Of a stretch of DNA of 64,000 nucleotides, positions 1 through 64,000 are shown piece by piece. This DNA comes from Mucor racemosus (Eukaryota; Mucoromycota; Mucoromycetes; Mucorales; Mucoraceae), in NCBI GenBank assembly GCA_027405735.1, contig JAPEHQ010000007.1:806001-870000 (forward strand), given 5' to 3'. Every line of letters begins with the position of its first letter. Position 1 is the first letter of the stretch. The notes under the pieces are model-generated. The model saw only the letters and a list, made by a program, of their open reading frames with translations. It had not been told where the DNA came from and did no database searches. Made by a program: the position numbers and the translations under genes.

Positions 1-1236
1 ATACTTACACCCAGGAAACTCTGTAAAATCAGATAAATCAACAGGTACTCTAATTCTAGATGCTTTATACGAGTAAACACTTGCTCTAATTCTATAAATT
101 AGGATTGCACCTTGACTGAAACCTAATAAAATTTGAGGATCACTATGGCCCATACGTCTGTCACCTTTGTCTGCTGTTAATATACAAATTGCGGTTACAT
201 GTCCAATATCTTGTTTGTCTTTTGAGTTAGTTGTGAATGATTCTGTCAACTTTTTAAACATGTCAAAACCTATCGTTTGGAATACAAAAAGAAAATCTAT
301 AAACTTACTTCGACATTCATTTGATCTTGTGATGAATCTAAAGTTAATAGGATCAAAGTGGCATCATCGTTTTTAGTGCCAATCACCATAGCAAACGATG
401 GTTTGGTATCAATTGTACCTAGTCTATCAACATAAGCCTACATGGCAATTAATATTAAACCAAATATTCGGTAAATATAATACTTTACAACTCTAAATGG
501 CGAGCATGTCATATCTGCATGTGTAATTTCACCTGTAATAGGTTTATTGAATTCTACTACCTTTGAAGATTTGGTTTTGACGTTATGACAAAACATATAA
601 TTGTTGTTATTGTGATCGCTACAAATAATCAGCAAGTAGGGATCTTGATTTGTTTTGCAGCACAATACAGATTCGATTTTATGCAACTTTAATTCGGGTT
701 AGTTATACTTGAAATTAACTGTTGTAATATTTATTAATTACCTTTGGTGAATCAAGAGAATTCAGGGCTTTTAATGTAATTGTATCGTTTGTCTCGCGAG
801 TTCGGTTAACATCTGTATAAACATATTCTATTACGTTATGATCGAAATTAAATATTAAATCTGGATCTAATTCATAGTTGAACTTGTGGTGATTAACTGA
901 TATTTGTTGATAATCACACATATGTAGAGTGTTGTCTTTATATGTCTTTATGATGATAATCTGCAACAGTGTGAAAAAAAAAACATTATTCCACCCAGTT
1001 TGAAATCCATTCTGCACATTGGAAATGTGACTAATTTCATGCGCAAACCAAACCATCTGCAGATGCTCATGGCTTCATTCAAAGCTTAAAATATCTAACA
1101 AAACAAAGTTAAATAAATTTTCAAAATAAACAGAATACATCAGGAAGCACTACTGCTTGATAAATCATCAAGAACTTACTTCAAAGACCAGGATTAATTC
1201 TTCAAAAATCTTGGGTAGTTTTTTTTTTTTTGACAT
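1..1236 (-). CDS. Unrecognised multi-exon protein, 3' part cut by window edge
   Basis: Reading the minus strand, open segments join through canonical introns. One near 741-963 is preceded by a T-rich tract ending ttgcag. One near 488-686 begins LHKIESVLCCKTNQ. One near 312-436 begins AYVDRLGTIDTKPS. The last, up to about 300, contains DIGHVTAICILTADKGDRR and LLGFSQGAILIYRI and runs toward the left edge. A possible first exon is 1180-1236 (MSKKKKLPKIFEELILVFE, followed by gtaagt), but its link to the next exon is unclear. The alternating short hydrophobic strands with Gly/Asp turns look like a beta-propeller, but I cannot name the family. The gene lies downstream of SMC5 on the same strand. 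Confidence is fair that it is a real gene and low for structure and start. Confidence 0.45.
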
Positions 1237-1601
1237 TTGAAAATCAGATTGCACTGTGCTTCAAAACTTCATCGCACGCTTTAACATTAGAAATGTATGA
1301 TGTTTTTGAGCTATATATGTGGAGATGTATGCAATATGATATGACTTATTTATCATTCCTATACAAAACTATCAAAATGATTTTGTGATAGGACACAGAA
1401 ATTGATTGATATGATATAAAATCTTTAATTGATCTGGTCTAGTATTTAAACGTTCTTTTTGAATTGAAAAATGTTGAATTATATACATTTGTAATAAACG
1501 ATTGCATAAAAGTTATATTATTATAATAATTTTGAGATTTTATATATTATAAAATATTATATAGCACAGGTTGAGGAGGGAGAGGGGGTATACAAATCAA
1601 A

Positions 1602-4600
1602 TTACACCAATCCAGTAGCTTTTGCGTGATCTAAATAAGCTTGCAATGGCTTAATCTTTGTGGGCAATGCTTCGCTATTATAAATACAGAGAACACGCAT
1701 TCTTTCGTTATAATAAAGGTCGGGCAATAATTTGGGAGTAATGAGGAAGTATCTAAAAAGAAATTGTCAATAAAATGTAATTACTAGTTTGTATTTTACT
1801 TACTGAGAAGTACCAGGACGTGTAGCACTTTGAACAATTTGTTCGTGAATCATACGCTCATTACGGGGATCCATGCCTTGATTGATCTCATCCACCACAC
1901 GGAAGGGAGAGGCAGCCAAATCTTGGAGAGACATTAAATAAAGAATAGTAGATACAGATCTTTCACCACCAGATTGTCTTTGACCTGTCAAGAGTTGGAG
2001 TTTCTCTGTATCTCTGAATTTGACAAGAATGTTAATACCCCACTTATCGAAATCTTCAGATTCTTCAAGTTGAACAGCACCAGCACAATTGATACGTTTA
2101 AAAGCTGCAGAAAATTTCTCATCAATTCTAGCTACTAATTCTTTAATTAATGGTGCCCATTGACCCTTAATAACTTGAATTTGATTGCGATATTGGGTTA
2201 ATGTTTCTCTATTCTTGTTGGTTTTTTCTTCTAATGCCTCAATCTAGTAAGCAGTAACCTATTATTATCAATAAATACATATTTCTATATTATACCTACA
2301 CTTTGTTTTCGCTCTTGATAATGACTCATGGCATCAGCATTAGCATAACGGATACCAGCAACTTTTCCTTCCTCCTCAGCAATACGATTTTCCAATTCAA
2401 TAATACTTATTTGCAAACCTTCCTCTTTCCATTTACGTACAATATCATTAAACTCTTCTCTCAATTCTTCAGGTAAATCATTTCCAGCAGTTTTAGATGC
2501 TTCCATGTATTGCTTGGTTTCTCTTTGAGCAAGCAAGAGTTGATCTTTGGCGCTGAGCATGGCTTTTTGGGCATTGTTCAAATTTTCAGTTTGTGTTGCT
2601 GCGTAAGTTTCGATGGCCTTGTTCTTTGTATCCATGAAATAGGATAGCATGGCAGCCTTGTTACGCTCTTGAAAGAACTCGACGACTTTTTCCATATATT
2701 TTGCATGATTTGTTATTAAAGTATCTTCTTGGTCAGCCATTTGCTCGATTTTTTCCTCCATTCTAATAATCTCTGCTTTCTCTTCTTCAGGGCGCTTTCT
2801 CATTTCGACCAATTCCACCTTGAGTTGCTCTAATCTTCGCAAGTGTTGCTCATATGTTTGGACTTTCTTTTGTATATCTCGCTTTTGTGCTTGCTGATCT
2901 TCTTTAGCGTGTTTCTTTTCATCCAACTTTGCTTTAATCTGATCATGTTCACGGCTTAATTCTTTAAGAATAACATCAGCTTGTTGAATGCTAGCACTAA
3001 GGGATTTCAATTGTTCCTTCAAATTAGACTGAGCTTCAGTGTCAATTGTATCACTGAGATATTGAGCTCTTGGGATGATGCTTGTCTGCGTTTGCTTGGA
3101 TCTTTTACCGTAATTACTTGTCTTTACAACGTAGAATGTTTCACCAGCAGCAAACTTTTGGAAAAGACCAGCATTAACAACTTGTTGCTCATTGATACGA
3201 TTAATAGTAGCAGGGATCAAGTTGATATAAGTATCAAGACACAATGTATCAATAACATATTTAGGCCCATCAAGGAGATCAGAAATATAATAGTCCAAGC
3301 CAAGTCTTGATTTGAGATCTTCTCTAGGTGCAGGAGCTTTGCGGTAATCTATAGCAGGATTAAGATCAGGCCAATTTACAGTAATTTTCCATTTTTGTTT
3401 GTCAACGCAAATTTTTGTCAACAACTGGTAATCTTCTTTCTTTTCACAGATGAATTGCTAAAGTACTAGTTAGATGGTTGATTTTTCAAGAATATTATAC
3501 AACTTACTCGAAGATGTGAACTTTTAGCACCACCCAAAGCTTGTTCTACTTGAGAAGCATATCTTGGATCCTTAAGATTAAGCAAAAGAACCACAGGATC
3601 ATAAACTCGGCCAACAAATTTATCTCTATTATTCTGTAACCAGCGATATGTTTTGGCAACATCTGGATAGAATTGCTCTAATTTACGTAAACGTCTTTCC
3701 TTAATATCATCTAGTTGTTTCATTCTATTGACATCTTAAATCATCAAAATGCATATTATCGATCAGATTTTGACTTACTGTTGATCCTTTGATTTTAGTT
3801 GATTGGTGATCACAAGCTTCTTTCTACTCTCATCGTCCGATTTTTGATTAATTTCTGATTTTTTCATGTGCAATTCGTTGATATCTTGATTGATTGTAGC
3901 CTATGTAACGGATATAGTTAGCTTACATATCATATAATTCACTTTGGATCAAAAAAATGCAAAATAAATAGACTTACAATAGCCGCTTCGAATTGAGAAG
4001 TGTCAGAATTGGGCTTTACAGATAACTGCTCTTCCAACTGTTGAATTCTTCTTTCGGTTCTATCAACCTCTGCTTCTCTTTCAGGTATTTTCTTCTTACG
4101 ATCAGCGATAGAATGTTTATACCCATTAAGTTCAGCTCTCTACAACACAATTGAGTATTTATTTATGCATGTTTTTATAGTTTCATGTTGCTTACCTTTC
4201 TCTTGATTTGTTCGGAAACTTCTCTGACTTTTCTTACAGATGCCTTGTAAGTATTTGCTGTTTCTATCATATCTTTGTTTGCTCTTTTTTGTTCTGCTTT
4301 CACTTGACTTGAAAAAAAAAGTGATTGTTAGATTAATAAAATATTGATATACTGTTTTTTTTTTTTTTCAGTTGACTTACTCAACTAAAGCTTTGATGGG
4401 AGCAACCTCCTCTTTAGCCATTTGATACTTTTCTTTTTCGCTCTTATAATCTTCATCAGCTCGATGATATTTAGTCATTGAATCTGTGTATTGAACGAGA
4501 GGCCTTTGTGCCTCCAAAAGCTTGATATTATTAACAATTCTTTCTCTTTGTTGCATTCTCAAAACATCTCTTTCTAATTCTTGGTTCTTTGATTTTAATG

Positions 4601-5621
4601 TTTTCAGATGGTTGAGATCAGATTCATGTGTTTTAATTAATGTCTTTTCATTATCACGAATCTTGACTAATTCTTGTTGCATTTCATGTAATTCAGCTTT
4701 GCCAGCTGCAGCTTGTGTCCTTTGTAAGAGTAAAGGTGGTGTTAACTGAAATTGTGTATTACGTTAGAAAAGATGAACATTCAAGTACTTTAGTCAAAAT
4801 TACCTCTGCAAATTCTGCAACTCGATCTTGGGGTAAAAATTGACTATTAACAGAATTTAACATTTCATGTATTTTCTAAAACCATGCATATAATTACCAC
4901 AAATTATCAACTTGGATATTGAAGCCATTAACAATGGTTTGGACTTCTTTGTATGTGCAAGTTTTGCCTACAAAATTCAAGGATATGAGATATACAATTA
5001 TTTCGTAACAAATAATTTACAAACCATTGATTCTCCAATTACTGCCTTTACCAATCTTCTTGAATGAACGTTGAATGATAACATTTCGAGTCTCTACTTT
5101 TTTGAGTTCAATTATGATTGTTGCTTCATCTTCGCCAGTTTTGACAAATTCATTGGTATCCTTAGCTCTTCCTAGTAAAGCAGGAGAACCACCCAAACCC
5201 AATGCAATTGCACAAACAATAGTTGATTTTCCAGTACCATTTGGGCCAATGATCATATTCATGTGTGGACCAGGGATAATCTCGCAGTAATCATAAGTAA
5301 CAAAGTTTGTCAGAGTGATCTTTACAATGGAGCCTTCGACAAAACTACATGAATCAGAGGATCAGATCATATTGTTTAAATTGAATGATTTAGTGTAAAT
5401 CGTTACCCATCTGTATCAACAGCCAAAGGCTTCAACTCTAAATTACGGACAGATGGTGTGGATTCGGATCCTTCTTCTTCCATTTCGTCTATTTCTTCTT
5501 CTTCTTCTTCCTCTTCTTTGTTCATTTCAGTGTCGCCATTGGTGAGTTTGATATGCTTTGTAGGTGGTCCAGCTACATCGTCATCGCTTTCAGAATCACT
5601 TCTAATTTTTCTAATAGTCAT
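1602..5621 (-). CDS. SMC5: SMC5, structural maintenance of chromosomes protein of the SMC5/6 complex
   Basis: Known role of the family: with SMC6 and Nse proteins it forms a nuclear ATPase complex for recombinational repair and resolution of joint DNA molecules. Seen here, about twelve exons giving roughly 1100 residues, near the usual fungal length. An acidic N-terminal tail is in exon 1 (5408-5621). The Walker A motif GPNGTGKST is in exon 2 (5025-5344), followed by FNIQVDNLC and QFLPQDRVAEF. Coiled-coil exons (4.8-3.5 kb) lead to an SMC hinge with LLDGPKYVIDTLCLDTYIN, and a second coiled coil follows. The C-terminal ATPase half has the signature SGGERSVST, a Walker B-like PFRVVDEINQGMD and the ending QYFLITPKLLPDLYYNERM. 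The first ATG at 5621 gives the usual start; the stop is at 1602-1604. No defect was seen. Confidence 0.93.
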
Positions 5622-6288
5622 TTTTTAATGTGATGAAATTGTTCAAAAAGACTACTAAAACATTTTTTGTTTTTTCTATTTTAGTGAATTAACAAGTACG
5701 TGATCTTTGACACCAACGCGGTGTATGACAGTCTCTTCATCTCACAAAGTTTAATCCCGGTTCGTTACTGGATTGGGCAATAATAGCAGAAAGTGAATGT
5801 AAAGCTGTAGATCTGAATTTTCAAATGTATCAGCAAGTTTAATTGAGTGGATATCGTGTTAAATAGTATTTCGATTGAATTAATTTTATAGTCATAAACA
5901 TTGTCTATCAATCTAGCGCCTTACAGACGCTTTTTTTATTGTATTAGATTCATTGTTTTACTACCATTATCACTACTATAAATTGAGATACAGATAGGAG
6001 CTTCATTTTAGAGGGCTTAATTGAGTGTATAAATAGCATTAACCAAGGCAATTTTGCTCCCCCTTCTCAATTCAAGTCTCTCTTTTAGTGAACAAATTAT
6101 GCCATTTAATGCAGAAAATGATAATTTATACAATTTAACTAATAACCTATGCATGCTACATATGACGTATTCTGAGTAATTTGCGAAAATATGCGTCGAA
6201 TTTGTATTTTTGAATTCTTTTGGCGTTGTACTCATACCCGAAGTTAAGGTTTTGGAAATTTAATAGCTTGATAAGGAATTGCAAAGAA

Positions 6289-6319
<31 letters not shown>

Positions 6320-6854
6320 GAATGTGCGTATAAAGCATGTTTACATATTCTACAAATAATTTTCAACATATTATAACCTAAAAATGCACTAATCTATTCA
6401 CTAAATATTGTTTAAAAATTCTTTGGATTAACCGTGTAAAATATGCCAAAAACATGAAACAGGGACAGAAATCCCTCATAAGGTATATATAATCATTTAA
6501 TAAGCTCTATATTATGTAGATATCCAAACATACGTCTAAATAACATATACTTACCGACGATACATAGGGTGCTTTTTTGTATTCGTTTTACCAGCAATTA
6601 ATCAGGAAATGCTCAAGCAAGGTTGTTTTTGAAATTTGACAGCAAACCATAGTATAGACACTAGGATTTGTCGATCAAATATTTCTGTAGTAGTTTTTTT
6701 TTCAAAAATAGCTGTTAGCGAATGAAATTAAGATATATTCCTTGTACATCTACCGTGCATTAAATGCAACTTCAAGATTCTATTTTGAACCACTATTTGA
6801 TTTTATAAAAGTTTTCAAAAAATATCTGAAACAATTCATACAAAATACTTTTAA

Positions 6855-7075
6855 ACAGGTACAGGTTTTCATTTCTCTATTTCCACAGCAGCTCGGGGAA
6901 GCTAAATCTTTTGCAATTCTGTAGGTAAACACTAGAAGTACCTGTAATTGCAATGGGAGCTCATTTGAATTCACATTCGGCGAGAACTGGTAACCTTACT
7001 GACGTTAGCAGATGTAAATAATAGCAGGTAACCAACTTGCTCGTCAAACTTATCAAACGCACAATGACAATGAAA
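6855..7075 (+). repeat. Degenerate dispersed repeat, copy 1
   Basis: This stretch aligns by eye with 10335-10505. Shared blocks include CTAGAAGTACCTG, TTGCAA.GGGAG.TCATTTG and AACCAACTTG.TCAAACT, in the same order and spacing. The copies have drifted by substitutions and small gaps. No terminal repeats or coding capacity were found, so the repeat class is unknown. Confidence 0.5.
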
Positions 7076-7119
7076 ACTAATATCTTAAATATTTGTATTA
7101 CCTATTTATGCCTGTATCC

Positions 7120-7600
7120 GTGTAGATTAATCGCTTACTTGGATCAATATTCATATATATTATATAAAGATATCAACTTAGTCAACTACTCCTCTGTGTC
7201 CTAGTTGCACTACCAATATAAATAAAGATTCAACACATGAAAATTATCTCTTAATTCAAGATTACATAAAATAGATATAACAATAATAAACAACCGTTTC
7301 CCAAAAGGTCGATATTGTCACACTTGACATCAATCCCTTATGGCCAATGCTCTACATGATTTACCCCTTAAAATATTAAATCGATAGCAACGTACTCAAA
7401 ACTAGAAGATTATTAAATATAAATCCATGCAAGTCTAATGGTATCCAAGTTCTCCAAATCACTATAAATACCCTCATTCTTTTTCAATAATTTTAAATTT
7501 TCAGAAATCTTTTGTAATAAAAACTTTAGCTGATTATGATTGTATTTCTACCACTTTTATTCTTATATTTTTTTATTAGTAAACATGAATTGTTAGAGAA
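7120..7600 (+). repeat. Decayed fragment of LTR family C
   Basis: This segment is the reverse complement of about 41035-41470, inside the complete solo LTR at 41004-41737. Shared blocks include TTTCCCAAAAGGTCGATATT, CTTATGG.CAATGCTCTA and TCCAAGTTCTCCAAATCACT. A TATA-like CACTATAAATACCC suggests the plus orientation. The ends are eroded and no target duplication is visible. It is clearly older than the 41 kb copy. Confidence 0.6.
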
Positions 7601-7899
7601 ACTATATAAAAAATGACAATTAGGATGAACAAAAATGATCAGTTTCTCAACTGTTATAAAAAATTAGAAAGATGCTAAAAAAGTTTATTAAGAAGTAAAA
7701 TATGGTTGCTTTTATAATACTGGGACTTTATGATCAAATGATCTTCATGAATGAGATAATAAAAGCTAGAACTGCGATCATACTTACTTTTTCAGCTCAA
7801 ATTAAAAAGAATGAAACTTAATTAAAAGAAATTAGATCCACAAAATTTTTTGGCTCATTTATGAACTCCTGGGTGTGATTTTAAAAAGAGATTATAGAT

Positions 7900-8290
7900 T
7901 GAATGTGATCCGCATTTTTGCTAATGGTCACTCATCCAAAAAAAAAAGCCGAACCATCTCTGACGCGGCCATTTAATAATATTTCCAAGCTGTAAATTTC
8001 TTAAAAAAAATTACCGGACACTCCGGACACGGCTGTTTAAATATCTCAAGCAGCTGTGAGATGCAGGTATTGAAATTTCATGCAAAAATTAAGGTTCGAC
8101 TCGACTGTATAATTAATTTATTCAAAGGCTTATTTTATGTAAAGTATAAAATATAATATACAATGCTAGCCTAATAACGGGGCTTAGTTTGAAAAGTATA
8201 ATAAGATGATACAACCGGATTAAAAAAAGTCTACAAAATCACAAATTTTAAAGGATTTATAAAGTAAAATATACATGATTGCAGTAAAAT
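7900..8290 (-). repeat. Dispersed repeat, inverted partner of 15400-15755
   Basis: The reverse complement matches 15400-15755 over most of its length. Shared blocks are AATGGTCACTC, GCCGAAC, TTACCGGACA.CC, ATGCAGGTAT, TTAAGGTTCGACT, GATGATACAACCGGATT and AAATTTAAAGGATTTATA. An end reading CAGTCGAGTCGAACCTTAA next to TA resembles pogo/Tigger termini. The two copies lie about 7.5 kb apart in opposite orientation. Confidence 0.55.
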
Positions 8291-8450
8291 GGAAAACAAA
8301 AAGCCTTGAAAAAAGATACTGTTTAAATCCTTCTTTATTCAAGATATGGATAGTGTGCAATAATAAAACTTTATTTCAACTCTATTTAAATTTTTGTGAT
8401 TTATTTTATCTGGGAGTTGCATTGTATCTGACAGTGATCTATTAGAACTA
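8270..8450 (+). repeat. Decayed copy of part of the large inverted-repeat arm
   Basis: It shows diverged similarity to 31020-31190 in the left arm: AGATACTGTTTAAAT, TTCTTTATT, TATGGATA.TGT and TTTATCTG.. follow in the same order. So the sequence in the arms existed as an older dispersed repeat before the recent arm pair. No open frame is kept here. Confidence 0.45.
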
Positions 8451-9817
8451 AGAATAACTGAATCACCAAATTAGAACATCTGTCAAATCATGGTATATAC
8501 TTAACATGCAAATCAGACAATAATGGTGAGTTCCATACGTCTATTATCATCATGTTTCTATATATAAAATAAAATAGAAGCATGATTCAATTGTATTCCT
8601 GCAATATGCTTATGCTTATTTTTTTGGTACATTGAAATGCACAAGATTTAGAAGAAATATTGTTGTAAGAAAAATGTATAATTTAATAAAGTTACTTGTT
8701 AAATTAAATCACACACAAAAACTGAAAATAATCTTTATTTATTATCAATAGATTAATAATTTGTCTTATTTATTATATACAAATTCTATATTACATATAT
8801 CCGTTAGATCAGTATTGGATCGATTATATCTTTCTGACATTTCATGCCAGATCAATCTATTTACATTAGTAATGCAGCATATTCAAGTTGAGCTTATTTT
8901 ATATAGCTAGATCCAACAAGTGGATATGTCTCACAGTCTCACATATCCCGTTTCCTGGATCTTACTGAAGGACAATAAGAACAATCCAGAATGTTACCAC
9001 AACAGAGCAATTAGCTGACTTCTTATCAATAAAGATTACAAATCAAAAGGTTCATTATCCTATAAATAACCGATGGATGCAACATAGCCCTCTCCCAGAT
9101 TATGATACCACCTTTTTTTAGATTAATCCTTAAAGCCATTAAAGATACCAATGACATAACAATACGTTACCATCTTTAGATCGTGTATATACAAATGCTT
9201 GTAAAGTAGAGGAGTTCAGTCAGTAAAAACCTTTTAAAAAGCCTATCATAGGAAGAACACAATAAGGAAAAGACTTGTTTACTACTTTTTTACGTTTTAA
9301 GCCTAAACGACCTTTTTATTATGATACCACTTTTAAGTAGCAGATTATCCCAAATTCATTATGAGCAAATTTTCCACCAAACTTTATCAAATTCAGGCAC
9401 CAGAAATCTAACGGCAATCCGATTTTTTATTCTTTGAAAATTAAGTGCAAAATATCAGTTGTTGGATTCAAAACATTCAGCGAGAATCTCATTATCACTA
9501 CTGCTGATAATTTCCAATAAACCCTTATTGAAGAATACAACATATCAAACTCTACAAGCTTTACTTCTAACCAGGTCAGTCAAATTCTGAGAAACATACC
9601 CTTATATCTTTCATTTACAGAAATTCATCATGCATACGATAATTTGCAGATTTATGCAAATCTAAAACAGGTCCCTTTTGCTTTTTCGAGACTAATAAAT
9701 GTTGAAGTGGATTTATCACCATAGTTATTATCATAACCATTAGTAATTTTTACAGCCATATCATTATACTCACACTTCCAAAAAGAATTTTTTTGTGATA
9801 CCATAAACATTTACATT

Positions 9818-10299
9818 TCTAATTCGATTTAGTGGAATTGTTGGGAGGAGAAGAAAAGTATCCACTAAATCGAATAGATCATTTTCCATAATATTGGATC
9901 AAAAAATGAGAATAAAAAGACGTTACTAGTTTATATTATTAAATAATATTATTAATAAAGGCTTTTCATATTCGAACAACTGAATTAAACAGTGGATAAT
10001 AAGAAATTTATTAAAAAATTGAGGTAAATTGGGCATGTGATTTGGTAATTCTCCATATTTCTTCTAATTTCATGGCTACCAGAGCAACCTATTACCGGCT
10101 AAATACAGTTTTATCCAATAGTATTTATACTTTACTATTATAGTGAACTGGTAGAAACGAAATTGTCTACTATCCACTATCCACTGAATTAATTCAGTGG
10201 ATTTAGGCAGTAAAATTATGAAAAAAAACGGGAGATTTCAAACTGTCCATTAAATCGAAAATCCATTATTTACGAGTCCACTAAATCGAATTACGACTG
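9818..10299. mobile_element. Pogo/Tigger-like MITE remnant
   Basis: The right end reads CCACTAAATCGAATTACGACTG followed by TA. Its inverted partner ATTCGATTTAGTGGA lies at the left end (about 9828), where the outer bases have drifted. Internal pieces repeat the CACTAAATCGAA motif in both orientations (about 9873 and 10280). The CAGTCG... terminus beside TA fits the Tc1/mariner-pogo group. There is no transposase frame, so it would be non-autonomous. The outer left boundary is uncertain. Confidence 0.4.
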
Positions 10300-10334
10300 T
10301 ATTATTCATCAAACCGGAAAATATACGACAAGGC

Positions 10335-10560
10335 TAAACCTTTTTCAATTCTGCGGATCAGCGCTAGAAGTACCTGCCATTGCAACGGGAGGTCATTTGG
10401 ATCCATATTTGTTGAGAAAAACTACTGATAGGCTTGCTGATCTTAGTAGGTGTAAGTAGCAGTTAACCAACTTGTTGCTCAAACTGGCTGAACGTACAAA
10501 CCCATGGATGCTGGTAGTATTGGTGCCAAGCCGGGTTTTGCCAACCAAATTTACTAGTAT
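10335..10560 (+). repeat. Degenerate dispersed repeat, copy 2
   Basis: Partner of 6855-7075. This copy extends further, into a stretch with ACCCATGGATGCTGGTAGTA and GCCAAGCCGGGTTTTGCC. The GC content there is higher than in its surroundings. No function or family is evident. Confidence 0.45.
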
Positions 10561-11499
10561 GCATATCATATGCATTAATGAAAAAGAAAAAAATTTGCTA
10601 GACATATGCGAAACTTACTAAGAAAAAAAAAAGGAGGATCATATTCGATGAGAAGCAATGTCATCGGAGATTCTCTTTCGAAATTCATATTCTGATGCCA
10701 AAGGGCTTCCCCTTTGGCGGGTTGTTTTAACTCACGAATATGTGTGTCGTATTCAATTTGTAGCACATGGGCTCCTCATTGAGCTAGGCACCCTCCTGAG
10801 GTCTACAATTTCAATACCCGTACTTGTGAACATGCATTTGTCAGTTTTTCGTCTTCATTATTTTGGGAAATGTAGCAAATCAGGTTGTATTTTTCTTTTT
10901 GGAAATGATACTAAAGCTTTCCAGAAATTGGTAATAGACATCATCATCCGGAAAAAATTCCAATTTTTGATGGGGATATAAACAGAAATCAATGTTAGTA
11001 CATTAATATTAAGCTGTATAACACAAAAATTGAATATAGATGAATGTTAAGCAATATTAGCTAAAATGGGAGTTAGTATAACATGAGCTACAACGCACAG
11101 AAAAAACTCAAGTGATATTCAACAGATGCAGTTGCATTTGGAAATTCAATTTTTAGGAGTAGAAGCACCTAGAATTATACTGCAAAACCAAATTACATAT
11201 TATTCACCAAAATAAAGACAGACAACAACTTCCCAATCCACCAGTGTTAAATGCAGATATCAATTTTATAATCTCTACCAATGCGAAATAGTAATATTAT
11301 ATACTGTATGAATCAATCAGTTTGACAATTATAATCAATGGTAATAATAATAATAATAGGATCAAATTTTTAAAGTAATAACAAAAAACTACCAACATTT
11401 TACTCGTAAATTGTAACTTAATACATTATCGTTCAATATGACCAAATATTAATGAATCAGAGAAAATACAACTGGTAAAAAACTGATACTCAATGTACA

Positions 11500-13060
11500 A
11501 CGAGGCCGAGATTGATAAAATATGCATTTATTGTGTGGTGGAAACCGCGACATTTTGATGGATAGATATTACAGGACCAAGATGTTGCTGCGTTTGCTTC
11601 AGGATTTTCAAAAGGGTTCAGAAGCATTATTTATGAAACTCATGTGGATGTTGAATACTTACCATATGCAATTAATATCATTTCGTCTTTTATTTAATAG
11701 CTGTATTATTAAAAATCAAGCTTTTTATAGCTTATAACAATGGCAATGGGATGTTTCTGATTTTAGATTGACAATTATCATAAGGCGGGCTGATGATACG
11801 TTTGATATTACTGCAAATGGAACCAGTCAATTTAGTTTATGGAATTTGAATAAAAATACCAAAGAACCACTTGTAAGTGCTTAAGTTGGTCCTAGTAAAG
11901 CATTGAATAAATTGGCTTGGGACAAAGAGGATAAAAAGACGGCAATAGGTTTCAGTGATGGCCATGTTTATGTTTATGATGATATTGGAGAGGTAAGAAT
12001 AAAACTCAATGTACGTTATTCCTAGCGCAATAATCATAAAGTAAGACTATATTATCATCAAATAAACTACCACACAATATTAACGTATATAAATATTCAC
12101 AGTAATAAGCTTGAATCAAGTGGATACAGCACCGTAAATCCATGAAAAAGTTCTCAAGTATTATAAAATCTCTTATTTTTAAGACTTATAAAGCTTATAA
12201 GCGGAATATTAATTTCAAAAATTATTCTTGTCCAGATCATCAATTTTGACATTTTTTAATTTTTTTTTTCTGATTTTGCAAATCTAGAGTTAATTATACT
12301 ACTAATTATAAATACAAAAAATATACACATACACAGAATTTAGCGCTCTATTTGTTCCATAAAAAATAACAAACATTTTTATTGCAAAATATTACATGAA
12401 AATCGTTTAACCAAAAAACCGTTTTTGGGGCAAAAATACAAAGTTTTATTACTTAAGATTTAATATTAAGCTTTTATAAAATATGTATTAGTTATAGCTA
12501 CAATTTTCTCTCACGATGTAGTACATTTAAGCGTTGATTTTGGTATCAAAAATCGACTTTTCTGTTTTTTGATCAAAATCATGAGTGTTAGTAAGGATAA
12601 AATGAGTCCCGAAAATGTCCGCTAAAAAAACTGAATTTTCAGACCGTACATGGTTAAATATAAGAAAAGTTAAAAAAAAGAAACGCTTTTTTATTTAAAA
12701 CTTAGATATACCATAGTATAAGAAACTTAACCGTTCAACCTTGCTATGCTCAATTACGGCATTGCTCTGAGTGGTCGCTTTTACAATTTTTTAGCGAATT
12801 TATGATATGACAGACAATTTTTTTGGTAGAAAAATGTATATTTCTACGGTAACAGATATTCCCTATTTTGTTTGATTTATGGTTGATGCGCTATAATTCT
12901 GCTTTTACATTGGCTGAAATGAGCAGTTTAGCAGGGTTTTAACTGCGCTAAATAATGTAAAGCCTTGAAACCCTTTTCTACCTGTGTTGTTTCTCTCTTT
13001 TTGTTTTTATATTATTCCAAGGATATATTCACCGTTTGATAAAGCATATCAGACTATCGA
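11500..13060 (+). repeat. Third, diverged copy of the 33 kb/42 kb repeat unit
   Basis: From about 11950 to 13060 this aligns with 32900-33850 plus 34314-34387 on the plus strand, and with the mirror segment at 42180-43240. Shared blocks include TGGATACAGCACCGTAAATC, TCTTGTCCAGATCATCAATT and TGTCCGCTA. It is diverged from both arms, whereas the arms are nearly identical to each other. It keeps the uninterrupted target (12978-12997) for insertions found at 34.4-41.9 kb, so it shows the older arrangement. Confidence 0.65.
11795..11992 (+). pseudogene. Dynein intermediate chain fragment (C-terminal WD repeats), broken
   Basis: The frame reads DTFDITANGTSQFSLWNLNK, a stop codon near 11883, then ALNKLAWDKEDKKTAIGFSD and GHVYVYDDIGE, followed by gtaag. 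Known family: the C-terminal beta-propeller of cytoplasmic dynein intermediate chains ends with an ALN(K/R)..W....(R/K)..A(I/V)G.S(D/E)G...(V/I)YD(V/I)GE pattern, and the order here matches. The in-frame stop and the lack of the rest of the gene make it a pseudogene. It sits inside the repeat unit whose younger copies carry only its last codons. Upstream (11520-11700) a further piece of eroded coding sequence is possible, but I cannot name it. Confidence 0.6.
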
Positions 13061-13538
13061 ACTGGTATTCTTTTCTTTAACTGAATACAAATGCTACTGT
13101 AACATAAGGGACTAATTTTTTTTAACATAAGTAGCAGCCTATATTAGAGACTGATATTTTTATTTAACCGCATTCTAAGATCAAATCGAAGGCAATAATA
13201 TTTATCTACTCAATGAAAAGCTAGAACTGGCTACAAACTCACGAAGTGTTCCAGAAGAGTAGTGATAAAATTTTAAATGTTATGGGAACACAAAAAAAAA
13301 GAATAATCTGATGTCTTGCCTAATAACCATAGTTCAGATCGTAACTATGCTTGAAAACAAATATTTTTACAGCTGACAATTATAAACCAAAATAATAAGT
13401 TTAAAGAAGGTTAATTTGTTTAAATTTTATGAGTGATAAAGTAACATTTATAATCTTAGATTTGGCTTGCATATAAATTTAAGTAATAAGTGTTATTTAA
13501 TTTTATGCTCAAGCAAAAACCGTTGTTGTTGCTGCAAG

Positions 13539-14423
13539 TGTCGTATATTTTCAGGTTTGATAATAATACTTAAAAAAGAATACAATTAAAAGAGAATAAT
13601 GAGTGATGAATCAGTTCTTCAACTGTATAATAAAAACAAGATATCGTGTATTTAGATATAAAAGTATGGCCTTTTACATTGATTTAACATTGAGATACTG
13701 AGATGTAATTTAAGGCACTATTAAACCATTAGATCTGTTTGATAGTAACCTATGGATCCAAATGGATCAATCGTGATTTAACCGTTCTTGCAGAGCTTGT
13801 GTGTTGTTGATGTATCATTCTTAAACCGGATCATGTCAAATCCAAAAAAGTAAACAATAACTGATCCGGAACCGGAAGTTCCTTAATTAAATATTAACTA
13901 TACAATGCTCCTAAAAGCATGGTATAGAAGCATGGTATAGAAGCATGGTGTAGAGCATGATACACCAGTGCGATATTCCAACATGATATACCAACATAGC
14001 ACATTACTATTAAATAATATCTAAACTACCTTGTCACATCATTAATTCCCCAAATCAAATAGTATATAAACCCTATTAATTTCATTCCAATAAACGATAT
14101 CTCTTTACTTGATTAAATTTCTAATTTTTATTTAACCTAAACATATTTTGATAAATCAGTTGTCTTGTTTTAATGCTGTGCTAATTGTGCTTGGATGTTG
14201 ATTTGGCAGCTACTTCATTTATTAACCGCTGGGATGAAATAATATGGTGTCATAATTGAGGTCCAAGCGTTCTTGGTAATTACTGGATTAAACTTGGTAC
14301 GCTAGGAGTTTTTTATATCCGATATCGAAACTTCGCACTCCAATACATATCGTAGTCAATAGATTGTAAAATGTATTGATACTGTAGAAGGTGAGAACGT
14401 ATGATGCTAGATGGAATACAACA
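13539..14423 (-). mobile_element. Solo LTR, family A, interrupted by a second solo LTR
   Basis: Read on the minus strand it starts TGTTGTATTCCA and ends ATATACGACA, the same ends as the 34388-34915 copy. It is flanked on both sides by GCAAG (13534-13538 and 14424-14428), a 5-bp target site duplication. It contains the LTR B insertion at 13808-14158; without that insertion and its duplication it is about 529 bp. No internal retroelement sequence adjoins it, so it is a solo LTR left by LTR-LTR recombination. Confidence 0.85.
13808..14158 (+). mobile_element. Solo LTR, family B, nested in LTR A
   Basis: It starts TGATGTATCA and ends TGATAAATCA (TG...CA ends), is 351 bp long, and is flanked by GTTGT at 13803-13807 and 14159-14163. 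The intact LTR A at 34.4 kb has a single GTTGT-type site at this place, which confirms the insertion. A TATA-like AGTATATAAACC and an AATAAA signal point to the plus orientation. Inside, near 13916-13955, a short tandem repeat of about 15 bp (AGCATGGTATAGA) occurs two to three times. Confidence 0.85.
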
Positions 14424-14769
14424 GCAAGCATTATAGCTATAAACATGTTTACAAATGATAATAATGGTAAGTATATTGGTTCTTGCATGTATTACTATAC
14501 ATCAACAACGTATTGAGTTGTATTGTCCATAATTTATATCAATAAGAACAACTGTAATTCAAAAACCCATTCCAGTAAAAAATGCAATGAAATTTTGAAA
14601 AAGGCACAATGCTCATGTACAAACCAATTTGTACCCATACGATCAGCTCATTATGCTCATGGTCAGACTTTATTATTATGCACAAATAGGGATAATGATA
14701 TGCTTATGGACAATTCTACTATTATGCACACATGGGATTGATGTCGTGCACACGGACAGAATCTATAAC

Positions 14770-15214
14770 TAGTGATATTAAACGAGCCGAGCCTTTTTTA
14801 TGCAGCCGAGCTTTTCTCAAGGCTCGTTAAAGTTAGACGAGCTTACAAAAAAGCTCGTTTACCCCAAACGAGCTTTTTTATGCAGCGACTAAAACTCATC
14901 ATCTCAATGCGAGCTTTATTTTACCTTCCCAGTGACAAATATCTAAAGTAAAGCAAACTTATGAATGTCAATTGACAATTATCTAAAGTAATAATGTCAT
15001 AGCATTTACTAATTATTATTTAAATTTGAACTTTTTGAAAAGAAGTCAAAAGCTCGTCTTTCTCAAACGAGCTTTTTAAAAAAAAGTCAAAAACTCGTCT
15101 TTGTCAAACGAGCTTTTATTAAAGCTCGGCTCGAGCTCGAGTGATACAAAGCTCGGCTCGTTGTGGCGAGCTTTGGTCAAGCTCGTCCTAGGCTCGGCTC
15201 GTCTTTTATACTTA
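14770..15214. mobile_element. hAT-type MITE with 8-bp target duplication
   Basis: TCTATAAC flanks both sides (14762-14769 and 15215-15222). The ends form imperfect terminal inverted repeats of about 24 bp sharing the core ACGAGCCGAGCC: the left starts TAGTGATATTAA, and the right, read inverted, starts TAAGTATAAAAG. The 445-bp body has no open frame and repeats the subterminal motif AACGAGCTTTT many times in both orientations, as expected for transposase-binding subterminal repeats of hAT elements. Class is inferred from the duplication length and the terminal structure. Confidence 0.75.
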
Positions 15215-15399
15215 TCTATAACTCTCGACATACGGGCTTTTCGTTATGCTCGTGTGCAGTTTTTTCTGTTGCTGTGCCCATGTGCATCTTGTTATCTTTT
15301 TAGCCATTATTATTCAGTGGGCGCAGCAACTCATCAGGCTATAGTATACAGCCTACCTCGGTACAACAAAATCATTTTGTGCGGCACAGGTCGGCCGTA

Positions 15400-15755
15400 G
15401 TGCTTTTATATATAAATCCTTTAAATTTGTGATTCTATGGACTTTTTTTGAATCCGGTTGTATCATCTTATACTTTTCCAGTTAAATCCGTTATTAGTAG
15501 GCTAATAATGTTGTAGGTTGTATTTATACTTTACTTAAAATAAGCCTTTGAATAATTAATAGCAATGCAGTCGAACCTTAATTTTTGTATGAAATTTTGA
15601 TACCTGCATCTTATAGCTGCGTGGAATATTTAAACAACCGCGTCCGGGCTGTCCGGTAATTTTTTCTAGAAATTTAAAGCTTGGAAATATCATTAGATGG
15701 CCGCTTCCGGCGATTGTTCGGCTTTTTTTTGGAAGAGTGACCATTGGCAAAAATA
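15400..15755 (+). repeat. Dispersed repeat, inverted partner of 7900-8290
   Basis: See 7900-8290. This copy ends next to the LTR A copy beginning at 15770. It holds the stretch CAGTCGAACCTTAATTTTTG near 15568, which resembles a pogo-type terminus, but no matching opposite end or TA duplication could be fixed. Confidence 0.5.
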
Positions 15756-15769
15756 TGAATCATATACTA

Positions 15770-16299
15770 TGTTGTATTCCACCAAGTACCATATGTTATC
15801 ACCTTCCACAGTATCAATAATACACCTTACAATCTATTGACTATGACATGTATTGAAGTGCAAAGTTTTGATATCGGATATAAGAGACTCCTAGCGTACC
15901 AAGTTTAATCCAGTAATTACCAAGAACGCTTGGACCTCAATTATGACACCATATTATTTCATCCCAGCGGTTAATAAATGAAGTAGCTACCAAATCAACA
16001 TCCAAGCACAATTAGCACAGCATTGGAACAACACAACACACAAGCTCTGCAAGAACGGTTAAATCACGATTGATCCATTTCAATCCATAGATTACTATCA
16101 AACAGATCTAATGGTTTAATAGTGCCTTAAATTACATCTCAGGATCTCAATGTTAAATCAATATAAAAGGCCATACTTTTATATCTAAATAAACGATATC
16201 TTGTTTTTATTATACAGTTGAAGAACTGATTCATTACTCATTCTCTTTTAATTGTATTCTTTTTTAAGTATTATTTATCAATCCTGAAAATATACGAAA
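15770..16299 (+). mobile_element. Solo LTR, family A, without target duplication
   Basis: It starts TGTTGTATTCCACC and follows the 34388-34915 copy closely to its last bases (AATCCTGAAAATATACGA). A TATA-like AATATAAAAGG and AATAAACGATATC support the plus orientation. The final CA is altered and the flanks (TACTA before, no repeat after) show no 5-bp duplication. The 3' end has therefore mutated, or the copy arose by recombination between elements. Confidence 0.75.
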
Positions 16300-17312
16300 A
16301 TGTTTGCAACTATCACTACATATGGTTGGAGATTGCTTGGGTCAATATTCATCTGGACGAGGTTTGCTTTTGTCTGCTTCTACGGTTATAAATAGTAGAT
16401 TATTATACTGTAAAAGTTAAAACCCATGTATATTTTTTCTATTACTTATTAGAAAGAAAAGTGATCAGAGATGATGGAATATAATTGTTAACAAATTTAA
16501 TGACTAAGACTTAATCACAGTATTATTTAACAACGAAGACTACTCTAGGGCTTGCAATACCTCGTCTATTCTAGGTCGTCTGCATACAATTTATTATTTT
16601 GTTGCCTTGACAAGTAGATCTCACAATATAAGGCATAACTACCACCATCTCGCCATGAATGCCACTAATAATGCAAATACCAAAATAAACATGAGAAACT
16701 CCGTTATAAACCAACTACACAATATAGAGATATCTAAAATTGTAGTATATGTACACAGGAAACCATAATTCTTTTTTAAATGGAAATAATTTTGGCACTG
16801 AATTCTGTAAATTTTTCAGCGGATGTTACAACTCCACAAGCGAAACATGATCAAAAATGATTTAATTTTCCGCTTGACAAATGCAACCATTTAGCTTTTT
16901 CTGAGCATGGCGGGAAATGCCGTATTTCGCACAGAAAGGACCGAAAAGGGTTGCCAAAACGAGCGTGTCCTACCTGATTATACAATACCAATCAACAACC
17001 CTACTAATATTTCGATAAATCGAATGTAATTATGCTGATTAACAAAAAAAAAAAAAAGAGAAAGTAAATTTATTAAGTTCTGTTTTATTTGAACGAGAGT
17101 TGGGGTAATAGAGAAAAAAATTAGTAGTATAATTAATATTATGAGTGTATATTTTAGAGCAGAAACAACCAGTGTTCATGTTCCTGAATTTGTAAAAGAG
17201 AAAAAGAGAGGAGGGATTTTTTTTGTGTGTGTGTGAGAGTTAATGTAATGAAAATAATGCAAATATATAATTTTTGTTTGTAAAATATGATAATAATAGT
17301 AGCAGTTTGATC

Positions 17313-18956
17313 TTAGTTACCATTGATGGAGTAAACAAAGAACAAGACCCAAGCAGTAATGAGGGCAGCAACAAAGAAACCAACGATGGGATAACTTATC
17401 TTTTTAGTAGGTGTTTCAGAGTAAGGATCTTTACCTCTTGATGTTAATTCTAGCTCCTTATCATTGATTTCTTGCATGCGAATGACACGCTTGGAACGTC
17501 TCATTTCCAAAAGATTACCATAGAAATAGAATTGATTACACCAAAGAGCGCAAATCAAGACAAAACCGATGCCAGCTAAGATAATGAATACCATCATAAC
17601 ATTGACATAAGATTGACCAGCAGTGTTATCTTGAACTACGCCAACAGCGACATCAAGAATAGCGGTACCAATATTATTGGAACTCTTATAGATACCCAAA
17701 CCAGTACCGATGTAGTCAGAGGGTAGAAGCATACCAATGGAGGTAATCATAGCAATAGGACCAAAAGCAAGAGAAATAGAGTAAAATACCATACCAACAA
17801 CAGGTTCTATATAAGTCCAACCCAAGAAACCAGAACTAAGAATCAAAAAGACGGCGGAAATAAGCAAGATTACAACACGTTGACCGTAGAAATCCATGAC
17901 AAAACCGAGAACTGGTGTAGCGACGATAGGAACAGCTTGAGAAGCACTAGCTTTATAACCGGATAAACGATCTCCAGTACCAAAATGCTTAGAGATGAGA
18001 TCAGTAGCAATGGTTTGGAAAGAAGACCAAACAGCAGCATAAATGAATTCGATAAGGATAATGTGCCAGAAAATAAGAGGGAACTTGAAGATGGATCTCC
18101 ATTTGAATGTCTTCTTCTTCTTTAAAATTTCCTTTTCCTTTTCGGTTAATACAACTTGTCCCTTGAGATGTCTAACAACGAGAGCATAGATTAAATTCAT
18201 AGCAATTGAGAAACAACAAAGAATGAATGATAACCAGAAAGCCCAAACCCAATCACCAGTAGCAACAGAAACAGAGTTAGCAACTAAAGTACCTAAAAAG
18301 GTAGACAAGCGACTAATTGAAAGTTGAAGACCAATAGCAATGGATAAATGTCTTGTACGGAACCATTTTGAGAGTAAAGATTCTTGCATGGTGACAATTA
18401 AACCACTACCGATACCAAATACAACACGAGCAACAACCATAAGAGCATATGACTCATATTTAGCAGCAAGAGCAGTAAGGAGAGAACCGAGAATAATCAT
18501 GAAATTGATAGCAAGAGTACCCCAAACTGAACCAAACATATCAATAAAAATACCACCAGCAATTGGGAAAATTGTGTTGATGATAGAAACTGAAGCAGAG
18601 ATGACACCGTATTGAGTGTTTGAAATGGCAAGATTAGATGTGATCTGCTTCTTCATGGCAGAAAGAGCACTGGCAGAGAAATGGGAACCAACTATACTAA
18701 TAATTAATCATCTTTTCAATTAGCAACACAACTCCAAATACTTACATGGAAACAACAAGGCAGTAACCAAAGCAATGATCTTATATTTCCAAGGGGCATT
18801 AGCAAGTGCAGTATCACCGCCATGTGTGAGAATTTCTTCACTTTTATCGTCTTCTTTTAAGCTTTCACCATCTTGAATGTATTTTTCAGAAGTTACAGCG
18901 GTGGAATAATTTTCAGTGGAAACAACTTGTTCCTTCTCACTTGGCTTATTATCCAT
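17313..18956 (-). CDS. Major facilitator superfamily transporter, MFSD1-like
   Basis: Two exons (18746-18956 and 17313-18691) join in frame to give 529 residues. The first about 65 residues are hydrophilic and presumably cytosolic. Hydrophobic segments spread over the rest fit twelve membrane helices, with a long charged loop between helices 6 and 7 (LKGQVVLTEKEKEILKKKK). The segment NTQYGVISASVSIINTIFPI followed by GGIFIDMFG matches the helix 2-loop 2-3 region of MFS carriers, most like MFSD1-type transporters (lysosomal dipeptide carriers in animals). Substrate and membrane cannot be told from sequence. The start is the first ATG, close behind a purine-rich leader. It stands alone between two repeat-rich or empty intervals. 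Confidence 0.85.
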
Positions 18957-21896
18957 TTTGATTTTTGAGAGAAAAAATTGAAATGAAAAGAAAATGAAAG
19001 AAAATGTACAAAATCTGGACTTTATTTAAATAGAAAGCTTCGGGAGATCTTTGTTTAGCAGTAAGAAATAATCTGATCCCAATGCTTGTCCTTCTTTGAT
19101 GTCGCAGGGTGAATCCAAACATTATCTGATTACAATTTGCTCTATTTATTTTAAATGTACGACCCTATTCCTTTTCTCCGTTATATTATGGTTGTACTTC
19201 AGCTTCTGATCCCCCCAAAACTATGAAAATTTTTACATTGAAATAGTCGAGAATTTCAAACAAAAACGTATAGAATAAACATACATTTATTTAAAAAGTT
19301 ATTTTTCAAAACCATTGTGCTTAAATCAGATAAATAAACCTACGTAAAAGTATACCAGATTGAATTGAAAAATGGATTTTATTTATATCAGATTTTTTTA
19401 TTTGCTATTCTAAAATACTAGTGGTAACCATGTATATCAGATCGTACTCCGGTTGTTTAGAGTTTAAAACTAACCATCTTGTAGTACCAAATAGACAAAC
19501 CCTCCCAGATTCTGAGTACGGAATTACTAAACATCAATCTGATATATAATCCTAATTGGATAAAGCATGTGTAGGTATGCATTTCCTTGTAGTTTCTTGG
19601 TAATACTTTATGTGGTTTTAGAAACAAAAAAAAAAAAAAAACAAAAAAAAATAGAGAACTATAAATATACCTAGCAGTATAAAATTTATAGCTTTTGAGT
19701 TTTTGACATTTTTTAAAAAAAATAATGATCTTCGTTAAATCACTATAATTGTATATATTTCATGTAAATTTCATCTAAAATGTTTGTCCAGATTTTAAAT
19801 TCTACTTTTTTGGTTTATTCGTATTTAGATTTTTTTTATAAATCGAGCGGGTTTCCGAATAGATGGAATCCTCAGAAGCTATCTGTGTCATGTAACCAGG
19901 TACTAAAAATACGAATTCGTTTCTCATGTTTAGTTCTAAACATAAGCAGTAATTGCAATGGATTTAACCAAATTGCGGGGTCTCATCAATAATTTTTTAT
20001 GAGATGATTTTCAAAGAATTGTTTGGAGTGACAAATCCATGTAATCTCATCGTTTAATAAATTAAGCTCTATAGATACATGTAATACTAATTCTAGTATT
20101 TTTTGTTTTGAAATTTAACAGGATTTAAATAGTCATTGTTAATCATTTTCAGAGGATACTTTTCTCGATGAATTTGATTCAAATCAAGATTTTGCAGCTG
20201 ACCAAAGTAAGTTTAGTGAAAAAAAAAAAAAAAAAAAAAAAAATAAAAAAAAAGCTACACAACATTGCAATAGTGCAAAAAATATCAGTAAATACCAAGA
20301 GATTGAATAGTTCTTGATAGCCTCAGATTCAATCCTTCAAAATCTTAACAGAAATTACTAAAATGGTAAATGCCTGCGTTCAAAGGTGGATAAATCATCA
20401 TCCAATAAAGATGTTGAAGCTGTAGTACATGGAATACAAATGCAATTAAGTTTTTGAGGGCATTTTGCCTTCTTGCTTTCCTTGCCTTACTTGCTGTACT
20501 TGCTGCTCTTCATGATGAATACTATTTGCAAGTTTAAAGTATGAATCAAACACTGTGGTAATATTGATTGTTGTACATGGACATTGCAATCCTTGGATGA
20601 TTCAGCACATGATAGTTGTTGAAGTGATGCGAAACGAACCAAGTGATCGACTCGTATTTTTGAAAGTAGATGGCTTTTGTGTTGTACCAAAGAGCTCAAT
20701 TGTACGTATTTTTGTAAATCTCTCGAATAATCGTAGCTGAATACTTCATGAATGTGTTTATTATACATTATCAAAAATAAAATATTGTTTTGTAAAACGG
20801 AATCAGTTGCTCATTCTGAATTACAAATGTTGACAAATGCATATCGGAAAATCTAGGTTCCTATTGATAGAATCAGAAGCATACAAGAAAAAAAAAAAAA
20901 AAAAAAAAAGATATAAAAGGGGCAGTTTTTAATATCACGTTTGCTTCCATGCCTTCTGTTACCTAAAATAAAATAAAAAGATGATACAGTGCACAACGCA
21001 CCATCTATAAATTTTATGCTCGTAATAATGAACTAAATCTATTCCATTTAAAAAAATATTTACAATGGAACGCAAAGAAACATCAACCTTTCTACCATCT
21101 AAAACACTTTTCAGTACGAATCAATTATCACTAGATATTAGAGAAAATCGAATAGAATACATCTTCGACTCACATCTTTCCATCAATAAGACCCTTGTGC
21201 ACATTAATAGCACCATGAAACCTCGGCTCTTCTATTAAAATCTATTATGATGAATGTTTAGTAGGAAGTATTACTTGATTCTTGGCATTCACTTGCAATA
21301 TACTATACAGGACTTTTTGCTACGTTACTGGGTCTATATATCCGTGATAAAACACGTACAGTATATACTATAAACTGTCATGGTGGATCAGCATTCTCCC
21401 GTAAATGCCATGCACAAAAAATTAAACTACAAATGCAATTTCTTTGGTTTTCTGTATCTTTCAGGCTAATGTTTTATTGATTGTACTAGACTTTACGAAC
21501 CTCTTGATAAACAAGCGCCAGAGCTGTACGTTAACTCTTTATCTCTTTACTCTCAAGTCTTGGTAAATAACTACAAACTTGATAAAAACGGTAATAAATT
21601 TTCGTGGTTTCCTTATAATATGAATAATAATTATTGTAAAAATCATTAAAAAGCTCTCAAAAAAATGCCAATGCATAATCAATATTTTATATATGCTCTT
21701 TATATTTTAAAATTGCTTTTAAACACTCATTAATAGCATGAATAAATCCTCTAAAAGTCTATAAAATTACGTGATTTTTGATATTTGAAACCTCGACAGC
21801 ATATCATTATGCTCATAAAGTGACTGATCAGTAACAAATCTCCTGCAGTTTAAATCTCGGGTCCCTGTCAATATAATTCATTTCATCATTTCTGCC
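18957..21896. other. Intergenic stretch, no clear gene
   Basis: AT-rich with long homopolymers (A runs at about 19626-19643, 20220-20243 and 20889-20909). The short frames at 19780-19992 and 20487-20774 look random. A possible gene remnant near 21064-21480 is listed separately. The last few hundred bases must hold the promoter of the isoleucyl-tRNA synthetase gene; I see no definite element. Confidence 0.6.
21064..21480 (+). pseudogene. Possible small gene or gene remnant
   Basis: A 58-codon frame begins ATGGAACGCAAAGAAACATC at 21064 and reads MERKETSTFLPSKTLF, ending RLFY then a stop. Just downstream, another frame reads IYYDECLVG followed by gtatta. A pyrimidine-poor tract ending atacag leads into LFATLLGLYIRDKTRTVYTI and NCHGGSAFSRKC. 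The amino acid composition looks coding, but a frame change between the two parts is unexplained. It could be a decayed gene or a short gene with an intron I placed wrongly. Family unknown. Confidence 0.25.
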
Positions 21897-24800
21897 ATGA
21901 CAACCATACTGCATTTACGCACAATGCGTCTTCCCTCAAGCAGTTTCAACAAGGGGAAAAGTCGTAATTTTTGGAACTCGGCTATTATTTCAGCAAAAGC
22001 GTCCGAGAACCCATATACAAATACAATTTTATTGCCCAAAACAAAATTTCCCCTGAGAGCAGATGCTGCCAAACGAGAACATTTATTCAGAGATCGATGT
22101 ACCAAGGAATTATATCCTTGGCAGGTAAATTTCAATCAATCTGCTTTTAGAATTTATGCTGAAATTCATTGTGTTTCTTTAGTTGAAGAATAACCCTAAA
22201 GACCTCTTCATTCTTCACGATGGTCCACCCTTTGCAAACGGCAATGTGCATTCAGGTATAATACGTATATGATATACAGTTGCATAATTTCGAATTAACC
22301 ACAAAAATATCAGGCCATGCTATGAATAAAGTTCTTAAAGATATTATTAATCGTTACAAAATGCTTCAGGGACATAAAATCTAGTAAGTCGATTATCTTA
22401 TTTCTTTCTTCTTTTTCTCATTGTCATGTATTAATTGATTGGCTGGTGATATTAGCTATCGACCAGGATGGGATTGTCATGGCCTTCCAATTGAATTAAA
22501 GGCATTAGAGCAAATTCGTGTAAGTTTACAAGGGAAGGAGATGTGCATTTATTGATAATTTATATTAGAAAAAAGGAAAGGAAGCAACTTTATCACCCAC
22601 AAGTATTCGAAAAATTGCTCGAGAGAAAGCTCTCTCAGAAGTAGACAAGCAGCGCCACAGTTTCAAGAGTTGGGGTGTAATGGGAGATTGGGATAATCCT
22701 TATTTAACATTGACAAATGATTATGAGATTCGTCAATTACGAGTTTTGACAGATATGATAAAAAACGGCTATATTTACAGACAATTGAAACCTGTATATT
22801 GGTCTCCTTCATCAAAATCCGCATTAGCAGAATCAGAATTAGAGTATAAAGAGGATCATGTTTCCAAATCGATACATGTTCGTTTTTCTTTGACAGAATT
22901 AGCACCTGCCCTGAAGAAAAAGTGGGATTCTCATCTCCAAAATAGGGACTTGTATGCATTGATTTGGACAACAACACCTTGGACTATTCCTTCTAATAAG
23001 GCCATATCTGTACATCCTGAATTGAAATACTCTTTAGTTAGAGTTCCTGAAGGAGATAAGAAAGGAACTTATATTGTAGGAAGTGATCGTGTAGATGCCT
23101 TCAAGCAAGAGATCAAGGCCGATATTATTAACGTTCTCGATCAAGTTTCTGGTCAGGAGTTGTTGGGCTCAACATATCAACATCCTTTAAACCATGGCAT
23201 TATGCCTATCATTGGTGGTGATCATGTTACTGCAGAATCAGGTACAGGGTTGGTTCATACTGCTCCTGGCCATGGCATGGAGGATTATGAAGTTTGTCTC
23301 GAGCACAATATTGAAATGTTGAGTCCAGGTATGATTTGATTTATCGGTTAATGAGTAGATGTACCAACGTTTTGCATATTTTTTTTAGTGGATGATAGTG
23401 GATGTTTCACAAAAGAAGTAGGACCTGATCTTGAAGGCAAGATGGCTTTCACAGAAGGTAATGCCGCTATCATTGATTTACTTGAAAAGGGATCAGCTTT
23501 AGTCATTGCTCAAGATTATACACATAAATATCCATATGATTGGCGTACTAAGCAACCTGTCATGTTACGGTAAGAAGATTAAAATGACAAAAGTATCAGC
23601 TCAATAATCTGAAATGCAATCTAGTGCAACTGCTCAATGGTTTGCCAATGTTGAACATTTACAGAAAAAAGCTGTAGATAATTTGAAGAAAATCCGTATG
23701 GTTCCTGAAGTTTGTAAGTCTATAAATATTTGCAAGTAATTGTGCTTTTACTGAATTGTATTTTAGCTATTCGTCGTCTTGAACAATTTACCTTGTCTCG
23801 TAAAGAATGGTGTATCTCTCGTCAAAGATCTTGGGGTGTTCCAATTCCTGCCTTGTATGATCAAGATGGAGAAGCATTATTAACCGAGAATTCAGTTGAA
23901 TATATCATTAAAATTCTTCAAGAAAAAGGGACTGACGCATGGTGGCAGGAACAAGACGATAGCGTTTTTGTTGCTCCTGAATATAGATCTAATGGAAAAG
24001 TTTATAAACGAGGATATGATACTATGGATGTTTGGTTTGATAGTGGTACCTCTTGGACTATGCTCCAAAATATTCCCGATAGAGATCCACAAAAGCCTGT
24101 AGCTGATGTTTATCTTGAAGGCAGTGATCAACATCGAGGATGGTTCCAATCTTCTTTATTGACATCCATTGCCGTCACTGGAAAAGCACCTTATGGTACA
24201 CTCATTACTCATGGATTTGCATTAGATGAAAGGGGACAAAAGATGTCTAAAAGTATTGGTAACACTCTTGAACCTATTTTCATCACAGAAGGTGGAAAAG
24301 ACAAGAAGAAGAATCCTGCTTATGGTAGTGATGTGCTACGTTATTGGGTAGCTAATTGTGAATATACAAGAGATGTGAGCATTGGACCCTCTATTATCTG
24401 TAAGTATTACCATGGTTTTTTTTTTTTTTTTTTTTTTGCTGTATCAACTCTTATCTTAACATATTACATAGCACAAATCTCTGATAACCTGCGTAAAGTT
24501 CGAACTACAGCAAGATTTTTGCTTGGTAATCTTCATGATTTCAAGGAGGAACATTATGTTGAATATGATAAATTGCAAGATGTAAGCAATACAATGTAAT
24601 ATGAGCATTTAAAGAAGTGTTATTAATGTACATTAAATAGGTTGATAAATACATGCTCCATGAATTGTACAAATACAATGATCGTGTGACGAATGCATAC
24701 GATGATTTTGCTTTCAACAGAGGTAAAACTAAATACAAATTTAGTGTCTTGTTATGAACTAAATCATCCATCTTTAGTTGCTCAGAATATTCAAAATTTT

Positions 24801-25675
24801 ACCAATACTACATTATCATCGTTCTATTTTGATACAATCAAGGATAGATTATATAATGAAAGTGAATCATCAGAATCTCGTAGAATGGCACAAACAGTTT
24901 TATATGAAGTCTTGAAATCATACACTACATCAATTGCACCATTTATTTGTCATACAGCTGAGGAAATCTATGAAAATTACAAGGCAATTACATCCAGCCC
25001 TGAATCATCTGTATTCAAGACAGGATGGTTAAAATCTGTAAGTATAGCATCTTTTTTGGTTTAACTAGATGTTTAACCTACTTGAATAATTAGAGTGATC
25101 AATGGAACAATGATGATTTGAATACAAAATGGTCTACCCTTTTGCATCTTAAAGGAGAAGTGAATCAAGTATTGGAAGCAGCTCGTCAAGAAAAGTAAGT
25201 AACATCGTGATGCCAACATGCGATGTTAATTAACCCTCGAATAGACATATTCGATCTTCACAAGAAGCAGATATTTCATTATACTTGGACAGTAACTCAA
25301 AATTGGGAAAACTGGTTGATTCAATGGATTGTAAATATAAGCATAGTCGCACTTGAATTAGGAAAAATTACTCACACCTTTACTTAGCCTCAGAGCTATC
25401 TTCTTTGTTTATGACTAGTCAGGTGAATATAATAAATGAGAAATCAGGTTGTATTCAAGGTGAATCTGAAAGAGATTCTGTTGTTGAAGGTAGGTTCAAT
25501 CATACCATTTATTCCTTCCTTATAAACAAGGTATTGATTTGCTTATTTCATAGGTGATAACTGCAAAATTGTTCTTTCTAAATCAAAGAACAGTAAATGT
25601 CCCCGTTGTTGGAATTATCACTCCACTCAAGATGATAGCTTATGCTCAAGGTGTTCAAACGTATTAAGTAAATAA
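21897..25675 (+). CDS. ISM1: Isoleucyl-tRNA synthetase, mitochondrial
   Basis: A class I aminoacyl-tRNA synthetase charging mitochondrial tRNA-Ile. About a dozen exons encode roughly 1000 residues. The N-terminus (MTTILHLRTMRLPSSSFNKG) is rich in basic and hydroxyl residues without acids, fitting a matrix-targeting peptide. Then come [20 protein letters not shown] (HIGH-type site, here HVSG), YYRPGWDCHGLPIE, an editing domain with TTPWTIPSN, and GTGLVHTAPGHGMEDYEVC. WCISRQRSWGVPIPA, YLEGSDQHRGWFQSSL and the KMSKS loop follow (near 24240). The end keeps a bacterial-type zinc site CPRCWNYHS...CSRC. The bacterial character plus the presequence separates it from the cytosolic enzyme. The stop is at 25673-25675, only 130 bases before the next gene. 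Confidence 0.92.
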
Positions 25676-25804
25676 ATAATAAAGCATGACCTTTTTATTA
25701 CTAAAATAAGGTAACACATATACACACAAAATGTATATTTAAAGCTTGTTTTGATTTTTTCATCTGTTTCTTTGCACTTTTTTTTTATTTCTTTACAAAC
25801 AAAC

Positions 25805-27445
25805 ATGTTGAATAATGATATGGATCCTATTGCCTTTTTCGATCATTTAGCTGCTACTTCACAATCTTCTAATGAGGATGAAATGAGAATGACATATCGA
25901 GTAGCAGAGAACCAGCAAAAAACAACCAACAATAACAAGCAACTGCTGAATAGTCGTTCTTTAGAGACAATCAAGCCAGTTAAAAAAGAAGAAGAGGAGG
26001 GGGAGGAAGAAGAAGAAGAGGAGGAGGAAGAAGAAGCAGAAGAAACAGACATAATATCCACACAACAAAATCAAAAAAGCTTTACCTCTAAATGGCATGA
26101 ATTAGTGGCTAGTTATAGATTAGAAAAAGAAGGTAAAATAAACAAATTAACAGATGCTTTTTTGCAAGTGTTAATATTCCATTGTAGATCTCAGTCAACA
26201 TTTAAAAGATCAATTAATGGCACTTGAAGAGATAGAAGAGCATTTTGACAAGGCAAACATCGATTTACATTCCAAGATCGAGCATTCATATCACGAAATA
26301 TCCATGAATATTACGGATCATCAGCAGCATATAATTGTTGAAAAACAACAATTTCAAAAAGAACAAAGCATAATTAAAGGTATTAAATGAAAGGGTTTCA
26401 AATAGTAACAATACTTACAATTTCTTGGTGACAGAAATTAGAAGATTTCAAGACGAAAAGGTAAAGCTTTGCAACAATGTCAATCAATAGCCTTCTTGCT
26501 CACGAGATAGTAATAGATCAAGCTTAACGTAGGTGGACAATTATTTGAAACTTCCTTGACGACACTACGAAAAGATCCCAATTCCATGCTAGCATCCATG
26601 TTTTCTGGTAAAAAAAAAAAAAGAAAAAAAAAATTGCATTGTGTATATACAAGTTAATACTCATTAAAAATGTAGAAGACCAAACTATTTTGCCAGATGC
26701 AGACAATTCATATTTTATTGACAGGGATAGCACATATTTCAGATTGGTATTGAACTATTTACGTGATCTAAGGGTAAGCAAAATATCAATTTATTAAAAT
26801 CCCAGTAAATAACACTACTTTAGATACCTGCGAATATTGTTGAAGACCCTAAAATGTAAGAAATAATTCCATTCTCAAAGAAAAAAAGACTAATATGATT
26901 TGTAGTATGGACGAATTGATGCAAGAGGCAAAATTTTATAGACTAAATGGTAAGTAAAAATACATGAGATCAAGCTAAAGTATTCATAATATGTAATCAG
27001 ATTTACTCAAATTACGATGGAACAACCTACATGTCATTACACAAGGTAAAATTCAATTATTCGACCAAACAAGCTTGAATAATTGACATGTATTACATAC
27101 GTAGACGAATTACACCGCTTATATCCACTTCCACCGAGAAATGCCAATGAAATCATAATATATAGGCCTACCATATTTCAATTGCAAAAGAAGAACCTCT
27201 CCAACCTTGATTTCTCGCACTATCACATTGATCCCAGATCATGTTTCAAGGATAGTTATTTAGAGAATTGTAAGTTTTATGATGCCAGATTTGGGTTTGA
27301 TTTTGACCATCAAGTTGATTTCACATACACCTATCTAGTGGGAGCTACATTTCCAAAGGAAGGGACAAACAATAGAGCATCAGGAGTGGAGATCAAGCTG
27401 GATGGAGCGATCTTGAGCGAGAATACAGAGGACATGTTTCCATAA
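25805..27445 (+). CDS. KCTD-like BTB/T1 domain protein with pentapeptide-like repeats
   Basis: About nine exons, near 400 residues. An acidic low-complexity stretch (a run of about 15 Glu/Gly) and a coiled coil (DLSQHLKDQLMALEEIEEHF) precede a BTB_2 (potassium-channel T1) domain with IKLNVGGQLFETSLTTLRKD, DRDSTYFRLVLNYLR and the following MDELMQEAKFYRL. The C-terminal part (LSNLDFS...CFKDSYLENCKFYDARF) has the five-residue periodicity of pentapeptide repeats. Known relatives act as oligomeric adaptors, often for Cullin-3 ubiquitin ligases; that role is inference here. I chose the ATG at 25805 over the upstream in-frame ATG at 25751, because the 18 residues between are a Phe/Ser-rich stretch typical of T-rich leader DNA. 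Confidence 0.8.
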
Positions 27446-27550
27446 TGATTGGTGATGTACAGTGACCGGTTTCACTATTTTTTTTCACTATACCATGCCG
27501 CAAATTTTTGCCAATTTAAGTTTTTTCCTTCCCTTATCTACACATAAAAT

Positions 27551-28528
27551 ATGGTACTAATAAATAGCAAGTTCACAAGCATACAAAATAATAACCAATT
27601 TTTTGTTAATTAGCCTCAAAACGAGCATATTGAAGAGCACATTAAGAGACATGGTCGTCGTCTCGATTATGAGGAAAGAAAGTAAGCTTTTAGGATCACT
27701 TTTTTTTTTCTTTCATTAGATCTCGAAAATTTATGTACAATTTTTTTTTTTTTTTTTAGACGTAAGAGAGAGGCTCGTCAAGCTCACAAGGCTTCACAAT
27801 ATGCTCAAAAGGTTCATGGTCTCAAGGCCAAGATGTTGAACAAGAAGCGTCATGCCGAAAAGATTCAAATGAAGAAAACCATCAAACAACATGAGGAGAA
27901 GAACGCTAAGCAAAAGTCAGCCGATGCTATTCCTGAGGGTGCTGTACCTACTTATCTTTTGGATCGTGAGGGTGAAGATCGTGCAAAGATTTTGAGTAAT
28001 ATGGTCAAGCAGAAGCGTAAGGAAAAGGCAGGTAAATGGTCAGTTCCTTTGCCTACTGTTCGTGGTATGGCAGAAGATGAAATGTTCAAGGTTGTAAAGA
28101 CTGGTAAACACAAAACAAAGCAATGGAAGCGTTTGGTTACAAAGGCTACCTTTGTTGGTGAAGGTTTCACTCGTAAACCACCAAAGTATGAACGTTTCGT
28201 TCGTCCTATGGGTTTGCGTTATAAGAAGGCACATGTCACTCATCCTGAATTGAAGGCAACTTTCTGTTTACCTATCATTGGTGTCAAGAAGAATCCTCAA
28301 TCACCTCTTTATACCCAACTTGGTGTCATTACAAAGGGTACTGTACTCGAAGTAAATGTCTCTGAATTGGGTTTAGTTACTACAGGTGGTAAGGTTGTTT
28401 GGGGTAAATATGCTCAAGTAACCAACAATCCAGGTAAGATAAGGTTATGAGATACAATCAAAACCATGGAAACTAATGATTTAATTCTAGAAAATGATGG
28501 TTGCATTAATGCTGTTTTGCTCGTTTAA
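27551..28528 (+). CDS. NSA2: NSA2, 60S ribosomal subunit biogenesis factor
   Basis: Nucleolar assembly factor bound to pre-60S particles and required for processing toward 5.8S and 25S rRNA. Four exons (27551-27553, 27614-27681, 27760-28433, 28491-28528) sum to 783 nt and give 260 residues, the size of the yeast protein. Diagnostic stretches are [60 protein letters not shown] and the end [12 protein letters not shown]. The C-terminal half is the eL8/S8e-like beta domain. The first intron follows directly after the ATG, so the start codon is an exon end of its own. The ATG was placed there because the next exon opens with PQNEH, the usual second residue onward. Confidence 0.95.
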
Positions 28529-29463
28529 ACTTTAAAATTAAGAAAAAAATTACACTCTTTTTTGTACATTTTATCTGTTTTTTTTTCTCTTGGTTTTTCT
28601 CTCTCTCTTTCTTTCTTTCTTTCGTATCCTATCCTTTCTTTTTTCTATTACCAACAAATAATATTAATAAAAAAAAAGGTCTATTTGTTTGCTTATTGTG
28701 TAATTTATTGATTATTGACTCATTTTACATTGGTGTAAACAATTTTGTACATTGGAGAAGTAATACTAAATAGTTTTTCCTTCAATATTGCTGTTTGAAG
28801 ATTTTTAAAGAATCGTGCAAGTAGAGAATATCGCTCCCAAACTTCTGTTTACCTTTCCTAAATAATTATGAACATGTTAATATTTTTTTGTTCATGGGGA
28901 GAAAGGGCGTGAGCGTAATCGAGTATTTAAGCATTTTGCTTTGGCTTGCTTAAAAAATTGGAAGTTTGCTTGTATCTTTATTCAAATTGCTCTAATTTAA
29001 CAGATTCATAGAAAGACATTTTGCATATAAATATAATCTGATTTTTATATCTTGCATGTGTGTATCCAACAAAGTTATATATCTATAGCCTCTCCTTAAT
29101 GTGTATTTTGCTTGAATAAAGTTTTTATTTTTTTATTTTTTTTTTTTTTTTTTTTTTTGTAATTACTTGCACAAATAATGCAAATTTGAATTAATCATAT
29201 GGCAATTTAAATACTGTAATATATAATTGTGTATAAATAATCGCATTTGTACTCATACAGCATACAAACTGGAAATGCATGAACATTTCATTTATCACAC
29301 TTAAGAATAATCAGTTGCTGCATTTATAACGCTCGATAAATTAATTCAAGAAAAGTTGAGCCTCAAAGTTGTCAACCTTTAAACTTGAAGCATCCCATTT
29401 TTTTATAACTAACTTCATACTAAACTTTTTTCAGGATATACCTTAGATAAGACATAATAATCA
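28529..29463. other. Intergenic, T-rich 3' region of NSA2 and flank of the inverted repeat
   Basis: It contains pyrimidine-rich tracts, AATAAA-like signals (about 28663-28671) and a T run of about 23 (29136-29158). From about 29340 it shows weak similarity to the sequence just outside the right arm (46668-46870), including the GCCTCAAAGTT motif. Confidence 0.55.
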
Positions 29464-30975
29464 TAACTTAGTCGCATTATGCTACATATTCCTAAATTTA
29501 TTTTATACCTCGTAAAAGTCTCAAAAAAACGTAAATTTCACTGCATTTTCCTTAAAAACTAGGTCTCGCTTTTCATCCCTGTTCTGCTTTTTTTCCCACT
29601 AAATAACACCAAGAAAAAATTATATGCAAATGTACCTGAGATGTCAAACTTTAATCCAAAAATGAGTATCCGGAAATATCCTATTTTTTGCAGTTGATAT
29701 TAATTTTTAGATGTTAATGTTTCAGATTTTTTACGCGCATTTCACTGCTAATGAATTGAAAACTTTGAGGCTTCATATCTCTAGAAAGAATTAAGCTATA
29801 CTAACACTTTCTAATAATAAAACTTACTTGTTTTAAAGTGCTCTATAATATATTTGAATATAAAAAAATTCTGAGGGCTTTTATTTTTTTTCATTTTTTT
29901 GGCATTTCTATAGTATGTTTCAAAATATTGGGTAAATTGAGCAACGTTTTTTTTACATTCATATCATCAGGCTCGTTGAGCTCTTTCAGACCCAATTTAG
30001 AGTTTTTCAAAATATTGATTTTTCGTGGAGATACCCTCAAAAATGCGTATAAAAAGATACCACCATTTCTAGCTGCCATTTTTCCCTTGTATACCCTCAT
30101 CCCGAATTCTGAATTTGAAAAAAAAATTGACAGATATCTCGTTTCCTCTACGAAAAATGCAGATAAAAGGCTCAATAATAGCTCGAATGATAGATAATTT
30201 TATTGCACACTATTTGCATTATTTATTTTTGAAATATGTTTATAAAAAATGATATGTATCTTCAAAAAATCTCCAAACTTTCAATGGCATTTTGTGCAGA
30301 ATCTAATGTGAAATACTTACCTGGACTTTGTTAAGATGGATGCAGAATTTAAAACTCTACAAAAACCATTTAATATGCTATCTCAACTTACTTTGCAGTT
30401 CATGAGCCATTAAGCAATTTTGTTTTTTTGATTATTTTCGGGTCGATTTGTTAAATCAAATTTAAAACCCAGTTACCATAGGGTTAAGCTGTAATATGAA
30501 CTATTATTTTGATTATCTCGACAAAAAATTGATATTTTTTGCTGAAAGAAAAAGTGCAAAGTAGCTTAGCGTTGGATCTAGCTTGTGTATATAAAAAATT
30601 AATACCTCAATTTAGGTGCCCAATTTTTTATAACCAATTTTAGGTAAACCTTGGTCAATTTTGGTCAATGTTTGGCCAGTGCACTTATATTCTGGAATTC
30701 ATATTTCTATTTTTCGAGAGATATCAATAGTCTATAGAATAAAGGTACATTTTCCTTGAAGATTTTACGTGATTCGACTCATGAATATTGGGCAAAAACA
30801 TTCGAAAACATTTAAAAATTATCTGAAACCCGAAATCTACATTTATAACCGTAAAAAATCTACAACAAAAACCCTATATCAGCGAATTTCGATCCTAATG
30901 ACTTCCATTTTACATGAAAGTAGGGACATCTCTTTGACATGCTGATTTCAACGGGAAACGCCTATAAACTGTTAT

Positions 30976-31494
30976 ATGTCGAGAAACGCATCGCTAAAGT
31001 GCATCTATAGCTTACTACGTGCAGTGAAAAGGGGTAAATTTTATAAAAAAAAAGCTTTAAAAGAGATACTGTTTAAATTCTTCTTTATTAAATTATGGAT
31101 AATGTACAGTAAAATACTATTTTTACGTCTCTATTTATATTGTTTGGTTATTGCTATTTATCTGCCAGTTGTTCTGTCGACTTTCAGTTATTTCGCAACT
31201 TTGAATACATTGTTGGGGGTTGTTGAGTTTGTTCTCAACTTACGTGGTCAAGCACGGCTCTTAAATTGGCTTTTGACAACTGATATTGTCAATCACTACG
31301 ACCAAGCTATGCTTCCCATGGGCATAATGATTTGTACAACATCTGGGCAGAATAAACAATTTTGTGCACATCAGGCAGCCCAGATGAGCAGAGCAATGAG
31401 ATCAAGGTTTTTTAGTCAAGTTCCTAAAGTACTGTATATCAATCATGATATCATTGATAGCGAAAATAATTTGAATGATTTAAAGCAGACGTGA
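30976..31494 (+). CDS. Hypothetical protein, 172 residues, left-arm copy
   Basis: An open frame from MSRNASLKCIYSLL to LNDLKQT. The middle is strongly hydrophobic (IMYSKILFLRLYLYCLVIAI and LPVVLSTFSYFATLNTLLGV) and could form two membrane segments; the C-terminal third is polar (MICTTSGQNKQFCAHQAAQM). No family was recognised. An identical copy lies at 44637-45155. A strongly diverged, frame-broken relative of its 5' part is at 8270-8450. Being inside a repeat, it could be an element gene, part of a host gene or a chance frame. Confidence 0.35.
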   Translation: MSRNASLKCIYSLLRAVKRGKFYKKKALKEILFKFFFIKLWIMYSKILFLRLYLYCLVIAIYLPVVLSTFSYFATLNTLLGVVEFVLNLRGQARLLNWLLTTDIVNHYDQAMLPMGIMICTTSGQNKQFCAHQAAQMSRAMRSRFFSQVPKVLYINHDIIDSENNLNDLKQT

Positions 31495-31982
31495 GTTACT
31501 CTGATTCCACAACAGAATTGCCTTACTTATGAGATATATCAATTTGGGATTTGGGATTTGAAAGAGGAGTTCTGCCCATGTTCTTCTTTCGGCGACCAAA
31601 TGAGAACAACAACAACAACCTGTTTGGTAACACTAAAAGTATTTATGCCTTTGTCAATTTCTGTTTGTAACACGCAAAATCAATTGATCTAGACTTGCTT
31701 TTCTTTCCTTTTCCCCACTCTTTCCTGGGCTGTTTTATTTATGTTTAGAGCTACAACAAAAAGGACCAATATTTTTTATAAACTGAAATCCAGTAGCAGA
31801 TACAACAAGTACATGTTTTTTCTATTGTTTATTTGGAAATAAATTATTAACTGTAAAATTTAGGGCGCGTTGTAATATTTTTCTTAAACAAAAAAAGCAT
31901 CCAAGACTTTGTCATTTTGTTCCATCATCTATGTTATAATTAATGCTTTTTTGGTCTAAAGTCGATATCTACCTGCAGAAAA

Positions 31983-32227
31983 ATGGGTGATTATAAAAGT
32001 ATGTATAGCATTGACTTGAATGGATAAACTAATGTTAATCTATTTAGTTTCTAAAAAATATTTGTTTCTGTTTAATGACTAATAATAATAACCAACAGCT
32101 AAGAAGAAAAAAACGAGATGCTATCTTGTATCTTGTTGTATACCACTGCCAACTATCAAAGGTACATTATAATGATTACTTGCCAATTAATTTTACTAAT
32201 AAATCAATTTTTATAGGTCAAAAGTAA
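31983..32227 (+). CDS. Putative spliced microprotein (29 residues), left-arm copy
   Basis: Three small exons (31983-31998, 32099-32161, 32217-32227) join in frame to read MGDYKTKKKKTRCYLVSCCI then PLPTIKGQK. Intron 1 begins gtatgt and ends aaccaacag, with GACTAAT about 17 bases upstream of the end. Intron 2 begins gtacat and ends ttttatag, with a perfect TACTAAT branch site. Such complete signals are unlikely by chance. The product is a basic stretch followed by a Cys-rich hydrophobic segment with three cysteines, suggesting a membrane-associated or lipidated peptide. Family unknown. A mirror copy is at 43904-44148. Confidence 0.4.
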
Positions 32228-32893
32228 AGGATTATTCAGTTCAAAACGTTTGAAACAATTTAATTATGCTAATTTACATGGTTTATCATTTCTTTCCCAT
32301 TTAATTGCTATTATATTTAATCTTACTATTTTGCTTATTATACTACTAATCGACTCGTTCGTCCATTAGAGTTAACTCACCATCCTTGATTAGCATATCT
32401 ATAATAACGGTTCATTATTAGCTCATGGTATGCAAAACTATTAAAAGGGGTTGTATAATCCCAAATTTATCTGATTCAACTGCTAATGCTAAAGTAACAT
32501 TAAATTAGTTGTGTTGACTCGCAATAAAGTAAGGCGTTTCATCAAGCACGAGGTTGGGGTTCAATGTATTTCAGTTAAATTGAACAGATAGAGATATGGT
32601 TCATGCAGAGATCTATGAATGTGTGTGAGAGCTCATCATCGGATTTATATTAACACAAAAAAATGATCTAAATTGTGAAGCTTTGTCGACCTGTACGAGA
32701 TTTTTTTGTGGCGATATTTGGTGGCTTAGGTGTAATTTAGGCATTTAATTGTCAAACGTATTAAATCAAGATGAAGTTGGTTGATTGATATAACAGATAA
32801 TAAATTCAATGTCATTTATTGAATGGGCGAATGTAAATATATAAAGCAAAGCTTAATTTTGAATGAAAGTACTAATTATTCTGGTTACCATCA

Positions 32894-32938
32894 ATAGGTT
32901 CCAGTGATGGCCATGTTTATGTTTATGATATTGGAGAG
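32894..32938 (+). pseudogene. Dynein intermediate chain tail fragment, left arm
   Basis: Fifteen codons read IGSSDGHVYVYDIGE followed by gtaag, equal to the end of the longer fragment at 11795-11992. Sequence upstream is unrelated, so a junction lies at about 32890. The fragment is too short to function; it marks the edge of the repeat unit shared with 11950-13060. Confidence 0.55.
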
Positions 32939-33850
32939 GTAAGACTAAAGCTTAATTTAAATAATCTCTAGCGCAATAATTATAAAGTAAAACTATATTA
33001 CCATCAAATAAACTATTACACAACATTAATATGTATAAAGATTTATAGTAATTAGCTTGAATCAAGTGGATACAGCACCGTAAATCCTTGAAAAAGTTCT
33101 CAAGTATTATAAAATCTCTTATTTTTAAGACTTGAAAGGCTTATAAGCGGAATATTAATTTAAAAAATTATTCTTGTCCAGATCATCAATTTTGACGTTT
33201 TTAATTTTTTTTTTCTGATTTTACAAATCTAGAGTTAATTATACTACCAATTATAGAAACAAAAAATATACACATATAGAGACTTTAGCGCTCTATTTGC
33301 TCAATAAAAAATAACAAACATTTTTATTGCAAAATATTACATGAAAATCCTTAAACCAAAAAACCATTTTTGGGGGAAAAGTACAAAGTTTCATTACTTA
33401 AGACTTAATATTAAGCTTTTATAAGATGTGTATTACTTGTGGCTACAATTTTCTCTCACAATGTAGTACATTTAAACGTTGATTTTGGTATCAAAAATCG
33501 ATTTTTCTGTTTTTTGATCAAAATCATGAGTGTTGGTAAGGATTAAATGAGCCCCGAAAATGTCCGCTACAAAGTCTGAATTTTCAGATTTCACGTGGTT
33601 AAATACAGAAAAAACAAATACTTTTTATTTAAAACTTGGATATATCACAGTATTATAATCAGAGTTAGTAGTTTAATCTCGTTATGCTCAATTACGGAGT
33701 CGTTCTACCGGCTCGCTTTTGTAATTTTTTGATGAAGAATGTATGATATGATAGACGGTTTTTCTGGTAGAAAAATGTATGTTTCTATGATAACAGTTAC
33801 TGCCTATTATTTGGGTTAGTTTATGGTTCATGCGCTGTAATGCTGCTTTT

Positions 33851-34313
33851 GCAGATATTAATTGAATATAAGCAACTGCTTAATTATTTTAAGCTGATTT
33901 GCAAAAGTAAAACATCCCACCAAAACCTCCACCAAGACGAATAAACTTGGCATCATCGTACTGAATTGAATATAAGCAGCATCGATCACCATAAACTGAT
34001 TTACAACCAGTCTTATTTTTAAATAATTCTCTAGGATCACTTTTGTAAATGTAATAGCATCGAAGTGTTTATAATTGATCCACTTTATCCAATAATATAA
34101 GGCTTCTGTAATTTAGTATTTTGGGCTTCTTCGTTGTAAAAATGTTTTTCATCAATCATACAACTATAAAACTAAGATAACAGACGCGAAGTTATCATTT
34201 CATGCTAATAAATGTATTTTTACCTTGTGAAATAAGCAGTTAGTAGACTTGAAATTTTATACAGTTTTTGTTATTTATTTACCATCAGTGAAATGAAGTA
34301 TTTTAGTAATACA
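33851..34313. other. Unique insertion of about 460 bp that ends the perfect arm
   Basis: The other two copies of the repeat (12.9 kb and 42.28 kb) read straight from GCTTTTACATTGGCTGAAAT across this point; here the sequence is interrupted and resumes at GGCTGCAATAAGC. No terminal repeats or duplication were found. On the minus strand one frame reads DDAKFIRLGGGFGGMF, recalling the RxGGGFGGK motif of xanthine dehydrogenase/aldehyde oxidase. This is weak evidence for a captured gene piece. Confidence 0.4.
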
Positions 34314-34387
34314 TAGGCTGCAATAAGCACGTTAGCATGGTTTCAATTGCGCTAAATAATGCAACGTCTTTAAAATCCTTTTCTACG

Positions 34388-34915
34388 TGTTGTATTCCAC
34401 CGACTAGTATCATACATTATCACCTTCTACAGTATCAATACATCTTACAATCTATTGACTACGACATGTATTGAAGTGCAAGTCTTGATATCGGATATAA
34501 GAAACTCCTAGCATACTAAGTTTAATCCAGTAATTACTAAGAACGCTTTGACCTCAATTATAACACCACATTATTTCATCCCAGCAATTAACCAATTAAG
34601 TGGCTATCAAATCAACATCCAAGCATATTTAGCGCAGCATTGAAACAAGACAACTCACAAGCTCTGCAAGAACGGTTAAATTATGATTGATCCATTTCAA
34701 TCCATAGATTACTATCAAACAGATCCAATGGTTCAATAGTGCCTTAAATTACATCTCAGGATCTCAATGTCAAATCAATATAAAAGGCCATACTTTTACA
34801 TCTAAATAAACGATATCTTGTTTTTATTATACAGTTGAAGAGCTGATTAATTACTCATTCTTTTATAATTGTATTCTTTTTAAGTACTATTTATCAATCC
34901 TGAAAATATACGACA
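34388..34915 (+). mobile_element. Solo LTR, family A, with 5-bp target duplication
   Basis: 528 bp, from TGTTGTATTCCACCGAC to GAAAATATACGACA, flanked by CTACG at 34383-34387 and 34916-34920. It has a TATA-like AATATAAAAGG and an AATAAA signal in the plus direction. The matching empty site is readable in the repeat copy at 12978-12982 (CTACC). It is the cleanest member of the family in the window. Confidence 0.88.
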
Positions 34916-34935
34916 CTACGTGTGTTGTTCCTCTC

Positions 34936-35254
34936 TGTAGTAAACTACATATACCAAGTTTGTTTAGTAATCAAATTGATCTTAGTCAACATCTAAGATC
35001 TAATAACCTTAAATCACACAAAACTTTAAAATGTCAAATTGTACCACTGGTACTCCCAAACTAGGAACTAAACCATGAAGATCTTGCTTCAAGATCTTAT
35101 TACTGTATTATTAATAGAATTAGAAAATAGTATATATCACAAAGGCTATGGTAATCCATAAACCTTTGCTTTTACTTGATATCTTAAATAAATATCAAAG
35201 AGTTATAATTGTAGTCGCAACGCTTTTTTTTGTTTAATTACTATTTTTGTAGCA
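34936..35254 (+). repeat. 5' LTR of the chromovirus
   Basis: It starts TGTAGTAAACTACATATACC and ends ATTTTTGTAGCA. The first 13 bases form an inverted pair (GTAGTAAACTAC). TATA-like ATAGTATATATCAC and TTAAATAAATATC elements lie in the second half and would serve transcription start and polyadenylation. Confidence 0.92.
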
Positions 35255-35304
35255 TTTTTTACAATTAACTTTTCTTTACTCTGTTCGTCAAATTTACTAC
35301 ACAA

Positions 35305-38300
35305 ATGTCATCTGGAAGCTCCCCTGTTGGTATGTCCTTGTCTGGTAACAATACTTCAAGTATTGACACCCCTCCTCCCATATCTGCGTCTGATCATTTA
35401 GAGCAAATGAACATCGTAGCAAACCAAGAAGAAACTACTAAGTCCATTGATGAAGACGTTGAGATGTCAGATGTGGCTGAAATCAAGACTTCTGCTGTCG
35501 CTAAGAAGGATCCTATTATTGTATTGAAGAAATTAATCCTCAAAAGAGACCAATATGTATCCTTATATACGGATATGATCGCCACTGACTCTTCGATCCA
35601 AAAGGATATCGATCATGCTGTTGAAATCCGCGAGAAAATTGAAAATCTAAACAAAGACATATCAGTCCTCAAAAACTCTATTCGACTATCCAATGAAAAG
35701 GTATCCGCTTCCGTTGACATGCATATTGGTAAGCTCAATATTGGTGGCCTCCGTCTTTCTAAACAAGATCTCCCCAAGTTCCAATTGAAGTCTAGTACAA
35801 CCAAATACTTCCCCAAGGATGAATCTTATGAATCAGTAAACCATTTCCTTAGGTCATTCGAGAAGGTGATATCATCTAGTGGTGAGGATGTAGAGAACAT
35901 TTGGAAGAGATATGTTCCATTGACTTTACCGTATGAATTGGACAACTGGCTTAATAATGAAGTATTATCTTGCAATACATGGACCGAAGTGGGTGTCATC
36001 TTCAACAAGAAATTTGGTAACAATGCAATCCTTAAATTACAAGCTAGAAGAGAGGTCTTCAACGCAAAGATGAGACCTGGAGAATCCACAGAAGAATACA
36101 CTGCTCGTTTCTCCAAGGCAGTGTCTGATGCTAATTACTCTATGGATAATACTACGATTGGCGATGCGTTTCTAACTGGGTTCCCTGAGGAATGGCAAAC
36201 TCAAATTAATACGGTGTTACATTGTAACCATTCGGATCGTGATTGCTGGATCATTGATGAGATTTATACCGCTGCTATTAACGTGTACAACTCCAAACCT
36301 GCTCCCATCTCCTTTGTGAACAAATCTCGTACCTCCCCTGCTGGCTCTGTTGAATCGAACCAAAACAAAAAGTTTAAACCTAATGGTATCAAGGAAACTA
36401 CTGGTTTCTATTGCTCAAATCATGGTGGTACTGCCTCCAAACATAATGAAAAAGATTGTTATAATAACAAAGTCGCTAATGCTGCTTCCCCTTCGGGATC
36501 TACTCAAAAATTTATCAAACCTAATTTTCTCGGTAACAAAAATGTTCCTAGGAAAGCTACTAGCAATACGTTTTGTAAGTGGTGTGGTGTTTTGTGGTTC
36601 TTTGGTCACTCATGTCCTGAATATGAAGCAAAGAGAAATGGTAATGTTGCTGTTTTATCTGTTCAAAGTTCCAACAATAGTATTAAAAAGAAATCAAAGA
36701 AATCCAAAGGAAAACAAAAGGCTGATGGAAATGAAAAACTACTTCGTGAATGTCTCGAGGATGACTCATACTGTGAGTATAGAAACAAACAAACAATTAA
36801 AAATTCTTTTCAGCTAATCACTCCTTTGCTTTTGAATAATATTAGAGTCCTTGGTAAAGTTGATCCAGGTGCGGACATATCATTCATAAATAAATCAATT
36901 TTAAATAAAGATTTTAAAAATATAAAAAATATAAAAACTATGGGCTACTTAAATTTTCTCTCTGTAAATGAAGATGGGTCTAATAGTCGTACCAAAAGAG
37001 TAGGACAAACTGAACCTATGGAAGTTACTTATTTAAATGGAATCGTATTTAGACATCAATTCGAAATTATTGAATTCAATGATGAGATGAAAACTGAATT
37101 TGATGTTTTGCTCGGTTCTGATATCCTACCTAAGTTAAAAATATATCTTAGTGGTGTTGCACATGCATGGCCAAATGATTCAAAAAAAGAAATGTCTCAA
37201 TTTGAAAATATCAATTACGATACAAAAAATGAACATGATCCTGATAATGCTGATTATGGATCACCCAACGAACGTGAACATTTAATGAAATCAATTCAGG
37301 ATTCATTAGACAGAAATATAAAAATAAGACCAGAAGCTGTTTGCTCAATGAAAGAAAGTATCGTACACATCCCAATTGATGATCCATCAGATTGCTTTGT
37401 GAGACAGTACCCATTACCGGTCAATGCACACAACGAAATAAAAGCACAATTAAAGGAATGGTTAGATAACGGGATTGTTCAAAAGACTGTACCCTCATCT
37501 ACCTATCACTCACCTTTGCTATGTGTACCAAAAAAGGATCTTAATGGCAAACCCACGAAACTTCGTATTTGTTGTGATCTAAGAAAAATTAATGCCGCTA
37601 TATCTCGTAATTATCATGAGAATTACGCTGTACCAAAAATCAATGAAATTTTTGATAGAGTATCAGCTAATGCACGTATTATAAGTAAAATTGACTTACA
37701 CCAGGCATACATGTCGTATAGTGTACACGAAAATTCGAGGGAAGCTCTTACATTCAGCTATAACGGATTGTTTTACCATTGGTCTAGAGCACCGTACGGA
37801 TTAAAATTTATGAGTTCATTGTTTGTGAAATGCATGACCATTTTACTAAATGATATTCATATTGAACTTCAAAATGAAATGAAAAAATATAACAAAAATC
37901 AAGATAGTGATGATACCTTTTATGGAGGGGTTGAACACTATGTGGATGATATAGTCTTATTTAGCAGAGATACTGTCTCGCATGTAAGACTTATAAACCT
38001 AGTCATTAATCGATTAACATCAGTTAATTTACGCATAAATGTGGACAAATGCACTTGGTTTAAAACATCTGTATTTTTGTTAGGATTTGTTGTTGGACCT
38101 GGTATTACCAAAATTGATATGAGACGTCTATCAGATATTGATAATTGGCCAATCCCTCAAACTGCCAAACAAGTTAAAAGCATTATGGGAGTGGTATCTC
38201 ATCTGCGAGATTACTGTCCTATGCTATCAAAAGTAGCTGCACCTATTGATCAATTAAGAAATGATAATGATGTAAAAAAGAAATGGACACAGTTACATAC

Positions 38301-40362
38301 TGACCGTTTCAACGCAATCAAACAAATATTATTATCGAATCAAATACTGCATACCCCAGTGATGGAAGATAAATTCTTCCTTCAAGTAGACGCAAGTCTG
38401 TATGGGATTGCTGCTTGCTTATATCAAAAAGATAAAGTAGGTCGTATTAAACACATTGGATTTGTTAGTAAGTCTTTAAATCAAGCTGAACGCAACTGGT
38501 CAACAAATCGCCGTGAAACTGCTGCAATTATGTTTGGCCTCCAAAAATTTAGATCCTTATTATGGGGACACCCTAACTTGGAAATCTTAACTGATCATAT
38601 TGCCCTGACATACATGTTTACATCTACAAATTTAAATAGTACCTTACAAAATTACTTGGAGACATTAAGTGAATATAATTTTACTATCTCTCACGTAAAA
38701 GGCATAGATAATGTTCTTAGTGATGCATTATCTCGTCTGTATCCTCCAATTGAAGAAGATCAGATACTGGAAGAAGAAAATCAAAAACAGATGAAAAGAT
38801 TACAAAGATTTATTTTGATGAAACGGGCCAACAAAAATAATGAAATTGTTCGAACAACCAAAATATATTCTAAAGATGTAAATCTGAATGTACTAGCCGT
38901 TAAATTAAGCAGTAAAGAATTTAAATCATCTGTTACGGATTATGTATGTCCACCTGAAAAGGATCGTGCTCAAATCATTAAGGATGCTCATGAAATTGGA
39001 CATTTTGGTATAGAAAGTTGTGTAAAACACATTCATGTCTATTTTGGTCTCCATTGGAACACCATATATCAAGATGTCAAAGAGGTGCTTTTAACTTGTC
39101 GAGAATGTGCTTTACATAATATCTCAAAAAAGGGATTTAATCCAGCTCGTAGTATCGTCAGTTTTCAAGTTCTCGATCATGTCGCATTTGATTTAGTAGG
39201 CCCTTTTTCCGTCACTGACAAAGGAAATGTATACATTCTAGTAATGATCGACCTCTGTACACGATACGTTGTTGCTCGTGCTATCCCAAACAAATCAAGT
39301 ACCACTGTAGCCCAAACTATCCTGAATATTTTTGGTGACTATGGCGTAGCATTATCCGTCATCCAAAGTGATAATGGAAAAGAATGGTCCAATACGTTAA
39401 TGAGCCACCTTACTAAATCATTAAATATACAGCATCGTTTCTCTACTCCATACTATAGTCAATCAAATGGAAGTGTTGAGAATGCGATAAAAACTGTAAC
39501 TCAAACCCTGCGAAAAATGTGTGGTAACGACACTCGTAATTGGGATGATCGATTGGCAATTTGTCAGTTGGCTATAAACATGAAAATCAAGGATCGTACT
39601 GCTAGCACACCATTTAGTTTAATGTTTGCTCGTCAAGTAAATACAAATCGATCCACTGAAAACTTAAATTTGAATGGTCGAAAAGCCCTTTCTCTATCAG
39701 AACTCCAACAGCGAGCTGAATATATGAATTCCATTGTTTTCCCTGCTATTCAAACTAGAACCACTAGATTAGTCGAGGAATATAATAAAAAGATGGATGA
39801 TAAACATTACATAATTGATATACCTTTTGATACACCTGTTATGGTCAGACTGAAGGAAGGCCGTGAAAATAAATTAGCACCTCTGTATGTTGGACCATAC
39901 GTTGTTGCAAGGAAAACAAAAGCGGGAAATTACGTATTGCGTGATGAAAAGAATGAACTTCTCCATAGAGAATACACACCCTCTGAATTAAAAGTTATTT
40001 CACTAGATGAAACTGCAATTGAAGAAGAAACATTTGAAGTCGAAGATATTCGTGATCATCGAAAAAACAAAGATGGTGTTATTGAATACTTGGTCAAATG
40101 GGTTGGTTATGGTGAACGCGAAAATAGCTACATCACCCCTGACCTTTTCTCTTCTCCTCTTCCTATTAAAAAATATTGGGAAAAGGTTAAACGAAATAAA
40201 GAATATGACTTGGAAAGAAAACAAAAATTAATCGAACAGAATAATACTTCTCGAAAAAAATTAAATAACAAAAATCCCTCTAGTTACCCTAGTAAACGGA
40301 AACTTGGTGCCGATGTATCACAGACATCGAAACCCCACAATCGTCGCAAGACTAAACCTTAA
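35305..40362 (+). CDS. Gag-pol polyprotein of Ty3/chromovirus retrotransposon
   Basis: One uninterrupted frame of 1685 codons, with no frameshift or stop between gag and pol. Gag capsid-like region at about residues 150-340. Two Cys/His clusters follow (CSNHGG..HNEKDC and CKWCG....HSC), not the standard CCHC knuckle. Protease at about 518 has DPGA instead of D(S/T)GA. Reverse transcriptase has YVDD at 879-882; RNase H starts near VDAS (1028); integrase has an HHCC-like zinc region and the triad D1296, D1356, E1392 with the D(35)E spacing. A chromodomain lies at about 1576-1635 (FEVEDIRDH...YLVKWVGYG). It should drive copy-and-paste transposition, with the chromodomain guiding integration to chromatin. 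The ATG at 35305 lies 50 bases after the LTR. Confidence 0.95.
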   Translation: MSSGSSPVGMSLSGNNTSSIDTPPPISASDHLEQMNIVANQEETTKSIDEDVEMSDVAEIKTSAVAKKDPIIVLKKLILKRDQYVSLYTDMIATDSSIQKDIDHAVEIREKIENLNKDISVLKNSIRLSNEKVSASVDMHIGKLNIGGLRLSKQDLPKFQLKSSTTKYFPKDESYESVNHFLRSFEKVISSSGEDVENIWKRYVPLTLPYELDNWLNNEVLSCNTWTEVGVIFNKKFGNNAILKLQARREVFNAKMRPGESTEEYTARFSKAVSDANYSMDNTTIGDAFLTGFPEEWQTQINTVLHCNHSDRDCWIIDEIYTAAINVYNSKPAPISFVNKSRTSPAGSVESNQNKKFKPNGIKETTGFYCSNHGGTASKHNEKDCYNNKVANAASPSGSTQKFIKPNFLGNKNVPRKATSNTFCKWCGVLWFFGHSCPEYEAKRNGNVAVLSVQSSNNSIKKKSKKSKGKQKADGNEKLLRECLEDDSYCEYRNKQTIKNSFQLITPLLLNNIRVLGKVDPGADISFINKSILNKDFKNIKNIKTMGYLNFLSVNEDGSNSRTKRVGQTEPMEVTYLNGIVFRHQFEIIEFNDEMKTEFDVLLGSDILPKLKIYLSGVAHAWPNDSKKEMSQFENINYDTKNEHDPDNADYGSPNEREHLMKSIQDSLDRNIKIRPEAVCSMKESIVHIPIDDPSDCFVRQYPLPVNAHNEIKAQLKEWLDNGIVQKTVPSSTYHSPLLCVPKKDLNGKPTKLRICCDLRKINAAISRNYHENYAVPKINEIFDRVSANARIISKIDLHQAYMSYSVHENSREALTFSYNGLFYHWSRAPYGLKFMSSLFVKCMTILLNDIHIELQNEMKKYNKNQDSDDTFYGGVEHYVDDIVLFSRDTVSHVRLINLVINRLTSVNLRINVDKCTWFKTSVFLLGFVVGPGITKIDMRRLSDIDNWPIPQTAKQVKSIMGVVSHLRDYCPMLSKVAAPIDQLRNDNDVKKKWTQLHTDRFNAIKQILLSNQILHTPVMEDKFFLQVDASLYGIAACLYQKDKVGRIKHIGFVSKSLNQAERNWSTNRRETAAIMFGLQKFRSLLWGHPNLEILTDHIALTYMFTSTNLNSTLQNYLETLSEYNFTISHVKGIDNVLSDALSRLYPPIEEDQILEEENQKQMKRLQRFILMKRANKNNEIVRTTKIYSKDVNLNVLAVKLSSKEFKSSVTDYVCPPEKDRAQIIKDAHEIGHFGIESCVKHIHVYFGLHWNTIYQDVKEVLLTCRECALHNISKKGFNPARSIVSFQVLDHVAFDLVGPFSVTDKGNVYILVMIDLCTRYVVARAIPNKSSTTVAQTILNIFGDYGVALSVIQSDNGKEWSNTLMSHLTKSLNIQHRFSTPYYSQSNGSVENAIKTVTQTLRKMCGNDTRNWDDRLAICQLAINMKIKDRTASTPFSLMFARQVNTNRSTENLNLNGRKALSLSELQQRAEYMNSIVFPAIQTRTTRLVEEYNKKMDDKHYIIDIPFDTPVMVRLKEGRENKLAPLYVGPYVVARKTKAGNYVLRDEKNELLHREYTPSELKVISLDETAIEEETFEVEDIRDHRKNKDGVIEYLVKWVGYGERENSYITPDLFSSPLPIKKYWEKVKRNKEYDLERKQKLIEQNNTSRKKLNNKNPSSYPSKRKLGADVSQTSKPHNRRKTKP

Positions 40363-40365
40363 TTT

Positions 40366-40367
<2 letters not shown>

Positions 40368-40405
<38 letters not shown>
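40368..40405 (+). repeat. A(38) tract between gag-pol stop and 3' LTR
   Basis: An unbroken run of 38 A lies six bases after the stop codon and about 75 bases before the 3' LTR. It is not part of the LTR and is unusual inside an LTR element. It could stem from slippage or from reverse transcription of a template with an internal A run. Confidence 0.85.
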
Positions 40406-40408
<3 letters not shown>

Positions 40409-40480
40409 TACTACTTTACTTTACACTATTTCATTACTTCTCTTGTCAACACATTCATCAATGTGTTTGGCCGGGGAGCA

Positions 40481-40799
40481 TGTAGTAAACTACATATACC
40501 AAGTTTGTTTAGTAATCAAATTGATCTTAGTCAACATCTAAGATCTAATAACCTTAAATCACACAAAACTTTAAAATGTCAAATTGTACCACTGGTACTC
40601 CCAAACTAGGAACTAAACCATGAAGATCTTGCTTCAAGATCTTATTACTGTATTATTAATAGAATTAGAAAATAGTATATATCACAAAGGCTATGGTAAT
40701 CCATAAACCTTTGCTTTTACTTGATATCTTAAATAAATATCAAAGAGTTATAATTGTAGTCGCAACGCTTTTTTTTGTTTAATTACTATTTTTGTAGCA
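40481..40799 (+). repeat. 3' LTR of the chromovirus
   Basis: It matches 34936-35254 base for base as far as I could compare, including the ends TGTAGTAAAC and TTTGTAGCA. It is preceded by CCGGGGAGCA (probable polypurine tract) and followed by the CTCTC duplication. Confidence 0.93.
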
Positions 40800-40804
40800 C
40801 TCTC

Positions 40805-41874
40805 TAACACAAAAAATAGTAATTCGACTAAAAAAAGCGATGGGAATACAATCATAACTCTTCTTTGATATTTATTAAGATATAAGGTAAAGCAAAGGTT
40901 TCTTACCATAGCCTTTGTGATGTAATGTATATACTATTTTTTGATTCTATTAATAATACAGTAATAAGATTTTAAAGCAAGATCTTCGTGGTTTAGTTCC
41001 TAGTGCAGTAAATTACGATGTTATTTACTAAAATAAAAAAAATATAAAAAAATAAAGCAGTAGAAATACAATTATAATCAGCTAAAGTTTTTATTACAAA
41101 AGATTTCTGAAGAGTTAAAATAATTGAAAAGTATGAGGGTATTTATAGTGATTTGGAGAACTTGGATACCATCAGACTTGAATGGATGTATATTTAGTAA
41201 TCTTCCAGTTTTGAGTACATTGTTATTGATTTGATATTTTAAGGGGTAAATTGTATAGAGCATTGACCATAAGGGATTGTATGTCAAGTGTGACAATATC
41301 GACCTTTTGGGAAATGGTTGTTTTTGTTTATTTCTGTTATATCTATTCTATGTAACCTTGATTTTTAAGGGGTAGTTTTTATATGCTTGAATCTTATTTA
41401 TATTTATATTGATACTGCAACTACGATATAGATGAGTAATTGACTAAATTGATATCTTTGTTTATTATCATTATTGATTTGGATAGAATCCTGTTTTGAT
41501 ATATATGTCATTTGTGTAATTGATTGCGCCGTGATCAAGGGTGCTATCATCTACACGACATGTATGGTTCAAAAAGGGCATTTCATATTTTTAGCATGCG
41601 TTTGTTATTGTGTTCAATTGAAGCGTTTGTTTATTATCGTTGTTCACATTTCAAGTGGCATCATATTTTATGAGCGACACTTGAAATTTAGGTTGCTTTA
41701 TTTTTATCAAGCGTTTTTAGTATGTAATTCCACTGCACCTAGTTTGGAAGTACCAGTGGTACAATTTGACATTTTAATGTTTTTGTGATTTTGTGATTTA
41801 AGGTTACTAGATCATCGATGTTGCCTAAGATCAATTTAATTACTAAACAAACTTGGCATATGTAGTTTACTACA
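40805..41874 (-). mobile_element. Older solo LTR of the same chromovirus family, inverted and interrupted
   Basis: On the minus strand it starts TGTAGTAAACTACATATGCC and follows the 319-bp LTR with many substitutions and small indels to its end at 40805, where the final bases have drifted. It is bordered by CTCTC at 40800-40804 and 41875-41879. It is split by the LTR C insertion at 41004-41737; without it the LTR is about 331 bp. Divergence shows it is much older than the adjoining complete element. Confidence 0.85.
41004..41737 (-). mobile_element. Solo LTR, family C, nested in the older solo LTR
   Basis: 734 bp with ends TGCAGTAAATTAC and GTAATTCCACTGCA (TG...CA, inverted ends), flanked by CCTAG at 40999-41003 and 41738-41742. 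The uninterrupted chromovirus LTR reads GTTCCTAGTTTGG at this site without the insertion. A TATA-like CACTATAAATACCC on the minus strand suggests that orientation. A decayed fragment of the family is at 7120-7600. The internal frame at 41474-41788 is not credible as a gene. Confidence 0.85.
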
Positions 41875-41879
41875 CTCTC

Positions 41880-42280
41880 TTTTTGTTTTCATAATCCAAG
41901 TGAGATTTTATGGATACATACAATCTTATTTATAGAAAGAATAATAACAAAGACTAGTAACATTTATCATGAAGGACGTAGGCTTCATTGCAAGAAAAAA
42001 TAATGGTAAAAGAAAGAACCAAGAGCTTCTAGGTCTTGGTTTGAAAGACTAATTATAAAAATTACTGTACATTTCAATATGAGTTAAAAATGGAATTGGC
42101 TTCAAAATTGGCTGTTCAATATCCTCGAAAACCGACATAATATACCTTATCAAACGGTAAATATATCCTTGGAATATGAAAATTAAAAGAGAGAGAGAAA
42201 ATATGTAGAAATGGATTTTCATGGCTTTACGTTATTTAACGCAATTAAACCCCTACTAAATTGCACATTTCAGCCAATGT
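41880..42280. other. Inner junction of the inverted repeat
   Basis: Bases 41880-42180 are sequence without a recognised feature. 42180-42280, read on the minus strand, is diverged from but clearly related to 34314-34387 plus the flank of the insertions, and to 12865-13040. The ancestral palindrome centre therefore probably lies at about 41.9-42.2 kb. Confidence 0.55.
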
Positions 42281-43192
42281 AAAAGCAGCATTACAGCGCA
42301 TGAACCATAAACTAACCCAAATAATAGGCAGTAACTGTTATCATAGAAACATACATTTTTCTACCAGAAAAACCGTCTATCATATCATACATTCTTCATC
42401 AAAAAATTACAAAAGCGAGCCGGTAGAACGACTCCGTAATTGAGCATAACGAGATTAAACTACTAACTCTGATTATAATACTGTGATATATCCAAGTTTT
42501 AAATAAAAAGTATTTGTTTTTTCTGTATTTAACCACGTGAAATCTGAAAATTCAGACTTTGTAGCGGACATTTTCGGGGCTCATTTAATCCTTACCAACA
42601 CTCATGATTTTGATCAAAAAACAGAAAAATCGATTTTTGATACCAAAATCAACGTTTAAATGTACTACATTGTGAGAGAAAATTGTAGCCACAAGTAATA
42701 CACATCTTATAAAAGCTTAATATTAAGTCTTAAGTAATGAAACTTTGTACTTTTCCCCCAAAAATGGTTTTTTGGTTTAAGGATTTTCATGTAATATTTT
42801 GCAATAAAAATGTTTGTTATTTTTTATTGAGCAAATAGAGCGCTAAAGTCTCTATATGTGTATATTTTTTGTTTCTATAATTGGTAGTATAATTAACTCT
42901 AGATTTGTAAAATCAGAAAAAAAAAATTAAAAACGTCAAAATTGATGATCTGGACAAGAATAATTTTTTAAATTAATATTCCGCTTATAAGCCTTTCAAG
43001 TCTTAAAAATAAGAGATTTTATAATACTTGAGAACTTTTTCAAGGATTTACGGTGCTGTATCCACTTGATTCAAGCTAATTACTATAAATCTTTATACAT
43101 ATTAATGTTGTGTAATAGTTTATTTGATGGTAATATAGTTTTACTTTATAATTATTGCGCTAGAGATTATTTAAATTAAGCTTTAGTCTTAC

Positions 43193-43237
43193 CTCTCCAA
43201 TATCATAAACATAAACATGGCCATCACTGGAACCTAT
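43193..43237 (-). pseudogene. Dynein intermediate chain tail fragment, right arm
   Basis: Mirror of 32894-32938, reading IGSSDGHVYVYDIGE before a gtaag on the minus strand. Confidence 0.55.
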
Positions 43238-43903
43238 TGATGGTAACCAGAATAATTAGTACTTTCATTCAAAATTAAGCTTTGCTTTATATATTTACAT
43301 TCGCCCATTCAATAAATGACATTGAATTTATTATCTGTTATATCAATCAACCAACTTCATCTTGATTTAATACGTTTGACAATTAAATGCCTAAATTACA
43401 CCTAAGCCACCAAATATCGCCACAAAAAAATCTCGTACAGGTCGACAAAGCTTCACAATTTAGATCATTTTTTTGTGTTAATATAAATCCGATGATGAGC
43501 TCTCACACACATTCATAGATCTCTGCATGAACCATATCTCTATCTGTTCAATTTAACTGAAATACATTGAACCCCAACCTCGTGCTTGATGAAACGCCTT
43601 ACTTTATTGCGAGTCAACACAACTAATTTAATGTTACTTTAGCATTAGCAGTTGAATCAGATAAATTTGGGATTATACAACCCCTTTTAATAGTTTTGCA
43701 TACCATGAGCTAATAATGAACCGTTATTATAGATATGCTAATCAAGGATGGTGAGTTAACTCTAATGGACGAACGAGTCGATTAGTAGTATAATAAGCAA
43801 AATAGTAAGATTAAATATAATAGCAATTAAATGGGAAAGAAATGATAAACCATGTAAATTAGCATAATTAAATTGTTTCAAACGTTTTGAACTGAATAAT
43901 CCT

Positions 43904-44148
43904 TTACTTTTGACCTATAAAAATTGATTTATTAGTAAAATTAATTGGCAAGTAATCATTATAATGTACCTTTGATAGTTGGCAGTGGTATACAACAAGA
44001 TACAAGATAGCATCTCGTTTTTTTCTTCTTAGCTGTTGGTTATTATTATTAGTCATTAAACAGAAACAAATATTTTTTAGAAACTAAATAGATTAACATT
44101 AGTTTATCCATTCAAGTCAATGCTATACATACTTTTATAATCACCCAT
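43904..44148 (-). CDS. Putative spliced microprotein, right-arm copy
   Basis: Mirror copy of 31983-32227 with the same start, both introns and the same branch sites. If expressed, two identical genes point toward each other across the spacer. Confidence 0.4.
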
Positions 44149-44636
44149 TTTTCTGCAGGTAGATATCGACTTTAGACCAAAAAAGCATTAATTATAACAT
44201 AGATGATGGAACAAAATGACAAAGTCTTGGATGCTTTTTTTGTTTAAGAAAAATATTACAACGCGCCCTAAATTTTACAGTTAATAATTTATTTCCAAAT
44301 AAACAATAGAAAAAACATGTACTTGTTGTATCTGCTACTGGATTTCAGTTTATAAAAAATATTGGTCCTTTTTGTTGTAGCTCTAAACATAAATAAAACA
44401 GCCCAGGAAAGAGTGGGGAAAAGGAAAGAAAAGCAAGTCTAGATCAATTGATTTTGCGTGTTACAAACAGAAATTGACAAAGGCATAAATACTTTTAGTG
44501 TTACCAAACAGGTTGTTGTTGTTGTTCTCATTTGGTCGCCGAAAGAAGAACATGGGCAGAACTCCTCTTTCAAATCCCAAATCCCAAATTGATATATCTC
44601 ATAAGTAAGGCAATTCTGTTGTGGAATCAGAGTAAC

Positions 44637-45155
44637 TCACGTCTGCTTTAAATCATTCAAATTATTTTCGCTATCAATGATATCATGATTGATATACAGT
44701 ACTTTAGGAACTTGACTAAAAAACCTTGATCTCATTGCTCTGCTCATCTGGGCTGCCTGATGTGCACAAAATTGTTTATTCTGCCCAGATGTTGTACAAA
44801 TCATTATGCCCATGGGAAGCATAGCTTGGTCGTAGTGATTGACAATATCAGTTGTCAAAAGCCAATTTAAGAGCCGTGCTTGACCACGTAAGTTGAGAAC
44901 AAACTCAACAACCCCCAACAATGTATTCAAAGTTGCGAAATAACTGAAAGTCGACAGAACAACTGGCAGATAAATAGCAATAACCAAACAATATAAATAG
45001 AGACGTAAAAATAGTATTTTACTGTACATTATCCATAATTTAATAAAGAAGAATTTAAACAGTATCTCTTTTAAAGCTTTTTTTTTATAAAATTTACCCC
45101 TTTTCACTGCACGTAGTAAGCTATAGATGCACTTTAGCGATGCGTTTCTCGACAT
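44637..45155 (-). CDS. Hypothetical protein, 172 residues, right-arm copy
   Basis: Identical in protein sequence to 30976-31494 but on the minus strand. See that entry for its properties. No promoter evidence distinguishes the copies, since their upstream sequences are also identical. Confidence 0.35.
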   Translation of the reverse strand: MSRNASLKCIYSLLRAVKRGKFYKKKALKEILFKFFFIKLWIMYSKILFLRLYLYCLVIAIYLPVVLSTFSYFATLNTLLGVVEFVLNLRGQARLLNWLLTTDIVNHYDQAMLPMGIMICTTSGQNKQFCAHQAAQMSRAMRSRFFSQVPKVLYINHDIIDSENNLNDLKQT

Positions 45156-46667
45156 ATAACAGTTTATAGGCGTTTCCCGTTGAAATCAGCATGTCAAAGA
45201 GATGTCCCTACTTTCATGTAAAATGGAAGTCATTAGGATCGAAATTCGCTGATATAGGGTTTTTGTTGTAGATTTTTTACGGTTATAAATGTAGATTTCG
45301 GGTTTCAGATAATTTTTAAATGTTTTCGAATGTTTTTGCCCAATATTCATGAGTCGAATCACGTAAAATCTTCAAGGAAAATGTACCTTTATTCTATAGA
45401 CTATTGATATCTCTCGAAAAATAGAAATATGAATTCCAGAATATAAGTGCACTGGCCAAACATTGACCAAAATTGACCAAGGTTTACCTAAAATTGGTTA
45501 TAAAAAATTGGGCACCTAAATTGAGGTATTAATTTTTTATATACACAAGCTAGATCCAACGCTAAGCTACTTTGCACTTTTTCTTTCAGCAAAAAATATC
45601 AATTTTTTGTCGAGATAATCAAAATAATAGTTCATATTACAGCTTAACCCTATGGTAACTGGGTTTTAAATTTGATTTAACAAATCGACCCGAAAATAAT
45701 CAAAAAAACAAAATTGCTTAATGGCTCATGAACTGCAAAGTAAGTTGAGATAGCATATTAAATGGTTTTTGTAGAGTTTTAAATTCTGCATCCATCTTAA
45801 CAAAGTCCAGGTAAGTATTTCACATTAGATTCTGCACAAAATGCCATTGAAAGTTTGGAGATTTTTTGAAGATACATATCATTTTTTATAAACATATTTC
45901 AAAAATAAATAATGCAAATAGTGTGCAATAAAATTATCTATCATTCGAGCTATTATTGAGCCTTTTATCTGCATTTTTCGTAGAGGAAACGAGATATCTG
46001 TCAATTTTTTTTTCAAATTCAGAATTCGGGATGAGGGTATACAAGGGAAAAATGGCAGCTAGAAATGGTGGTATCTTTTTATACGCATTTTTGAGGGTAT
46101 CTCCACGAAAAATCAATATTTTGAAAAACTCTAAATTGGGTCTGAAAGAGCTCAACGAGCCTGATGATATGAATGTAAAAAAAACGTTGCTCAATTTACC
46201 CAATATTTTGAAACATACTATAGAAATGCCAAAAAAATGAAAAAAAATAAAAGCCCTCAGAATTTTTTATATTCAAATATATTATAGAGCACTTTAAAAC
46301 AAGTAAGTTTTATTATTAGAAAGTGTTAGTATAGCTTAATTCTTTCTAGAGATATGAAGCCTCAAAGTTTTCAATTCATTAGCAGTGAAATGCGCGTAAA
46401 AAATCTGAAACATTAACATCTAAAAATTAATATCAACTGCAAAAAATAGGATATTTCCGGATACTCATTTTTGGATTAAAGTTTGACATCTCAGGTACAT
46501 TTGCATATAATTTTTTCTTGGTGTTATTTAGTGGGAAAAAAAGCAGAACAGGGATGAAAAGCGAGACCTAGTTTTTAAGGAAAATGCAGTGAAATTTACG
46601 TTTTTTTGAGACTTTTACGAGGTATAAAATAAATTTAGGAATATGTAGTATAATGCGACCAAGTTAT

Positions 46668-48935
46668 ATCTATTTTGCAGTGCTCAAGGGGTATCCTGAG
46701 AAGTGGTAGTATGAGGCTAAGTTATTAAAAAACGTGGCTCATACTTAAATATGTTAAGGAGCATTTTAAAGCATGTTTCATTATTAAAAAGTGTTAATAT
46801 ACCTTAGTTTTTTCCATAGGTACTAAGGCTCAAAGTTTTGAAATTTCAGCATTGAAAGCTAGAAGTCGGATATTTGAAAGGTTTATTTTAGCTCATAACG
46901 AATAGTAATTCAACGTAAAGGATCATTGTATTTGATTTAAACATCATTAAAACACTTTTATATTTTTTGCATTGTCATTTTCATTGAAAAGAGGGTAAGT
47001 AGGGATCATAAACCAGTATTATTTTTTTAAATAAAAAAAATATTATCCTTAAGAGAATTTAGCTTCGTTTTCGTGCTAGCTTCTATTTGAGAATTTATTG
47101 TGAAATATTGATGGTATGTTTAAAAATTCTACTTGGCCACCATTTAGATTTTGGGACATACTTTTATTCTATGGTAAAAATCAGATAGTATTGTTTCTAA
47201 TGTTAAACCTTAAATCTATGTAAAATGATGGATCGTAGCATATTCATGCAAATTCCATAAAGCAACTCTATAAAATCAACATATACCGGCATAACTAATA
47301 TGCATTCTCTTTTGTTTTTTAAGTTCGTGTTTTGATTCCATTATTAAAAGAAATCATTTCTCTGCTTTGACGACATGTTGATAACAATTTAATCCTCTTG
47401 CAGCTAAGAGAAAAACATCTAAGCTCGAAACCATTCTGCTTGACTATTTCTTATTTTAATTGTATGTCTACCGACATTGATTAGCTTCATGAACAATGAA
47501 AGCGACATTATTTCTACTGCATATGTACGCACAAATATTCAGAATATCTGAGAAGCATGTGCTTTATTTTCAAGATAAGAGAGGGTACAGTATAGCATTG
47601 CGATTTTAAACATAATCAACATGATCACATATTGGATGTTCCGATGTTTGATAATTATGCTCACATTGAAATTCTGCAGAAAAAAAAAGGGTATAAACAT
47701 CATTTTGTGTGCCTGAATGAAGGGGCATTTATATATGTGCCATGTACTACATAACAATCTGGATCCAGCCTAAACATATAAATGCATGCACAATGGAAAG
47801 TTTTCTTCGGTGCATATTTTTATTTACATTTACATGGATATTTATTTGTCATTTATCTGCCTTTTTCATGTTTTGTGTTATCATGGATAAACGGATTTTT
47901 TTTCCGGCATTCAAAAATCTAGAAATAATTTTCTCTTGGTTTTTCTACAACCTTTCAAGCCGTAAGTTTATAAAAAGTTTATACAATATAAACTTGTCAG
48001 AAAAAGTTTATTTTAAATTTAAAGAAATGGACTAGCATATTTATGGATATTTTCAAATGTAAATCAGATTTCTTTTTCAATGTGTGCACCATGAAAAAAA
48101 AAAAATTCTGTCGATGATCTCCGAAAATTGGAATCTCTTTCCGGGTGAATGCGTTTCTTAATTTGACGACGATCTTTGGTGGAATTTTATTGTATAATGT
48201 AGCACGTACTACAGAAAAAGAAAAAAAAATAATACTATCATTATATGATGGTGATACAAAAAAACCTTATGTACAAGATAAGGTTTGTGAAATTTTTTAT
48301 TATAAATTGAACCATCTCCCATCTTGTTTTTTTTTTTTTTTTTTGTATAATACATGATATATATTATACCAAAATGAGGGGAATTGACTGGCTGGGTTAA
48401 CATATTTACGACCCAACTATAATTCAGAATTACATGAGGAATAAATGTGTTTTTTGTATGTTTGTATCTCTTTGTGGCTGAACCGAGGGATTTTGTATAG
48501 CTTTTCAATTTTTTTTTCTTCCCCCCCACCATTTCCCCCAATTTTCTGCAAAAATAAAACCTCATCAATCAATTTATTTTATGTTTTACTCGCTGCCCCT
48601 TTTTATATTACATGTTGTAAATGTGTTTTTTTATTTGTTCTCCTGAAGGAATTTGAATATAATAAATAATTAACCGAATGATGATTGGATGAAATCTACA
48701 TCATCGTCGTCATTTTACTACAAAACAAGAGTTGGGTGCCCAAGGTGACCCGCATTTACATTTGTGAAACTCTCTCTACGTCATGGGCAGTTACTCCGAT
48801 TATTATTATCAAGTATTTCCTGGTTTGGCCCCTTAAAAAAATAAATAAATAAGAAAAATTTTACATCTGCATTCAATTGATTCCCTTCTCTTTTCTCCTT
48901 CTTTTCTTTTTTCTTGTAAATCAACACAATTAAAA
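46668..48935. other. Intergenic stretch, no credible gene
   Basis: 46745-46870 is a diverged direct copy of 46280-46400 (TTATTA.AAAGTGTTA.TATA..TTA and GGCTCAAAGTTTT.AA), a spacing of about 465 bp. The remainder is AT-rich with T and A runs; the frames at 47742-48035 and 48145-48357 look random. A TC-rich leader (48880-48920) precedes the Con7-like gene. Confidence 0.6.
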
Positions 48936-50026
48936 ATGGCACAACCTACCACAGCAACAGCTACTACATTTAATAACTTTGCAGATCAAGCATCTCTTTT
49001 AGAAAGAAGACAGCAAAATGCTCCCTTTTTGCAGCAATTAGAATTGCCATCATTACCACCTTTATCACAATTATTGACATCTGATACTAGTACAAATAAA
49101 GATCAACCAACACCAAATACACAAGCAGCAACTGAAGCAGCTATAGCAGCAGCTACAGCAGTGACAGCATCCATGATAACATCTACTACTCAACCCATTA
49201 TTCAAGAAACATTTTTACCCAATCATCATCAAAAAAATACAAACAATAATTTACTCTATGGTTTCCAACAACAACCAGTAACATCTACATCTCCCATCTT
49301 GACATCTAATGCGCTCTTAAATGATTCAGTGAGCATGTTCCCAACTACAACAGAGGCTTCATTAGATCAAACATTAATGACTAGTGAGCATCACTTCCTG
49401 GATCCGCAACAGCAAATGTTTAATGCAGCAGCAGCAGTAGCAGCAGCCACCGCGGGCCTGACCGATCCACATGTAGTGAATCCAACTATGGGTATGCCAC
49501 CTTCTTTTATGGAGAGACAAAGACAATCATCAGTGTCGTCCACATCATCTGATAAAGTATATTCATTTGTAGCTATTCCTGGTACCAACCAAAGAAAAAG
49601 ACCTCGCAGAAGATATGATGAAATTGAAAGACTTTATCACTGTAATTGGCCCGGATGTACAAAGGCTTATGGCACTTTAAATCATTTAAATGCACATGTG
49701 AGCATGCAGCAACATGTAAGTATATTTTTTTCTGTAATTGTAATTGCAATTTCTAATATTATATTTTTAATTCTCAGGGACCTAAACGTCATCCTACTGA
49801 ATTCAAAGAAATGCGTAAAGAATGGAGACGTCAAAAGAAAGAAAGAGATGCAGCAAAGAAATCAGCAGAGCAAGCTTATCGTAATCAACAAGAATCAATG
49901 ATGCAACAACATGCTCAACAACAACAACAACATCATCACGCCCAACAACACCACCACCAAGCAATGCCATTCCCATTTCAACAATCTTTTATGCCAAATA
50001 ATATGGCCCTTGGCAATTTCTATTAA
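48936..50026 (+). CDS. Con7-like C2H2 zinc finger transcription factor
   Basis: Two exons (48936-49715, 49778-50026) give 342 residues. The N-terminal 215 residues are Ala/Thr/Gln/Ser-rich and disordered. They are followed by a basic segment RKRPRRRYDEIERLYHCNWP and one zinc finger, C-x4-C-x12-H-x5-H (CNWPGC...HLNAH...QQH). Then comes the conserved GPKRHPTEFKEMRKEWRRQK and a Gln/His-rich tail. The finger plus the FKE(M/I)RKEW extension is the hallmark of fungal Con7 factors, which in Magnaporthe control genes for spore shape and infection structures. The targets here are unknown. The intron splits the finger domain right after its last His. The leader is CT-rich, as in many fungal promoters. 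Confidence 0.85.
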
Positions 50027-50480
50027 AAATATATGAAAAACTGGCTTTTTTTATATCAACATATATTTTCTGTACATTTTCTTGTGTTTCAAAACAAGGA
50101 GAAATCTATAAAAAAAAAAAAAAAAAAAAAAAAAAGGGAGTTTTTCCGCAAAACAAACATTTCACACAAATACACTCGCTTTTCCTTTCCCCTTCCTCCT
50201 TATATTTATTACTTGTATATTTCCTCCAAAATCAATATTCCCTCTTTTTATATATATATATTTTTTTTGTTTCTCCTTGAATGTTATAAAAACCAAAATA
50301 AAAATATTATTTATAACATTATTTATTCTCACAAACATCTTGTATCACAAACACAAGGAAAAAAAATTCTACCAAAAAAAAAAAAAAAAAAAAAAAAAAG
50401 ATCACCATCAGTTTTTCTGAAAAAGACTTTTTTTTTTATTAATGTTTTACTTTTTATAATATTTACTCAGGTAAAACTGT
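50027..50480. other. Intergenic region between convergent genes
   Basis: Two A runs (about 50111-50135 and 50376-50399) and T-rich stretches. It presumably holds the 3' ends of both convergent transcripts; no gene is seen. Confidence 0.6.
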
Positions 50481-51528
50481 TTATTGCACAGCATTTAAAA
50501 TAAACGATTTAACTTCTTTTGTTGGACATAACTCAATAGGTGATTTTCCATCCATATTAAGTGCATCCAAATTACCATTATTTTCAATTAAAAGTAGCGC
50601 GCAATCACCATGTCCTTCTTCACATGCATTGTGCAAAGGCGTATTACCTTGGGAATCTTTTGGGTTAACTCTTGATTTCGCATCTAATAATAGTTGTATA
50701 ATATTAATGTATCCTCCGCAAGCAGCACGATGTCTGATAAAACGATTAAAATTATGTCATGGACGTATGTAATATATAGTTGCTTACAACGGAGTTTGTT
50801 TGTATTTGTTTAATTGATTTATGGGTGCTTGATGTTCAATCAGCAATCTTGCAATCTATTAAATGTTGATTTAACATTTGATTATATCATATCTCTTTTA
50901 TATATATATATATATATACCTCAATTCTATTCTTGGATGCTGCATAATGTCTATACATGTATGTAAATATTAAATCATATTAGATACATCTTTTACTCAC
51001 AATACAGATTGTTTTGTCTCATTTTCCAATGATGGATCTGCTCCTTTTCCCAATAACAACTTGACAACTTCTAGATGACCAGCAGAAACTATATTCAATG
51101 ACGTATGAGCCATTTGATATCATCATAATTTAGGTTTTTTTTTTTTTTTTTTTTTTTTTTTCTGTACCAGCAATCATCAATGGGGTCCATCCAGCCTAAT
51201 ATACAACATTGAAAGAATGGTTAAGTTGAAAATAATTATAATGCACAATTACATGTATATCAATTTATTACATCTTTATCTTGACTGTTCACAATGGCAC
51301 CCTTATTTAACAAATAATCTACAATATCTGCATGCCCTCCTGAAGCTGCCCAATGAATAGCATTACGTCCATCCTACAAAAGTTTACACAGCTTTATAGA
51401 AATCCGAGATTGAGACCTGGATTATTACATACCTCATCAAAGGAGTTGATCAAGTTCTCGTTTTTTTCAATCATTTGTTGAACGATAAAGAGTTTTCCTT
51501 CATAAGCTGCCTGATGTATAGTCAACAT
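50481..51528 (-). CDS. Ankyrin-repeat protein, gankyrin/Nas6-like (26S proteasome assembly chaperone)
   Basis: About seven short exons encode roughly 230 residues, almost entirely ankyrin repeats. It opens MLTIHQAAYEGKLFIVQQMI, then DGRNAIHWAASGGHADIVDY, AGWTPLMIA, SAGHLEVVKLLLGKGADPSL, LHYAASKNRIEIARLLIEHQ, TPLHRAACGGYINIIQLLLD and GNTPLHNACEEGHGDCALLL, ending EVKSFILNAVQ. Length, repeat number and the lack of other domains match PSMD10/Nas6, which caps the Rpt3 ATPase during assembly of the 19S particle. Ankyrin proteins are easily confused, so the assignment is likely but not certain. An intron near 51136-51162 contains a long T run on the plus strand. Confidence 0.72.
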
Positions 51529-52310
51529 TTTTCTTTAATTGCTTGATATTAAAATAATAACAATGTGTAATGCGTGTACGAGAGGGCGACGTAATTTATT
51601 CCCTTACTAGATAAAAAGTCACCTTTTTTATTCCACAACATGATGGGGGGGGGAGAAAAAGAGAATCTAATAGTTTATCCGCTTTTACTTGTATACGAAA
51701 ATTTTGATGTGTGCAATTATCCTTTTTAGTTGTAAATTACCTTACATTTTTTTAGAAAAAATTACATGGGTCTATATTATATGCAAATTGTTATAAAACC
51801 AAAAAAAGAAAAAAAAAAGGCTTATTAATTTGATACAGTTCCAATGGCAATTCTTTAACGGTGAGTAAACGAGAAATTAAAAATCGGAGTTATTCTTAGA
51901 TAAGAGTGGAGCGTGAAAATTCGGTACCTGAAATTTGAGATCGGCATAAACCAGCCCAAATCGGGAAGAAAGCTGTCAATATTAATTACCAAAAACGGAT
52001 TGGATCAAATTACCAAAAATGGAGTGGATGGAATGGGCTCCCTTCCAAATCTAGATTTTTGTAAAAAATTTCACTGGTTGAAAGCTATAATCATTAACCC
52101 ATTGGCTATATTTCATAAAAATGTTAATGTAATACTTTTTATGGGATACAATGGGAAAAAAAACAAGGTTTATTTAATTTAGTTTGCAGAAATGATACAT
52201 TATTTACATTATAACTATACAATTTTTAGAACATCTAGATAAAAATATCAAGACAGTGAATGGGAGGGGGGGGGGAGTAGAGGAGTAGGAGGGAATACTG
52301 TTTTCTCTGA
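51529..52310. other. Intergenic, probable promoter region of the ankyrin gene
   Basis: It holds two G runs (51646-51653, 52267-52274) and AT-rich sequence. The frame at 51913-52182 contains a short internal repeat (ITKNGLDQ/ITKNGVDG) but does not look like a gene. Confidence 0.5.
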
Positions 52311-52814
52311 TCATTTAGTAGGGTGAACACAAGGGTTTTGTTGATAGCACAATTTCTTTGCATATGGATTGGCTTCTTCAAAATCAAATTGAGCAAAAAT
52401 ATCTTCCTCAAATTTTCGTTTGTTGTTTATTAATGGAGGTTCAATGATGTATTCTTCTTCGCTTTCTGATAGTTCAGGCATATCGTTCCAATCTAATAAA
52501 GACGACTCATTAACAGGTGAATTCACAGTAGTGGAGGTAGCGCTTGTGGATACAGAAGCTGGTAATCCTAAAATAGCTAACAATTCATCATCGTCAATTA
52601 CATCGATAGGTGATAGTAATGATGAATGTTGTGCTTGTGCTTGTTGCTGTTGCTGAGATAGTAATTGTACGGATAAGAAAGCTTGTTGTTGTATTTGTTG
52701 CTGTTGTGATTGTTTATCGTCATCTTCATCATCAATATCTTTAATGACAATATTCATATCGTCGATTTTTAAAGGTTGAATTAATAGCATATTTGATGTT
52801 AAATTTGTTGTCAT
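52311..52814 (-). CDS. Hypothetical acidic Gln-rich protein, 167 residues
   Basis: Single exon. The N-terminal third has an acidic patch (DIDDEDDD) and two Gln-rich stretches. The middle has DVIDDDELLAILGLP, an acidic-hydrophobic segment like an activation domain, followed by a Ser/Thr-rich linker. The C-terminal part has LLDWNDMPELSESEEEYIIE, KRKFEEDIFAQFDFEEANPY and a basic end. This looks like a small transcriptional co-regulator, but I recognise no family. The distance to the neighbours and the clean frame support a real gene. Confidence 0.55.
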   Translation of the reverse strand: MTTNLTSNMLLIQPLKIDDMNIVIKDIDDEDDDKQSQQQQIQQQAFLSVQLLSQQQQQAQAQHSSLLSPIDVIDDDELLAILGLPASVSTSATSTTVNSPVNESSLLDWNDMPELSESEEEYIIEPPLINNKRKFEEDIFAQFDFEEANPYAKKLCYQQNPCVHPTK

Positions 52815-53000
52815 AGGACGATTATTACAAGGGAAAAAAATTATATTTAATAGAAAAGGGTATTTTTGATGCGAATTGATTTTTTTTTTTAATTTTTTAT
52901 TATTTTCTTTTTTTTTTTAAATGAATAGAGGAAAAGCATCCCTTGTATTTATAACAAAATTTTTAGCGGCCAATTTCCTTTTTTCCATTTTTCTATTACA

Positions 53001-54470
53001 TTAGTCATTTGTGGTTGGTGGTGTTGTGTTTGTAGGAATTGGCACACCGCGACAAAGTGGACATTGATTTTGACCTTCAGTTAGCCATTTATCAATACAA
53101 TCTTTGTGAAACCCATGATGACATGCTAGTACACGGACATCATCTTCTGATTGGTAACTGTTTAAACAAACCTGACACCCTTCTGAATTTCCAAGGATGG
53201 TTTGTTTCACTTGCTGGGTATATTTCACAATTGGAACGTTATTGTCGATCGCCTCTTGGCTAACTGTGGGTAATCTTGCCGGTCCTATTAATGCAGCTAA
53301 ATCTAGCAATTCTTCATATGAAGGATTGTCATTCATTATATTCTCCACACTATTGCCACTGATGATATAAACTGTCCATTGACCTCCTGCTGGTGTACTT
53401 GAAGGAATACCTGATTCTTGTTGTTGCTGTTGTCTCTGTTGTCTTTCTCTTATTCTCGAACTTGACCTTGTACCTTGCCTAGATGTATTTTCATTGGCAT
53501 TTGACGCTGAGGTTGTTGATTGATTATTAACATTGACATTAACAATTGGATTTACAGATCTCAATCCATACAAAAATACAGGCAACATCATTATACGAGT
53601 AACTTCACTCTCTCCTTCTGTTAATGTAGGTGCCTCTCCATCTGCATTTACAGCTGTTGATGGTGCTGTTGTTGTTGTCGTTGTTGTTGTTGTTGAATTA
53701 TTGCTATTACTGCTAGATGAATCACCAGATGTAGTTGTATTTATGGGCAAATTACTACTACCTCCACTTCCATCATTTGGCATTGTTGAAACACTAGTGA
53801 CTACAACTGGTAATCTCATAAATCGCATAAATGTATCCTCTGTACTTTCAGGTTCTAATTGACGAAATAACTCTGGAGACAAATGCATAGTTAATTGCTG
53901 TCTTACATTACTTGCTTGTGGATTATTTGGTACAGCTGATGGTATTTGACCATTACGAAAAGATGCAACTACTGCTTCACTTATCACTTGAGCAATCATT
54001 CGTGAAAATGGACTATTGATAGGATCTGTTATGCCTTCTGTTGCGTTGGCAGTTGTAGTTGTAGGTGTGTCTGATGTATTAGCTGTAGTTTCAGTATGTC
54101 TCTGTCTTGAATTTGTAGCAATAGCTGCTGCGGCTTCAATAGCCTCTGTTACAGTCGACATTAATGTTGCGATACTGGATTCTTCATTTTCGCTTTCTTC
54201 TGTTTGTTGTTGCTGAGGGACTCCATTATACTGTTCTTCTCGTATACGAGCTCTTCTCGTTCGTCTCTCGTTTCGCCTTTGGTTTTCATTTGTTGTTCTC
54301 GAAATTGGATTATTTCTATCAACATTTAATCTGGCACTAGGTCGAAATACTCTTCCACGCCTAGTTGTATTTTCATTGGTATCATCATCACTATTGTGGT
54401 TATTATTAATATTATCGTTGGTACTAGTATTATTAGCGTCTTGTCTTTGAGAAGATTGTCTTTGACCCAT
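53001..54470 (-). CDS. RING-H2 finger protein, probable E3 ubiquitin ligase
   Basis: Single exon, 489 residues. The C-terminal RING (432-473) has C-x2-C, CHHGFHKDC and CPLC, a C3H2C3 pattern that should bind two zinc ions and recruit an E2 enzyme. The preceding 430 residues are low-complexity (Asn, Ser, Thr, Gln runs) with conserved-looking islands such as VTRIMMLPVFLYGLRSVNPI and WTVYIISGNSV. The N-terminus MGQRQSS fits the N-myristoylation pattern (Gly2, Ser6), so membrane attachment is possible. There is no transmembrane segment. Substrate unknown. Confidence 0.85.
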   Translation of the reverse strand: MGQRQSSQRQDANNTSTNDNINNNHNSDDDTNENTTRRGRVFRPSARLNVDRNNPISRTTNENQRRNERRTRRARIREEQYNGVPQQQQTEESENEESSIATLMSTVTEAIEAAAAIATNSRQRHTETTANTSDTPTTTTANATEGITDPINSPFSRMIAQVISEAVVASFRNGQIPSAVPNNPQASNVRQQLTMHLSPELFRQLEPESTEDTFMRFMRLPVVVTSVSTMPNDGSGGSSNLPINTTTSGDSSSSNSNNSTTTTTTTTTAPSTAVNADGEAPTLTEGESEVTRIMMLPVFLYGLRSVNPIVNVNVNNQSTTSASNANENTSRQGTRSSSRIRERQQRQQQQQESGIPSSTPAGGQWTVYIISGNSVENIMNDNPSYEELLDLAALIGPARLPTVSQEAIDNNVPIVKYTQQVKQTILGNSEGCQVCLNSYQSEDDVRVLACHHGFHKDCIDKWLTEGQNQCPLCRGVPIPTNTTPPTTND

Positions 54471-56283
54471 TATATATATATATGAATTATTTATGTTTTC
54501 GTTGTTATGAAAAAAATAACAATGAAAAACCTAAGCTAAGCAAGCCAAAAAAAAAAAAAAAATTTCAAACTTTTGCTGTGCTCAGCTTGCCTCACAACTT
54601 TTACAGACCCACTGCATTTGCTAGCACATTCTAGTGTAAATACACCCAAAACTATCATATTAATCAATGATATGATAGGTGGAGGTGTATCAAAAAATGG
54701 ATCAAAGGACTACAATCACCCCGAGACACTTCTCATGGATGATTCTTGATAGAAGAACCCAATCCAAACTTTCTAAATTACCGTATATCCCATTGATAGT
54801 TTACACTAAACAAAATTAAATATACGGTAAATTTAGTATATATGTTTTCCATCAAACTAAGCTTTTCCTTCAACATGAAACACAACTTGGAATTGATTAA
54901 AACTTCGATTAAATGTGTTAATACATGAATGATACAATTCCAATCTATACAACACAATTCTTATAAATTTGTCTAACCAACCAATATTTAAAGTATATAC
55001 TATGATTATTCAACCCATGTAAATCAAAAATTTTGTTACAAGATTTTACGACTGATTGTGATTATAATTCTGCAACGGCAAATGAGACCTTACTAATGAA
55101 AAATTTTCATTTTTTTTTTTTTCGCAATCATCCATTTAAGCGACATTTAGAAGTTTTCCTCGGCTTATCCCGAAAAAAAGAAAATAGAATCGACTGCACA
55201 AATATATATATATATATATATAGAAGGATCCTTGAAAAAAAATAATTATGACTGATTGGCAAGATTAGAATCATCTAGATATGCATTGAATTCTTGAATT
55301 AAACTGCATTTTTTGCGTGTGGCATGATCTATTACAATGCAAGATATTTTTTGTATTAAACTTAAACATGTATAATTATTATTAAACTAAAGCATTTTGT
55401 TTTGCTTGTCATCTGCTGGTTCATGTTAGATAAAATATGCATGATTCTTTTTTGCCCAGTTAACTACAATATTTTCCTCTCCCCTTATTTTTTCATATAG
55501 AATCTCCTTGAGAAAATTTCATCAAGACTGTAATAAAATACAAGTATATACGGAACTCCTCACTTTTAGGATATGAAATCTTATTTGCGCGATCGTTTGT
55601 ATATAACACAAGGTGTCATAAATGTAAAACAATATGCCCGAAATCTATATTACAAACAATACTTTGAACGCGCGGTGAATTATGGCACAATGATGCCTTG
55701 ATTATCCATGAGTCATGTATATAAATTATTTCTATTTATGCCAATATACATATACGTCGCATCAGGAATTATTGTTTGCAGTAAATGACGAGGAAACTTG
55801 GAGCTTTGTCTTTTCTGTAACGAAATTCCAACTTTTGCCAATAAAATATTAAAACAAAAAACATGAGCACAAAGAATAGTATTTACTCGTCATTTTTCAT
55901 TATAATATACTATAGTAAGTTTTGTTTATTCAAGTGTCAAAAATTTCTTAGAAGGTTACCATAGGCGGGATATTTTATTTTTTTAGATGAACATCAAAAA
56001 CAATCTACTACAATCTAGTTTCGATTATCGCTGACCATGCTATGTTATGTAAATTTAGGTTTTAAACATTTTCAAACCCTTAATTTACGGAGCCACGGAG
56101 CCACGGCTGTGTAATGATAACACATGAGTTTTGTTTTTAATTATAGCTTTTTGATTATACGCTTACCAAGAAATTGTTACATGGAATATTAAATGTTTAT
56201 TATGATATTATAAATATTAAGAAAATTACAAAAAAAATATATAGAGATATATGGAAAAGAAGCCGAATTTTTGATTTTTTTTT
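54471..56283. other. Intergenic stretch, nothing definite
   Basis: It contains an AT microsatellite (about 55203-55222), an imperfect inverted pair ACCGTATAT / ATATACGGT (54781-54828) and a duplicated GGAGCCAC (56091-56106). The frame at 55033-55245 is not convincing. I see no RNA gene. Confidence 0.55.
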
Positions 56284-57735
56284 TTACTCTGGCAATAAAG
56301 CAATTCGATCGTTCAACCAAAGACAATCACCTGCCCATCTATCTTTTTCTTTTTCCAGTTGCTCTCTTCTATCATCTGATTGACGTTGATGAATAGCTTT
56401 TTCTAATTTGAGTCGACATTGTTTCTCTTCTTCAAGTTGAGATTTTAATTTCATAATCATTGCCAATAAAACCTTGGCATCGTCAGTATCTTTCAAAGAA
56501 ACAAGTTTTGAACCCGAGGATAAAGCAGGTGGACATGAAGGACGTCTAAGACGATTACTTGAAAGAGTGATTGATTGACGGCAATGGGGACAAGCTTGTT
56601 TATCTTCTGCATTTGGTCTTGATGGTATTTGCTTTCGATCATGTTTTGTGCCTTGTGCTTCTTCTTCTTCTTCTTCTTGTTCTGTAGTGTCATCATTATT
56701 AGTTTGTACCTGAACATGTCGAAGTCTAACTGACCTTCTTTTTAATGCTGCTTCAGGTACAGAACGAATATGAGTATTTGTACTTGTACTTGTACCACCA
56801 TCAGAAGAACACACAGACGTTGCAGTTGCAATTGCTGCAGATGCTAATGCAGGTGGTAAAGGTGCAGGGCGACGAGGGTTATTGTGATGTTGTTGTGATT
56901 GTTGATAATTATTAGGCAATGTTGATTTAAATGCAAAAGGTGGGTGTGGGAATTGCAACTCACTCATAACAGTTGTGAAAGGTGGTAGAGGGGGAAGGGA
57001 TCCATACGCTGTTGATGTAGAGATTACAGATGCGTCCTTTTCAGAATTTGTTTCGCTGTATATACCAGAATCCCGTAATGCATTAGTTTGCTGTTGTTGC
57101 TGCTGCTGCTGTTGTTGTTGTTGTTGTTGCTGTTGCCTTTTCAGTTTATTGATATTGTTAGTTGTAGTAGCATTATTGGCAGTAGTTGTAACGGAATTCA
57201 TCTTTTTAGGTGATTCCTTCTTTTGGTTATGATGATGAGAAGAAGGAGATAGATCAGCATGTTGATAATCATAAACAGGTAAAGGAATGTAATTCATTTT
57301 CTTCTCTTTTTGGATGGGCGCTATTGTTGCATTATTATTAGGAGTATTGGTAGTTGCAGCAGATCTCAATACAGGCATTGTGGGTCTTTTACGTAATCTA
57401 CTCAGTAATCGGGATGCTTTTTTAAATTGCTGTTGTTTTTTAGTGTCTTGCTTTGCATATTCTTCAGGGCCAGTACTAGAAAGAAATTGAGCCAGCAGCA
57501 TAGTTTCATCTCTTGAATCATGTGTTCCAACGGCTGCCATTGTACCGCTATAATTACTACTACTGTCATCCATAAAGAGTTCTTCTTCCAACTCATTATC
57601 ATCATCTTCCATTTCTTCTTCAAATATTGCAACATTATTCATTGGCTTTAATGTCGCTCTTTGTTGGGTAAATGCCTTTTTGTTTGTATTATTACCATGA
57701 TTATTGTTATTACTGTTATTCATTAATTTAAACAT
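56284..57735 (-). CDS. Hypothetical Q/N-rich protein with C-terminal coiled coil
   Basis: Single exon, 483 residues from MFKLMNNSNNNNHG. I reject the upstream in-frame ATG at 57810, because the extra 25 residues are Phe/Ile-rich translation of an A/T-rich leader. Seen: an acidic patch (FEEEMEDDDNELEEELF), a basic segment (ASRLLSRLRKRPTMPVLRSA), a Gln run of about 17 (CAG/CAA, 57089-57139), Pro-rich stretches, a lone CPHC motif, and a charged C-terminal helix (LLAMIMKLKSQLEEEKQCRL to the end) that should form a coiled coil. No family is recognised. Clustered low-complexity tracts suggest a regulatory or scaffold protein. Confidence 0.6.
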   Translation of the reverse strand: MFKLMNNSNNNNHGNNTNKKAFTQQRATLKPMNNVAIFEEEMEDDDNELEEELFMDDSSSNYSGTMAAVGTHDSRDETMLLAQFLSSTGPEEYAKQDTKKQQQFKKASRLLSRLRKRPTMPVLRSAATTNTPNNNATIAPIQKEKKMNYIPLPVYDYQHADLSPSSHHHNQKKESPKKMNSVTTTANNATTTNNINKLKRQQQQQQQQQQQQQQQQTNALRDSGIYSETNSEKDASVISTSTAYGSLPPLPPFTTVMSELQFPHPPFAFKSTLPNNYQQSQQHHNNPRRPAPLPPALASAAIATATSVCSSDGGTSTSTNTHIRSVPEAALKRRSVRLRHVQVQTNNDDTTEQEEEEEEAQGTKHDRKQIPSRPNAEDKQACPHCRQSITLSSNRLRRPSCPPALSSGSKLVSLKDTDDAKVLLAMIMKLKSQLEEEKQCRLKLEKAIHQRQSDDRREQLEKEKDRWAGDCLWLNDRIALLPE

Positions 57736-58188
57736 TTTGCTAATATATATTGTAGAAAAACAAAAAACAAAAAACAAAAAAGAGAGAAACGAAAAGATAA
57801 TAAAAATCAAGGTTACTTCATGTATTTATACATACTTTATAAATATATGATCTCCCTCCCTTTTTTTAAATATAACAATAAGGTTGAGACATCATATTTC
57901 TTTTATGGAATTAAAGGAGGTATCTTTAGTATTATTATTATCAAATATGTGCGCTTTGATATGGGTTACACATCATAGATTCATATAAAATTCAAGGAGC
58001 AACTTTAATATAATAATCTAATGGGATGGATTATGATGATGTGTGCGTGTGAAGAATCCCCTTTTATATATATTATACATACTTTATGGCTCCTAAAAGC
58101 TTATAAGAGATACTTTATGTTACTCCCCTGACATGGACATTTATATATTTTACATATGGCATTTTTTTTTTATTTTTATTATAGAGAT
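57736..58188. other. Intergenic between two minus-strand genes
   Basis: AT-rich; it holds the 5' leader of the Q/N-rich gene and the 3' region of the response regulator gene. No further feature is seen. Confidence 0.5.
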
Positions 58189-61100
58189 TTATTCAGAATT
58201 ACTACTACTAGAATCATCGTCTTGCTCATTTTCCCATTGCTGTAACAACTTTTCTTGTTCTATAATCCGTTTATGTTCACGAACCTCAACTTGTTTTGGT
58301 ATAGATAACTCATTTGTATATAAATCAGGATCAGAAGCTCTTTTACGCAATCGATGATGACCAAAATGATGAAATGTTGTTCGTGTAGGTGAAGCAGAAG
58401 ATGGTGGTTGTTGTTGCAATGGTGGTGTGCTACTTCTGCTGCTGCTATCTGCCCTTGAGGGAATTATCGATCGATCGTCAAAAATACTATTACTACTACT
58501 ACTTGCAACTGTAGACATCCTTCTTTTATGAATTCCAACCAATATAATAGCTTTAGAATCATCTTTCAGCATTTCTTTTGTACGTAATGCCAACATTTCT
58601 TTTTCGTGTGCAATAGCTTCGGTAGCTTCCTTTGTCATTATTTTAGTAGCTAATCCAGTCTTTGTTGCTGTAGTTGCCGCTGCTGTTGCTGCAAATGCCG
58701 CTGCTTTGGACGCTTCTGCTTCTGCTGTTGGATTGCTGGGTCTACCACTCTTACTACTATCTGCAGAACGTTTCCATTTTCGCCATCCCTCGAAATCAAT
58801 TAAAGCTTGCATACATCCCCATTCCATGATCTTCTTTTCTAACCATTCTAGGCTAACGGGTTTTGTTAAGAAATCGTTACATCCAGCTGCCAACGCTGCT
58901 TGTCGATCAGATTCCAATGAGGATGCAGTGAGTGCCACAATAATTACTGGTGATTGAAATGAAGATACGCCTGTAGTATTATTGCTCGATGAAGAAACAG
59001 ATGGTGTAGGTGATTCCTCCTTTTTCTTGAGAGATTCTTCTTCCACGATTGTGATATTAGTCATATTTTCTTGTTGTAATTGCTCACGTTGTTTCTCTGA
59101 AATATCTTCATCTGCTGAAAAAGAAGAATTTGATGGTAGGACACCAATTTTTCTCTCCTTTTCGATACTTCGGATCATTTTAGTAGCTGCTATACCATCC
59201 ATGACAGGTAATTGAATATCCATCTTGAAATCTGGTTAACATTACACTCCATAAAAATATCAAATAAACTTACCAAGATGAGATGAAATCCTCCTCCTTT
59301 CCATTTCTCAACTGCCTCCTTTCCGTCTGAAGCAACAGAAAATTTGATGCTATGTTTCTTCATCCAAGTTGATAAGATCGCTTGGTTAATCATATTATCT
59401 AGAATATACACAAAAATAAGGAGTAAATAAAAAAAGGCTATTTTCTTTTTACTATCAGCACTATAGGTAATAGAAATGTGTTACATTACCTTCAACGATC
59501 AAAACTGTTATAGGAGGACTCTGTTTACCAGATGAGTTGGTTTTTTCCTTGCGTTTACGATTACTGATTTTAAAGTTAAATTTAGATTTAGGTTTTGAAG
59601 GTGGTGGTGGTGGTGGTGATTGTGTTGTAGCAGTTGTAGCAGAAACTGCCGGTGCTGTAGGTGTTGTTGCTATTGCAGCTGATGATAATGGTGGAATGGA
59701 TTTATCTGCTGCGATGTCTGTAGATGATGATGATGATGGTGGTGGTGGTGGTGGTGGTGATTTAATTGCATTCAATGTACTTACCACAGACGCATTATTA
59801 TCTAAATTTGATTCTGATGCTAATATTTGTGCATGGGTTGGCATAACAGGTAATTCAGTCGATGATTGTTTACTATTACCATCTGTTGATGATGCAGAAC
59901 CCACTGTAAAATCTTGTGTATTTTGAAGCATACTTGCTGGAGATGCAACATTTAATGGAGATGCAACATTTAATGGAGATGCAACATTTAATGGAGGCGA
60001 TGCTGCTACTACTGACGCTGATGCTACAGCATCTTGTTCTTCTTGCTCTGTTGCTTCTGTTACTGGAGAAGATGTTGTGTTACTAGCAATCCCATGAGGT
60101 AATGAGGTAGGAGATAAAGAAAGATCGACCAATGTGCGCCTTCCGGTGGGTGCCATAAATGTATTACTATGCGACCTTAATCTTCGTTTAATTTCAGTTG
60201 GTGTAGCATTGCTACCTGCAGAACTGTTACTGCTAGCATTACTAGCACCTCCTCCACCGTTGCTACCAACACTAGCAGGTTTAGATGATGGAATATTGTT
60301 ACTACTAGTTGGCATTATGACAGGACTAGATAACATATTGTTATTTACAGCCGATAAAAGAGGGGATGTATTAAGCTTTGCAGGCACATTTGGGGCGGAA
60401 GGACGGGATGGATCAAAAAAGTAATTGCCTTTTTCAGATTCTATTTGCAGATTACTAGGTGAATGCAATCCTCGAGTAACAGTTCGTCTACCAGGTGAAA
60501 AACGATTCATGTCATGAGGCGTCATTAACGGTGGTTGCATTCCTATTCCTCCAGGTGTCATGGCATTATTTGTACCATTTGTAGAATTGCTACCTGGATC
60601 AGCAGGTGAGAAATGTTGATGATGAAAACTATTCATACTACCAGCGGTAGAAACAAACGGACTCAATGGAGATGTTGCAATTGGAATGAATTGTGGCTCT
60701 ACAATAGCATTATTCCATGCTGTATGTAAAGCAGTTAAAAATCGTCTAGGACCAGCAGGTTTAGGTACAACAACTACACGAGGTAAAAGCGGAGCATGGC
60801 TCAGGCTAGAAAACCAATGAATTGTATCTCGTACACGCTTGTAGTTGGCAATTGAAGTGAAAAATACAACGGCAACTGTACCATAAACACTCAAGCTTTC
60901 TGCAGTTCCACCCTGACGAGATTTTGATCTACGGTGTCGACGAGGTTGAGGCGGATGATGATGCTTTTCAGTCATTTGCACAATAGGTTTGTCGCGAAAT
61001 TCTCGCAGCTTTTTCTCTAGAGTCATTATATCATCATCAATCAAGATGAATGTTGGAGGGATAGAATGAAGATGATCTTCTTCAATGGCAGGTGAAGGGA

Positions 61101-63013
61101 CTTTTTTAGAATTATCGCCACCAATGGGTCTATTAGAAGCGGGTGAGATATTCGTTTGAATGTTCTCTACCGGTGTTTTGAGAGGTTGATGAGAACCAAC
61201 AGAAGATACTTCTGAATCTGATCCAATGACTGTATCACTTTGCTGAAGTGGATCTTCTTCATCCGTGTTGAAGCTCAATACTGGTAAATGACTGATATCT
61301 GTATTCCAACTTGTCAAACAACTTGTTAGATGCTTTGCAAACATACTTTTCTCGGGAGCATGTAAAATGATCTTAACGCCCTTGAGATTGGTGATAAACA
61401 ATGAGAGATCTTCCAATGTTGGCTCATTTGAAAAGCGAATATTGGATAATTGTTTTTCTAAAATTTGAGATGGTTTTTCAATGAATAGTAATTTCTGATC
61501 ACTGTTACAACCAGGATATAATTCTAATGAAACTTCAACTCGGGTTCTGTTTTTACCAAGATCCTCAAGTTCCATTTTTCCACCGATATAATTGAGTAAT
61601 TGAGCTGTGAAATTTGCATTTGGTATTAATGCTCCAGAAAGTCCAATGGGAATAGCAGGTGATGCTATTTGTACAATGTCAAATGTTACTTTAACTTTAG
61701 GTGTATCAGGAATAGAAGCGATATATAAGCCTAATTCGATGCAAGCACCAGGAGTACATCCTTCCAGCATATTTCGTAACAACTAACAGATAATTGTTAA
61801 TTTAAAGATCTCCATAATTTAGGTTAAAATTACTTACATTAATTAAAGCATGTTTAATGGCATCTTCATCACCAATAACGTTAGGGTAATATAAACCATT
61901 ATCTGTATGATAAATGACAAAATGAACACCTAATTTAGCAGACATACCAGCCAAAGCATCGCCCACATTTTGGATTAATTCACCAACATCAATATCCTGG
62001 CTCACATTGGATTTCACTCTATCTTGTTCAGGTATAGCATTATGTGCGTCTCCTTCTCTCAGCATGCGAGCTACTAAATTTAAATGGGAACTAATATGAC
62101 AAGCCTGTTTAATTGTTGTGTTAATTGCAGATATGCTAGCAATCGGTACTGCGATCGAGCAAGCGCTTAATAATTCGTGTGTATTGCAAAGAATCGAAGA
62201 TGGAGAAAACTGTTCCAGTGTAGCCATCATCATTAATGCCGCATCTCGAATTTCTTGGGATACAGTAGATAAAAACAATGTTCTTCTATCATTATATTCA
62301 TCTAAAGCACGATCAATGGCTTGTTGTGCCGCTGTTTGTTGTTCAGTTTGTTGTTGCAAAATCTCGGACTGTAATTGTGTGCAAGCGACAGAAAGTCGTT
62401 CTCCAATATAAAAGAGTACAAAAGATAATAATAATGGTAATGCCGTCTCGTTGTGCGACCATCCAGTTATGACCAGCATAACAATTGCACTATATCGAAA
62501 GCAGACGAGAGAATATACAAAATTATTGGATTGACGATCTCCCAGTATGAACCAGACCAATAACAAAATCCAACCTCCTAATAAAAGGGAATATAATGAA
62601 CTAGCATTTGGTTTCAGGGCTAGATAGGCTGCGCTTGCTAAGCATAAGAATGTTGCAACTGTAGCAAGTAGTGATATTTCTCGCAATACTAATGTGTTTT
62701 TGGCTTTAATAGGATTACAAGGTATTGACGATAAATTGATATCGATAATTTTATCATCTGCAAAAGTATCTTCTTCGAAACTCTGTTGTGATAACCACGT
62801 TGACCGTAAATTGGATAATCTTGGCCTGGTTAAAGTATTGTTTTGAGGCTGCTGTTTTTGTTTATTGGTTACTAACTTGTCGTTTAGATTTGGAGGCAAA
62901 GAAAACGTGGGTAGTGGTGTTGCTGTTGTTGCTTTCATGAACGCGTCTTGCAATTTGCTTGAATTTTCATCTAATTGAGGATCTTTTTTTAAAGCTGCCT
63001 CTGTTTCAAACAT
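58189..63013 (-). CDS. SSK1: Ssk1-like response regulator with membrane-bound degenerate histidine-kinase module
   Basis: Four exons (61838-63013, 59490-61782, 59274-59398, 58189-59223) sum to 4629 nt, 1542 residues. Four hydrophobic segments lie at about 111-131, 139-157, 168-184 and 191-207. A dimerisation-helix region has FLSTVSQEIRD at about 248, where the usual phospho-accepting His of S-H-E-(I/L)-R is Gln253. An ATP-binding-domain-like N box follows (DEDAIKHALINLLRNMLEG). After about 700 disordered Ser/Pro/Gln-rich residues comes a receiver: LIVEDNMINQAILSTWMKKH, VASDGKEAVEKW, LILMDIQLPVMDG with Asp1200, and FLTKP. The EDN(M/P)INQ..L and MDIQLPVMDGI..TK.IR stretches are typical of Ssk1/Mcs4, which relays osmotic and oxidative stress to the HOG-type MAPK cascade. 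A long insertion before the fourth strand is also typical of Ssk1. Confidence 0.85.
59938..59997 (-). repeat. 18-bp coding tandem repeat in the Ssk1-like gene
   Basis: Three copies of an 18-bp unit encode LNVASP repeated (PLNVASPLNVASPLNVASP). The unit lies in the disordered linker, so copy number can vary without breaking the frame. Confidence 0.85.
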
Positions 63014-63195
63014 GTTTGTTATTTATATAAAATAGTAGAAGAGAAGGAAAAAAAACAAAAAAAAAACAATTAGCGACAAAATAGGGAAAATTGAGAACAA
63101 ATTGGAAGAATCATGATGGAAATAATGATGTTGATGATAGCAAAATTTATCATTTTTTCTATTTATTTTTTCTATGTTTTTCTCAATTGAGATGT
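63014..63195. promoter_or_regulatory. Short gap holding the 5' leader of the Ssk1-like gene
   Basis: About 180 bases separate the start of the Ssk1-like gene from the stop of the Nudix gene on the same strand. It is A/T-rich with an A run (63050-63067). The promoter must lie here or within the 3' part of the Nudix gene. No specific box is recognised. Confidence 0.35.
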
Positions 63196-64000
63196 TCACA
63201 AGGTTACATTGTCAAGTTCAAATCCTTGTTTAAGCTTATCAGTTCCTTGAATCACATTTAAATCATGTTTAAGAATTGTCTTTTGATCCTAATTAAAAGG
63301 GGGAGGAGTTTTGTTTTTAGTCTTTCAGCTTTCCATTTTACTTTTTCTTTTTACCTCTCCAAAATGAAAATGCCCAGTGAATTGCTGGTTTTCCAAAATA
63401 TACGGAAACCAATGTTTATCATCTGACCACATCTGATCAAAAGGAATTTGATCAAATGTATACCATTCGGGCCGCATTTCCTCAGTTCTAAAATCATCCT
63501 GTGAGTAAGTGGATCATCCGTCAGATTGCTATTTGAAAACTTACTCCTGAGGTGAACCTTTATACAAGGTTGTAACAAATATATGTGTTTCTAAACCAAC
63601 AAGATCTTTTTCAAATGTAAACATGAGCATACCCACTCGCTCTAAATCAATAGCTTCGATTTCTGCTTCTTCCTACGTTTGTACACACATGAAATCAAAT
63701 TTATAAACTTTCTTGATTTTCAAAATGCTACGTACCAACAACTCACGACGAGCACCTTCTTCAATTGTTTCTCCCTTTTCAACCTTACCACCAAATCCTA
63801 TGTTATTTGTTTGTTGAAGGCCAAATGCTGCCTGTTGATTTGACTTACCATTAAATTTTCCTGCACCGAACCCACGCTTCTTCATGCCCAACAAAACCTG
63901 TTCAGGAATGTAAATTCCTAATCCAAATTTATCATGAAATTTCACAGACCTTTTTTTCCTCTTTATCAATAGTGAGAATTAGTGTCAATAACTTTTTACT
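63196..64000 (-). CDS. MTH1-like Nudix hydrolase (8-oxo-dGTP/oxidised purine triphosphatase), 5' end cut
   Basis: Exons read toward the left from the right edge. 63950-64000 gives [17 protein letters not shown]. The next exon reads [17 protein letters not shown]. The Nudix box exon follows ([20 protein letters not shown], then [11 protein letters not shown] after an intron), completing Gx5Ex7REUxEEx, except that the usual GU after EE is replaced. [20 protein letters not shown] and [20 protein letters not shown] fit MTH1/NUDT1 specificity loops. The last exon ends [11 protein letters not shown] with stop at 63196. An ATG at 63969 in another frame would instead retain the first intron; I prefer the spliced reading because it restores the MTH1 N-terminal strand. 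The first intron uses the less common donor GTCTGT. Confidence 0.8.

Follow-up and report, generated by a model that had tools for sequence, protein, structure and literature searches.

Gene conversion between inverted copies of an old dispersed repeat as the probable source of a near-identical palindrome in Mucor racemosus

The window analysed here, 64,000 nucleotides of Mucor racemosus contig JAPEHQ010000007.1 (positions 806,001 to 870,000 of the forward strand; assembly GCA_027405735.1), holds no N bases and contains a long inverted repeat (coordinates below are those of the window, on the plus strand unless noted). BLASTN of the window against itself paired 29398-33853 with 46732-42278 on the minus strand at 99.46% identity over 4,459 columns. 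Similarly, an ungapped repeat scan found 100% complementarity across 3,991 nt (29863-33853 with 42278-46268) and a further outer piece of 472 nt at 94% complementarity. Three differences separate the arms within 29464-33849, two of them substitutions (29470 and 29481) and the third a single base in an A run at 29862. A gap at 33850-33853 in the pairwise alignment is alignment-dependent; the ungapped scan pairs these bases perfectly. Since the two substitutions at this edge are separated by 11 bp, the outer limit of the clean tract was set at 29482. The inverted repeat with almost no differences reported in the first-pass annotation (29464-33850 with 42281-46667) is thereby confirmed as real. 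Its clean tract is refined to 29482-33853 in the left arm (4,372 bp, with no substitution against the right arm and the single A-run indel) and to 42278-46649 (minus strand) in the right arm, its mirror in both the self-alignment and the repeat scan.

Each arm is a composite of three dispersed repeat units, A (29398-31010, right limit approximate), B (31292-32896) and W (32892-33853, continuing to about 42140 in the right arm). Unit A was represented by 30 copies among the loci compared, with a median pairwise identity of 82.6%, and unit B was 79-85% identical to other copies among the matches listed; overall, the arm units had medians of 83-89% among the copies compared. At the left end of unit W (32891-32941), 17 residues remain of an exon coding for a cytoplasmic dynein intermediate chain. 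Homology extends beyond the ends first assumed for the A-B-W repeat, and the limits of the repeat given here are provisional. The arms are not a duplicated unique locus but a pair of copies, inverted relative to each other, of an old composite repeat dispersed in the genome. The GC content of the converted copies (about 0.29 for A and 0.28 for W) lies inside the range of the other compared copies and shows no clear signal of GC-biased change.

A 172-aa open frame at 30976-31494 has the same translation in the mirror position (44637-45155, minus strand). It matched no Pfam family; in a protein database search 33 candidates shared words with it, none of them a homologue at E <= 0.001. Its relatives among the 150 matches listed were partial or carried stops, with six stops in the copies of a second palindrome described below. 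No protein is therefore claimed for this frame, and its reading as a gene under selection was dropped. A mating-locus reading, considered only from the genes identified next to the repeat and from the list of open reading frames, was also set aside.

The arms lie 8.4 kb apart. The spacer holds a Ty3/gypsy chromodomain LTR retrotransposon (34936-40799) with 319-bp LTRs that are 100% identical and a 1,685-aa open reading frame at 35305-40362. Next to it, a dispersed 526-bp repeat (34388-34913) has a 91% copy at 15770-16297 and may be a solo LTR. An assembly or polishing artefact is hardly plausible at this locus. The window is free of N, the outer and inner junctions differ between the arms, the spacer is long and holds a retrotransposon, and close equal-score pairs of Ty3 elements in the genome, as seen by eye among the matches listed of 186, are all direct and none inverted. 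A simple fold-back of the assembly is disfavoured because of the diverged but homologous tips of the arms and the 8.4-kb retrotransposon-bearing spacer.

The edges of the tract were examined by aligning the arms together with their flanks. Identity drops at both edges while homology goes on, as the first-pass annotation had claimed for related but diverged flanks in mirror arrangement. The left outer tip (29398-29481, repeat unit A family) aligns in register with its diverged homologue at the right tip (46732-46650, minus strand) with a score of 57, against 28 for the best of 2,000 shuffles; identity between the arms here is 65%, with 31 of 88 columns differing in a 27-row family alignment. 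Across 29398-29463 alone the arms are 59% identical, against a median of 67% for 19 non-arm rows, 20 of the 27 rows having been kept at a threshold of at least 60% identity to one copy; a family median of 63% took in rows not homologous at the tip. The right tip is thus somewhat more diverged than usual, and the family alignment of the tips does not allow the donor arm to be inferred. On the inner side, 77 bp of the left flank (34310-34386) match 42281-42205 (minus strand) with 76.6% identity (E=1e-9), a score attained by none of 2,000 shuffles. Chance resemblance of the flanks, which would have told against an arm-to-arm exchange, was thus not found at either edge. The inner edge of the tract coincides with a segment of about 456 bp (33854-34309) present in the left arm, absent from the right and without another copy among the repeat loci compared.

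The same composite also forms a second inverted pair, 400 kb away on this contig (C7:421233-426570 and 430052-435394, hereafter C7b). Across its offsets 5240-9994 there are one substitution and one A-run indel in 4,754 aligned columns, whereas beyond the tract, still in register, 570 aligned columns hold 60 substitutions (10.5%) and 18 gap columns. This step in identity at the inner edge (Fisher P 2e-58) is sharp and occurs without any insertion. Thus, the insertion present at the inner edge of the window tract, which the first-pass annotation had suggested as a block, need not be what halted conversion. Past the outer edge of this pair, resemblance between the two sides is at the level of chance, with 1,045 of 2,000 shuffles scoring at least as high. 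Since that edge is the end of homology, identity ends inside homologous diverged sequence at three of the four readable edges (both edges of the window tract and the inner edge of C7b), the readable flanks being those of these two palindromes only. The two palindromes are 83% alike, against essentially 100% inside each tract, so that identity within a locus is far above that between loci in this comparison of two loci of one genome.

These edges bear on a recent de novo inverted duplication, in which a template switch during replication would have copied one arm in inverted orientation and the flanks would be older neighbouring repeat pieces. Several inverted pairs seem to have identical arms, as new palindromes would, and the outer edge of C7b falls at the end of homology. 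The pairs are also of mixed orientation, with starts about 2.6 to 24 kb apart, and therefore need no fixed element. At three of the four readable edges, however, identity ends inside in-register diverged homology. To give this picture, a new duplication would need to insert in exact register into an inverted homologue already present, which amounts to replacement by conversion. We regard a separate duplication as unlikely.

Similar pairs appear to occur elsewhere in the genome. A third, on contig C4, was identical across the 1,990 bp read, whereas an inverted pair on C15 is 82% identical and not homogenised. By equal score or alignment, there are three pairs on C7 (the window, 425k and 482k), three on C2 and two each on C3, C8 and C24. 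A foldback transposon with long terminal inverted repeats, whose arms would be made identical at each transposition, could be suspected from the A-B-W order, which recurs in all four arms of the window and C7b pairs and, in decayed form, on C15. Such an element would move as a fixed arrangement of arms and spacer, but orientation, spacing and spacers vary: equal-score pairs occur in both orientations at different spacings, and, outside W, no match of at least 100 bp is common to the spacers of the window pair and C7b. In addition, units A, B and W each occur singly at many places in the genome, and identity stops short of homology at the three edges described above. Such an element is therefore very improbable.

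The orientation of close pairs was surveyed in three overlapping lists of the best 150 loci each, which cover one repeat module. Pairs of equal score numbered 19 inverted and 1 direct (binomial P 4e-5), a union tallied by hand because the lists overlap; by hand tally the inverted pairs were 10 in +/- and 9 in -/+ orientation. Equal score over about 246 bp served as a proxy for identity, with a base-by-base check in three loci (the window, C7b and the C4 pair). Equality of score by chance is rare, as just 66 of about 11,100 pairs of loci not close to each other had equal scores. Among inverted pairs within 30 kb, scores were unequal in 10 of 21, 7 of 16 and 9 of 17 in the three lists of the best 150 loci, and the fraction of identical pairs is overstated because both members of such a pair enter or miss a list together. 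The comparison of inverted with direct pairs is unaffected by this joint entry.

The excess of inverted pairs can also be read as survivorship, with conversion acting in both orientations and identical close direct repeats being lost by deletion. Direct repeats can be lost through annealing or crossover. One direct pair of equal score was seen (C9:2121886/2128802), and C2:1229-1234k holds a tandem array of four units, two of which are identical direct copies. Among the loci compared, most close direct pairs have 91-97% identity, which exceeds the family median. On the other hand, equal-score direct tandems of Ty3 elements persist in the genome. Survivorship, a real but somewhat doubtful possibility, concerns the genome-wide bias; it contests only the orientation-specific reading and is compatible with conversion at the window locus.

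Gene conversion between inverted repeat copies best explains the window palindrome and the similar pairs, with a probability that we put at roughly three in four. The nearly identical, inverted arms of the window pair are those expected of a palindrome homogenised in this way, and the arm-to-arm conversion proposed from the sequence is supported by two edges in diverged homology and by the same sharp step at the C7b inner edge. Two old A-B-W copies would have come to lie inverted, 8.4 kb apart. Recently, a break or stalled fork in one arm may have been repaired by homologous recombination with the other as template, so that the sequence of one arm, whichever was the donor, overwrote the other across about 4.4 kb in a single or a repeated event. 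Conversion would have run outwards until the sequences matched poorly and inwards as far as the 456-bp insertion, and the same process may have acted on further inverted pairs of the repeat elsewhere in the genome.

Gene conversion of inverted repeats is already known as a process. Intrachromosomal conversion keeps arm identity very high in human and ape Y-chromosome palindromes, with tracts in palindrome P6 averaging 2,068 bp and reaching above 9 kb (PMC3403216, PMC3723533). These palindromes resemble the window in having inverted arms around a spacer, very high identity and multi-kilobase tracts. They differ in lying on a sex chromosome and in having been studied across species and in many men, whereas the window arms, copies of an old repeat, sit on an ordinary contig and come from a single genome. 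Conversion has also been proposed for Caenorhabditis gene pairs that, like the window arms, form nearly perfect long inverted repeats, their structure being conserved above their sequence (PMC1803023). Those are gene pairs across three species, whereas here repeats of one genome show visible tract edges. Centromeres of Candida tropicalis have inverted arms of 2-5 kb around a core of 2-5 kb and are homogenised, one core being lengthened by retrotransposons (PMC4741521, PMC7292649). Their arms, like those of the window, are more alike within a locus than between loci. In contrast to one functional centromere per chromosome there, the Mucor genome has several equal-score pairs per contig (three on C7). 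Thus, a centromere role is not indicated, and that reading was dropped. For repeats in Mucorales, no description of such conversion was found in the literature searched.

In the literature compared, homogenised palindromes are discussed for sex chromosomes, gene pairs and centromeres, where selection can be invoked. Because the homogenised sequences of M. racemosus look like decayed repeats, conversion would here act in a case without obvious function, presumably without a selected role, at many replicate loci of one genome. More tentatively, inverted copies within about 25 kb may tend to be homogenised over kilobases, giving dozens of identical-arm palindromes through conversion of chance inverted neighbours and not through duplication, an orientation-dependent concerted evolution of dispersed transposon-like copies. 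Dating such repeats by the identity of their arms would be unsafe. Two questions become countable. One is the distance over which a homologous template is still used once the sequences diverge; the other is whether conversion is more frequent between inverted than between direct neighbours, or whether direct neighbours that are identical merely disappear.

The near-identical inverted repeat of 4.39 kb proposed in the first-pass annotation (29464-33850 and 42281-46667) was found by self-BLAST, by a repeat scan and in a base-by-base alignment. The self-BLAST of the window matched 29398-33853 to 46732-42278 at 99.46% identity, and the repeat scan returned perfect complementarity over 3,991 nt and, further out, a 472-nt piece with 94% complementarity. 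Over 29464-33849, the base-by-base alignment revealed three differences between the arms: positions 29470 and 29481 are substituted, and the A run at 29862 differs in length by one base. Because the two substitutions sit together at the edge, the start of the clean tract was set at 29482, and 29482-33853 contains 0 substitutions in 4,372 bp.

The diverged relatives of this tract that had been claimed on both sides were borne out, as the outer and inner flanks are homologous beyond 2,000 shuffles. The outer flank (29398-29481 versus 46732-46650) can be aligned in register and scores 57, against 28 for the best of 2,000 shuffles; a repeat-family alignment of 27 rows gives 65% identity between the arms over 29398-29481. 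The sequences lying entirely beyond the tract (29340-29463 versus 46668-46800) likewise score above all 2,000 shuffles. Several of the 27 rows are non-homologous at the outer tip and 20 were retained for the comparison there; over 29398-29463, the two arms are 59% identical and the median for the 19 other retained rows is 67%. At the inner edge, the left arm carries approximately 456 bp that are absent from the right arm. Beyond this segment, 34310-34386 and 42281-42205 share 76.6% identity across 77 bp (E=1e-9), a similarity also beyond 2,000 shuffles. Both edges lie within diverged homology, and the arms are therefore two already diverged copies that are identical only in the middle.

A search of the 53.2-Mb assembly (54 contigs, the window being in contig C7) revealed that the arms are not unique sequence, with at least 53 genome matches to one arm among the best 40 of 5,677 candidates. 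These matches fall into three dispersed units, A, B and W, with a median pairwise identity of 82.6% for unit A (30 copies) and 89.4% for unit W (17 copies) among the loci compared. A piece at 46741-46857 that is 76% similar to internal sequence of unit A adjoins the right arm externally in direct orientation to it. Part of an exon for a cytoplasmic dynein intermediate chain survives in unit W, and fragments of this exon occur in the window at 11780-12019 and 32891-32941. A fuller copy in C7b, a second inverted pair of the A-B-W composite, matches a solved dynein 1 intermediate chain 2 (E=7e-13). The repeat with this fragment is present in high copy, with 2,476-2,574 first-look candidates per genome search (best 150 scored each). 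Among the loci compared, most aligned rows covering the position share an in-frame stop, C7b excepted; from the alignment, it appears as if one broken captured piece had been amplified. Three copies of equal score (C6:2843401, C20:4981 and C49:5422), of which those on C6 and C20 are near contig ends, possibly represent a shared subtelomeric block. A neighbouring transporter gene is 92% identical to a Mucor fragilis gene and 90% to a Mucor lusitanicus gene, which marks the genome as that of a Mucor-like fungus. The spacer contains an intact-looking Ty3/gypsy chromodomain LTR element (34936-40799) with identical 319-bp LTRs, whose reverse transcriptase is protein-identical in at least six places in the genome, the window included. 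Some relatives of this element form direct tandems with a spacing of about 6 kb.

C7b (C7:421233-426570 and 430052-435394) lies about 400 kb from the window pair on the same contig. Its arms are 98.5% identical over 5,351 columns, and the two pairs are only 83% alike. The differences within C7b are unevenly spread: the 4,754 aligned columns at offsets 5240-9994 hold a single substitution and an A-run indel, and the 570 aligned columns from offset 9995, still in register, include 60 substitutions and 18 gap columns (Fisher P 2e-58 for the step at 9994/9995). This inner edge has no insertion. The 460-bp insertion suggested as a natural block at the inner edge of the window tract does exist, as the segment of approximately 456 bp; given the C7b edge, an insertion is not required to end a tract. 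At the outer edge of C7b, the two sides are not homologous, their alignment score being equalled or exceeded by 1,045 of 2,000 shuffles, and the tract therefore extends to the end of homology. Together with the two edges in the window, the C7b inner edge places three of four readable edges inside homology. On C4, a third inverted pair shows complete identity across the 1,990 bp aligned. The same composite also forms a decayed inverted pair at C15:1226464-1244405, which is not homogenised, its unit A copies being 82% identical over 1,239 columns.

Orientation was surveyed among loci within 30 kb of each other in the best 150 of about 2,500 candidates from dynein-fragment searches, with equal score over about 246 bp as a proxy for identity, which was verified at the base level for three loci, namely the window, C7b and C4. 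With the first query, 31 such pairs were found, and scores were equal in 11 of 21 inverted pairs versus 0 of 10 direct pairs (Fisher P 0.005); among pairs not close in the same 150 loci, 66 of about 11,100 had equal scores. Within the best 150 for each, the second query gave 9 of 16 inverted and 0 of 6 direct close pairs, and the third 8 of 17 and 1 of 13, the lone direct pair being C9:2121886/2128802. The union over the three queries, tallied by hand from the best 150 each, is 19 inverted versus 1 direct equal-score close pairs. A single foldback element is not consistent with these 19 inverted pairs, as they occur in both facings (10 of 19 in one and 9 of 19 in the other, counted by hand) and the distance between their starts ranges from about 2.6 to 24 kb. 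A 172-aa query from the open frame at 30976-31494 (+) in the left arm gave three equal-score close pairs among the matches listed, all inverted: the window, C7b and C22:817451/828726, the last being the only pair that it added. Ty3 elements served as a control: among the matches listed, their close pairs of equal score were, by eye, all direct. Further, unit A forms a direct tandem array at C2:1229443-1234827, repeating every 2,073 bp or so; two of its four units are identical where compared, so identical copies of unit A in direct orientation exist too. The orientation bias could stem either from a preference for inverted partners or from the loss of identical direct copies.

The window palindrome is most likely the product of gene conversion between inverted neighbouring copies of an old repeat family. 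Two such neighbours would recombine and one copy would serve as template for repair of the other, with or without a crossover, a pathway inferred from established recombination biology, and the copied stretch would extend until matching turns poor. A crossover between inverted copies would invert the spacer only. The analysis supports no function for the palindrome.

Conversion between palindrome arms is well documented on the Y chromosome (PMC3403216, PMC3723533) and proposed for inverted gene pairs in Caenorhabditis (PMC1803023), and homogenised inverted repeats are reported at Candida tropicalis centromeres (PMC4741521, PMC7292649). No description of homogenised inverted repeat copies in Mucorales was apparent among the papers listed by text searches of the open-licence literature for inverted repeats and gene conversion in fungi, Mucor or Mucoromycota. 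The palindrome is therefore a further case of a kind of process already known from other systems, and the genome-wide pattern in M. racemosus is worth testing.
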